From Polytrichum commune (Eukaryota > Streptophyta > Polytrichopsida > Polytrichales > Polytrichaceae), in contig OX485806.1 in the NCBI GenBank assembly GCA_950295325.1, positions 6,884,001-6,948,000 on the forward strand: a stretch of 64,000 nucleotides of DNA, given 5' to 3'. A model generated the notes under the pieces. The model worked only from the letters and a program-made list of their open reading frames with translations, made no database searches and was not told where the DNA came from. Shown piece after piece: positions 1 through 64,000 of this stretch. Numbering within the stretch: position 1 is the first letter of the stretch; each line of letters opens with the position of its first letter. The translations under genes were made by a program, and so were the position numbers.

Positions 1-56
1 AATAGCTCAAGTGCAATTCTCACAGAAATAGATATCCAACCAAGCAAGAGGTTTAA

Positions 57-82
57 GGTTTACGGACGCACGTCCGTAAACC
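57..82. repeat. Isolated ACGGACG palindrome copy
   Basis: Two 12-bp arms (GGTTTACGGACG and CGTCCGTAAACC) flank a central CA. This is the same family as the copies inside gene 1, about 3.4 kb upstream of its leader. The arms extend two bases into the flank (GG/CC), unlike the other copies. Confidence 0.85.
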
Positions 83-1294
83 TCCGTGATTTGCGGCGCC
101 ATAATAGGACCATTTCACCAGGAACGATACTTGCCATAAACAAAAATCAATCACTATAAGGATCCAGACAGTGCAATCCACATAAAAATTGGCTCCACTA
201 ATGGGTTTATGGCTTGGAATTTAGTGTTTAGGGTATAAAAGGTCCATTGCAATAGGATCTGTACCTGCACGAAATAAACATCCAGAACACTACAAGGGTC
301 CAAGCAGCGCAACCCACATCTGAGATGCAAAAATACTCCCTTGGTGGAGGGGTGTCCCCTTAAGTACTGATCGTTTCCCTTGGATCCGTTTTCCAACATA
401 GGATACTAGCCACCATCTACGTCCTATAAATAAAAACCTAACATTACTACATTCCGTGTGCCAGCCTTACAATGGAATGTGTATTCATAGTGGACAACAT
501 GCATAGACGATGAGTCCACATAATGACAAAGCAAAAGGCATCTACGTATTTATGGTGGACAACAAAGAAAACAGGCTAATAATATATGAGCATTGAACAT
601 TGTTGAGGGGTGGTTTATAATATTGAAGTACCTAATATTGAGAGGTCATTGTAGAACTAGGAGACAGAAAATTATAGTGTCGTGTGAAACATCAACCACA
701 ACAACAATAGTACATGGAGTATAAAAATACGTGTCATTCAAAATTAAACTAGCATCTATTTTATTGTTTTGCATACGATGTAATGATATTCACTCCAATA
801 TCATGTTATCTCCTCTCATCTAGCATTTAAACTAGTAATTACATTTGCCACCACCCTACCATCCAACCCGTTTAATTTACCCACTTTTACACACCTATAC
901 ATAATTATATTAATACGTACACAAACTTTGAGCGCCTAGATGCCATGAAAATAGCACATCTATTGTCATAGGCACTATGGGTTGCTTTAAAATCAATATT
1001 CTCAATTTCCTCTCTTAACCTTAGGGCCCCCTTCAATACATCAACATTTATTTCAAAAAAAATCATACTAGCATTCTAAATGTACTATACGTGAGACAAA
1101 AAACAATTTTTAGTACCCCATGTACATTATCTACAATATTGACTCAAACAATAGCAGTTGTTGTTCTAAGTAACATTATGAGCCCAACAAAGCATAATGG
1201 AGAGAAGGGGAGGGTAGGGTATCCAAATATTATAAAGGCAAGCAATTTTAAGTTGGTGACAGAAGGGGGATACTCTCATTAGTTCATACGTGGT

Positions 1295-1352
1295 ACCCTA
1301 AATCCTAAACCCTAAACCCTAAACCCTAAACCCTATACCCTATACCCTATAA
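1295..1352. repeat. Interstitial telomere-like repeat
   Basis: Tandem CCCTAAA heptamers grade into degenerate CCCTATA copies. This is the Arabidopsis-type telomere unit. The short, degraded run inside ordinary sequence fits an interstitial repeat rather than a chromosome end. Confidence 0.8.
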
Positions 1353-2570
1353 CCGCCCACCCCTGAACAAACACGACGACATACAGTACGCATGGTTAAC
1401 TGAATAACTCCCAATACATGTGTAGCCTTAAGTGGAAGTAATTCAAAACTATATGACTACCTTTAAATTTTGTAAAATAAAACCATAAACATTTCAAATG
1501 TGAAGCAAATTTAGGGGTAACCTTACCTTTCATTTTTTTAAATCTTTCTTTGGCTTTAAACCATTTTCTTTAAACATATACTTTTGATGAAAGGTTTTGA
1601 AGATCGTATATTGGTATTCTATAATCGAGTCCTAAACACAACTCACCACCGAAAGAAAACTCCAAATATAAACAAGTTTGCTACTACTTATAAGCGATAA
1701 TACAAGCTGAGGCCTATGTGTGGAAGGATTGGATGGATCCGAAAGGTTGTTTAATGTACAAGAGGGATGTACATTCAACACATACCCATGCATTTTGTTT
1801 TAATACAAGCTTAGACCTATGTGTGGAGGGATTGAATTAATCCGTAATGTTGTTTAAGGTATTACAAGCATATGAATTCTCCCCATATCTCGATGTTTCG
1901 GTTTTGTTAATTGCGTCTCACAACTTATTGCGATAATTGAGGGATTCACAAGTATTTCTTGGCAAAGTTTCATGAGAATTTGTGGCCAATTGGTATATTG
2001 CCCCAATTGCATTTGAATCCCACCTTTGAGAAGAAAAAGAATTCTTATACTGAAGTTAATCAACAAGACATCCTTTTATTGAATATTATTACTATTCTCG
2101 AAATATAGAGTCCCCTCCATAGCTCGGGGGGTGCACTGTACTAAACATGTACGAGTTATACGTGAGTGCACAGGAAGGGTATTGATTTGGACCTTGCCGT
2201 ATTGCATATACATATGGTATACATGTTATAATTTATAGTTACGTACATATATGGAAGGCCTTTAAAAAGTATACAATAATTGTACTTGTATGGTATTGTT
2301 ACTATACTATATATCATAAGTGTTCATATTGGATAAGTTTTCATAAGGTTTGGTTTGTTGGGAGAGTTTATAGGATGCGGAGGAAGTTTGGTAATCGTTG
2401 GGTGGAGTATAGGGATCCATTTGACTTGATGGACCGTCCATCAAACGTGGAGATTGGTTTATGTTGGTATCAAAAGGGGCTAACAACAAGTGGACATATG
2501 ATCTTATTGATCATTCCATGGTAGACTTAGAGACAATAATTGCATTTGTATACTTATGTTAATGACTCTC

Positions 2571-2586
2571 GGGGGGGGGGGGGGGG
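2571..2586. repeat. Poly-G run (16 bases)
   Basis: Homopolymer; could affect assembly or polymerase passage. Confidence 0.9.
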
Positions 2587-3429
2587 CAGTCATTGGTTGG
2601 AGTAGCAATATACATGCGAACAAATGATAGGGTATTTTAAAAACATGGGGGTAAAAAATTATAAATGGACTTAAGAGTAATATAGGGTATCAAAAATGGC
2701 ACTGGACATCTCTAAAGTAGTATAGGGTATGGAATAATAGGTAATTTGGAATTATAAGTAATGCAAACCATTTTTCTATTAACCCAAAGTAGAAATTTAT
2801 ATAATGATAGCATGTGAAAAAAATAAGAGAATTGAAAGTAATACCCCCCTATATCCTTATTTTTTTAACACACTGCCCCCCCGAGTAATGACTAATATAT
2901 ATGAATGGATGTTTTTTTGTGTATACATATTGTCGCTTGTATATTTATTGTTGCAATTGTATGTGTATTACTTCATTTCACAAAAAATCACTTGTATATA
3001 TTAGGGGGTTTTTAGAGTATGCAGTGAACGCACGTGATTCTAGGTTTTAATGAAAGGTGCTCCCCCACTCTCCATAGAGGCCACACTAGAAATTGTAGTT
3101 AGTTTCTCTCATTGTTTGGAGTTCCAAAATGATATTATTATTATTATTGATGTCATTTAATTGTTGACAATGACATAATAATTTACTCAACCTCACACCC
3201 TAATATAATTTCCTAAAATAATGAATACTTTCTAGAGCTCGTATGAATATTTCACTCATTATCAAAAGTGAAGAGAAGAGGCAACGAGATGGCTCATTTT
3301 ATATTTAGAGTGACATTTAGTGTGACTTTTAACTTGCCTTAGCATAAACATAAGATGTTATTATGACATAATATGATAATAAAATCACCAAACTAAGTAT
3401 AAATTAAACCCCTATTTCAATACCAAATA

Positions 3430-4735
3430 TAGACCAGTAGGGTGATGCCACGTAAGGGTATAGGCCGGCGATTGGGCGCGACGTTTGGGGTAGGGACACG
3501 TGGAGGCACGCCATTGTTTTAGGGTTCCAAGTACTCCAGCTCCCTTTCGCAAGAGCCTCTTCGTGCCTTTCCTTTCCTTCTCTATCCTCTCTTGCTTCTT
3601 TTCCTTCTACTTTGCTCTTGCTTCTCTTGCTTTAGGGTTATAGGGTTTCAAAGTGCACCAGCTCCCTTTTGCCCTCCTCTTCGCGCTTTTGCTTCCTTCT
3701 CTTGCGGCTCTTGTTTCTATTGTTTCTCTTGCTCATCTTCTCTTTCCTCTCTTGTTTCCTTCTCTTGCTTTTGCTTCCTTCTCTTGCTTATCTTCTCTTT
3801 CCTCCTTGTTTCTCTTGCTTATCTTCACTTTCTTCTCTCTCTTCTCTTGCTTCTCTTCTCTTTCCTCTCTTGTTTCTCTTGCTTCTCTTGTTTCTCTTCA
3901 CTTTCTTCTCTCTCTTCTCTTGCTTCTCTTGCTGATATTGCTTCTCTTTCCTTACAATTCAAAACCCATTCTTGCTGGTCAATTGCTGACGCGCGTCAGA
4001 GCTAGAGTAAGTTCTCCTTGTTTGCTGCTCATTAGCTTATTAGCTCATTAGCTCATTAGTAAGTTCTGCTTGCTACTTGCTTGCTTGTTGCTCATTAGAT
4101 CATTAGGATGCTCATTGTTGCTTGCTACTGCTCATTAGGTTATTTTCAGTTGTTGATTTCAGTTGTTGCAAGGGTAATTAGTGTTTTAGATGTTGCTCAT
4201 TAGGGTTTCAGTTGTAGCTTCACCATGTAGTTCATTATATTTTTTGCATACAAATCAATAGTTTCCTTTCACTTGTGTTGCATGAATCTGATTTATGAGC
4301 AACTTTTTTTGAGTAGTTCTCAATGTTGAATCATGCATGTGCACATTGAATTACTAGAGGTTTCTGACCTCAATTTTATTGTTCATTTGCAGTTGGTATT
4401 AGCTGCAGCAGGAGCAGCTAGTTGTGGTTTAGGAGCAAACACTCTAGAAAGGTAAGTTTTTTAGAACATTGCAATTGCATTTTGTATGATTGCAATTTTG
4501 GGTTGTTGTGGTTTAGGGCTTAAGGTTAGCATGAGAGAATGTGAGATTCCAGTTTCAAGGAATTCTGAATTTGTTTAGTACTTTGTCTATGGCTACATTC
4601 TAAGAATCATTTAGTTATGGACATGTCAGTGTTCTGAAAGTGCCTTATGTTGTCAATCTGCAGTGCAGTGTTTGCTATTGCAGTGAAGTAAGATTGCATT
4701 CTTATTTGGAGGGCAAAACCATATTGGACGACAAG
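3430..4735 (+). promoter_or_regulatory. Promoter and spliced 5' leader of gene 1
   Basis: A G-box (CACGTG within ACACGTGG) lies near 3497. A long C/T-rich tract (about 3540-3960, CTCTTG/TTCTC units) looks like a plant leader pyrimidine tract. A likely leader exon ends at 4006 (AGA|GTAAGT). A 59-bp exon at 4393-4451 has a CATTTGCAG acceptor and an AAAG|GTAAGT donor. A third exon, 4664-4735, ends at ACAAG|GTAAAG. The next good acceptor, TTTGCAG at 5748, lands directly on an ATG at 5749. The exons are inferred from splice signals only; the transcription start is not defined. A different small palindrome, CTGACGCGCGTCAG, sits at 3986-3999 in the first leader exon. Confidence 0.5.
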
Positions 4736-4769
4736 GTAAAGTCCCGAAAAACACGGAGCATTAATGAAA

Positions 4770-5420
4770 ACATTGGAATACGCAAACATTACAATAGCCT
4801 TTATAATCCTCAAAGTTTACGGACGCGCGTCCGTAAACTTTGTGGATCTTTGTGTAGGTGAGAAACAAGACTCTCAAACAACATATTACGCAAACGAAGC
4901 CAAATATTGTAATATTAGGCATATTAAAATAGCCTTTATAATCCTCAAAGTTTATGGACGTGCGTCCGTAAACTTTGTGGATCTTTGTGTAGGTGAGAGA
5001 CAAGCCTCTCAAACAACATATTACGCAAACGAAGCCAAATATTGTAATATTAGGCATATTAAAATAGCCTTTATAATACTCAAAGTTTACGGACGCGCGT
5101 CCATAAACTTTGTGGATCTTCGTGTAGGTGAGAAACAAGACTCTCAAACCGCATATTACGCAAACGAAGCCAAATATTGTAATATTAGGCATATTAAAAT
5201 AACCTTTATAATACTCAAAGTTTACGGACGCGCGTCCGTAAACTTTGTGGATCTTTGGGTAGGTGAGAGACAAGCCTCTCAAACAATATATTACGCAAAC
5301 GAAGCCAAATATTGTAATATTAGGCATATTAAAATAGCCTTTATAATACTCAAAGTTTACGGACGCGCGTCCGTAAACTTTGTGGATCTTTGTGTAGGTG
5401 AGAAACAAGACTCTAAAAAA
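4770..5420. repeat. 135-bp tandem array with a 32-bp palindrome in each unit
   Basis: Five palindromes start at 4811, 4946, 5081, 5216 and 5351, an exact 135-bp period. Each is CAAAGTTTACGGACG followed by its inverse, through CGTCCGTAAACTTTG. The first, fourth and fifth are perfect over 32 bp. The units are nearly identical and also carry a TGTAG|GTGAG motif. Because 135 is 45 codons, long repetitive frames stay open on both strands; these are artefacts. The array lies in the last leader intron of gene 1 (4736-5748). A shorter degenerate repeat of about 36 bp (TATGTAGGTGAGAAACAAGA) continues to about 5490. Confidence 0.93.
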
Positions 5421-5547
5421 TATATGTAGGTGAGAAACAAGACTCTCAAAAAAATATATGTAGGTGTGAAACAAGACTCTCAAAAAATATATATATTAAC
5501 CGTAACTTGAATACATTGATATTTACCACCATACTATCTTTGCGAAG

Positions 5548-5693
5548 TTTACGGACGCGCGTCCGTAACTTATAGAGATATTTGAGTATATAATATACGC
5601 GTTATGCGTATTTGGAAGAAATGTATCTTTTCATTTGGATCCAAAAATGTAATTGAGACAATTTGGAAAATTTTACGAACGCGCGTTCGTAAA
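5548..5693. repeat. Two more palindromes before the gene 1 start
   Basis: 5548-5568 has the standard core ACGGACGCGCGTCCGT. 5672-5693 is a perfect 22-bp palindrome with core ACGAACGCGCGTTCGT: both arms changed together (G to A on the left, C to T on the right), so self-complementarity is kept. Both lie in the leader intron just upstream of the ATG. Confidence 0.88.
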
Positions 5694-5748
5694 GTATGAT
5701 CTATATCTTTTGCCAAGAATTCTAACTTATCTATCTTATCATTTGCAG

Positions 5749-8700
5749 ATGGCATTTAAAAATAGACATGCAATTGAGATGTTCGCAGAAGCTCTCATTC
5801 CTCCGCTACCAGAAGCCATCAAAGACATAAGTCCCAACGACCATTACAAGCCACAAGATGAAATTGTGGATAATTGGACAGTATTGGTAGAAAAGGACGA
5901 GAAAGAAATATTTGTGCTTAGATTTGCATATCAAATGAAGACGGACATAGATGAAGCTGAGAAGTGGATAAAGCTTAAATCGTGGACAGTAGAGTGTGCA
6001 GTGGCACAAGGGGATTATGTAGTAATAGACCTTGAGAAGAAAGAAGATCGGGTCACTTTCATTTTGCACGAATCCTACCACCCCTTCAACAAAAATGAGT
6101 GTGAGAATGCTAGTACAGATGCGGCTTGCTTCAATCTCCAGACGGAGTTCCAAGACTATGCATGCAATGCACCTTGGACGGGTAAGCGGCTTGGACGACT
6201 CTTAAACAATGTAACAAGAGTAAATGGAGCCTTGCTAGAGGCCAGAAAGGGGAAAGAGAAGAAAAAACAAGTCGTTCCTAAACGGCCCAAGCGTGTGCCT
6301 AAACCAGTGCCGGAATCCTCAAGGCCCTCGCAGAGTGGTGCATCAAGAGGGAGCAGACATGCGAGTAAACGCTCTCACTCGCAGATGGACTCTGGACTAA
6401 CAGAGGGTCCGGATGTCAGCTCTACACTGACTGTCGCTCCACTCCTCAAAAAGGATCAACGCCCTGACGCCGAACTCTCAACAAAAATATTCCAAGAGTT
6501 CGATGAGAAGACGAAGGGATGCTGGCCCCTTGGCAGGTATTTTACTTTCGAAGTAGATGTCTACAAATGCCACAAGGGCACCGAAAGTATGAATATCAGA
6601 GCAAAAGAAGAAAGCGGGGTATGGTGGCAAATGAACAACATCATGAACAACCCCAAGTTTGACAGGCATACCATTTGTGTGACACCAAAGGATCCTATCG
6701 TTGAAGTCAACGAAAAAAATTGGCCGATTCTCAAGAATGGAGAGTTCTACATTGTCGATGGCCAACATAGTGTAATGGCTGCAAAAACTCTCCTTGAAGA
6801 CGACGAGTGGAAAAACCCATTAAAGGAGACAATCCGATATTGGAAGGCATTCGTCGTGCATTCCAAGGACTCGAACCAACTCATAGCAATATCTGCCTTC
6901 ATGAACCAGGGGAATAAAATGAGGCAGTTCGAGGCTTCATGGGCAGCCAACATCGTGGCTGGGAGGACCTTGTGGGTGGAGCACGAATGTCCCCCAAAAG
7001 AAAGAGATAATGCTGTCGTGAAGAACCCAAAATGCCAGGTATGTTATTCAAATAGATTTACGGACGTGCGTCCGTAAATGTGGCCCTTCTCCTCCCACTG
7101 ATTCAAATATTTGAATTTAATCTGTACTGAATTCAATGTTATGATTTCTTGCAATTCGTGCCTCTTGCAGACATTCAGCAATGCCATATTGACAAAGTTC
7201 TCGAGTATAGACATGAAGACAAGCGGCATGAAAACAGTGCATGAATTAAAAGGCGAACTCAAGCTCATCACTGCAACAGAAGAGACGTGGTTAATATGGT
7301 TGCGACTTTTCGATGCCCACAATAACGGCGACCTTGTCAATCCAGATACGGAGAACACCTACAAGAGCGACTCAAAAGTTAAGGTACCACCAATCCTGCG
7401 AGAGTTCTTTCGTCCCCTCCAAGGATTGATGGACTCGGAGCTGTACAGGGCAGCAGAACACATTCTTCTAGAAACTCCTAGAAGAACTCTGCCCTATCCC
7501 AAAATCTTTCTGAAGCGGCCGAAGCACATGAAGCCATCCACGTACCACATTAAGGAATGGTGCGATTACAGAAAGAAGAAGACCATGGCTGTAAGGGAGA
7601 TTAGCAAATTGCTACCCACCCACAACCTCATTAATAGTGATGGTGAGATCGTGTGGGAGAATTGGAGGAAGCTGAAGGGTGAATACCACATCAATGGCGT
7701 CTCAATGCGAGCTTTGATAAGAGGGGCATCATCCTTCCTTGCCCAACGATCTAGAAGGAACGAAAAGAAGGGATCCATCGACGAGAGGGAGGCAGGGTTG
7801 TACGTTCACTTTCTCGATAGGAAAAAAAACGCGAAATTTGGAGGGTTTGCAAGATTCTGCACGGTCGCAAAGGGCATGAAGTTCGGCGCATGGGACACCC
7901 ATGCTTCAAGAGCCTCTGTGAGAGATGACCCCAGGGGTTGCCCTTTCGCCATTTTTTATTTTCGTGCAATTCCCGGAGCATGGAAGCAAGACGTTGCGGG
8001 AGCACCCTTCTACGAGCCCTTCTTAAAAGCCTTCAAGAGCTATCGCTCGCCTGCCCTCTTCGAGCCTCATGTGTGGTTATGGATTGTAGAGCAAGAGAGG
8101 TCCACATCCATTGTCCATCTGTACACATCAACGATGGACCTCGAATACGATATGTACCACAGCACCTACATCCCAGCGAAGACAGAAGGGATCACTTTCA
8201 TTCAAGAGGCAAGGGGGGTGAAGCAAGTGGGAGCTGTGCAGCTTTATTTCTTAACACGCAAGTCTTCCCCAACTGGGCGATTGCCCATTAAACCACACGA
8301 GGTGTTCAGGAAAGTCTATTCGTTGCCGCCACCACATCCCAAGGAGCTTGTTGAGGAGACAATGCATGCAATTTATCCGGCGTTCGAGCTCCGGATGGAC
8401 TTTTATATAGGGGTCTTGAAGGCTTTAACTGTCATGAGTGAGACAGTTTACAACGTCTTCGGAGGCACGAAGTTTATGTATGCAGCACTGGTGAGTATTT
8501 GTTTGTCTTTCAACCCACCTATCTTTTGCATAGTTATTTTACGGACGCGCGTCCGTAAAACCCCAGTATCAGGTGCATGTGAATTTTACGACCGTGCGTC
8601 CGTAAAATTGTCCAACTTTTGAGTGGTGGTTTTACGGACGCGCGTCCGTATAACGTGTTGACATCTAGCCTCATTTATATGCAATCACCACTATTGTTCT

Positions 8701-10157
8701 TATCTAATTTTCTTGTTATGGTCCAGATGCTTGGCTTGCAGGTGAATTCTTTTGTGCAGGATTCCGACTACGATGACGCCCATACTCACAGGGTAATGGC
8801 CTCCAAAATGGATATCCAGGACATCATGGACGTCCTTACACCCCATCCTGTTGTGCTTCTTTCTTCTAGAGAAGAGGCAATGCCCGGAATGGAGACAGAC
8901 CCTGAAGAGGACCAAGATCCCAGTTCCCCAAGAGCGCAACCCTCCACACAGGAGCCTTTATACGGCCTTGTTCGCGACCCAATTAATCCAAGTGCTTTCC
9001 TGCTGGGAACAGACGACACGGATGCGCAGGAGGCACGCGTGAACTTCACTCCGATAAGGGTCCCTCATACCCCTGTTCTCTCACCTTTTGGGACTCCCAC
9101 CTCTCGAGTTGGATTTCCCTCAACTGCGGGTCCATCTCGTGCTCCAGGAGTTATGGCCGAGAAGGATGTGGACCTTGCGGCAGAAGGCGGATGCACCGCT
9201 TCATCTGGAGGGGGATCTCAACATTCAGATCTACCCCCTATGGAGGGGAGGGATGTGCTGGAGTTGATATTGAGGCCTGATATCTCTCTATATCGTGAGA
9301 GTCGACGAAAGAGGAACAAGACGCCATACAACAAATACCCTGAAGGCGCGGTCTTGGAGCTCTCCGATGAAGACGAGGATGAGATTAGGATTCACAATGC
9401 CATCTCTGCCTTGCCTACGGAACCTGGCAAGGTGAAGAAAGAGCCGATGTCAGTGTCCGAATTGGACGAGAAGATGGAGAGGCGAATGAAGGAAGAGCTT
9501 GACCAACGGCTTCGAGAAGCTAACGAGGAGCACGCCAAAAAGATGGCCGCCATCCAAGCTGAGATGGAGCAAGCTAGGTTGGAGTCTGCTCGAAGGCACG
9601 CCGATCTCATGGCCCAAAATCAACAGTTCTTGGCCCAAAGTCAACAATTTATGAGCCTGATGCAGAGCTTGCAGGCAAGACCCCCTGTAGTCTATACAGC
9701 TCCCGATGCCGTCATGTCTATGCCCCCCACTCTCATGCGGCCTCCGTCTAGTAGCCATGCGGTGTATATACCCGAGCATGCTTATCCAGCCCCCGCGTTG
9801 ATTGTCCCGCCCTCTCCCCTTGTTGTCGCCACTCCAGAGGAGCCCTCCTCTCATCCTACAGGAGTGGAGGAGATACCGGCACGTGACATGGCGGGTGCCG
9901 CCGAGACAGATGTCAATGAAGGCAATGCCCCCATCGGCGATGAAGATGTACATATGCGGGGCAGCCAAGACTCCACAGATGAGGATCAGCCTTACGTGGA
10001 TACTCAAGGGTCGCAAGCGGCTGGAGACACCTTGTTGGTGGTCGAAGATCTGGACAATTTTGCGGACGCGCGTCCGGATCCTGTGCCCATGACGGGGCCA
10101 AGTGAGGGAGGCACTGCTGGCGCGGACCTCGCCCTTGAAGAGGTAATCAACCTTTGA
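5749..10157 (+). CDS. Gene 1: ParB/sulfiredoxin-like 'VDGQH' protein with coiled coil (exons 1-3)
   Basis: Exons 5749-7038, 7171-8490 and 8727-10142 join entirely in phase 0 (donors CAG|GTATGT, CTG|GTGAGT, GAG|GTAATC). Acceptors at 8742 or 8760 would also keep frame in exon 3. The start is the ATG right after the TTTGCAG acceptor. Exon 1 has a basic linker (KKKQVVPKRPKR, near residue 170) and FYIVDGQHSVMAAK near residues 333-346, like the (V)DGxHR motif of ParB/sulfiredoxin-fold proteins, with H-S in place of H-R. It then has a YWKAFVV...AISAFMNQGNK stretch that parallels the cargo pseudogene of the nearby MULE. Exon 2 is not recognised. Exon 3 is acidic and proline-rich with a coiled coil (ELDEKMERRMKEELDQRLRE onward). 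There are no internal stops, unlike the cargo relative. If intron 3 is retained the protein ends at 10157; if spliced it continues into the FCP1-like module. Function unknown; nuclear location is inferred. Confidence 0.62.
7056..7079. repeat. Palindrome in gene 1 coding intron 1
   Basis: ATTTACGGACG and CGTCCGTAAAT arms surround a central TG. It lies in the 132-bp intron 7039-7170, 17 bases after the donor. Confidence 0.88.
8537..8650. repeat. Three palindromes in gene 1 coding intron 2
   Basis: Copies at 8537-8560 (perfect, TTTT/AAAA flanks), 8582-8609 (mismatched core ACGACCGTGCGTCCGT, AATTTT/AAAATT flanks) and 8631-8650 lie at about 47-bp spacing in the 236-bp intron between 8490 and 8727. 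They fill much of the intron. Confidence 0.88.
10063..10076. repeat. Palindrome copy inside gene 1 coding exon 3
   Basis: CGGACGCGCGTCCG lies in the open frame and is read as Ala-Asp-Ala-Arg-Pro. It is a core-only copy (TG...GA flanks). A further near copy, ACGGACGCGCGTCC, follows at 10174-10187 in the next intron. A half-site (CACGTCCGTAAC) occurs in the downstream exon near 11599. Confidence 0.85.
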
Positions 10158-10482
10158 GCATGCCTCCCACGTTACGGACGCGCGTCCAAAACTTCCTTGT
10201 CTGCCTCCTTCGTGGCGTGTGTATATTATCGAGTTCAATCCTCGACTTCGCCCGGCGGGTGGATACAATTTTGTTAGCATAGATTCCATTAACTTCAACA
10301 GATATTTTTTGCGACAATGTATATTATTCACCAAATGTGTATCACCAATTACATTAATACCAATTTTTCAACTGGATGGTTCGGATTATTTTTGGCCTTA
10401 TAATTTGTGTTGAGTTTATCCATGCTTGTCAATTGGTTTTCTTGAGTAGTACCATTTACCTAGATAGAATGTTCCATCACAG

Positions 10483-11250
10483 GGTCCGTCGGAGATATGT
10501 CGCAACCCCGCGGGAAAACCAAGCGCGCCCATGATGAAACCGTTCATAATATTTGACCTCAATGGGGTGCTTTGTCAATCCAAACATATCTCGAATAGTG
10601 CGTCCAAGGGGCCCTTCCGTAGTCCACAAGACATGGATTACGGCGGACATTTCGATACTCTCATAAATAAGAAGGTTGTACGTGCCCGCCCCGGTTTGAG
10701 GAGCTTCCTTCGTGAGGTCCTTGGCTTCGCCCATGTCATCATCTGGAGCTCTATGCTCATGGACAACACGAAGGCCATCGTCGGTTTCCTTTTCCGAGAA
10801 CTCGCAATGCCATGCTTGCTTCTCGGTCAAGAACACTGCGATGACCTCTATGACCGTAGTGGCAATATTGTACCCAAGGTCGGAGGAGGTCGTGGGCCTC
10901 AATTCTTAAAGGTCCTGAGGAAGAACCTCTGGGTGGGCGTCCCTATGTTGGAGGGGGTTCCCCACGGTTGTTGGCCCACCCCGGATAACACACTCCTCAT
11001 TGACGACAGCCCGGCAAAGAGTATTCTCAATCCCCCGGGCAATTGCATATTCCCGGATCCTTGGGAAAGCGATAGAAATGACAACTTTCTAGAGAGTGAA
11101 CTAGGACCCTACATTAGGAGGCTTGCCTATCACCCCGGAAGTGTCCCGGATTTTGTGCTCTCCAACCCAATTGGCAATAGGCCTCTAGGCCCACAAGATG
11201 AGGAATTTAGGAGATTGTACGGCTACGCTAGACTCAATAAATTAATATGA
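10483..11250 (+). CDS. FCP1/NIF-like HAD phosphatase module (exon 4 of gene 1, or separate gene)
   Basis: The exon begins after a CCATCACAG acceptor. It is open from its first base in the phase left by exon 3, so a GAG|GTAATC to CACAG|GGTCC splice fuses it to gene 1. Alternatively translation starts at the ATG at 10531 (239 aa). HAD signatures are FDLNGVLC (motif I), VIIWSSM (motif II) and LLIDDSPAK (motif IV), in the spacing of FCP1/NLI-interacting-factor phosphatases that act on phosphoserine tails such as the RNA polymerase II CTD. The second catalytic Asp of DxDx(T/V) is Asn here (DLNGV), a change I recall from some plant FCP1-like proteins; activity may be altered. RARPGLRSFLREV is a typical inter-motif segment. 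Stop TGA at 11248-11250. Family call good, fusion moderate. Confidence 0.68.
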   Translation, partial: GPSEICRNPAGKPSAPMMKPFIIFDLNGVLCQSKHISNSASKGPFRSPQDMDYGGHFDTLINKKVVRARPGLRSFLREVLGFAHVIIWSSMLMDNTKAIVGFLFRELAMPCLLLGQEHCDDLYDRSGNIVPKVGGGRGPQFLKVLRKNLWVGVPMLEGVPHGCWPTPDNTLLIDDSPAKSILNPPGNCIFPDPWESDRNDNFLESELGPYIRRLAYHPGSVPDFVLSNPIGNRPLGPQDEEFRRLYGYARLNKLI

Positions 11251-11342
11251 AAACTTTGATGATTTTGGGTTTGTACTTGAACTCTCCATGTAAATATCTA
11301 ACATTTCTCCCCTTATCTTTGTAATGTATTTTTGTGTCTTAG

Positions 11343-12239
11343 TTGCCTCACCAAGCACCCAAAAGTGTCGTCAATGGCATGTCTGCATCTCAGGCAGACA
11401 CCGGCTCCCCTTCCCTTGGTATGAGCGACGTTGCAATGCCTTCACTATTCCAATATTCGGCCGTCGATGCTGCCTCTGCTGTTGATTACTCCAAAGACTC
11501 CGGGTTTGAAGACGGAGTCGTGGATAGCCCTCCTGCAAAGGTTGCAAAACTCAATTACGCTCCAAGTCCATCTCCATCTCCCCTCCGCAGTGAGAAGCAC
11601 GTCCGTAACCCACGGTTGACCAGACGCCTTTGCATGGATGAACCCCAAATTGATGTCCCGGCGTTTGCGAACGTCCCTCTCGGGCTTGTATCTACACCCG
11701 TCGATGTCCCAAAAGCTCTAACCAGCGCCCCAAAGGCGAAGGTGCCCAACTATTGGCATTCTCAAGTTTTTCCTTGATGATTTCCGTGTATTAGTGCATT
11801 TCAACTTCTTGGGTTTTTCGGACTTCCATCCGTAACTTGTAACCACTTATACTAACCCACTTCATTATATATATTTATGGTCATTGTTCAGACCCCAATG
11901 TACACGAATGTGGGCCGGGCATCATCGACTTCGTCATTGGATAGGCGAACACTGAAGACAGCTTCTTGCGAGTCTGATCGTTGTTTGGCCCTACGGAAGA
12001 GTGCAAGACGTTCGGTTTCCCAAACGCATTCGTATTCCACTTATTCGGAAGGGGGTCGGCAAATATGGGCAAATGGCGCATATTCGGGGTCAACAAATAA
12101 ACAAGGTTACAGCCGCGGACCCGAGATCTTTAGAGCCATGGAGGCCATGAAAGCAAAGGAACGTGAAACGGCCATAAATGCTAATAATAGTATTGCAAAA
12201 GCAAAAGTAATGAGTCGTAATCATGATCCGAACGTATAG
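11343..12239 (+). CDS. Two downstream exons, unrecognised Ser/Pro-rich basic protein
   Basis: An exon opens immediately after a TGTCTTAG acceptor (11341-11342) and stays open to 11777. A second opens after TTGTTCAG (11890-11891) and runs to a stop at 12239. They can be joined in phase 0 by the donor CAA|GTTTTT (11766) or AAG|GTGCCC (11742), both weak. The protein has PSPSPSPLRSEKH, a basic RNPRLTRRLC and, near the C-terminus, a helical segment EAMKAKERETAINANNSIAK. I see no known domain. The upstream FCP1-like frame ends at 11250 with no obvious phase-0 donor, so these exons may belong to an alternative transcript of gene 1, to its 3' untranslated region, or to a small separate gene. Confidence 0.4.
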
Positions 12240-12335
12240 GCTATATTAACATACATGTAGTTGTGGAATTATGTTTCTAGGACTTTCGCCTAATATTGGA
12301 TATTCCACTTGCATTTTGTACTTCAACCCCTATTC

Positions 12336-12341
12336 AATAAA
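12336..12341 (+). terminator. Candidate polyadenylation signal
   Basis: AATAAA in TATTCAATAAATATG, about 100 bases after the last stop of the gene 1 locus, followed by T-rich sequence. It fits the 3' end of this transcription unit. Confidence 0.5.
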
Positions 12342-12599
12342 TATGATATTGATTTTCCATATGCAAATGTTTTCATATATCCCATTTTCTTATTGTTAAT
12401 GTGTAGTTCCATGCATTTGAGTCTCTTATTTGTTTCCAAAATTGGGAACATAGCATATTTTTAGTGTTTTCATTCCTATAAATGTGAAAGCCACGTCCTT
12501 AAATAGTCTCAAAATTAACAAAAAGTCTCCAAATAACGAATATAGTGTTATTTAGCTTTTATGTGAAGTAGTGAGTGTTTAGGGTGGATAATTAAGAGT

Positions 12600-13965
12600 T
12601 GAAAACGTAAAACTTGGGAGTGGTTGGAATTGAGCAGTAAGGTAGGCCTTGGGAATTCGGGAACTGGAAATTAGTCGGGTTAGGCTTTGGAACTGTCCAA
12701 TTAAGGGCAAGGGGCTTCGAAGCATGTGGGTAAGGGCCGAGAGCTTCGGATCGCCACAGGGGGGGTCCCAGGTTGAGCAGCTGGTCTGCCGAGAGTTCTC
12801 TCTCTTCTACGAGGAAGGATGAAGCAGGTCTGAGGGCTGTTGGGGCGAGGCAGAGGTGGCCATGGGGCGGGACCAGGATTGCGAGGGTAGGGCTGCAATG
12901 CGTCTGGAATGGGTGCCAGCAGTAAGGAGGCAGGGAATGGATTCATCGATGGCCTAGCGATCCAGGCTGTATAACGAGGATGGGATTGCAACCGAGCTTG
13001 GATCAGAGGACCGATTGAGAAGAGGAACAAGGGCCAGTAAATCCTTCAGATTGGATGAAGGCATTCAATGAAGGTTAGATGTGGCCGAGGAGGGTCGGCG
13101 AGCCTTACCAGGCATACTTTCACATCAGCTGAAGGATTTAATAAGGTAACAGAGAAATTCCTGGGGATTGAGGTGAGAGTGGAAGTGTTGCAGCCGGGTG
13201 GGGGCGGACTCATTTCCAACAGGAGATCACAAAAAGGCTGGGCAGGAGGAGGATTTGGGCTAGGTGTGTCACCCCACGACCAATGTTATCAGCGCTCTAA
13301 ATCCAGCGGCTTCCAGCTTGAGGAATCACTACTGTAGGGAGGTTGAGGCCGCAGCTGGACTGCCGGAGTTCGGCAGCGGAGAGGCATGTATAAGTGCCTT
13401 GAGACTGAGGGAGCGTTAGGTGGCTTCAGCCACGTGGCAAGGGGTGGCAGCTGAAAGGTCGGCTGCCTTGGCAGAACAGGGGACGTACCGGTACTAGGCC
13501 GCTAGCTAAGGGATCCAGGGAAGGTGCTGAGAGGACCGAGCTGCATTGGATCTCAAGGGAGCGACATTGGGGTACCAAACTTAGGCCTAAATGTGGGTTT
13601 TTGTGGCAGTGTGGTCAAATTAACAACCGGACAGGGGGTAGCCCCCGGGTGTGATTAACTTTTGCTTGGTGTTTATGAATTAAGTTGGGGTAGTGTGGGA
13701 GTATGGTGGTGTAGTTTAATGGCTAGGAAGTAGTATTGAGGTTGTGAAATTTGGGTGGGGCAATGACCATCCTGAGGGCAAAGAGTATTCATAAATACTT
13801 GGGGTTCACGCTATTTGAATAAAAAACTGTGGATTGAGTTTTATATCACTGGCATGTCGAGGACCACTCTAAGGGCCAAGTGAGGAGAGTCAGTACATGT
13901 GAGCCATGGGCTTCCACCCGGACTACGACGCACAAGGGTGGGGGTTTGTGGCTGACATGCGACCA
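12600..13965. other. GC-rich island without a recognised gene
   Basis: Base composition changes sharply from the AT-rich flanks to G-rich sequence. No frame shows a known domain or a consistent splice model. Near 13,810 there is a poly(A)-signal-like AATAAAAAA and soon after a return to AT-rich sequence, which would suit a solo LTR of a large retrotransposon. I could not find paired ends or a target duplication, so this remains a guess. Confidence 0.3.
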
Positions 13966-16850
13966 AAAAAAATCTTCTTTTGGTAAGTTGCACCACCAAA
14001 ATGGGTCAAAATTTTATCAAATGTTTTTCATGAGTAGATATACACAGTACCTATGACATAGGTAAAAGTGGTAACTAAATTTGATGATTTGTTTTTTCCA
14101 TAAAACATACCGTTTCTAACTAGAATGACACAAAATTGAACTAAAACATTTATTAAAAAAATAAAGATGACTAAAAATTTCAAAAAAATATTCAAAAGTT
14201 ACTATCAATGGTTATGTATATGTAGAAAAAATATCATAAATTTTAAAAGTATATATGGCATGTAATATAGGGGTAGCAAACTTTGTCCGCACGTGGTGTC
14301 AACTTGACAATGAAGTGACCTCCCCGTGGATGGGAGGGTCGGTGCTTGAGGCTTAAAACCTCCACTTTTAAACCATGCCACATCATTTGCCAACTAGACT
14401 CGGCATTAGATAATGCTGATGGTGTGAAGGCCGTGTTTTTAGAACCAATTTTTAGGCTTAGCTAAAGTCAAGTGGGGAGGGGGCATGAGTGAGCTTTGTG
14501 CTCATACGCTAGTGTTCGAATGACATATAGTGATCATCTTTGAAACACTGATTTTCTCATGCTTGTAATTTGTTGCTCATCTTAGCGAGCTTTAAGGTCA
14601 TACATACAGAAGTGTTTGACATATTATGCTTGTAGATAGTTTTTGAGGTTGGGTTCCAATTAAGAAAACCACACAGGGAAGGCTAAATGAGTGTCGGACT
14701 TTACATCTAGGTATCACTACTAGGTTGATTGATAAATTACACGGGTTATGGAATGAAATTAGTATGACAATCCAAGGGTAAACATATTCGTAGGTGAGTT
14801 TTGAGTCTTATTAGATTGGGGATTGGGTATTCAAGGTCGCTCAATGTAGTACATGCAATTGCTCAGTCACTCCCTTACAACCCACTCTCGACAATATCAT
14901 CCCTCTTATTATGATTTTACAATACAGGGAGTCACGACTCAACCATAGTCTTTTGAGCGGACAATAATCTCATACATCTAAGGCCAAGGCACCTTGTTTT
15001 AGTCCATAGTCTCTTCCTTAATTATCCAGTGACTATAGGCCATGTCACAAATTAGCATTCATTCACAATTTATCTCCATTATACCCCTCAGGCTTTTGGA
15101 TTAACTAATCAAAGCGGGTAATTCTATATTCAATATTTTTTCATCTTTTCTAAATTAATTAGCCAATATTGAGCTTAATTCTTTTAAAATTAGTTGTTGT
15201 AATTTGCAGAAATCTAGTTACAAGTGACAGGAACTAGAATCGGATCCCAAGCAAACTATAGCTAAGCAATTGAGTCTAAATCCCCAAGTCCATAGTCTTC
15301 TAAGTATCAATCATAGTCTTAATAACAATCACAAGTAAGCATCAAGTTCTCAAAGACATACTTGGCCACCTTTGTTTACATTGGCTCTTGGGCTCCGCCG
15401 CAAGTGATATGGGATAACTCCACGTCTCCTCCTTGGTCCAATTAACCTCCCGTCCCCGATGCTTTGCCTTTCTCTAGCCATCGTCATTGCCATAGGCTAT
15501 GGTCCTTTGCCGAATGAGGCACTGGAATGTTTGTCTCATAACCATAGTCATGTATATTTGACGCGGATTCTCTCCATCCCGAGGGAACAATGCTTTCACA
15601 AAGTAGGCCTCTTGTTATTAGGTTGGAAGAAATCAGATCATTGCATCAGCATTCTCTCACAAATTTTGGATTACGTTTCCAGACTTAATGGATTACCACT
15701 CCAACAAACAAATTGTCATTCTTAAAGGACGCCCCACTCCCATTCAAAATCAGAGTTTCACACCCTCAATCACTTGAACTTAGAAGAACATGCACTTTGA
15801 TATTGATAGAAAGAAGATTCTCCTCCTTCCTGAGGGAATAATTTGCTATTTGTCTTATTCTCTTCCCGGTGCTCTTTTGTTACTTATTTGACCATGTCTT
15901 AGCCAATTTTCACCATGGACCATCCCCACATAAGTATCTGCTTTGCTCCCAAGAGACTATGGCCGGTAACCTGAGTGAATGTTGGAGTTTAACATTCACT
16001 TACTCGCTTCAGAACACACATGGAGCCCACTCGAATAAATGACTGTGCAATGAGTAGGGTAGTGGAAAATCTTCTCGCTTCACAAGAGGTAGTTGCCAGT
16101 AATCTCTTCTCTCTGGATATCTTCTTCAAAAAGTCAACCTTACAATTACACCAAATTGCACTTCACCCTTTCCCAGGGATAAAGGATTACTATTTTTGAT
16201 AATGATTCTTGAACCTATCTACTCATCAGATAACTTGGATGATAAGCGAAGTCACTTAATTTCCCTGTATCTTGAGTCTTTCCGGACCCTCCCTAGTACA
16301 CAACCAGTTCTACTTGGTATTCACTTCTGTCACTAAGAGCACTACCTCCAAGACAATAGCTCTTACAATCAGACCGTAATCAGATCAATAGCCCTATTTA
16401 GTGTAGTCTATTCATGTAGTACATTTATGGAATATATTGCAGAGGGATGGAACCAGTAGTGGTGTCCATCCACAATGCGACATGAACTTGAGAAAGTTTG
16501 CATACGAAGAGAATGATTGCAATCATTGGGAACAATTAGTCTTCAGGCTCATGGAATGCATAGTTGCAACATGATGAACTTATTTGATAGTTGAAATAGG
16601 TAGTATGTGCCTCTTTCAACTATCAAGTACTTTTTCAAAACAAAGGGCTGTCAAAAATGAAAATTATACCCTATATGTGTAAGATAGAACATAGCTAGGG
16701 AGAACTCTTGGAGTGATCATAATGATTGATAAACCTGTGCCCTTAAGTGTTCATCATCTTCTAGACATTGAATACATAATTTATATACAAGTCCCTGTAA
16801 CGCACTAGGTGGTTACTTTGGAAAGAACAATTAAAGGTCTATATCCTTTT
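13966..16850. other. Non-coding stretch
   Basis: Only short frames with no recognisable motif. A weak tRNA-like B-box (GTTCGAATG) near 14,514 has no convincing A-box at the right distance. I see no gene. Confidence 0.5.
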
Positions 16851-16914
16851 CTTATTTTTAGATTCAAAATATATACAAGAATGAGAGAGGGAGAGAGAGA
16901 GAAATGTGTTACTG

Positions 16915-19900
16915 TTATCTAGGAAGCATTTGTGGTTGTGAGTTCCATTGTGATCCTTTCTTCTGTTGCTTCGATGTTGACGTCGGTTCCTGTGTGCTCT
17001 CAATCCACGAAGAAGAAATACTGTTTGCAACCCTTTTTTCGGTTCTCTCTAGAAAATAGAAATCAATTGGAGGTTCAGGCACCTCAATGTGACCCTCCAA
17101 CATTTGAACCACGAATCCCATCGGTGGCCGGCTTGTTTCGTCCTCTTGGATGCACCAGAATGCAATTTGAAGAACCTTGAGAACTTCATCTTTTGAAGGG
17201 CCGCTGGATTGGAGACGAATGTCTAGCAATTCCATGATTTCCCCCACACAGTACTTCTTGGAAGCCCATGCGGGATAGAACCATCGATCAGTGTCTAAGG
17301 ATCTATCCACATTACATCGGCCGCTGATTAGTTCTAACAACACCATGCCGTAGCTATAGACATCAGCCTTCTCTGTCACCGCACCAAGAAGTAACCACTC
17401 CGGAGCAAGGTACCCAGGCGTACCTCGCATTTGAGTCATCACCAACGATTGATCTCGTGTGGTCAGCTTTGCAAGGCCGAAGTCTGCAACTTTGGCAACA
17501 AAATTCTTGTCCAAGAGAATGTTCTGGGGTTTGATGTCCAGATGTAAGATTTTTTCCCTGCAATCATCGTGTAGATACGCCAATCCCCGTGCTGTGCTAA
17601 TGGCAATGTTCAACCTCGTCAACCAATCCAGAGAGACAACGTTTTCCCCCTCTTCCAAAAGTTTTTTGTTGAAAAGAAGGCAATCCAAGGACCCATTCTC
17701 CATGAATTCGTAGACTAGAATTCGGTAGGATCCCTCCACACAAAACCCACACAAACGTACAAGGTTAAAATGATGTATCCTGCCGATAGTTGCCACTTCT
17801 GCTCGAAATTGCTTCAGTTGCCCTTGATCTAGGTTGTCACCTTTGAGTTTCTTCACAGCAACTTCAGTCCCATCTGGCAACGTTCCTTTGTACACAACAC
17901 CAAATGCGCCTTGCCCAATTTTATGACTGAACCTTTCAGTTGCGACCTCCAACTGCTTGAATTGGAATCTTGGGGGCAGCCCCGGAAGTGTGTCCAGGAA
18001 AATCTCTTCCTCGGTTTGAGGTAACTTACTAGAGGCCTTTCTCCACCATAATGTACCTAAAAGAATGAGAAAGACAATGAATGCCACAGGTGCCCCGATA
18101 ATTGCTGCCCGTTTCGAAGTTGTAGACGAGTTTGTCCCTAGCGATGACTTCTGAAGCTTGATGAATGCAACGTAACTGGAATTCGATTGGTTTGTAAGAG
18201 TCATTAGAGGTTGGAATATATGAAAACATCCACCAGAGTGGATGCGGTAAAATGCACCATAGCATGTGCAATTGCTCAAGCACAAATCTGCGCAACTATC
18301 GATCGTCATCTGTAAAGGCTCCAGAAAATTATTTGCAAAATAGTCTATCCCAGTAAGCCTCACAAGGTATTGGTTTGCTGTGTTGTTGTTTTCACAACTC
18401 AGGAGCACCCCGGGGGCTGAACATCCTTGGGACAAATCTGATGCTACCCTTGGGGTAAAACTTTCACTTGCATTTGTAGAGCTTGGGCATGAGCATTGAG
18501 TGGCAGACATGGGGTTGCATACCCCAAATTGGCGGCACAATTTGGGAAGGCTACATGGTTGGTCATCACCAAACAAAGTATATGTTGCTGGTGATGTAAC
18601 GGCAGTGTCTCCTGTGCTCCACGAGTAGAGATTCAATTTTCCATCATATTCCAACTTCAGGGCTATTTTTCCGCTGCTACTCCCGGTCCACTTTTGATTG
18701 ATCTCAAAGAGTCCTTGCGCTGGCAATGTTGTCCAATTTCTTGAATTGCATGTAGTCGTGGCATTATTGGTGAAAGCCTTCGATTGGTTTAGAACACCTA
18801 CATACTCTTGTGAATGGGGTAGGGAAGCGAAGAATTCGGCATAAATCGGAAGGTTACAAGAACTCAAAATTGATGAAGTATAATTACTTCCATAGAAACC
18901 AAATGTCCAGTATGCTAGAGGTTCATGAACATCCAAGTTCACATAAAGGATCAACCCAGCCTCGCCCATTTTCAAAGAGTACGTTCCGATGCCTTCAACC
19001 TGGCTACTATCATCTTGACTTGCATATACAGGGTTTCCACCCGGAAGCATAATCTGATTTGGGAGAAGCATGTTTGTTGGGTGATCGAAACTTTGCCATA
19101 CACTGTTGTTGAATTTATCCCATAGCATGAGATTGGCAGTGTCTGTTTGAAAAACCAAGTATTGTACTCCTTTACCTTCTGTTTGCGTAGACCAAACCTG
19201 TAATGCAAGATGAAATTAGGTCGTTGAAATGATTTTGTAAAGTAGCTCAAGGGAGAGTTGGAACCATGAATCTTCTACGAGAATCTTCGTCGTTGAACCC
19301 CGTTTTCAATAGTCCTTTATTAGTCTTGGAGACTCACTTGACAAGGAAAATTTGAGTTTTGGATCAAGAAGAGAGGATCAATCCTGAACCAAGTATTGAA
19401 AGCATCCAAAATATTCCTATCTGAAGCAATGGAGTTGACTTGTGTTAACATGGTTGTGCAGACTGTACCAAACTCCCATCAGAATCCCGCAACTCAATGG
19501 CTCCGGTTGTCAAGTAGCTCATAGTAGCATTTTCATCTACATAATTTGCGCGGTTTGCTCTCCACACCACTGTAGCGGAGGAGTCACCTGAACAAGTTGA
19601 ATAAATGCACATTCAATAAATACACAAAGTTGGATTTGAATAAATTTTCCTAATACTACTCAACATTGCAATGAAAACGCTCGAGGAAACAATGACACTG
19701 CTAATGAGTACAGAGAATTTTCTAAATTTCTCGTGAAGATCTCACTAGAAGACCACCATCACTTTGACATTTCCACCCACAAATTGATCGTTAGTCAACT
19801 AAAATAAACTATTTGTAATACTTTAATTGTATACAAGATGGAGCCTCGTCCTTATTTTGACAAGCAATGGCTGCAGTTTATGGTAGAAGCATTTAAAACT

Positions 19901-20659
19901 GTTATGGTCCTTATGCCGCTGCATCATCGTCAACATATATTGCAAGCAGTGATTTATGTCACTGCCAAGATTAAAGTTGAAATATCTCAATCAACCTGTG
20001 ACAACTCTTGCATATTTAATATCGTGATGGGGATGAATCTCAAGGCACCTATGCTCCTCAACTTCCAAAATTCATGAAATATTAACACAGTGGATTCGAA
20101 CATTGAATTCTTTTTACATGGAGTTGGATTCCTAGTATATTTGTCTTTCACGTGAAATCGATTCCATGTTGATTCAAATTCTAGATATAAGCTCCGAAAT
20201 TGGCCAATAGGTGCCCTTACCATAGAATAACCTCACTCTCGAGATAGCATACATAATGCACGTCATAGTTCTCCTCAAATGTCGAATGAAATCCAAAAGG
20301 GTAGGTTATAGTAGGCACTTACTAGGATAAAACCAGTAGATGGAGAGACAAAATGCGCCCGTGCGAACTTGCTCAAACCCCAAGCTTGCGTAGCCATTAT
20401 AATTATACGATATAATGTTGCGAAAGTCGTCACTTGATCCCGCCGTGCTCATCGCATATTGAGGCGTGTAGGTACACGGGATGTGGCCCCCGGTGATATT
20501 GTTCCCATTATTTGTGCATGTCATGTTGGTAGAAAGGAGCGGAAGCCAGAAGGAGGCATTGTTGGTGGTCTCAAAGGCTCGGCAAGGCTTGAAGACAATT
20601 GTATAGATCGCACCCAAATTTGCAAAATATTTGAAAAGCTTGGTAACGAAACTTGCCAT
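16915..20659 (-). CDS. G-type lectin S-domain receptor-like serine/threonine kinase (SD-2b type)
   Basis: Exons complement(20323-20659, 19469-19587, 16915-19197) join in phase (donors CCTA|GTAAGT and TTG|GTACAG) to give about 912 aa. The start MASFVTKLFKYF heads a hydrophobic signal-like segment. The bulb-lectin domain is split by the introns (VVWRANR in exon 2; VWSTQTEG and WQSFDHPTNMLLP in exon 3). Then follow an EGF-like Cys cluster, a PAN-like region (CADLCLSNCTCYGAF), one membrane helix near residues 516-537 (AAIIGAPVAFIVFLILLGTL) and a kinase domain near 575-850. Kinase motifs are GQGAFG, VAVKK, HLDIKPQN, DFGLAK and a GYLAPEW activation-loop end. The catalytic loop reads HLD instead of HRD, so it is a non-RD kinase, a group often linked to innate immune receptors. 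Plasma-membrane sensor kinase; ligand unknown. No stops or frameshifts seen. Confidence 0.9.
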
Positions 20660-21429
20660 AATTGGGAAAGAAAAGCTGGATCTGAATCTGCAGGACCAAA
20701 CAGTAATTCGTTGCAAACTGATGGAAATCTGTCATGCTAACACAAGAGGCTTAGTTAATGTACTGAACCTACTGTGATGGCGGAATCTTCTGTAACCGTC
20801 GGTCCAAGACACAATTATTGGTATTCGTTTACGAGTTTTCCTGACTCACGGTTCACCATCAGGGATAATGAATTATAAAAAGATAAATCTAGACATCCAC
20901 ACACACACACATACTAGGTTGCAAAGTCCCTCTTTAGCTAAGATTATAGTGACCCAAGGTATCATGGTTCTGCTGTGCGTTTCTCTGGTTCTGAAACTCT
21001 GAATTATGGAGAAAAAACAGAGAGTTTGACATACTTTTTATGAAGCCTGACACATAATTTGAATGCAAGTTTGGAAAAAATATGGCAGGTAAGGATTAGT
21101 GGTACCCAAACTCGTCAGGGAGCAGGGAGGCCATTACCTGATCATCAATGGCATTGCCTCAACAAACTATAATGAGGGAATGATTGCAAACTTGAGAATC
21201 GGCTCCCTAGACTTTTAGTGCAAAGATTCTTGAGGAATGTAACGACAACGTTCACTCGGAAAGCTGTCAAGATTGCAGAAATCTGGAGTTATGAAGTCAC
21301 TTAGAGACAGGAGTAGATACTACTATTCATTCTACGGATTCATCATTCCTGGGCTCTTGCTTAGATGATGCATAAGTTACTTAGTACTACCAGATGACAA
21401 ACCTTCCCTTCACAATCTCCCTACTGAAA

Positions 21430-22990
21430 TGCAGAGTGGATGTGGGGATCTCATGTGCAGCTTCTGTACAGCAAGTTCAGAAAATGAATTGAACCACAAA
21501 CCAAAGAACACGATAGTGGCTGATGGTAGGCATATGTAGTATACTCAAAACCAACACTGAATCCAAACCCAACATCGTGTGCCACAATCATACATTTGGG
21601 GGCTTCAAAAGTACGGTGGTGGTGCTCTATGCATCTTATTTGCAACTTTTGACTTGTTACAAGTTGACTTTCAAAAAGGTGAATTAAAATCACACACCAG
21701 AGAACGCAATGAAATGAAATGAAATTGATATTAAAGTCCAGGACGCCGAAAAGACTAATGGGAGTGAAAGTACATCATGATGGTTTCAAACCAACTAATT
21801 CTCTAGAGTGGCGGAGTGCAATAACCTCTGTGAGATAGAGCCTAATATCAACTTGGTGGTCCAATTGAAAGAAAGACTTGAGGCTCCCTAGGACTACATT
21901 CTCAAATAGTGATGAAAACTTACCTCTAATGGGGTTGAATAAGGGATGTTACAACACAAAATGTGCCTCACTTTCAAATACATCATGGAGCAAAAGTGGC
22001 ATGGTCTAATATCTCTAAGTATAGAGATTATAGCAATAGATGTTGTGGTGGATATCTATCATATTGTACTTAAACCCATCATCAATAACCAATACCATAC
22101 ATTTTCAATGCTTCAAAGGTATGGTGGTGGTACTCTATGGATCTCATGAGCGAACTATTGTGGTGTAAGCTAACTTTCAAGAAGGTGAATTGAACCACAT
22201 ACTAGAGAGCACAGTAGATGTTGTGGTGGCCATGATATCTTGGTATGTATCACTATCATGCATCATGTATCACTATCATGATATCTTGGTATGTATCACT
22301 ATCATGCATCATGTATCACTATCATGATATCATGGTATGTATCACTATCATGCATTTGGGGGCTTCAAAGGTATGATGATGGTACACTATGGATCTCATG
22401 TACAGCTTTGTGTCACAAGACTTTCAGAAAGATAATTAAACCACATACTAGAGAACACAATAGATGTTATAATGAGTATGTATCATATACCCAAAATCAA
22501 CATTGTACCTAAAACCAACATCATGAACCACAAGCATACATTTGGGGGCTTTCAAGGTAAGATGGTGGTATTGCATGGATCTCATGAGCAACTTTTGTAC
22601 TGCAAGACTTTAAAAAAAGGCAAATTGACCACATAGGTACCAACCACAATGGATGTTGTGGTTGGTACACTATGTAATATACCCAAAACGAACATTGAAT
22701 TTGAAACCAATATCATGTACCACAATTTTACATTTAGGGGCTTCACCCGGGCTTCAAAAGTATGATGTAGTGGTGTACTATGGATCTCATGCACAAATTT
22801 TGTGTTACAAAGACTTTTATATAGATCCATAGATTTATATATATAACTAGAGAACAAAGTTATAGATGTTATGGTGAGCACGTGTCACACACCCAAAATC
22901 AACACAAAATCTAAACCTAACATTATGTACAATGTCTGTACAGCTGGGGGCTTCAAAATCTATGATAATGGTACATATTGTTAGTTTTAA
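21430..22990. repeat. Degenerate tandem repeat, unit roughly 200 bp
   Basis: The string 'CATACATTTGGGGGCTTCAA' or a close variant recurs near 21,590, 22,350, 22,535, 22,730 and 22,945. Each is followed by a TATGGTGGTGGTACTCTATGG-like stretch and ATCTCATG, and preceded by CCAAAACCAACA-like sequence. Within it (22,240-22,345) is a short perfect-looking array of TGTATCACTATCATG units. The copies are too diverged for recent amplification. Confidence 0.75.
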
Positions 22991-23324
22991 GTTATGTGTT
23001 TGCTTTTGGAAATGCCTACCTCTTGTAAAGAGAAAAGGGAGAAAAGAGTTTGAGATGGTGATGATGTGGTCAACTTGCACCAAGGACTTCAATAGTCCTC
23101 ACATTTGATTCTGCAAAGAGACATCGTCAAACTGCACATTTGACATTGGCAAGACTTGAGCTCACGAAAGTGTGCAGTTGACCCCATCTTTGAAATTGAA
23201 TGGGAAGAATTCGAGGACAACCAGCTAGGGTCCTAATGGGCTATTTAGACCATGGACCATGAAGTCGTTCCAGGCAGTGATAGGGGAGATATTTGGGCGT
23301 AACTGGATGAGATCCTCGTGTTTG

Positions 23325-23500
23325 CAAGTCCAACCGGTTACATGTTGACATCTTCTGGTTTTCCTTTATTAAATTGGGGTATATTTTATAAGTTCTTCTA
23401 ATTTAACTGATCGGTAATTATCCTGCAGTCTTGAACTTCAACCGGTTACTTCTCAAACTCAACCGGTTCATTTGCCGGTTCTTCTCAATCACAGGTCCCA
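23325..23500 (+). repeat. AACCGGTT-family dispersed repeat, copy 1
   Basis: Similar to 54,715-54,905 and, inverted, 61,450-61,635. Shared segments include ACATGTTGACATCTT, TGGTTTTCCTTT and TCTTGAACTTCAACCGG, with several AACCGGTT palindromes. It looks like a small non-autonomous element. Confidence 0.75.
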
Positions 23501-24375
23501 GGGCTTTGTAAGAGAGTTGATTGGTTGTTGAACTTGTCCCATGGCCACTTTGGTTTACACCAAGGAAAAAAATGTCAGAGTGACAATGAAGGTTGAGGTC
23601 CTCAAAAGACATATTTTAAGGCCTACATAATCCACTGACATGGTCCAACGGGTTTTGGGGTGAGAAAGGCAAAAGAGGTGGTATGGTACAAAAAGGCAGG
23701 GACCCATGGCAGAGAAATGTTGTTATAATGGTTTTTTAATGAATTTTATTTGGGGGCTTTAGATACAAACTCTTCCCGCTAGGTTAGGCTCACGAGGCAC
23801 ACTTTTCAGCATCTGTGTGTTGTAATGAATCTTGAGAAGTAGGTCTGACCAAGTATTTTTGAGGAATCTATCCATGGCAACCCAAAATTTTCTCTTGTTC
23901 TTGAGAACAGCCAAGATTTTTTTGTTCCCTAGAAAGCTTCAAATGTGAATTGGTTTTAGACCATGTCAAACAATTGACTTGTAACTGCACTAAATAATGT
24001 ATTTAGTGTCACCAATTTTATTTGTCTCGTTCAAAACTAATTGTAAACCACCCGTGGAGTGTCACCAACACTCAATGTAAAAGTCTAACATTATATGTCA
24101 TTTCTAAAATTTTGGTCATTATAGATTTACAATGTTGCAATTACTGTCACTTACTAACTGATTTTTCATCCATAGCTCAATCATTCATGACAATATTTCT
24201 TTATAAAAATGTTAGGATGCAAAGTATACCAAAAATGGATGAACTAAAAATAAGTTGAAATGATAGTATTTTTAAACTTATCTATAAAAAGTGTCATTAG
24301 AAAATTTACCACAATGACATAAAAATCCATATGACACGAAATATAATATTTATTGTAGTTCGCCCTATTCCTTGG

Positions 24376-24706
24376 ACCACAATAGTCAAGCCTTAGAGTC
24401 AATAGCAGGTGAAAAAGCTTGAAGGCTCCAAGTAACCACAAATGGGCCACACATATGCTTAGGGTCAATACAAGTCACACTTCTGGACTTTAGTCACAAT
24501 TTGTTTGGGAACTTTTTGTGCTTTTATATTGCACCACACAGATCCATCATTGATGTGGTCTAGGTTACTGTATTGGCTCTGTCTGTAGGACAGAGACTAT
24601 GCATCAACTTCTTCGTTTCAAGAGCAAATTTTCTAACCACTTTGCGTTCACACGTGGACGTTACTCGTTCTTGTTATTGTTGGTCCACTTTATTTAATGT
24701 GGATGT

Positions 24707-24743
<37 letters not shown>

Positions 24744-25135
24744 CTATAATTGCTCCCTAAAATGCATTGAAAGAAATCTAATTAACTATAGTTCTTTTAG
24801 CAGTTCTTGATTAATTACTTTAAAAATTTTGGGTGATAAATGAGTAGCTTTAATCCTTGACCCGCATTTGAGAAGAAGGAGCACAAAATCCAAGAATGGT
24901 TTGGTATAGTAAATAGCCATGGATTGGCATGAGCAAAGTGGACAGCTACAATTATAGTCTTTCATAGTAAAGGACAGAGCCTCATGATTCTACTGTTTTC
25001 TTGTTTCCATACCCAAGTACAAAACTTCTTGAACAACTAAAGCCACACACAAGTGCTCTAACACATAAGTCCTTCTTAGTAGGGCATCTCCACCAATGCC
25101 CTCCAACCAACCCTTCCATATGGTTGGTGGAGCAT
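24376..25135 (+). repeat. Duplicated block, left copy
   Basis: Two segments match 39,180-40,375 in the same order: GAGTCAATAGCAGGTGAAAA...GCTTTTATATTGCACCACACA, then GTACAAAACTTCTTGAACAA...CTTCCATATGGTTGGTGGAG. Spacing between the segments differs between copies. The two copies flank the MULE element as direct repeats. Confidence 0.75.
24711..24738. repeat. TA dinucleotide microsatellite
   Basis: About fourteen TA units. Confidence 0.95.
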
Positions 25136-26726
25136 GGGCGTTGTTTTTTTAATAAATAAAAATCATATTTAAGGCTTAAAATATATGAATAGGTTGACTT
25201 GCAACTAATTCTCCATGTTCTTTGGGTTGCAGTAAGTGAGCAAACCTAGAGCATGACCATGACCATAAATTTGTGGATTTGAATCTCTATATTTATTATG
25301 TCTATATATTTGATTGTTACATATGTATTGTTAGACAACATAGAATATTGTAAGCCCTAACAATACAAATGTTTGGCGTACATCTTATTTCACTATGTGA
25401 TGTGCCATTAACAATACAACTCATTATCTAGATGAGTGGGCATTCAAATTCTAAGGCCTTAAATTTATGAGCATATATTCTTAAACGCCTTAATAGCTAA
25501 GTTACCCTATACTGTTTCATACATTTATAAATTCAATATTCATCAATTTCATTATATTCCAAAGCAAGGGGCTTACTCATTCATTTCTAGAAGCCCATTG
25601 CTTAAGAGTAAATTTGTCCACTCTACCATCGATCAGACGTAGTTGAAGAAGTGGATATGAAAATTGTCTTAGAATAGGTGGCTTTGGTTTATTATCAATA
25701 GTCTAATTATCATTACATTAGTACATCGTAGGCCTACTCTATCACGTGATGACTATTGGAGCCTTAGGTGGTTGGCTTCACACATGGACACATCACTGCA
25801 TGTATAAGTGTCATAGTTGTAAACGATCATGGGCAAAAGAGAATAATCTAGGCATGACATATATTGCCACAAAGCAAGATACTATGAACAAACTTCTCAA
25901 ACCATAAACAAGGAGTGATGAACAATGTAATGGTAATGTTATGCAATGCAATACAATGCATAGCCTAAATAGATTATCAAGTTGAGAATAAACAAAATAA
26001 TCAAATGTGAGACACCAATTTGAGGGTTTTTTGTTTTGAAATCTTGATGTGTGTGTATTAACATTTTTTGCACTCTCTGCAAGGGAGAATTTGCTCATGA
26101 ATTAGTTTCACTTTGAGGATAAGATTACATGTTGAGTATTATTTCTTTGAAAAACTATGTTTGAGGGGTTTTAAAGAGTTGGAAATAAGATTCATCTATT
26201 TGGTCTGAGTTGTCAAGGATAATTAAATTAATGATAAGTGTATTAGATAGGTGCAATTACACTCATATTTTCCTTCACTTAGTTTCCTATGCACACATTT
26301 TGCATATTTATGGTACTATGAGCCTTGTATTTTCCTATCATGCATTCTAAAAAAAAGAATTTGTGGCTTCCATGACCTCAAATAACCAAAAATTACATTA
26401 AAAATAAAATAACATCTTGTAAATTCTCTTTAAATCACATTGCTGCATTTTTTGAATAGTGTAAGTTATTGCTTAAAATAGGTTTGTCTTAGGTAAATGA
26501 TGCACATATGGTCACCTTAGCAATATGGTAGTGCACATGAAAGAGAATTGTCCACACAAAAATGCCCAACCTTTGGTAGTACACATGTTCATAAAATAAA
26601 TGCAAATCTAGGAAGAAATATATTTAAATAATCAAATTAATTGCACAAGTAAAATTAGATTTGCAAATGCATGTTGTTGTTGCGAGAAACCACACATTGC
26701 ATAGAAACTATGATACATTCACCATG

Positions 26727-26800
26727 GGGAGTGCTATCTTATGAGCGGTGAGCAATGAGCGGTGAGCGATGAGCGGTAACTTATGAGCAGTGAGGAAGAT
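26727..26800 (+). repeat. Left terminal inverted repeat of the MULE
   Basis: After GGGGAGTGCTATCTTAT come tandem heptamers GAGCGGT, GAGCAAT, GAGCGGT, GAGCGAT, GAGCGGT, then a diverged TTATGAGCAGTGAGG. Such subterminal arrays are typical transposase binding sites; binding here is inference. Confidence 0.88.
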
Positions 26801-29800
26801 GAAAATTTTGGTAATAGGGCCACCAATATCCTATAACCGTGGAATTGTGGCCTTAAAAATGATGATTTTAGGGTTTAGTAATAAGAGGGTTGAGAAGGAT
26901 AAACAACATGAAGTCCAAAAATTTATTCATCAGTAGTAGCACTAGACATGAAACTATCTTTTGCCTCGTCATCTATATATATTCGAGCACCTTTGCATTG
27001 CGAATTGATTTTGGAACTATAGCAAGATTCTTCATTTGGATCCGAATCTTCGAGATTCAACATTGCAATTGCAACATTCTCGGCATATGATGGGAGACGC
27101 GGGCTACGGCTTGGACTTCGTAGGAATTGTCTATGTGCCCAAAACGGGAGACATGTCCTCTTTCCAATCGTATTTCTGAAATAAAATCGATGAAACATGT
27201 AAATAATGTGAAGAAATAAAAATGAACCAATGAATTGAATGAAACGAATGAATTGAATAAAAATTTATTGTATTAAAACTTACTCACACTCAAATTCAAG
27301 CATCTCCTCATCCGAGAGGTCATCATCTTCTTTTGTGAGATCTTGTATATTCTCCTTAGATGACCCCTCTTTCAAAACGTTTTCCAAAAGCGGTTTCAAT
27401 ATGTGCTCAAATATGTCATTATCACCCTCAAATGCAAGAAGATGTCTGCCTCATGCGCGTGTTGCTAGGATAGAAGCTCCAGTGGAACATGTCAAATCAA
27501 CAACGCGTCCATTCGATGGTGTAAACAATTCAATAAGATCTTGAAAAAAAACGCGGCGATTTTTTATATGGCCCCCTCCAAGGTCTTCCCGATTTTTTAA
27601 GAAGCATGTTTTTTTCATCCACAAAATTGAAAAGCAAGTTTTTGCTTTTCAATCCAGTGCCAAAAAAAATGGAATTTGGTTGTCTCGTGAATTTGTGGTA
27701 GTAAAATCCCTTACCAAGACATGAGCCATAAATGCCGGAGTCTACAAAAAAATGTAAATTGTGTTAAAACTATATACAATGCAAATAACACCAAAATAAT
27801 TAAATAGAAATAATTGTGATGTGTTATACTTACGGTGTAGGTTGGAGACTCCGGATCCTTGAACACCATGTACGAATTGAGGCAAATAAAAGTCCTAAGA
27901 ACTTTCATGTTGCCGTTGTGTAAGGTTGAATTCAAAACCTTCTTGGTTTGCATATCGATAGCAGAAAATACTATGAGGACGCCATCATCAGACAAGATGG
28001 ACTTGCACAAGGACATTGTTGCAACCATCCAGTTCTTGTCATATTTATTCCAAAGACGAATTTCAGCAGGTCTATTGGAGAGGTTGAAGTCAAGACCGTC
28101 GGGATATTGCAGAAAAACCAAGTCAACGGCAAATGGAGTCGGACTTCCCATGACATGAAATTCGCGATTGTCTTTGAACTGAAATACCACAACATATTAC
28201 AATATAAGACACAAAATAAAATCCAAATGAAAGTAAGAACATTACAGAAAATACCAAAACAATAATACTTACGTTTTCAAGAAATGCTCGCCATTGGATC
28301 CATTCAGGAGGGCCTACTTCAACCCCTTCAGACTTGTTCTTGACAGCAGTAGATCGAGCAAAAGAGAGCATGAGAAAGTTCTTCAGTATGAATAACTTTT
28401 TTTTCAAAACATTCGTTGGTGCACGATGAATAGCGTCATAGGTGCTGGAGTAATGAAATTCCAATACATCGCACCCAGACTTTGAACTTTCGCCTCCAAG
28501 TGGATTCTTATCCAAATCATTGGAAAGAACAAGCAATTCTTCATGTTGTGAAATTTCCGATTGACCTTGTATTTTGGTTTCAGGAACATGTTTCCTCTTA
28601 CGACGTTTTGTCTCTTTTGGTTCTGGCTCTCTAAGTGTAAGCTGCACAATTTGTGCTTGCAAAATTGCAGTATCACGAGGATCCACATTTTTAGCATCAT
28701 TTATCTGACGGATTGTCTTCTCACTTGACGGACATGCATCCTTAGGACAATCAAGATACCAACCACAATCCTCATAGTGTGGGAGCGACCAATCCAAACA
28801 AATCTCAGTAGTGAACATGCATGAATCTCCTGCACCTGTGTCACGCCAATTTGGGAAAAAACGAGGTTCCCCTATAACGCATTTATGTGGAATCAAAACA
28901 TATCGAAAATACCTACACACAAAAATATTGTAAGTCAAATATTCCATAAAAATTTGACAAATAGAATCAAAAAAATCAAAAAAATAATAAGATTAGGTTG
29001 TACCTGTATAATACACGTTTCATAGCAAGATCAATATTAGGTTGCTCATCCCAACCGTTGTGTTTTTGAACTTTTCCGCTTTGGAATTCACGATAAAATA
29101 TTGAATTGAAAGCCGCAAACTTCTAGGTTTGGATATACTCGGAGAGAGTAGGCACATCTGTAGGCAACTGAAGAGGAGATGAAAGAATACTTTGAAGCTC
29201 TTCGATAGCATTTTTTTCCAACTGTGCCCAATATGTAGACTTTGATAACCAATCATCAAGTGCAGAATTAGAGAGGGGTGATTTCGGGAAATGCAATGCA
29301 TCTTTGTCAAATCTATTGCCATTCCAAAGCTTGAGCCATCGAACTTTGACTTCTGCATCCACATTACTGACAACAACAAGATGAAGTTTCTCTTGTAGCA
29401 TTTCAGGCACCGAAAATGAACCCCAATGGTACTTAACTTCTTCAAGGAAAGCAGAGGTAAGGTTGATGTCGGCAATCGCTAGTTGTTTCGTAAAACTAGA
29501 AGATAACATTGCACGTTTTTTGTTGACAGCTGCGGACATTGCTTTTGAAACTCCGTCTGATGTCCGTTCAAGAGGATGAGTTTTATTGTACTGGTTGAGA
29601 GCAATATCGATAGCCTCAACAAGTTCTTGCTGAAAAATCAAACAAAAGTCATCAATATTTATAAGTACATATAGATGTAATGTAAAATGAAGATGAATAA
29701 ACATAAGGCACATATTAGCAATGGTAGAAGAACTTACACTGTACATGTAATCCAAAAAAATTAGTCGTGTCAAAGAATACCAAGTTTCGACGGACTTCTC

Positions 29801-30965
29801 CTCACATCGTTTATAACTCTTTGGATCCAGTTGCTTTCTGAAGGAAGTCAAAGGCATGGTGCCAATACTTTGCATCCGATATAAAGTATGCACCAAATTG
29901 GTGGATACGTGAGAATTTCCGGTTGACCTAAAAAAAACATTAAATTGATTAGATTCATGATGGTATAATTTGGAAAACAAAATATAAACTAGAAATAAGT
30001 GTAAAAAAATAGGTAAGAACATTACTTGTTGATGTCATGCATAGCAGTTAACAAACTTGGAATGTCGTCAGACTCGGGCGCCAAAATGATAGAATCCACA
30101 AAGACATGACGTTCATAATCTTCGGTATATACGCGGTCAATATAATTTCTCCAAGCAAAAAATCTGTGATTTCCATCCCATATAAAAAACATCTTGTTTT
30201 TTTATAACGTCAATGATAAATCTGTATCCAATTGAGATTCAAACATGGCATTGGCTTGAGCCCCAATTTGGGCTCCAAGATAAGCGAACCTCATCATCCA
30301 CAAATTGAAAGTTTCCCTTAGAATCAGTGGCCGATATATAAAACACACGGTCACCATCACGATAACCATTGAAAAAATCAGCCTCCAATTTAGTAATGTC
30401 ACCCTTCAAAGCAGGACGCACAATCGGCATAGGAACCATGCGACAAAAGGGTATACGCAAGCGAGCATTAGGTCCAGTACGGATTGAGAAATTGTGGAAG
30501 TGGAATTGACCTTTCGTATGTTCGTAAGCTCCCACACTTTCTCTTGATAAATTTTATTGTCACCATCATTATCTTCATCCGAATCAAAATTATCGAGGGA
30601 TTCATTTATTTTTTTCTTTTTCTTATTATGAAGATTTGACGATATGTCCTGATGATGATGAACTTATTGAGATGGACGATCTTGAGTTGAATGCATTGTG
30701 GAATCATCATCAGTAGAAATAGGAGTCGTTCTCTCTAAATCCATTGATTGGTCCTAAAACAAATGAAATAAGTTTCATAAATATTTCAAAACCAGTAGCA
30801 ACACATTAGCAATAACATTACAAAAACAACAGCAATAGCAACAACAATAACAACAGAATACCACGAACACAGGAAAGAATGACAAAAACTATTCTAGACA
30901 CTGTCATTTGCAACTTTAAATATTGTGCGATTAGGGTGGCCGCTCACCCCAAAACTACAAGGGCA

Positions 30966-30991
30966 GACCCTGTGTGTTAACGCACAGGGTC
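30966..30991. repeat. GTGCGTTAACGCAC palindrome, near-perfect copy
   Basis: GACCCTGTGTGTTAACGCACAGGGTC has one arm mismatch. It stands 40 bp from the start of the GGGTCG array. Confidence 0.85.
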
Positions 30992-31030
30992 TGTGTGTCC
31001 AACTACAGGTCTACCAAAGTTGGGCGCGAG

Positions 31031-31341
31031 GTTTGGGTCGAACGACCCAAACTGTCCACACGGTTTCGATCGAGTGACCCAAACTTTCTGCGCGTGGTTT
31101 GGGTGGCTCAACCCAAACTGTAAGCGTGGTTTGGGTCGTTCGATCCAAACTAGGCAGACAGTCTGGGTCGAGCGACCCAAACCATGCTCACAGTTTGGGT
31201 CGTTCGACCCAAACGAGGCAAACAGTTTGGGTCGTTCGACCCAAACGAGGCAAACAGTTTGGGTCGAACGACCCAAACCACGCTCACAGTTTGGGTTGAG
31301 CGTCCCAAACCATGCTCACAGTTTGGGTCGAACGACCCAAA
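31031..31341. repeat. Array of ten 22-bp palindromes, 32-bp period
   Basis: Units of the form GTTTGGGTCG-NN-CGACCCAAAC (core TTGGGTCGAACGACCCAA) alternate with about 10-bp spacers such as CATGCTCACA or GAGGCAAACA. The centre varies (AA, TT, AG, AT) while the arms are mostly kept. The second and third units are degenerate, the later ones nearly perfect. Confidence 0.93.
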
Positions 31342-31574
31342 CTGTCCGTAATTTACGCCTGATTATGTGCCATTACCCAGTCATCACGAAAGTGCAAACA
31401 AACCTTGTACTGCACCTGTAGATGAAAGAGCTTGCAGCGACGAGCTCAGGTCCGATAGATGAGAGAAAAAAGATTAAATGCTTTGGGGGTGTGGCAATTT
31501 ATACTACTCATCCCTATAGCCATATTTAGCGTGGCTCTTCGTCGCCCCGCATAGCCGCTAGAAAGTTGCCAGCG

Positions 31575-31706
31575 TAGACCCTGTGCGTTAACGCACAGGG
31601 TCTACTTGCCCAACTTTGCGAAGCCTCTAGCTAGGCAAGTAGAGCTGGCAACTTTGAGGCCACTGTGCATTAGCGCATAGACCCTGTGCATTAACGCACA
31701 GGGCCA
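31575..31706. repeat. GTGCGTTAACGCAC palindromes, perfect copy and diverged copies
   Basis: 31,575-31,604 is a perfect 30-bp palindrome around CCTGTGCGTTAACGCACAGG with TAGA/TCTA outer arms. Two more diverged copies follow at about 31,662-31,706 (GTGCATTAGCGCAT and GTGCATTAACGCAC). Confidence 0.9.
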
Positions 31707-32149
31707 AGACATGAATTTGAAAAAAAACTTTTTTTTTAAAGTCTGGAATTGGTAGATTTACCAAAACTTGTAAAATCTAGAAAAAATGCTAATGGGATCC
31801 AAAATAAAAATGAAAAAATGCTATATTATCTAAATATCCGTAGCTACAAATTCTTCTCATATTTTGTTTTGGTTTGAAATCATTTTCTTTTCTCATTCTT
31901 CTATCTATTTCCTTGTTTTGGGCCACCTCGTAGATTTTGGGTTTCGGGGCCAAAAAAAAATTAATGCTATTTTGTGTCATTTTCTAGCTCCTATAACGTA
32001 TTGCATGGATACTTGAGTAGACATATTTCTCATTTCTTGCATTCTAACCCCGTTTTGAATAGTTTTTTGCTCCTACGCTCTGAACATCGATTTAAATTCA
32101 TACAATAGATATTTGTTTTACTTTTAGGCTCTCCTAGTCGTTTTACCTC

Positions 32150-32460
32150 CCAACTTTTGGCCTTCCTAAGTTGCTCTTACAAACCCTGTGCGTTAACACA
32201 TAGGGTTTTACCTCCCAACTTTGGCCTTCCTAAGTTGCTCTTATAAACCCTGTGCGTTAACGCACAGGGTTTCTCCTCCCAACTTTTTGCCTCCTAAGTT
32301 GCTATTACAAACCATGTGCGTTAACGCACAGGGTTTTAGCTCCCAATTTTTGGCCTCCCTAAGTTGCTCTTATAAACCCTGTGCGTTCTCCTCCTGACTT
32401 CTAGCCTTCCTAAATTGCTGTTATATACCATGTGCTGCTGTGCATTAACGTATAGGGTTT
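32150..32460. repeat. About 64-bp tandem repeat, each unit with a GTGCGTTAACGCAC palindrome
   Basis: Units contain CCTCCCAACTT, TTGGCCTTCCTAAGTTGCTC and a 28-bp palindrome AAACCCTGTGCG...CGCACAGGGTTT (32,181; 32,245; 32,309), then half or mutated copies (32,374; near 32,430). The 32,245 copy is perfect. The period is about 64 bp. Confidence 0.9.
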
Positions 32461-34784
32461 CTCCTCTCCAATTTATAACCTCTATAAATTGCTACTACAT
32501 GATATGTGAGTGAACGTACAAGGTTCTCCGTCCTAACTTACAACTTATGCACTATCAAATTATATGAACGTTGAACTAACTTACCTTTTTGTTTGTCGTC
32601 TTCTTTGAACCCGTCTTCAATTCGGACTCTGGTATATGATCGTCTACATCTTCTTTTCTTTTTGCACCTTCATCATCCTCCATCGCATCAAAATCCAGTG
32701 TCTTCACAGTTTCTTCTACCGTATTCAATAAGTTTTTTTTCCCTTTCTTATTTGCATTCTTCTTTCTCACACTCAGTCTGAACCTCTTTTTCTCGGAAGT
32801 GAAATACAAAGCTTTCATACGTCTTCTCTTCAGCCTCACGGGTGTTCTCTCTACATTGTCCACCATCGTTGGTGTCTATGATATGTTTTCTATCAGGTAC
32901 TATCATTTATTCTTCTAATGTATCTATCTTACAAAATCCAGCGTATATTACGATCACGTGTTGTAATTGGCGTTCAATGAACGAGATATTTCGACGCGTT
33001 TGTCATTATGTGTTTATTTTTGTTATATCCGCCAAATTTTTTTGACACCTACTTTGTTCTATTCATAATGATCAATAATTTATTTTTCCAACCAATTTTA
33101 ATTCTTTCTACATCTACACATATATATTTTAAATTTCTACCAATACTTTTAGTATTTGACGTCATTTTGTGTATATCATGCTCGTAAATATTCTCTGACT
33201 ATTATTGTGTTATGTCCACTTCCGTATTATTAGATGCTATGTATCACACGTTTTCATGTCCATCCATTATTGTATCACATGTTTTCATTTCCATTCATTT
33301 CCTCACACAACTCTATACAAAAGCAACATTCATCCCATATTTTTGTGATATGTTGTTCATATGTTCTTTTGTTTTTCTATGGCTACCATTAGAGCTCATG
33401 GATCTTTTGTTCCCTTCATCTTGCCATTCCAAGATGATGGTCATATGAGTGTTTCAGAGGATTTACTTAGTTTGAGATTCAACCTCCATATAGCAACCAT
33501 GTATTTAGAGTATGAGATATACTCTGCAGATGGAGAGGTGTATGAAACGATTTTGGTTCCAAAAAATAGAACTGATATTGGTTTTATGTGGATCTTAGGA
33601 CCTGGTCCATTTAGGATGATAGGACTTTCTGAGTCTCAGATGCAAGCTTCAACTGTCATTTTGACAAACGAATCCGGTACATCCACAGTTCAAATTCCCT
33701 CTATCGCACCTGTTAAGGTGGAACCCCTTGATGATAGTGTGTTTGTGCTATCAGATTCAAAAGATGACATTTGTGCATCTGTTGATCTTTCAAACACATC
33801 GCCATTTCCATTTAAAAGTGTTCATTCTATTCCTTCCCAACTTCCTATACATGTAGCCAAATTCCCTTGCGGTCTTATGTACAAGAAGGTGGTTTCCCAA
33901 ATTTCACCTTCTCAACGTCCTCCACTACACCCTTCACCTTCATCTACAGGGTTGACTATGGTTCATGCCTTGAAGCTGACAAAGTCAAGAAAAAAATCAA
34001 AGTCCGATCTTGCATCCATTGATTTTGACAATATAGATGTTCATGAAGTCAAGTACTTACCATCTTCTTTTAATGGTAATGTTTTGTTTCTCTTGCCTCC
34101 TGTGGCATTCAAAGCTCCAAGTACGTATGGTCGCTCAATGGACGGCATGGACAAGATGTGTGACGGTCACCCTTGGTGCACCACCAAAACCACGAATATC
34201 CAAAATGACTTTGGACTGTCCTTCCGGCGCTCTACTTGTGTTGGTCATCTCCAATGTCATAATGACTACTGTAATTACATGAATCGCAATGGGGGCCTCC
34301 GGAACAATATTGAATGGGCCGGTTCAACTCCTATCCCATTTGCTGTGGGTGTTGTTCCCCTTACTAAGTCCACTATCAAGTGTAAGGTATGTCGTTCCAC
34401 ACCTGTGTGCATTGCTTTGTGTAATGCTCGAATCATATACATCCACTCCATATCCGTTGGAATGTCCAGGGCTTAACTACAAGGAAATGGGTGTATAATT
34501 GACAAAAATGTGACACTAAAATGTCCGAAGTGACAAAATCAGCTCAAAGCTATGAGTTTTTGTCAATTCGGACATTATTCAAAATTTGTGTCAATTTTGT
34601 GTCATCAGATTTATATATTTCACGTTTAACTTATTCCCTTCACCTGAGCATGTGTCTCATATTTATTAACAACAAAAGGTGTTACAAAAGGTGTTACAAA
34701 AGGTTTTTAATTATTGTAATTACTAGTATAAGTAATTAATATAATTAATGTATTTACTATAATTAATGTAATAACTAATTTAAT

Positions 34785-35040
34785 TAATTAATGTAAATAC
34801 TGAAATTACCAATTTAAGTAAATACTGAAATTACCCTTTTGAATAAATACTGAAATTACCAATTTAAATAAATGGGGAAATTACCAATTTAACTAAATAC
34901 TGAAATTTGCTAATTTAAGTAAATACTGAAATTTGCTAATTTAAGTAAATATTGAAATTTGCTAATTTAGGTAAATACTGAAATTTTCTAATTTAAGTAA
35001 ATACTGAAATTTGCTATTTTCAGTAAAATACTGAAATTAT
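34785..35040. repeat. AT-rich tandem repeat inside the CACTA element
   Basis: About nine units of AAATACTGAAATTTGCTAAT or ...ATTACCAATTTAAGT, period about 28-29 bp. Confidence 0.85.
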
Positions 35041-35267
35041 TGTAATTAATGTAGTTAAAATAATTACAATAATTACTGTAATAATGTTTAGGAGTATTTT
35101 TGTAAATTGTTTTTAATACAAATACAATACGTACTAATTAAAAACAGTAAATACATTAATTCTATGCTTGTTTTTACTTTCACTAATTAAAAAATATATA
35201 TACATAAGTTTATAAGTCTTATGGCTTCTTCATACAAAACTCTTACATACTTGGCCTATATCATGTA

Positions 35268-35470
35268 ATGAGCGGTGGCTTAGTGGCTAAGGCCTTCACA
35301 CTATAGCCAAGAGGTTCAAGGTTCGATCACCTTGACCCCTCACCCTTGGCTTCGCCTAAGGTAGGTAGGTGGCTTTGTCCATTAGCCTAGGTTAGGTGAG
35401 GTGGCCCTTCGCCCTTAGACCAATGTGAGTAGGCCCCGAATGCGAGGGTAGATTACTAATTTAGGATTTT
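35268..35470 (+). mobile_element. tRNA-derived SINE nested in the CACTA element
   Basis: An A-box-like TGGCTTAGTGG (35,277) and a B-box GGTTCGATCACC (35,330) have tRNA spacing and are followed by a non-tRNA body and a T-rich end near 35,470. It cannot fold as a full tRNA, so a SINE head is favoured over a tRNA gene. Target duplication not resolved. Confidence 0.75.
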
Positions 35471-38439
35471 TTTACTAGTATAACTTGGACATTAAACCAC
35501 ATCACCATGGGTAAATGACGAGGTAAAGAGAATCCAACATGGCAAGGGGGCCGGAGTAAATGGAATCCTACGTGTATAATTGTCCCAGATGACAAAGAAA
35601 TTGACAGAACTCTGTTAATTGTATGACCGAATCAAGGTGCCCTATATGACACCCAAATTAACAGAATTTCGTCACATTTTTGTCAAATAGGTCATATAAA
35701 CTCTTGTAGTGCTTGCATTCATCTTGGTGTACATGATCACCCTGTGGCCAATGACACATACCGTGAATCATTGGACATGACATACCAATGCGTTGCAAAT
35801 GAAGTATTGAAAACACCCACAGCAAAAAATTCAGCCATAGTTATGGCGGCGAGCAAACAATTCTTGGCCGATTATCTTCTCAAATCTCCCGCAAATATCG
35901 AAGGCCATCACTTGGTTGGTTCATCCCTAGAGGTCGTCATGGACAAATTCAGCACTCTTGCGTCTCCAAATTGTCGTAACTTTGTATCTGGATCAAAGCG
36001 TTTTTTGCGTAGTGGAATGGGAATTATGGATAGTATTATGGCGTTCAAAGACCACTTTGCTTTCAAATTCGTCCATGGTAGTCGGTTCCCAGGGCAGTCA
36101 AAGGACAAAGTGTTTGTTTTTAAGATGTATGTAGACCTTCTAGATAGTGGTGTGGAGCTTGTGAAGAGGATGCAAGTCGGTGGGGATATGGAGAATTCAT
36201 GGATTATGTTTGACCATGTCAAACGTTTGAAGGACTGGACGACCATGGCTTGCCTTGTGTACGACAATCGATACTGTAAAGTGTTGACTATTGCGTGTTG
36301 TGACATGCAATCTGAAGATGGTGCAGTACAAATTCTCTTTTGGGAAAATTTGAATGCTGTCATGGCAGAAAATGGTGTACCAAACGTAAACTTCAAAGGA
36401 TTTATGACTGATAGTGCTCAAGCTAATTGGAATGCGGTGAGGGTGATTTACGGGGATGGTGATCCAAGTCTACCCATGGTTGCACGTGAGCGTACATGTC
36501 TTTTCCATTGGACCGCAAGCTTGGATAAGGTGACCCAAAAGTATATCAAACCATCCTTGCAATTTCAATACAAACAAATATGTAAGAATTACAAAGACGC
36601 GAAAACAATGGACGATGCTGAGACCAAGTACCATGTGATTCGTTCTTGGTGGTTGTCATCTGGAGTTGCCTCCGAAGAAGGCATCCTTGGCCTTTCAGAG
36701 TGATTGGGATTTTGGCACTTTCGTTACAGACAATGGAGTGGCCATATGCTACTTGTAAGTACATATCAAATTTCATTATTCAATGTAATATATCTTATGT
36801 TTTTCTTATGTTTGTCTTTCTGTGTTGTTCATAGGATATGACAATAGAATAGCGTGCGGGAATGCCAACATGCAACCTTGCAGAGACTGTACACAACAAA
36901 TGGCTCCAACAGTCCGGCAACAAGATGACTTGTTTATATGAAGCTACATTGGACGACATGATCCGTGCCTTCATGCAAATTACAAATTACCGGACATGGT
37001 TGAAAGGGGGGTATGATGGTAAAGGTCCTGATTCGGCCTCCTTAAAATTCAAAGCAGCTACCAGGTGTGGAGATCCAAAAATGTTGGCTGATGCCATGAA
37101 GTCTTACCCAGGGGCAGAAGACGTCAACACTAGAGATTGTGCATTGGAAGGATCAGAGCTCTTTGGTTCCACCAAACGCAAACTCAACCTACCACCGGGT
37201 GCTGATTGTGACTCTCATCGACCCGACAAAGTGAACTATTTCATTCTTCGTCCCAACACCCGAGCAACTCGTCAACGCATAGAGGAATCGTTGAGTTCTG
37301 CAATTCATGGTGTGGCTCATACTACATCCGTGTTAGAGACTGATTGTCTTGCTTCCAACTGGCACATTGCAAGATTACCACCCAACTCAGCCAAACGATG
37401 TTGGGCACTGCAGGCCATTACAGGGACTATGTGCAATGCTAAAATCGGGACTGGGAAACATGGCACACCTGCCCCAACATACAAAGGGCTCAGGAAGGAA
37501 TTTCGATCTCCCAATAATGTGGAATATGAATTTTGGTTTTGCCTTGACGACATCAAGCGTTGTGTGAGTGGCAATAAGAAGAAATATGTGTTGGACTGGC
37601 CTATAGTACCCAACACGTGGCCGGTGAAGATAGGTACCAATCTATCGAGAGAGGATGTTTTGGCACTTGAAGATGCTGGATTTCAACTACAGCAGAGGGA
37701 GGCATTGTCCCCTCGTCGTAGGCTTTCAACAATTGCAACTCTCCCCATCCCTCGCTCGCATTTTTCTATGCCACCAAACCCGGATGCCCACCCTACATTC
37801 AGGTTTGGGAAGACAGTGCGTCGTAATCCAACAACACCGCTACCGGATCACAAAAACAAATGGAAGAGTGTCGGACTCATGGAGGATTACTATGTGGTTG
37901 GGATCACTGCCATTCCATATCCGGGCTTTGGAGTGATAATCAACATTGTCTCCAAGCAAGATATCACATACCATGTCACAATTGGCGACATCCTGCATTG
38001 CACATGCCCGGATTTCACGAAAATGTCCTCTTATGCATTGGGAAAGAAAGGAAAATGGGTGTATTGTAAACATCTTTATTATGTGTTTAGATTTTTGTGC
38101 AAGGTGAATTACGAGAGTGACAAGTTCATTCATGCACCTACATATACCTATAACGAGGTCATGCGACTACTTGAACTTGCTGGTATTGTAGAGTGTGAGT
38201 AGTATTGCAAATGGTCTATTAAGTACCATATATTTGAATGTCAAAAAATGACATGTTTTGGTTTGGATTGTTATAATAAAAATTAGCAATGGACTGGAAG
38301 TATTTCCAATGATCCACGGTAATACGATTCCTTCTTGCTTCATTTGAACTCTTTACATTTGAAAATCTTCAATTCATGTAGTACTATATTTAGTTCATGT
38401 ACCCTAAACCCGTGCACCTTTACTATTTTTGAATTCATT

Positions 38440-38544
38440 ACTCATATATTACCGCTCACTGCTCATGTCGTATTGCTCGCTGCTCATGTCTTACTGCTCA
38501 CCGCTCACTGCTCATTGCTCATCGCTTATAAGATAGCTTCCCTC
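38440..38544 (-). repeat. Right terminal inverted repeat of the MULE
   Basis: Read inward on the minus strand: GAGGGAAGCTATCTTATAAG, then GCGATGAGCAATGAGCAGTG and further GAGC(R)(R)T heptamers. The array is longer than on the left. Confidence 0.88.
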
Positions 38545-39179
38545 CATTCACCATATCCAAATTTGGGTAGAATATCTTCAAAGGGCGCAAGTATTCTTTG
38601 TCATTAGTAACCAATTGGAGTACTAGTGATTTCATTGGAATCCAATATTCTTAGATTTGACTTGAAATTTTTGTTTTGGTTGTACTTTAAACTTCCTTAT
38701 CATAATTGGACTTGGACTTGTTTTGAAAAAAATATGGCTATTAAAGAAATGATACACTTCACATGAAAAGGGTTAGCCTTAATGAACCATTTAATCTTTT
38801 GATATTCTTATATTTATTTACTTAAAGAGAAGTGTTTTTGTGATATAGTTTTGACTAAGGTGATTTGCATAGGTAAATAAGCAATACATTTGCAAAGGCA
38901 ACCCAATTCCACATATTAGACCTAATTACACACATTATTGTAACAGTTAGACCCAAGAAATATTGTACTTAGGTTTAATCTTGTCCCATGCAGCTCGGGC
39001 AATTTGGGCAGCTTATAAATACATTTAGCTGCCCAAGGTTTGAAGGATTTTTATCCTTAACCTGCTCATGAAAAAAAAACTTGATCATGAGGACCTGCTA
39101 TTACCCAAACATGAACCTGCCCATGAAATAGAATTACCCAAACATGAACATGCCCATGAAACAACATTCCTCCCGCAGT

Positions 39180-40375
39180 AGTTAGGCTTCTAGAGTCAAT
39201 AGCAGGTGAAAAAGCTTGAGCTCCAACCGCGAATATGCTTCTAGGGTCAATAAGAGCGGCACTTCTTGGACTTTGGTCACAATACTTTTGAGAATTTTAT
39301 GTGCTTTTATATTGCACCACACAATCCATAATTGATGTGGGTCAGGCACAGAGAGGTCACTCCCTCTTTAATTAATGCATACACGTGCGCTCAAGACTTA
39401 TTTATCAGGGGGCTATTTACCTTGCAGAAAAGATTATAAGGTATAGTATTTTTCAAAATAAAGGTAAATGCTTGTATTTTAATACACCCTATCAATCATT
39501 ATAATTTTCTAGTGGAATCATTTGAATATACCCTATTTTATTAATACTGCATTTTTTTCGTATATTGCAAATAACAATTTTTTTGATTGTACCCCAATTT
39601 TTTTTTCTCGGGGTCCGATTGTTGTCCATTTTTTTCTCAAAACACAGTTTATTTTGTACACCCCACTTTTTTTATGGTTTTGTAAGCAACATTTTTTTTC
39701 ATGAAGGAAATTTCTCTTCTTACAACCATGAATTGTGAAGTTCAGCCACAATGCTAAACTCACATGAACTAAATCAAAACAATAAACCTAAGGCAAAGGC
39801 ATGCAACTGAAGCATTGTCTTAGACTGTGAATTAAAGTCAAACGCCGAAATTTTCCCTCCTCGCACGTGGGTAGAGACCATTAACTCCACATTGGAATCG
39901 TTGGTTCAGTAACGTTCAAGCAAGCCAGCGTGCGAAGTCGTCCATCCAAGCATTTTCAACAAAAAATTGCCTTTTTACATCCACTAGCACAGACCCTACC
40001 CTAGACCCGCTACCCCTAGGAATTGTTTTCACGCTATTATACATGTACTGACTAGATAAAAATAAGCCATTATATGTGATGATATTTTTCATGTAAACAT
40101 GTTTCATTATTTTAAAACCCCCTATATTATATGTATGTGTTTTGCAAAATTTACCTATAATTAATATATTAGACCTTTTTTTTGTATTGCACGTTGTTTC
40201 TACAATTTTCGCCAGTGACTTCCCCGTGGGGTCAGGGTTATTCTAATTCCACAACCAAATACAAAACTTCTTAAACAACAAAAGCAACACACAAATGTTT
40301 TAATACTATTAAATCCTTCTTATTAGGACATCTTCACCAATCCCCTCCAACCAACTCTTCCATATGGTTGGTGGA
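39180..40375 (+). repeat. Duplicated block, right copy
   Basis: Matches 24,376-25,135 in order and orientation, with about 430 bp of extra or diverged sequence between the two conserved segments. Confidence 0.75.
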
Positions 40376-40501
40376 GCCGAGGTAGACCCCCCCCCCCAAA
40401 AAAAATCAAAGTTGTTTATTATATTTTGGATTTCTTATACTTAGATAATTAGAAAATGAAATGGTTCTTTTTAGGATTCTTATATTTAAAAAATATGTAT
40501 T

Positions 40502-41261
40502 GGGGCCATTCACAGTTGGGGTACTACTTTTGGGACAAAGGACTTAAGGACTTTGTCGCATTGATCTTGGTTTTTATCATGATTTACTATTATTTGATCA
40601 ATAAATTTTACATAAATAAGTAGATAGTTCAAAAGCTTTATCAAGAAAGTTTTTTATTATTATTTAATAATCACCCTAAACCCTAAACCCTAAACCCTAG
40701 GCCACATCAGTGGCATTTTTTTGCTATTTAGGTGTGCATCGGTGGTCAATTATTTCTTGTTATGTATCTTGGTACCTTAGTAAAAGTGTCATGTGTCCAT
40801 TCATATAAAATTTTTTGTCCAATTCTAATACTAGACGTTCCTTTTACGTGTGGCCGTGAGTATATGTATATTTGGACATGTTTGGTGCCACATGTAAAGT
40901 TGGGCAATTGCTATTCAATACATATTTGGTTCTATTGGTACACACTTGAACGATGAGTGTGAGGAAAAAATTTGGGATCGTTTCGATTGATTCTTGTTGT
41001 CCTTTTCAATCCTTGATCCTAAGGTGAACAATTAAGACAACACTCCTGAATGTCCTTTAAGGAATCAAAAGGATATCTTAGATGACCCTATTCCTTCTAA
41101 ATTAACTTTGTCAGTGTACTCGATATGGAGTATAAAATGTAGGTATGATCCAAAATATGCTTCACAATACAAATCTAAGCATACCAAGCATGTGAAGTTA
41201 TCCAAAAAAGTCCGTTTTCCGTTAGACGGCCAAAAGTAGTACCCCAACCGTGAATGGCCCC
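40502..41261. mobile_element. 760-bp non-autonomous TIR element
   Basis: The ends GGGGCCATTCACAGTTGGGG and (inverted) GGGGCCATTCACGGTTGGGG continue together through TACTACTTTTGG, giving TIRs of about 32 bp with one mismatch. The 4-bp repeat TATT flanks it on both sides (40,498-40,501 and 41,262-41,265). No transposase. A CCCTAAA run (40,672-40,700) lies inside. Superfamily not assigned. Confidence 0.82.
40672..40700. repeat. Telomere-like CCCTAAA run inside the TIR element
   Basis: About three and a half CCCTAAA heptamers in tandem. Confidence 0.85.
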
Positions 41262-41977
41262 TATTATAAAATCATTAATAACCAAACCCTACAAAAAAAT
41301 TGTGTTTTGAATATGAGGTTGTATTTTATGATTTCTACATTTTTGGTTTTTTGAATACTATACATACAATATTTTGCAACATTACACACTAGAATATTCT
41401 CACAGTGCCCACACTCCAATTGTCTTCACGTAGTAAAAAATAAAGGATAATTGGAGTAAATTAGCTAGTTTGTCTTACGCATATAGCTATTGTAACACTA
41501 AATCACTATATTCGTTAATTTGAGACTTTCTCTTGTCTCAAATTAATATATGAACCACAACAACATGGTCTAATGTTTGGGTCGTCCTGCCTAAACCATC
41601 TTGATATGAGTTCTTAATTGGGTTCTTGATATGAACACCTGCTTCAAAGTATTTGCATCTTACAACATTCTCCAATATCTGTGTGATTTTATCCATGTTC
41701 TTATATTTGTAACTGTCTCAAAATGCCAAAAATTTCCCAAATTAACGAATATAATGATACTATTGTGGGCCTTTACCTATATGGGCATTGAAGTCATGCT
41801 TGTCCTAAGTGAGCCAATATTATATTTATCTATCTATCTTGGTATTGGAACAACCATCTAAAGAATTGAATTGTTGTCATTCATAAATGAGGAAGATTGC
41901 TTATGAGTAATTTGTGATCAACATTGGTACATTCTGAAAATCTTCATTCAAAGCATAGATCCATGATTTATAATTAT

Positions 41978-42244
41978 TGAAACACAATAGAACTAGAGAT
42001 CATATTGCAAAAGCAAATATACATACACAAAGGTATATGACCAATCCTTGGATTGAGATGATCACCTTCACTCCTTGCCTTGCTTTTTATTACACTCTTC
42101 CACCTTGGTTCATAGAATGTATATGGAATATTCCAACTCCTACTTCCCACAAAGCATATGGGTTTATTGAAATTTTATTCATTTGTATAAATCTAACCTT
42201 TATAATTCAATAACTACAAGCAACCTGATGCTTTAACCTCAACA
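41978..42244 (-). repeat. 3' LTR of the Copia element
   Basis: Shares ACTAGAGATCATATT, ACACAAAGGTATATGA, CCTTGCCTTGCTTTTTATT and CCACCTTGGTTCATA with the other LTR. Confidence 0.85.
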
Positions 42245-42463
42245 CTTCCACTTTGCGAGTAGTCAAAGGCTTATAATCTGATTGCCCTAGTTAGTCCTTG
42301 ATGCTTATTCTTTGCAAGTGTTTTGTAAGCATGTCCGCTATCATGACTTTGGTTGGATAATATTTCAAGTATATTTCTCCCTCTTCTAATATTTCTCAAA
42401 TAAAATGATGTTGTACATTGATTTGTTTGGTGCGCGAATGGTATGTGTGATTCATTGGAAACA

Positions 42464-45400
42464 CTATACATCCTTGATTGTCATACATGATGGATGTTGT
42501 TCATTCTTGCACGAACCCCATATTCGCCAAAAGTTATCTAAGCCGACTGGCCTCCTTCGTGCAATGGCTAGTGGCCATGTACTCTGCCTCTGTTGTAGAT
42601 CATGCAATGGTTGGTTGTTTCTTGCATTTCCACAAAACACCTCCAACGCCCACAAAGAACGCGTACCCCGTGGTGGATCTATGGTTGTTTACGTCTCCCC
42701 TCCAATCAACATTACAAAATCCTTCAAGGCAATAAACTTGCCTCCGAGACATAATATAAAGTCCAATGTACCCTTTAAATACCTCATGATGCATTTTACA
42801 CCCTCCAATTTGGTAGACCAACCCTAGATTTAAATTGAATTACCGTACTTATTGCAAATGCAAGATCAGCCGTCGTGACCACTATTGCATACATGCGTGA
42901 TCCTATTGTCATCTTGTATGGAATGCCTTCTAGTATTCCTTGCACATTCCCAAATTCCTCATCTGAAAGTCTTAACAACTTGAAGTTCACATTGGATGGA
43001 ATTCTGACCAATTTGCATTTTTCCATGCTTAAGGACCTCCTAAATATATCTCCTTTGGCTCATGATATTGGTACGGGCTTTCTTATTTCTCTCAAATTTC
43101 ACTCCAAAACAATAGTGCAACTCTCCAAGATCATTCATTTCAAATTCCTTCTCAAGCTTTGACTTGAGCCACTTCAACTTAGCAATATCACTTGCCAAAA
43201 TGATAGAGTCATCGACATAAAGGGTTACAATCAACAATAATTCACATGTTTGTTTGATGTACAATGAATGGTCCATTTGGCTCCCGGAAATCCCCTCGTT
43301 GATAAATAACAAGCTGATTCGGAGGTACCATATACTACTCAATAATTCCTTGAGACTATATAATGTTTTTTTGAGTTTCCAGACAAAACGTTCTTTTTGC
43401 TTTTGTACAAATCCCTCAGATTGATCCATGTAGATCTCCACCTTCAAATTTTCATTAAAAAATACATCCTTTATATCTTTTTGGTGGATCTCTCAATTTT
43501 ATGGCGGCTCTAATTACAAGTATGTATTTAATGGTGATGAACTTGGTAATGGGGACAAATGTCTAAGTGAGGTTTACTCCGACAACTTGAAAATATCATT
43601 TTGCTACCAACCTTGCCTTTTGTCTAACAATTTGGTCTAATGCATCCCTCTTTGGTTCAGAACACTCATTCTCATCCTACACTCTTGTGATCCTTCACAA
43701 GAATAATTAATTCTCATATTTAATTGGCCATGAGCGAACTGTATTCTCTTTGAATTATGGCCTCCCACTTGCTTGCATTTTTGGATTTCATGGCTCCACA
43801 TAATTTCAAATAAACATCAAAAGATGCCACATTGGCCGTTCTACATCATGTTGAGGCAAAATGTGATTTTTCCACCACTCTTCATGCGGTCAACACTCTC
43901 TTGTGGGATATCTTCGCTCTTTGGCGAGTCTCTCCACGTCAACATCATTTCTTGCAGATCTTAACTTTGTCTCTTGATTTGCAATGTGGTAGTTCCTCAC
44001 TTGCTCTTTACGCTCCTCAAAAACTTTACCAAGATCAACTAAAGGTAATTTGGAAGATTTTCCTCCGCATTCACCATTGGGGTTTTATTTTTCCACTTGG
44101 ACGCAACTTCAAATCGTTCCCAACACGTGTATTATCCTCCATGAACATAACATCTCAACTTTTGATGATCTTTTTGGTTTGCACATACATAAGCTTATAC
44201 GCTTCAGTACCTTCACAATATTCGAGAGACAAAGATTTGATATTTTTTATATCAAACTTACTCCTCTTTCTATTGGACACCATCACATATGCAATGCATC
44301 CAAACACATGCATGTATGTTACCCAAGGCTTTCTCACGTTCTTTCAGGTGTAATCAAGGGCAAAGATCTTGTAAGACATAAATTGTATGTGTAAACTGTA
44401 TTCGCCATCGATCCCACCAAAATTGACTTGTTGAGCTTTTGACCATGAAACATACTCGTCACCATCTCCATGATGGTGCACTTTGCATGCTCCACCACTC
44501 CATTTTATTAAGGCCTATACATGGCGGATGTTTGCTTCTCAATGCCATGTTCATTTAAAGAAAAATTAACTTCTTTTAAATGAACTTCTCATTATTTTCC
44601 GAGTGAAACACCTTGATCTTATACTCCGGTTGCGTTTCCGCAAGGGCCTTAAACTCTTTGGACATCTCCAAGAGATCTCTTTAACATGTACACCTATACA
44701 TTTAAAAAAAAATTTGTCAATGAAGTTGATAAAACATCTTACATCGCTTATGGATGTGATTCTCAAGGGGCCACACATGTCCGAATACACAAGCTCTAAA
44801 GGCTTAGTTGGTCGCCTCCTCCGTCATTAGGAAACGCTGCCCAATGTTGTTTACCCTCAATGCACGCTTCACAAACCAACTAAGATGTTGGATATTTTTT
44901 ATTGCCAAGGTGAAGGTTCACACCACTTATCATGTTTTGAAGTACATAAACACTCTTCGTATTCAAATGCCTATATTAGTGATGCCAAAATTCAAGTGCA
45001 TGGTCTTTATTTAATGTTTGCATGAAGTTGGTTGGAACTGCTCCATGCACCTTAGTGAAATTCATTTGATACAAGTTGTCTTTATATAGGGCTATTGCAA
45101 TAAGTTTACCATCGCTATTTTTTACAATGCACTCGTTTAGGTTAAATTGCATCTTCAAACCGCTTGACAAAAAATTTATTTGCAATTTAGGCATATGGAG
45201 GACATCATTGATACAAAGTCACTTGATTTTACCTCTCACTACTACTTTAACAACAATGGATCCCATTCTAATTGTTTTCACGACGCTGTCATTATCCAAA
45301 TAGATATTGCGTAAAGCAATTATCTTGTATGTCTCAAATGTCACCCTATAGGTAGTCATATACTTCATTGCTCCCAATTTTATAATATACTTATACATGA

Positions 45401-46010
45401 CTTTGAAATGTGTTTCATATTACCTTGCAAATGCGTAATCATCACTATCATTCGCATTGTTTGTATTATTTCTACCCTTATTTTTTGCCTTGTAACAAAA
45501 CTATATAATATGACCTGGTTTGCTGCAATAATGACATGCTTTGATGTCTTTGCATGAAGATGGATTACTTCATTTATCTTGATGCAACACCATTGCGACA
45601 TTATCACCTTGGGGTTCTTTCTTCTTCCTCTTCAACATCTCGTGTATCAAACTTGCCATTACATAATTTATAAGCAACTCTTTCATCTGCATGGTCTCCA
45701 AAGCGGTGATCAAATATTTGTACGAGGGTGGCAAACTCTTGAGCAAACTCATGATAATATCTTTATTTTTCACGAGTACCTTCAAGCGAACGAAATAATT
45801 CACAAGTACCTTGATCTTGTTGATACAATCCAACAAATCATTACCTTCATGCATCTTATACATGAAGAACTTGCAACGAACGAATAAAATGTTGGACAAA
45901 CTCCTCATCTCGTGGATGTTGCAAAGGGTATTCCATGCCTTCACTAGTCCTTTGCAACTCTTAATGTGTGCAAGTTGATTGTTAGCCAAGTTGAGAGCAA
46001 TGATGGACAT
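42464..46010 (-). pseudogene. Copia polyprotein remains
   Basis: Recognisable fragments from right to left: a gag (UBN2-like) segment at 45,570-46,010; a CCHC zinc knuckle near 45,470-45,545 in a shifted frame; an integrase fragment with the D-x-CGP block near 44,790; a reverse transcriptase fragment at 43,040-43,447 with the YVDD catalytic motif; and an RNase H segment at 42,600-42,821 whose conserved acidic-W-x-GD pattern is mutated. They lie in different frames separated by stops. Confidence 0.85.
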
Positions 46011-46249
46011 TCCTTTCTTGGTACATTATTCATATTTTTTCTTCATTTTAGGATCAACATTGGATGGTACAATTTCTTCATATTCATCCAGAATCCACCA
46101 AAAATCCATATTAATCCAACCCTATGTCTAATTTGAACTTCCAAAGGTTGAAATTCTCTATTTTGAACTTATCAATGAATCTAGCACCGGGGCCCTCAAA
46201 TGATGTCATTTTACGCTAAAAAACTTTGTAATCATTCAAATCGGCTCTT

Positions 46250-47000
46250 TGTGAGCAACTATATGCACTCAATGACTTCACAAACCTTAATCAATTCAAT
46301 CAGACCCTTTTGCTATTAAATGTATCTTTTGGCCTTCAATCCACTCAAATCAAATCCTCTTGAACTCAAATGAACTCTCTTACTCTCAAATGTGCTTGTA
46401 CACCTTCAAACCATTCAAGTCAGACATTCTTTAACTCTAATATACATTTGCACTATCAAATCATTCAAATCAAGCCTTTCACAACTCAAATGTGTTTTTG
46501 TACCCTCAAATCATTCAAATCATAATCTTTGCAATTCAAATATACCTTTCCAACTTCAAACCACTCAAATTAGGCCCTTTTCAACATAAATGTGTTTTTA
46601 CACCCTCAAATCATTCAAATTAAGCCCTCCTCAACTTAAATCTGCCTTCCAACCTTAAACCACTCAAATTAGATATTTTTCAACTTAAATTTTTTTTTGC
46701 ACCCTCGAATCATGTCCTCTTCAACTCAAATGTCCTTAATATCCTCAAATGTGCATAATTGCACTCAACAACTTCAAATCAGGTCCTTTTAAATTTAAAT
46801 GACCTTAATACCCTCAAACATGTACAATTTGCATTTGTCAACCTCAAATCAAGTCCTCTTCAACTCAAATGACCTTTAATACACTCAAATATGTGCAATG
46901 CACTCAACCAATTCAAATTACCACTCAATTGCATCAAATATACATTCAAGCATTACAAACATTCAAATCAACACTTACAACCTCCAAATATACACCTACA
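46250..47000. repeat. Degenerate tandem repeat in the Copia 5' region
   Basis: Units of roughly 55-65 bp built on 'CTCAAATCATTCAAAT' and 'AACTCAAATGTG' recur more than ten times upstream of gag. Confidence 0.75.
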
Positions 47001-47194
47001 ATGCTCGAATCTCTAAATCTCCAAAACTCTAAACCTTGAATACCAATTGATCCTCCAAACATGCACCAATGCACCTCCAACACAAAGCACCCCAAAAGCT
47101 CCTCTGAGCACTAAAACCTCTCAAGATCCACTCCCTAACCAACTAGCAATAAAATCTCTAACTCTAGAAATTACGTGAGTGGGCCCATAACCTA

Positions 47195-47462
47195 TTAAAG
47201 CACAATAACACTAGAGATCATATTACACAAGCAAATACATATACACAAAGGCATATGAACAATGCTTGGAATGAGATGGTCACTCTCACCCCTTGCCTTG
47301 CTTTTTATTGCACTTTTCCACCTTGGTTCATACAATGGATATGGGATATCTCAATTCCCACTTCCTACAAAGCATATGGATTTATTCAAACCTTAATCAT
47401 TTGCATAACTCTAAACTTTACAACTCAATGACTACGAGCAACCTAATGCTCTAATCTCAACA
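47195..47462 (-). repeat. 5' LTR of the Copia element
   Basis: The partner of the LTR at 41,978. The primer-binding site just inside was not recognised. Confidence 0.83.
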
Positions 47463-47914
47463 ATAATATGGTTTTGTAGGGGTAGGGGAGCATTTCGTGG
47501 CTTGCTGGTACTTAGAATGGTAGATTTGCATCATTTTTAAGGTGTCATATGATGTTTTAAGAAACCTCTACCACATTTAAACAAGCATCTGCCTTGTTTG
47601 AAACTCTACTATGAACCTACTTGTGAAATGCATGGAAACGGGTCCCAACTCAATTATGCATTGAGAACCTTGCAGTGCATTTTTTTACTGTATTTGAAAA
47701 ATATGAGTCTGTGCCTCTTGAATTGCCTCATTCAAGCTTCATGAATGATAGTGTTTGTCTATGGAGTGATTCTATTTGTATGGCTAGAATAATATGTTCA
47801 CGGGCAACGTCCAAATATTCAAAATCCAGCAAAGGTAAACTATGTTCAAAGTCCAATTTACACCCCAAACTAGCTACCTTGCACATAACCTGCAGATACC
47901 TTACGACATTCACT

Positions 47915-48078
47915 CATGGTTAGCAAGATGCATTGAGCACTTCGAGAGATGTTCAAACGATCTACACAAAGCACACCCAATGAGCAATATATTCTCCACT
48001 CGAGCATCACGAGCACCTCAAGCCTTTGTAGAACTTGATAGCGCTCTCATTCTAAACGAGAATACTCCACTCGACTCT
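47915..48078 (-). pseudogene. Truncated duplicate of the GNAT gene 3' end
   Basis: ATTCTCCACTCGAGCATCACGAG and the following 70 bases closely match the C-terminal coding part of the adjacent acetyltransferase (48,285-48,385). Similarity stops near 48,075, so only the last part of the acetyltransferase domain is present. Confidence 0.8.
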
Positions 48079-48171
48079 CTTCACTCTCATTCCTTTTCTT
48101 CTTCTTCTTTTGTTTTGGGGACATCATGGAATATTATTGGATGTGCATTTTGGGCATCCTTGTCATAAACC

Positions 48172-49705
48172 CTATGACCCCTTATGGGCATGGGGTTTTC
48201 CTTGTAAGCAAGATGCAGGCGCTTGTATAGAATCAAGGTGTAGAGGTTGCTGCTCCGCGAGATGCTCGCATGATTTTTGCAAAGCGAGCCCGGAGAGGCG
48301 ACACATTCTCCACTCGGGCATCACGAGCGCCCCCAAGCGTTTGTAGAATTTGATGGCGCTCTCATTCCAACCAAGAACACACCACTCAACCTTTTCCGCA
48401 CCACGCTTTACGGCCTGCTGGGCGACCGTTTTGAGCAGAATTGTGCCATAGCCATGTCCACGATACGGCTCCCGCACATACAGGTCCTCGATATAGTACC
48501 CTGCCTTTGCCAGGAACGTCGAGTAATTCGGGAAAAAGAGCACGAAGCCCACTATAATGCGGTCAGTGCCGGCTGTGGATTTGTAGGTTTCCATGTCCGG
48601 ATCATTAATTTCGTGACGAAGAGTGACTTCTCGCACTTCCATCTTAAACTGTGCACCTGATGCACCTTTGATCGCGCCTTGCGGCAAGCTCCAAGGTTGA
48701 GCCCCTGACTGCTCCATCTCGTCTACAGTTTGATCTATGTTCTGCTCACCTACACAAAATTTGACACACCGGAAACATTATTCACTACGATTATCTGGAT
48801 GCAAATTGAGATACTTATGAAATGTTCAATTTGTGACTGTGACCACCGTGATTTTGGAGGTTATTGAATTCGTTGTTTCACAAATTGGGATAAAAAGCAT
48901 GCCGACGGGACCGGGCAAAATTTCTTGCGACCATTGACCATTGGCAAGGTATTTCTAAGCATGTATGCAGTATGCTTGTCGCTCTATTTGCAACGAAAAT
49001 ACTGATTATGTTATATAGGGGATCTCTCTTGCCTGGCCAAGGTTTCTAAAGAAAGGCCATATATTACATAATCAGTGGACAATGAGAAATTTTGGCTACA
49101 AATGGAGAGACAACCATGCCGTCGTACTTGAAAAACCTTAAAAAGCCGATGGTGGAAAGTAATTTACTGGGCATCTCATCCAGGTTGTTTATTCCGCAGA
49201 TCATCACATTGCCTACAGGTCTGAAATTGAATGTAGTTTGATGTTCACGCAGGCTCCTCACAAAGGTTTAGCAATCTATCGGATCAGCAATCATCTTTAT
49301 TATTACCAGCAGTGCAAAGGGAATCGAAAGGCTACCAGCTCTTGCAGGTAAAAGTTCTTGAGATAGGATTGCAGATTCTTGTGGTTCAACTAAAAGCCTG
49401 GATGGATTACAAGCTGGGAGTGCAGAATGCATTGCTGATCCAGGCACGGATGTCTCCAGCATGAGCACAGTAGGGCCTTGAAAAGGGGGCAAATTAAACA
49501 GAGACTCCTCCAACCCTTCCTCTGTGGCCACACACTCCGCGCGCATTTTCTCATAGTCTGCAAGCTCCCTCACCAGCTTCACAATGAAGGCAACATCTTT
49601 CCTTGTGGCCAACCTTACAAACACGGACCGCTTCAGTGTAACTGATTCTACAGACAGGGTTTCCATAGCTGCAGCTGTGCCTTGCACCTGATCCGCTTCC
49701 ATCAC
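48172..49705 (-). CDS. GNAT acetyltransferase, spermidine/diamine N-acetyltransferase (NATA-like) family
   Basis: Exon 1 (49,705-49,336) gives VFVRLATRKDVAFIVKLVRE and a TEEGLEESLFNLPPFQGPTV segment, the usual N-terminus of plant NATA/SSAT-like proteins. Exon 2 (48,749-48,172) holds the acetyl-CoA site YYIEDLYVREPYRGHGYGTIL and the C-terminal LGWNESAIKFYKRLGA. The acceptor TTTTGTGTAG|GTGAG needs a phase-1 donor; GCTG|GTAGCC at 49,335 supplies it but is weak, so the exon 1 end is uncertain. The predicted 315 aa is longer than usual (about 225) because of linker and tail sequence. Predicted role: acetyl transfer from acetyl-CoA to a polyamine or amino-acid-derived amine in the cytosol. A truncated copy lies just downstream. 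Confidence 0.82.
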
Positions 49706-49709
49706 AATA

Positions 49710-52700
49710 ATTTTTTTAATTAATACTGTTAATAGTATAATTTGTTGTTATGAATGTGTCATAAGAGTCGCGTATGTCCTTTTCTAAGTTTCAGTGGATT
49801 CGATTGAAGTCGTCGCTTTCTATCTTCTTGATGCAATTTCTGCCACCATTAATTATCATTTCATGAGGAGAATTTTGATGCCACCGACCGAATCAACGCT
49901 GTTGTCAGACTTCTGAGTGAGAGAGAGGCGACGCTAACTAGGGGTCAGCCTTGAGCAATGGACTTGAGCTATTGTGTAAACCCGTGTTTACAGGTTTACA
50001 AAGCTAGGCTATGGTCCAAGTGCTACTTCCTCTTGTCAGAGGTGGTCTCCTTTGGTAAACCGATCTTGTGTGTCAACCTCATTCAAAGGGGTTGATGATT
50101 GTTTCAACAAATCACATTTACAACATGCAGAGTAAACAGTCCTTGGAGCAGAGTGAAGGTTTGGTGAGCAAACAGTCCTTGGAGCCAAAAGGTTTTATGA
50201 GGAGGCACAAGTCTCTATGTATCATCGACATGTCCCCCACAAAATCTCAAACTCACAAACATTTCCTGAACAATTCACGAAAGCGTAAGGTATCAACCGG
50301 TAACTGGATAAATTCTACCAAACATTGCAAATCCAATCTACCTCTCTCTTGATTATGAACTATTCATAAATTACTAAAATTTCTCATTTCTCTGGCAAAA
50401 TCACTCAACTCATCATCATCAGTGCAATGAAATCACTTAAAATTGTTCTCAAAACCTGTAGAGCATCTTTCTTCAAAATGCTTTAGGCTTGCGGGATATC
50501 CATATTGCTGAGCTCAATTGAAATTCATTATGTTGCTAGCTCCACAACTCCTTTAACTATGGCTTGACACAAAATCGACTGCAATGAGGTCACAAAAACC
50601 AGATTTGATGTATGTCAAATCACCTAATTTATGTCAAAATTGTGTCAATTACCAAGTTAATTATCGAATTCTTTTCTACTAGTGACAAGATACAGTTACC
50701 AACATTCATGGACCCACTGCTATTGATTCATGACTTTCAACATGAAGAGCTGCCCTAATCAAGCAAGATAAAACTGTTGAGTTACTTGCATTTAATACAT
50801 TACACAATTCTGCATATTAAAGAGAAACATCAGTCTTCACAGGAATTTCCAACTCCTATCCCGATTGCAGATGTAGTATACATTCCTTCTCCCAAAATCC
50901 ACTGCATTTGAACGCTGACCTTGATCAATTGTCGTATATCAAAATAAAATTGCAATCATGTGCAGATTTTGATGTTTGCGTTATACACATGGATGTGACC
51001 TAATTCGCTGTGGATACACGTTTGATAATGTCTTTTGAGAGTTCTCAATTTAATTCTCCTGGGTCACAACTATCTGTAGCACTTGCGGCAGTCGCCATCC
51101 TTTAAAGCTTGGGTTGGAGCTGCTAAACCATTTCTAAATGAAGAAGCACTTTTTTGGAGCTAATTTTGTATTCTAACCATTTTTATGCTTATAAATTCTA
51201 ATATATTTCATAAATTTTATTAGAAGTGAAATTTAACATCTAGGAGGTCTAGATGGTGACCCCTATTTAAGATATTGATTTCAATTGTTTATAAAACTGA
51301 CAATTGAAATTGCAAACCTTTTCTAATTCAAACAAAAAACATACCAATGGATTCCTCTCAAATTATGATGTCTTTTCAAGGATGTTTCTCCTCATTCTGA
51401 AAGTAAAAACTATTGATCCAATTGAAGTATTAGAAATTAGAAGTGAATTAGAAGCAACTATTCTAAAAGGGAGACTTGGCACCCCGGGCCTGAGCCCTGC
51501 TTCCGTATCGACCAGGTTCTTATCATAGAAACAGAGTTGATTCGATCCGTATCATGTGATTTCAACTTTCACAAAATTTAATTACGTCGAGGACATCACG
51601 CAATGTGCTCAAAGACATATCACCTATGCATTTGCAAAACATTTCATGCATCTCTGGAGCTACACACACAACCTCACATGGAGGTTCCACAACAGGCCGG
51701 AAGATCCCGGGAATTTTCAAAATCAGAAAACATACAGTTGAGTACCTCCAAAGAATTCCCAAGAGCGGCGCTATGCATGGTATAGCTCTTGCTTATTCAT
51801 GAAAGCGGGTGAATAGGGAAATTACTGCATCCAATACAATACAACTTGATACATTCTGCATGGTAGAGAGAAATATCACAGCCTTGATTTACACAGATCT
51901 TCGACTACTCCAATTGACACAACTGCAGATGCGGCATCTGACTCTGGACCTCATGCCCATTTTCTTGTCTAATGAGCTCTACTTGTGAACAGATTTCGAT
52001 TTTGGAGTTAGTTACACACATGGATGCATGACTGGATAGAAATTCAATTTTGCCTGTCAATGGACATAGACTCTAATTTCTACTAAAGACTAGACTTTTT
52101 GTCACAAGCCAAGAGCATATCTCCTCCACGACCTAACTCCAGGCTAGGGTACCACCCAAAGAAGTTTTTTTTGTGTCTTTCTTTGTGGTGATCCACCAGA
52201 AGCCATTTCCATGTCACGTACAGACCAAGCAATTTGGGGGGAGGAGGGGGGGGGGCCCGGGGGGGTGTTATTAGTGAGCTGATGAGTAGTTTAGTTCCTT
52301 GTAAAGAAAACATAATGTACCTATATGTACAGTATCAATCCAACTCCACACTACCTGAAAGATCCATGCTAGAGTTTTTTGGCATCAAATTTACGGACAA
52401 CTATCTGATAATCAAATTCTACTAGATGTCAGTACAATGTAATGATTCATAGTTTATCAAAACTCCAACAAGAAGTCACCAGATCAAAGCAACCCCATCT
52501 CTGTGAATAGTGATCACTGCTCACACAGTTTATTTTTCACAAAGTTAGGATCATTGCACATGCTGGACCTAGTGACGACAACAACAATAATAAGAAGTTT
52601 TTTTTTAAAAAAAAATACACGTCAAATCGCGTGGTCGAGATTATCCAAGTCGAATGCAACATGATCCACAATTCCAACCCTTAAGCTTCCTCCAAACGGT

Positions 52701-52860
52701 GTGCTACATGATCTGCAAGTTGACCTGGTCATCACTACCCTTTCCAGATGACTCCCCAGAGTTCGATGGGATATGTAGTGCTACGTACCCATTCTTATAG
52801 ATAGACTTACACAGACGTGCTCTCGAAAATGCCTTGGCAATTCCGCCACCCCATCGCCAA
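49710..52860. other. Intergenic stretch between the GNAT and S-protein genes
   Basis: No gene recognised. It includes one copy of a ~440-bp repeat (51,075-51,520) and a G-rich run (near 52,235-52,265). Confidence 0.6.
51075..51520 (+). repeat. ~440-bp repeat upstream of the first S-protein gene
   Basis: Matches 58,640-59,070 in order: TTGGAGCTGCTAAA, ATGGTGACC, CAATGGATTCCTCTCAA-like and TTAGAAGCAACT-like segments. Diverged but collinear. Confidence 0.75.
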
Positions 52861-52865
52861 CTCGA

Positions 52866-53431
52866 GTATATATATTTTTGGACCTGCAAGCTCTCTCCTC
52901 ATTCTGATCTCCAGAGCGGAGTGCTGAGTCCTGAGCCAAGCGCTATCGCACAGTGCAGGAGTAAGTTGCAGTAGATCTGCCTATCGCTCTGCAGAGTAAG
53001 TCTGATCATAGAGTACGATTATAGTCACGACGACATTTGAGCAACTGATGTTTCAAAATCATTAATCAGAGTCACCCTACATTTGGTGGTGTTGAATCTG
53101 GATGGTATTCTATGTCGTGCTCCATTCGTGCAATCTTCAGTACATGCAACATACATATCATATATTGAAACGTTGATGCATACATAGGAACATGCATTTT
53201 TCAGTATTTATTATATGCCAGTTGGATTCAACTCTTTATCTACTAGTTGCATCTTTCACAATTCTTCTAGTCTTCTTAATAGTCATATATGATCACTAGT
53301 GGCTTGCTGCACCAGGAATTCCTCTGATTTAAGTATAGGAAACTAGTATGGTAGTCATGGCAATATTGATCATGTTTCACTACCATTCATCAAAGTCAAC
53401 CTAAAATTTCACTGATCTGTTGATATTGTAG
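52866..53431 (+). promoter_or_regulatory. TATA box and leader intron of S-protein gene 1
   Basis: TATATATATT at 52,866 precedes a short leader exon ending at GCAGGA|GTAAGT (52,961). The leader intron runs to an ATTGTAG acceptor near 53,431, shortly before the ATG at 53,468. The start site is inferred to lie about 30 bases after the TATA box. Confidence 0.55.
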
Positions 53432-53467
53432 GTACTTGTAAAATTGAAGCAGTCAGGTGATCTGGAA

Positions 53468-55391
53468 ATGGGAGATCAATTGCTGTGCTTCAAAATGTTG
53501 TTACTCCAGTCTGCTCTCATGGCGCTTGCTCTAACGGTCTTCGTGAGCGCTGCAGTCCAGGACCCTGAGATCCTGGTAGAGGAAGAAATTGGCTCCGTGA
53601 CCATCCAGAAAGATCTGGTAATTCTTAACTTTCTTATTTTCCTTCTTTTCTGAGACAAACAGAACTTGTCAAAACTTAAAGCTTATTTTATTGCCAAATT
53701 TAGAAGAAAATTACTGGAATTCTAGGTTCTCCATGACAAACTTCACAACACTAAATACATGATTTAGTGTGGAATAAACTTGGTGTCCATGTTAATTAAA
53801 GAGTTCTCGATAGGTTCTCATGTAGCATGGACTGTCATATAGCAAATGTTCTTCTTTTGATACCATTCGGGTCTACATACCATGCAAGAACCTTCATCAC
53901 TAGGTTAAATCCTCCCAATATCAATAATATGGTTCACAATGATATAGAGTGTTTCGAATAATAACTCGAGTATATGTACAAAGACTCCTGACCTTGGACA
54001 ACTACCAAAATAACTATAATTAACTAGATTTTTTTTCAATACATTTTAGGGACAACTATGGTTAACTAGAAATTTTTCAAATTGATTTGAAGAACAACTA
54101 TAGTAAACTAGAAAAAATTAAGACTAAATTCAAAAAAACCTTTAGTTAACTAGAAAATTTTCAAGTTTTATCATATATCTGAAGAACTTCGCCTATTGAT
54201 TTGTTTCAGTGGAGGGTCTTTAATATGCTCAAGACATTAAGAATCATCAAGAAATGCCTTTACACAATCACTCACAGTGTTGGGCTAAGGAACAACCTCC
54301 ATGTACACCCGAGCATGTACACCACCAACACAAATAACACACTAATAACACTACAACACTACAACAGAATTCTGTGAACCGTTTAGCTTTACTTAATTTG
54401 ATATTTAGTTAACTAGATATAACTATAATTAACCAGATTTTTTATCAAATTGAATTTAGAACAACCACAATTAACTACATCTTTTGGCAGGTCAAATTGC
54501 GAACAACTATAGTTAAAAAAACAACTAGTTAACTAATGGTTGAATTAGTTGGTTAGTTGTGCAAGGTCTGAAAGACTCTCACCTCCATATACCGACCAAA
54601 TATCAAGCTTTGACTGATGTTACAATTCTGATCCCCACGGGTGGGTACTAATTCGATACCAATATTGATGCTGATGATCAGTGTCCAGGACGGTTTTTGG
54701 GCATAATGGGTCAAAATCCAAGTATCTCCAAGTCCAACCGGTACATGTTGACATCTTTTGGTTTTCCTTTCTTAATTTGAGGTATACTCCATAGATTCCT
54801 CTAAAATGATGGGTAGTATTCCTGAAGTCTTGAACTTCAACCGGATATTTCTCAAACTCAACCGGTTCATCTGTAACTTGAAGTCGGTTCTCCCCGTTCA
54901 GTCCTGATGATTATGCATCAATACCATGCATTCACCTATACTCCTGTCCAGCATTTATTGGTGCTAACTTACTTGAAAACTCACAGATGGTTAATGCGAG
55001 CGGCCTGGCCGGGAAGCGGGAGCCGCATCTCGGACTTGGTGGGAATGGCGGGATTGCCATCCTGAACCAGTTGCCGGGATGGAACCAGGGCTTCACAGTG
55101 CACTGTTATGCGTCCGGCAATGACCAGGGCTGGCATAACATCTCGCCACATGTAGTTTATGAGTTTCATTTCCAGATTCATAACGTATGGGACTCCATGT
55201 TCACCTGCACCTTCATCTGCCCTACCATCGGCAACAGCGCCACATTCCAAGCCTACGGGCCTGACGTGGCTCAAATCAATCAGTGTGTCAACTGTCTATG
55301 GATGGTGAGGACAGATGGTTTCTACTTGCAGTCCCGAAGCCAAGCACCTGGCCAGGGCATCTTCATGCATCACTGGGGTGATCAGGAGTAA
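53468..55391 (+). CDS. S-protein homologue (plant self-incompatibility S1 family), secreted, gene 1
   Basis: Exons 53,468-53,617 and 54,987-55,391 join in phase 0 (CTG|GTAATT to CTCACAG) to give 184 aa. Exon 1 encodes a signal peptide (hydrophobic MALALTVFVSAA). Exon 2 carries the family pattern: FTVHCYASGNDQGWH, YEFHFQIHN, FTCTFIC, a late QCVNC, and a WMVRTDGFYL strand. S-protein homologues are small secreted beta-sandwich proteins stabilised by disulfides. Poppy PrsS, the founding member, triggers pollen rejection, but most members have unknown roles. It pairs with a similar gene 5.5-6 kb downstream. Most angiosperm members lack introns, so the 1.37-kb coding intron is unusual. Confidence 0.88.
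54715..54905 (+). repeat. AACCGGTT-family dispersed repeat, copy 2
   Basis: Lies in the coding intron of S-protein gene 1, about 80 bp before the acceptor. It ends with TCGGTTCTCCCCGTTCA, which is shared with the S-protein gene 2 intron. Confidence 0.8.
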
Positions 55392-55404
55392 ATTATATCC
55401 TCGT

Positions 55405-56095
55405 CCCCGAAATTCTAAAATTAATACAATGGACAGCGTGGGTGGACATCGTGGACGGTGGTGGTGGTGAGGCCATTGCCCCGTTGTTGCCCATCGTTGT
55501 TCATTGTTACACACTGGTTCCGGTAAGGTGGGGGGACATGTTGTAAGCATATTCTGCTGATGCAGGATCCCATGTCACTAATTGCACACGGGTGGCATCC
55601 ACCTGCCCATCACTCTTATTCGACCTGTGTGCCTAGTGATATTAAGGTATTTGAGTTGCAGATCAGTATCGATATCGACTCAGATTCTGTGCCAAGCCGT
55701 TGTGCATATTTATAATCCACGGTTCTTTGTTATCAGTAGAGCTCAAGTATCTTCATAGCAAAACTTGCCCTCACTTTTGCAAACACTCTCATGATTTGTG
55801 CATTTTCTACTGTTGTCTCATTTATTGTCAAAGATTTGAGTCCGCTCATGGGACCACTGGGCCGATCATTAATAAATTAATTCTTCCCAAAAATCTAAAA
55901 TACAAAATGGACAACGTGGGTTGATGCGGTGCTGGTGCTGGTGAGGCTGTACCACCCCATTGTTGCTTACTTGTAATCCGTTCTTTGTTATCATTAAAGT
56001 TCAAGTATTTTCGTAGCAAAACTGCCACACTATTGCAAACACAGTTCTCATTGTATATTTCTATTGTTGTCTCATCTACTGCCAAATGACTCAAT
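55405..56095 (+). repeat. Duplicated 3' flank of S-protein gene 1
   Basis: 55,405-55,495 resembles 55,885-55,970 (TCTAAAAT...AATGGACA(A/G)CGTGGGT). 55,715-55,835 resembles 55,980-56,090 (GTTCTTTGTTATCA...CTATTGTTGTCTCAT-like). The remains look like short tandem duplications after the stop codon. Confidence 0.75.
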
Positions 56096-56099
56096 GTTG

Positions 56100-59000
56100 C
56101 TAAGAGGACAGATTAAAGTGATGCGACCATGGTTAGTTCATATGCACGGGTGCAACGAGGCACAAGTCCAAACTAGTTGCGAAACATGAGCAAGGCGGCT
56201 TTAAGTAACTAGCTAGTCTGAACTCAAAGTGAACCGGCACTGTGAATCTTTGCAGACGAATGTTCATTTTCAAGCAGTAGAGGGATGAATACTTAGAAGA
56301 AATGGCAATGTGAAAGCTCTTCAAAATATTCATTGGGAGATGATTACCTGGATCCAGGTTTGACCAACTGACTTGATTAAAGATCAATAGAAAGCTCCCA
56401 CTACCACTAACTGAATTACCAGAGAGTTGTGCAATGTGGACTAGATTTTTGGACCTTAAAAATCCTTTGGAAGTTGGTTTTCACCTGAATGGAAAAATAT
56501 CCTGAGTAGTTTTGAATCTTCACACCTCCCAATACTACAGACTTGATTTGGCACCTGAACTGTTCCTTCTATATTATATTAAAAAACTTGACATTTGATA
56601 ATAGCTTAATTTTCAACAGGGCTAGTAGGCAAGGCATGCACTTCAAGACATCAAACTCCAGGTTCTTGATAATTTGGTCAAGAACTTGATGTCGAATTGC
56701 TAATTATCTCACACTACGTCTGTGTTTCATGTCCTATGAGAAGTAAGCGAAAAAAAAAAATCGTTTGTTTAAGGCCCGCTTACCTTAGCTATATATTATG
56801 TCATCGGTTGTTTTTCGAATGTTGATGGGTCCACTTTCCTTAATTCTCGACCAAGGCAAGTCGGACAATGCAAGTCAAGTTCTTGAGGCTCAAGAGCATA
56901 TTTTCTCCAATTTTAAAGATCCAAAGCAAAAATGCTCACTTTTCCCAATACGCAGCACACGTGGGACGATCAATACTGTACCCCTGAACTAAGGTTGACC
57001 CTCTGAGGGTTTAGCCGAAATCTATCATCAGGCATTAATTTCATAGAATATGCAGAATAAGCCACAACTCAATCCTGCAGAATATTAATTTGTGCTCAGA
57101 TGCTACAATTGATCAATTACCCTAGAAACTCAATCTGTCGTGTAGAACCAGGAGACAAATTCACAATTGGCATTCTTCTTGGAGGACCACTGAACACTGA
57201 GAAAACATTAAAGAAACACCTGGAAAACTGTTTGGTGGTTATAAGCAACAAAAACCAGACACATTAATCTTCCATATGTCCTGCAGAGACCGATTTTGCA
57301 CAAATTATCTGCTCAAATATAGCAACTCTTCTGTGACCTTTCAGGGATGTAAATGAAGTAGCTAAGTCTCTTGAACCATTTATGTCTTCAACAAGAACTT
57401 CAAACCTCTTGCTGAATGTAAATCCTTAAATTCTTCATTCCTCTGCCAGATTGATGTCTCTGTTTCATATGGAATATTCAAAATTTCTCTTTGAAAGCAA
57501 GGCTCTGAAAATAAAAAAATTCACATATATAAGTGTCTTTGTGATGCATCCTTTACTAGTATTCCAGCCAAAAAACTACCTCAAGAAATTTGAATAAGTC
57601 TCTAGTATACTTTCTGATTCATGGCTGGGCACCTGCATTCATAAATGACTGTCCTCTCCTGCCTTTCACATAGTTTTTGCAGAAAAATTGATATTCATAA
57701 ATCTTAGGTTAGAAAATTGAAAGCTGTTCCCATTTGTAGAGTTGATTCCTTTTGAAATTTTTGATGGGAGAGAGAATACTCAGGCATAAGTACCCTTGCA
57801 TATGTATATATGAGATAATTTGTCTTCCTTTAAAGCCAAAGAATTTGCATAAATTTCTTAATATTTTCTTTTAAGAAACTAAACTTAATACGAGTGATAC
57901 GAGTCATCATCAGACTGCAACTCCCAAATTTCACATTTGTCATGGAAATATTGTTTTAATTTGATTATTGGTTTTTGATTGAGACAAGTGGAACACTATA
58001 TTATACTGGAAGGAAATATTTAAAGCCAACAGGGCCTGAAGAAGAGAGCTGTGGGGAAAATAATGAAACCAAAAACCCAAGAAAGTTGACATTTTTTACC
58101 ATGAGAGACTAAACTAACAATTGAAGGAAGCTTTCAAGCTTTCAATTATCTCTATTGAGTTGATCTAGTCCAGGTTGTGATGTGTCTGTAACGTGTACAT
58201 GCGTCGAACGTCATGCTCACCATTCGGAATGCGTGCATAAAATTTAGCTATAATGGACCTACCTTTCTTAACATTTCGTAGATTCAGGTTGTCAATCAGT
58301 GCCAGAAATTAAGTACGGGCACACATACTTGTGTGTGCATCTTGTGATGTTTGATCAAAACTATTTCACTTATCTCAGTCAAAAACCAGAAATTAAAACA
58401 AAGACATGATCTCCATCAAAACGCATACTTTCCATAACAGAATATGAAATTTGGGAGTGGAAATCTGGTGATGACTCGTATCTTCATGTTTAGTTCCTCA
58501 AAAGCAGATATCAGAAATATTATCCAACTCCAATGTCTACAACCATTTTTTCTCTAAAAAATAAGCCCACACTACAGGATCAACAAGATTCTCAAACTCA
58601 TCAAATAAAAAAATTCAATTTCTTGGCTCATGATCCCGGGGTAGCAACTTCCTGTTGCACCCGGAGGGGTCACCGTTTTAAAACTTGGTTTGGAGCTGCT
58701 AAATCATTCCCAAGAAGCATAATATCTGTTGGAGCTGCTTTTGCATTATAAGCATTTTTAAGAGTGAACATTCCTGAGAATTTTTAGAGATTTCCTTCGA
58801 ATTGATATTCAATACCAAGGGGGGTCTGGATGGTGACCATTGTTTTCAAAAAATTGCTTCCAATTGGTTCTAAAAATGACATAACAAAATACAAACCTTG
58901 TCTAATTTGGACACAAATTGTATCGATGGAATCCTCTCAATGGCCTCTTTCCAAGCATGTTGCTCCTCCTTGTGCAATAAAGAATCATCAATTCATTCTA

Positions 59001-59700
59001 CGAAATATTAGAAGTGGTTTAGAATCAACTGTCGTAAAGGGGAACAGAGTTGCTATCCCAGGAGTGATTGAGATATCTACAACCATTTTCGGTCAAAAAA
59101 ACTCCACAGTACTACAGGCCCTCTGCCCCATTCGGAAATCTAGACGTCTGAATGGTTCACCAGTTCAACCGAATGCAGGAGGCTATGCCTGATCAACAAG
59201 TTTCCCAAACTCATCAAATACTTACAATGAAATTCATTGACTCGTGCTGCATTCCTCAAGCGTCACTAGATGCAGACACCACTTGATGATCTGTGATTGA
59301 TAACTCTCTACTCAATGTTAAAATATATGATGTTACTTAGATAGCTAGGATTCACGCACACATTCCAAGTGGTGAGGATAATGCTCCATCCATGAGTTTC
59401 TGCACGTTACAGACACATCAAATCCTGGACCGAATCATCAACATCCAATTCCAAGTCCTCCAATGAGTACAAATTTGCACCTCTTTTAATTCATCAAGTT
59501 ACCAATGTCTATGCATCATGTGCACCTGGCTTGCATTGTCGTTTCTGAAGATTTAAAGGCAGATCAGCACGATGAAGATACCTTGAGTGAGTGGTAAGCA
59601 GGATGTGACCTCACATCAATGAGAAGATGATATGCACGTATTGAGATATATCCCTTTGAGAATCAGTTACCACTTGGAGCTGCCTTGAGGAGTAATTCAA
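56100..59700. other. Intergenic stretch between the two S-protein genes
   Basis: No coding gene recognised. The second copy of the upstream repeat lies at 58,640-59,070, and a shorter local repeat (ATCAACAAG..CTCAAACTCATCAAATA) occurs at 58,578 and 59,190. Confidence 0.6.
58640..59070 (+). repeat. ~440-bp repeat upstream of the second S-protein gene
   Basis: Collinear with 51,075-51,520. Each copy lies a little over 2 kb before the ATG of an S-protein gene, which supports duplication of the whole unit. Confidence 0.75.
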
Positions 59701-59710
59701 AGCCCACATG

Positions 59711-60689
59711 TATAAAATACCCATGCCCAGTTGGAGCTCCTCACCATTCATTCGATCCAGAGTCTAGCTATAAGTCCATAACCTTCTCATATACATCGCA
59801 GGGGTGAGTTAAACTTTATATCCTCTTCATGATCAGCTTTGGGTCCAGGGTAATCTGTGCAGGGTGTCCTGACTTAGTGCATTTGTAATCCATTCAGAAT
59901 CTGATTGGTCTTGATCCTCTTCCTTGATGAATACTAGGAACTGGTTTGGTTTGGGATGGTTGATGTAGTAGATGAGATGTTATCATTGTGGTGTAATGTG
60001 CCCTTGCATCCGCTTTGTAGCTCAATTGTTGTTGTTTTCTAGCAGTTTTGTTCAGACGCAACATGCAGGTTCGTGCCTTTATTGTGACATTTCTGTAACG
60101 TGTTTATCTTCAGAGATTTCTAATTTCTTTGGTACTGAAAAGCAGAAGTTTGTATACGATGTTTTCTCGAGGCTTTTGCAATTTCCTACTAGTATCAAGC
60201 TGTATGTGTATGAATTAGTGTTGTGTGTTGTGTGGCCCAAGTATCATATATGGGTATGTCCGGTTGCCATGACAATGGTGCAGTGTGAAATCCAGTAACG
60301 AGTTTTATGATTTAGATATTTCAGATGCGTGGTCTTGGTGAATCGTCTTAACCCAGAGATCCTATCCATTGAGTGTATAAGTAGAACAGAGTATTTTTTT
60401 ATTTTTTTATTTTTCCAGCGCAACCTGCATATGGCCGGGATATGATCATAACGCATAAAGTCCTGACAGCAAGTTTGGGTTGTAAGAATTCGACATAAGG
60501 AGCAAGGATGTCATGGAACCTGATAGAACTCCCTAGGCTTGCTGCATGGTCTATTCGATATTGTCACTTAGCAGCTCCAAATCGGTTTCTAAATGCAGGG
60601 ACCTCTGCAAGTGCTACAGAGACTTGCCACCCGGCCGGAGACTTGCCAAGCAAACGATTTATCTAATTCGTGTGAATTGCTGCTGTCAG
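59711..60689 (+). promoter_or_regulatory. TATA box and leader intron of S-protein gene 2
   Basis: TATAAAATA at 59,711, then a leader exon ending at GCAGGG|GTGAGT (59,804), and an acceptor GCTGTCAG at 60,689, 31 bases before the ATG. The layout matches gene 1. Confidence 0.55.
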
Positions 60690-60720
60690 GGGCCCAATAT
60701 TTTCAAATTGCATCACAATC

Positions 60721-61411
60721 ATGGCTTCACATAACCTGCTAATATTTACAACCACGATGGCCACAGTAATATTAATTGCGGCATTTGTGACACCGTCGGG
60801 GGCGAGTGACGCCTCGGTGGATATTGTGAACCACATGGGGCCGGGCAACCCGATCCAGGTCAGTGAACAGGGAGAAATTTGAGCCAACTCGGTCATTATC
60901 CTTACTTCTTTATTATCAACCGGTTATCCATTGAAATGCTTCGGTTATCCCATGTATTCTTTCTTTAAATAGACCCAAAAAATCAAAATATGGTTCAGTT
61001 CATTTCCTAGTGTTTCGTCCAGTAATTTGAGAAAACGGACCGTCTCGTCTGTAACTAGTAGCCGGTTCTCCCCGTTCATTGATCCAGGTGCACTGCCATT
61101 CACGAGACACCGATCTAGGCTTGCAGACGCTGGTGCCCAACCAGACATGGGGATTCGGATTTAAGATCAACTTCTTCGGCTCCACGCTCTTCAGCTGCAG
61201 CTTCGTTTCCTCCAACACGGGCGCCCAGTCTGCAAGTTTCGAAACATTCGGCGACGACGTGCGCACCAAAGTGCCTTGCGTCCACTGCGTGTGGACAGTG
61301 CGCCCCGAGGGCTTCTACGTCAACATTCAAGGCAATCCCGGCGTCGGCACCTTCTTCCATCCTTGGGGTACCCACAGCACCACCACCGCGAGCTTGCCAA
61401 TTCAACCGTAA
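60721..61411 (+). CDS. S-protein homologue (plant self-incompatibility S1 family), secreted, gene 2
   Basis: Exons 60,721-60,858 and 61,088-61,411 join in phase 0 (CCAG|GTCAGT to GATCCAG) to give 153 aa, the usual family length. A signal peptide (hydrophobic MATVILIAAFV, Ala-rich cleavage region) is followed by DIVNHMGPGNPIQ at the junction, then VHCHSRDTDLGLQTL, WGFGFKINFFGSTLFSCSF and VWTVRPEGFYV, a textbook S1-family pattern with conserved cysteines. It ends TAA after a short low-complexity tail. The intron falls just before the first conserved HC. Probably a secreted signalling or cell-wall-space protein; the partner is unknown. Confidence 0.92.
60915..61082 (+). repeat. AACCGGTT-family dispersed repeat, copy 3 (partial)
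   Basis: Fills most of the 229-bp coding intron of S-protein gene 2. AACCGGTTATCC opens it and CGGTTCTCCCCGTTCATTGA ends it, abutting the acceptor. Confidence 0.7.
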
Positions 61412-61449
61412 TGAAACCAGGTGGGTGCCAACTTTCCTCCTTCGAATCC

Positions 61450-61635
61450 CCTCGAATCAATGAACGGGAAGAACCGCCCGCTACTTACAGATCAAGCAGT
61501 TGAATTTGAAAAATAGTCGGTTGAAGTTCAAAATTTCAGGGAAATCATCCCATCATTTTAGAGGAATCTGTGGAATATACCTCGATCTAATGAAGCAAAA
61601 CCGGAAGATCACAACATGTAACCAGATCAACTTAA
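61450..61635 (-). repeat. AACCGGTT-family dispersed repeat, copy 4, inverted
   Basis: The inverse complement matches copy 2 at length (GATTCCTCTAAAATGATGGG and TTTTGAACTTCAACCG-like segments). It starts about 40 bp after the S-protein gene 2 stop, so exon 2 of that gene is bracketed by inverted copies. Confidence 0.78.
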
Positions 61636-61639
61636 AAAG

Positions 61640-64000
61640 ACTAGGATCTCAGACCGATTATGTCCAAAAATCTCCCCAGGCACTGCCTCCAATGCAGATG
61701 TTTCTTTAACAACTTTTGTGTTGAAATAAAAAAGAAATATCTTTGAAAATTTTGGCCGATAAAAGATAGAGTCGTCTTTGATGTTTCAAAGAGAAACTCA
61801 GAAAAGTCTTGCGCAATTTTACAGTATTGGAACTTCATTTTGAGAATATACCTCGATGGTCACATGTATATTCCAAGAATATAAATTGAATGTGCAAAGT
61901 ACCCCATGAATATGTGCATTACTTCATAGCCCCCAATGAATGAAATGAAATAAGCTGCCAAAAACATACAAGGTCAATGGGTTCTTGGAAAGATAAAAAT
62001 GTGGGGTGCACACTTTTATAGAATCACACAACCCCAAACAAGAGAAGCAACCGCTAATAAGCATGATCAACTAATTAAGATCACATTAGACTCCATTGGT
62101 ACCATATGTGTTTGACTTAAAACAATTCCAATTTTCAAATGTCATGTTTAGAACTAATTAGGAGCAACTCTCCCCCTATAAACATAATTGTTCTTTCTAC
62201 TTCCCTCCCAATAATGCTACTTATGAATTGAGATTTTGTTACGTCACAAACAAATGTGACACCCTTGAAATGAGGGCGTCGACAGGAATCCATTGATATC
62301 ATTCGTGTCTAAATTTTACAAAATTTTCAATCAATGTTGTTTCTAGAACTGATTCTAAGTAGCGAATTTTGTCAAGCAAGGCCCTCACCGTTCAGACCCC
62401 ATTAGTTGGGTTTTTTTCTCTCTCTCACTTTCTAAATTATAGTGTTAGAGATGCTTATTAATAATACCAACACAACTCCAAAACAGTGCGTCTGGAAATT
62501 GTTTAAGCACCTCTTAGCCACATTCTAAAAGACACTAACTTAACCCCTGCATGGTTAATGCCACACAGGGTCTGTAACCCTTCCTCTATACTTGCAGTTG
62601 ATTGTGCACACTCGAAAAGAGTCTCAATTCATCCAAATATCATTGTTGCAAAACATTGTTGATTGAAATTTCCTGATTGTTGCACTCGTGCAGATTGATG
62701 GCAAAAATTAACTCAGGTGGCGACATGAGTGACGGTTTTGTTCTTTCCACAGCAACAGCATCCTCATTCGCTACTCTTGAAACTCCAGGCTCCATAGGAA
62801 ACTAATACATATAAATGTGCGAATATCAGTGCACTCAGAACCTCCTGCAATTGACCATGCGAGCTGCCATCCATTTTGATAAATGAATGCAGGCACCCTT
62901 TTGCCGACCCTGTTTGATGTCAACTGAGGTGTTGATCAAGAGGCTCCAACTTTCTCCTTGAATTCTAAGCTTGAAGTGCAGTACGATTGCGGTGTGAAAA
63001 TACACGGTTGTATTTGTTTCCAAAGAGTGCAAGGAAAATGTTTCAGTCCTCCCTCCACTTATCTACAATCTCTACATTGGGGGTCTCTTCATGTTGTTGC
63101 CATGATTATTAGTACTGCATTTGATGGTGGAAATTTATTTATTTTAAGAAATTAAATACTAAAGAACCAAACAGAAGTAAGAAAATGCGTGGGAAGAAAC
63201 TCATTAATGTAATTTGTATGATGTTGTTAAGGAGAGTCACTTGTATCTATAAGGTAGACAACTCTTTGCTTTTCTTATTAGGACATCTATATTTGAGTGG
63301 CAAAGGGTTTGGTGTGGCTCCAAGAGCAGATATCAAAAAGGCATGTGTTGAAAAGAAATTAGATTCTATGTTCAAACTATGATAACCATTCTAAATTCAA
63401 TAGTCAACAAAATTGGGGGAGACTTATGTGACCAATTTGTGAGCACGAGCATCTTCGCTTTGACAATAGACTTATACGTGAAGTAAAGCAAATGAAACCA
63501 TGGGTTTAGTCCCAAACCTTGAGTTTGTGAGGATTAACACAAAGTCACCCAAGTATTTAATAGTTCATTAAAAATAGGTTTTCTAGCATGTCCTACTAAG
63601 ATGAGTGGGCCAAGCTAGTCTTGAATAGACTGATCCAAGATTTTGGACAACGAGTCCCATGAACATAACCTAATCTAGAACCTAAAAATCTCTTAAAATT
63701 TGAGAGATGGAAAGAGAAAGTCCCAAAGTTTCAACCAACTTCCAAAAAACAAAACTCCGATACACAACGAACTAACAAGCTCTTACTAGAAAATCTTCTC
63801 AAAGAAGGATCAAAGGCACAATTTCGTCCCTCTTTGGGGAAAGTTACAGGTCATTCTCTCACGACACACCGAGCTCCGAAAAACATGAGGAAAGTGGCTA
63901 CCGCCTTGACTTGGACTTACTAGCCATCTTGTTCTATCTCAATTACACATTTTGTATGCTAGGGGAAGTGAGCTAGTCAGAAAAAAAAAAGTAACTGTAT
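61640..64000. other. Non-coding stretch, no gene recognised
   Basis: AT-rich; only short frames without known motifs. A degenerate GTTAATGCCACACAGGGTCTG near 62,560 weakly recalls one palindrome arm, but I do not call it. Confidence 0.55.

Follow-up and report, generated by a model that had tools for sequence, protein, structure and literature searches.

ParB-like proteins with a DNA-methyltransferase part have been described as accessory products of algal transposons. According to excerpts of the original report (PMC12477816), Sola1-1_Ec32, a 21.5 kb Sola1 element of the brown alga Ectocarpus, carries an accessory gene for a protein of this ParB and DNA-methyltransferase type, and similar proteins occur in transposons of green and red algae. 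In the Arabidopsis VANDAL elements, which are Mutator-like elements (MULEs), the accessory protein VANC goes along with short motifs that evolve fast, are specific to each lineage and are tandemly repeated in non-coding DNA; the transposase is much more conserved (PMC5735166, in part). VirB, a bacterial anti-silencer, belongs to the ParB family (excerpt of PMC10653881). Both the ParB-methylase type of accessory protein, from algal transposons, and motif arrays of the VANC type, from VANDALs, have been reported before. No ParB-methylase cargo in a MULE was found in the literature searched, which left most subscription journals outside, and the words 'ParB' and 'methyltransferase' are absent from the main text of a 2026 review on gene capture by plant transposable elements (PMC13317346). 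New in the family described here is that nearly one transposase and terminus goes with three different cargo lineages (about 23-46% identical), and that every lineage has a palindrome array of its own.

The window, i.e. the whole stretch of 64,000 nucleotides of Polytrichum commune that was analysed, harbours an element with inverted-repeat ends at 26726-38544, flanked by an exact 10 bp duplication (Table 1). A preliminary description of this DNA had proposed a complete MULE-like element with matched terminal inverted repeats (TIRs) and a perfect 10 bp flanking repeat; both hold, with the start at 26726 instead of 26727. TIRs, as expected of a MULE, match by 83% across about 70 bp when the left and the right end are aligned. 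The 10-mer CATTCACCAT is found a third time in the window (44068-44077) and is frequent in the 408 Mb genome (1016 matches in forward and 981 in reverse orientation), so its significance rests on its position at the element borders. The cargo gene lies on the minus strand, opposite the transposase, as had been proposed, and its model comprises 7 exons (1,076 aa) rather than eight, the exons in the window being those of the full copy L011 mapped onto it. As the window cargo has six in-frame stops (alignment read in the L011 frame) and the transposase contains a 1,240 bp insertion, the window copy is dead. An Rfam scan of the window at the gathering threshold gave no match.

Table 1. Features of the element in the window
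Feature	Position	Strand	Remark
Left target-site duplication CATTCACCAT	26716-26725	.	exact match
Left TIR, GAGCGGT/GAGCAAT-type short repeats	26726-26802	+	start identical in 10/10 fetched copies
Cargo exon 7, C-terminal tail	26923-27175	-	L011 model mapped
Cargo exon 6, methylase-like C part, motif I VVDLTCSTGAS, broken in window copy	27284-27741	-	
Cargo exon 5, methylase-like N part, motif IV region VDLVFLQYPDG	27834-28178	-	
Cargo exon 4	28273-28912	-	L011 model mapped
Cargo exon 3, TAG stop near 29125 in window copy	29004-29629	-	
Cargo exon 2	29738-29927	-	L011 model mapped
Cargo exon 1, ParB-like segment FFIWDGNHRFFAW, frame broken in window copy	30026-30744	-	
Motif B palindrome CAGACCCTGTGTGTTAACGCACAGGGTCTG, adjoins cargo start	30964-30993	.	
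Motif A array, about 10 units of 32 bp, GTTTGGGTCG-NN-CGACCCAAAC	31031-31343	.	
Two motif B palindromes	31574-31703	.	
Motif B array, 64-bp units, AAACCCTGTGCG-TTAA-CGCACAGGGTTT	32140-32387	.	
Transposase N part, interrupted by insertion 34471-35710	33433-36820	+	
Nested insertion, 1,240 bp, not family sequence	34471-35710	.	missing from 10/10 other copies
Transposase C part, SWIM-like CxC...CxH	36835-38199	+	
Right TIR	38468-38544	-	TIR alignment
Right target-site duplication CATTCACCAT	38545-38554	.	exact match

The transposase had been taken for a SWIM-finger MULE transposase. Its C part on the plus strand is SWIM-like but matches the SWIM profile weakly, with 12.4-13.0 bits against a cut-off of 19.6, and Pfam gave neither a match to the 712-aa N part nor a MULE match for the transposase. 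A D...CxFH stretch was spotted by eye.

The family is abundant, MULE-like and recently mobile. Both termini are common to ten further full copies (11 examined, window included), and all of these 11 except L015 are flanked by their own exact target-site duplication (nine of 10 bp and one, in L013, of 9 bp), a length within the 8-11 bp given for MULEs in an excerpt of PMC6446971. The cargo frame is open in 3 of the 11. Moreover, cargo and transposase recur as one unit: the cargo is located divergently upstream in 69 of the 94 scored transposases (0.35 by chance), a count based on 118 listed matches to the first part of the cargo, with C-part matches left out, and on scored subsets of the candidates (150 out of 1405 for the cargo, 94 out of 3322 for the transposase). 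With orientation ignored and 122 cargo positions considered (the 118 plus four further), a cargo lies within 3 kb of 89 of the 100 listed left ends (113 in total). Of the 21 cargo matches on contig C1, 17 are within 3 kb of an exact left end and four are not. The other 11 listed left ends have no scored cargo match, from which absence of the cargo does not follow, as just 150 of the 1405 candidates were scored. No pair of left and right ends less than 5 kb apart was present among the listed ends (100 of 113 left, 100 of 168 right). Four of the 25 transposases unpaired with a cargo of the window lineage (fam1) were fetched, and one proved to be fam1 and three to belong to a second lineage, fam4; five more adjoin matches to a third, fam3, as judged by an unscripted comparison of two lists by eye. 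Thus, some elements have the same transposase without fam1 cargo and bear a diverged cargo (fam3, fam4). The preliminary description had named recurrence of the gene pair in intact copies with fresh 9-10 bp duplications as support for its reading, and TIR copies devoid of the cargo, or orthologous loci with a cargo gene devoid of TIRs, as evidence against it; the former is borne out, and the latter was checked on the listed ends and on contig C1, with the counts given above.

The cargo is under purifying selection, in agreement with the earlier proposal that it is maintained by the element. With codons containing gaps or stops skipped, and L005, L015 and L019 excluded from the groups, dN/dS is 0.19 for the whole cargo, identifying it as a selected element gene, 0.14 for the ParB part and 0.48, the highest value in the cargo, for the methylase-like part. 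Against the window copy, dN/dS is 0.20 for the cargo, 1.01 for the N part of the transposase and 0.23 for its C part.

The cargo reads as ParB/methylase-like, on the methylase side by profile matches and on the ParB side, more tentatively, by its WDGN motif. The Pfam profile N6_N4_Mtase (cut-off 26.7 bits) scores 32.8 bits with fam3 and 20.1 bits, i.e. below the cut-off, with fam1 (E 6.7e-4). Fam1 matches phrog_67 (E 3.4e-8) and is homologous to fam3 (E 3e-36), and a five-sequence profile of the methylase part matches DpnA in the PDB (E 1.6e-4), where phmmer found nothing for the fam1 methylase part. A tblastn search against phages yielded 36 records, the 20 listed ones all with E 3e-3 or weaker; one relative (L044) was found in viral contigs and none in the bacterial and archaeal genomes searched. 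As to the ParB-like part, Pfam matched neither ParB nor the VANC domains DUF1985/DUF287 in the 1,076-aa cargo, and the label refers to a motif spotted by eye (WDGNHR), the pattern WDGN(H/Y)...AW being present in 10 of 12 fam1, 2/2 fam3 and 2/2 fam4 loci.

N6_N4 DNA methylases have the catalytic motif [DNS]PP[YFW]. All three lineages depart from it: fam1 mostly shows Q[F/Y]PDG (QFPDG or QYPDG in 9 of 12 loci, QFLDG in one, motif not found in two), with the catalytic D and the aromatic residue of DPPY altered, fam4 has DYPDG (both loci where covered), and fam3 has DIPYG in copy L035 and DIPDG in G3b. Motif I is present in 10/12 fam1 and 2/2 fam3 loci; in fam4 it depends on a methylase row hand-spliced at guessed borders. 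Judged from these residues, the methylase-like domain of the fam1 lineage probably does not methylate; it may bind SAM or flip bases.

In the loci examined, cargo and adjacent array differ between the lineages as one cassette, with the transposase nearly constant and the left terminus the same where seen. In both fam3 loci similarity to fam1 DNA ends at element position 184 and returns at 6838, and fam4 DNA is 90-91% identical to fam1 from the transposase start onward. Between the three lineages the C part of the transposase retains 87-94% identity (87% for fam1 and fam3), the cargo identity to fam1 being 23% for fam3 and 24-46%, in matching stretches, for fam4. Over the 20 loci counted, the palindrome type goes with the cargo lineage, the one exception being an extra motif-B-like match in G3b, and the reversed-sequence control gave a count of 0; here fam3 was read at two loci and fam4 at three. 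Among the 22 transposases without scored fam1 cargo, 8 have the fam4 palindrome within 12 kb, vs none of the 72 with such a cargo (Fisher 2.9e-6). At the level of these loci and of the cassette boundaries, protein lineage and tandem-motif lineage shift together, as in the VANC system.

The arrays between cargo and transposase were absent from the preliminary description. Fam1 bears two palindrome types, A and B. In motif A the half-sites are conserved at 1.79 bits, the flanks at 0.79 and the central two bases at 0.25, the half-site value being somewhat inflated, as sites with two mismatches or fewer served as seeds for the units (7 of 111 units had more). Motif B (1.61 bits) hardly exceeds its repeat unit (1.45 bits) in conservation. 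In ten full fetched copies motif A is also present between the two transposase frames, in a gap that is presumably an intron, and it is shared with another family, E2.

ParB sites (parS) are palindromic. Because the cargo gene and the palindromes co-vary in an otherwise nearly constant element, the cargo probably recognises its own element, and we consider it rather probable, from sequence and by analogy, that it binds the palindromes of its lineage, most likely as a VANC-like anti-silencing factor. The protein would bind as a symmetric dimer or clamp and, once bound, would keep the promoters of the element out of silent chromatin, as VANC does for VANDAL elements, so that the cargo may shield its own element from silencing. 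Several observations weigh against this reading: fam1 has two palindrome types and shares motif A with E2, motif B hardly stands out from its unit, the ParB label comes from a motif spotted by eye, the methylase-like part has the highest dN/dS of the cargo, and fam3 and fam4 were read at two and three loci. The co-variation could, however, also stem from linkage alone, one recombination event moving the adjoining cargo and array without any functional tie. If so, the arrays might be binding sites of the transposase or structural DNA, and their match to the cargo lineage a matter of physical linkage, as the array adjoins the cargo and both differ together. We regard this reading of the arrays as distinctly unlikely, since the transposase is common to the lineages and the arrays, which lie mid-element, differ; moreover, motif A recurs between the transposase frames and in a second family, and conserved half-sites around a free centre resemble a protein footprint.

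The preliminary description had suggested that the element marks or recognises its own DNA. Recognition is supported by the co-variation of cargo and palindromes, whereas marking is weakened by Q[F/Y]PDG in 9/12 fam1 loci. An active self-methylase, whose ParB part targets the element and whose methylase part writes N4mC or N6mA, would fit the membership in the N6_N4 domain family, the retention of motif I, the DIPYG of L035, shared as DIPY by viral L044 (read from its DNA), and the self-modification proposed by the authors for the algal relatives in an excerpt of PMC12477816; given the altered motif IV in fam1, in fam4 and in fam3 copy G3b, we consider it unlikely. That the cargo is a captured fragment of a host gene, i.e. 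a passive passenger of the Pack-MULE type, is very improbable: MULEs often capture host sequence (PMC6446971, in part), but the dN/dS of 0.19 and the recurrence in most scored copies lead us to reject it, and open frames likewise speak against it. A genome search with PF01555 gave five matches, of which two belong to fam3 elements and the other three lie on contigs C10 and C12; this also argues against capture, but the search missed fam1 and fam4 as well, so a diverged host gene may exist.

When the relative of this second family, E2, in the window (7102-8619) is compared with the fam1 cargo, the protein similarity is not significant (best E 0.21), and a ParB-like phrog match (E 0.028) was obtained for this family only. 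A methylase reading of it, based on motifs seen by eye, is not claimed, as PHROGs and Pfam gave no support and the similarity to the fam1 cargo is that low; single-sequence AlphaFold models of its ParB-like and methylase-like parts (pLDDT 34.2 and 33.0) were unusable. We tentatively speculate that ParB/parS-like self-recognition modules have evolved in at least two kinds of plant transposon without significant protein similarity, in which a ParB-(pseudo)methylase might load onto lineage-specific palindrome arrays, spread and block silencing, cassettes being exchanged and fam1 either poaching the E2 protein via motif A or having converged on its specificity. If true, this would be an origin of transposon anti-silencing independent of VANC.

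With homologous proteins each next to a predicted DNA target, under a near-constant transposase, the evolution of specificity becomes directly testable, and so does the role of ParB-methylase accessory genes for transposons. If our preferred reading is true, site-specific proteins that counter the silencing of transposons have more than one origin in plants, and the family would be a source of long-palindrome-specific DNA binders.

Compared with known systems, the element resembles the MULE superfamily in its TIRs, 9-10 bp duplications and, weakly, its SWIM-like C-terminus, and differs by the missing Pfam MULE match. The cargo shares with DpnA and N6_N4_Mtase enzymes the motif order, IV then I, and the profile match, and differs by the altered motif IV in fam1 and fam4; its resemblance to VirB and ParB/parS is confined to the WDGNHR motif. 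Likened by description, Sola1-1_Ec32 also has its accessory gene opposite the transposase, encoding about 1,100 aa with ParB-like and N4/N6 methyltransferase domains; it is of the Sola1 type, and excerpts of its report (PMC12477816) do not mention palindrome arrays, cassette swapping or an altered catalytic motif. VANC contains DUF1985/DUF287 and goes with motifs like YAGTATTAC, in contrast to the ParB/methylase-like protein and long palindromes described here, for which anti-silencing is suggested by analogy. As far as the excerpts on VANDALs go, both systems nevertheless combine a MULE accessory protein with lineage-specific tandem motifs and a conserved transposase.

The MULE-like element in the window, whose terminal inverted repeats align at 83% across ~70 bp, is flanked on both sides by CATTCACCAT, and its transposase is broken by a nested insertion. 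When the host genome (408 Mb, 64 contigs) was searched with the methylase-like part of the cargo (150 of 1405 candidates scored) and with the C part of the transposase (94 of 3322 candidates scored), both queries returned numerous close copies. A cargo gene lies divergently upstream within 25 kb in 69 of the 94 scored transposases, the separation being 7-10 kb in 57 of these 69; the chance expectation for such pairing is a mean of 0.35 and a maximum of 3 (200 random-placement trials). Ten full copies, fetched from among the cargo-paired transposase loci, all possess both termini. Copies are 11.6-12.0 kb long, and exact 9-10 bp duplications are present in 10 of 11 copies, including the window copy, the exception being L015. 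The exact left end occurs 57 + 56 times in the genome and the exact right end 91 + 77 times. A cargo gene is found within 3 kb of 89 of the 100 left ends listed, and among the ends listed 45 left-right pairs are 5-20 kb apart and none is less than 5 kb apart. Past the transposase stop, the fetched copies carrying the same cargo lineage as the window copy (fam1) are ~0.5 kb longer at the right end than the window copy, with what seems to be a duplicate of the transposase tail. The window also contains a protein kinase gene whose product matches B-lectin just below the cut-off and, weakly, S-locus and PAN, a combination that suggests a land-plant host.

Coordinates of the element, the second ParB-like system and repeats in the window
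Feature	Position	Strand	Remarks
Flanking repeats	26716-26725, 38545-38554		
MULE-like element	26726-38544		transposase on +, cargo gene on -
Nested insertion in transposase	34471-35710		1,240 bp
tRNA-like stretch (by eye) in nested insertion	near 35270-35340		no tRNA by ARAGORN
Second ParB-like gene	5653-10157	+	IVDGQHSVMAA; PHROG ParB-like E 0.028
NLI-interacting-factor phosphatase-like frame	10468-11250	+	directly downstream of second ParB-like gene
Second family's palindrome TTTACGGACGCGCGTCCGTAAA	4806-10172		scattered, in and around frames plus upstream 135-bp tandem array
ACCCTAA telomere-type repeats	1295-1354, 40673-40699		short, interstitial

Between the two genes fam1 carries two palindrome arrays, motif A (GTTTGGGTCG-NN-CGACCCAAAC, 32-bp period) and motif B (AAACCCTGTGCG-TTAA-CGCACAGGGTTT, 64-bp period), which are both present in 11 of 11 copies, with varying unit numbers. 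Across 111 units of motif A the half-sites are conserved at 1.79 bits per position, the flanks at 0.79 and the central two bases at 0.25. Conservation of motif B is barely above that of its repeat unit (1.61 vs. 1.45). In the ten fetched full copies motif A also occurs between the two transposase frames, presumably in an intron.

The cargo and its array change together under a nearly constant transposase. The lineage fam3, reached via an N6_N4_Mtase profile search of the genome, resembles fam1 in its left terminus and 184 subterminal bp (84%) and in the C-half of the transposase (87% identical), but shows no similarity by blastn over element positions 184-6838; its cargo is 23% identical to that of fam1 (E 3e-36) and its array consists of a distinct palindrome, TGTTTGTGCGC[C/T]AGCGCACAAACA. 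Four loci were fetched from the 25 transposases without a scored fam1 cargo, and one proved to be fam1 and three a third lineage, fam4, with a cargo matching that of fam1 in stretches of 24-46% identity and with a palindrome, AATAAGGGTGGCCGTTAACGGCCACCCTTATT, different again from both other types; the left ends of these three loci were not found within the fetched DNA. In one of them (L042, on C7) the array is much enlarged, with 37 sites vs. 11 and 12 in the other two. In a census of five palindrome types at 20 loci (12 fam1, 2 fam3, 3 fam4, and 1 and 2 from two further palindrome-carrying groups, E2 and E3) palindrome type agrees with lineage, the sole off-type count being one motif-B-like match in the fam3 copy G3b, and the reversed-sequence control gave zero matches. 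The fam4 palindrome, searched for exactly across the genome, has 32 sites. Of these, 14 have no scored transposase nearby and 18 lie no more than 12 kb from a member of the scored set of 94; the latter accompany 8 of 22 transposases without a scored fam1 cargo vs. 0 of 72 with it.

The cargo gene modelled from copy L011 encodes 1,076 aa in seven exons joined at GT-AG borders. Its frame is open in three of 11 copies (L001, L003 and L011), and the window cargo contains six stops when read in the L011 frame. Between two subfamilies (4 x 3 copies) the whole cargo has a dN of 0.035 and a dS of 0.185 (ratio 0.19), with dN/dS values of 0.14 for the ParB-like and 0.48 for the methylase-like part, and of 0.52 and 0.32 for two parts of the transposase. 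Within the cargo dS is far from uniform (ParB part 0.47, methylase part 0.03), which suggests that copies of the family recombine with one another.

The ParB-like assignment relies on a conserved F.IWDGNHR...AW-type segment, which in fam1 was scored by none of the profile libraries tried. The N6_N4_Mtase profile matches fam1 under its curated cut-off (20.1 bits, E 6.7e-4) and fam3 over it (32.8 bits; cut-off 26.7), and the PHROG DNA methyltransferase matches are E 3.4e-8 and E 0.014, respectively. Against the PDB, a five-sequence profile found DpnA at E 1.6e-4, chiefly via the motif I region, and a weak second alignment (2.3 bits) placed motif IV on the DPPY-type sequence. Motif I reads VVDLTCSTGAS at 10 of 12 fam1 loci. 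The canonical methylase motif IV is DPPY; fam1 has VDLVFLQ[F/Y]PDG at nine of 12 loci and QFLDG at one, the motif not being found in two, fam4 has DYPDG in both loci covering the region, and the two fam3 copies have DIPYG and DIPDG. Judged by these motifs, the fam1 domain is probably inactive, and that of fam3 could be active, since a viral methylase found in this analysis also reads DIPY. Open frames that match N6_N4_Mtase above the cut-off also occur on C10 and C12, two of the minor contigs (all those beyond C7 comprise ~1.7 Mb together), and possibly represent bacterial contamination.

The second ParB-like gene in the window is surrounded by palindromes of its own (TTTACGGACG-CG-CGTCCGTAAA) and belongs to a family with many copies (111 of 1084 candidates scored, identity up to 100%) whose palindrome occurs 878 times in the genome. 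The proteins of E2, a diverged sibling (L031 and L032), are 28-36% identical to those of this family (E 3e-45 and 4e-70), and in both the phosphatase-like gene comes next after the ParB-like gene (E 2.5e-51). In place of the second family's palindrome, however, E2 carries motif A (GTTTGGGTCGNNCGACCCAAAC), which has 9,231 genomic sites, vs. 0 for the pattern read backwards; among the first 100 sites listed, each of three large clusters (C1, 0.62, 1.18 and 2.12 Mb) contains an E2 match. Motif A is thus common to fam1 and E2, and fam1 may use the site of E2. Compared with the proteins of the second family, the fam1 cargo itself gave no significant match (best E 0.21).

The arrays might be taken for transposase sites, but this is unlikely because cargo and array differ jointly between lineages whose transposase hardly varies. 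In the simplest functional reading each cargo protein would instead recognise the palindromes adjoining its gene, and binding of the cargo protein to its own palindromes has indirect support. The main weakness of this self-recognition reading is that a cargo gene and an array lying side by side would be moved jointly by any recombination event, whether or not the two are functionally tied.

This kind of module, a ParB/methylase-type accessory gene, is already known from algal transposons. In listings of open-licence literature we found no report of a ParB/methylase-like module in a MULE-like family of an apparent land plant, of its coupling to lineage-specific palindrome arrays, or of cassette exchange of cargo and array. 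VANC of the Arabidopsis VANDAL elements acts through comparable lineage-specific tandem-repeat motifs, matching copies losing methylation (PMC5735166; PMC10398659), and VirB is a ParB-family protein capable of anti-silencing (PMC10653881). By analogy with these precedents we favour the idea that self-recognition by the cargo protein may serve anti-silencing of the element.
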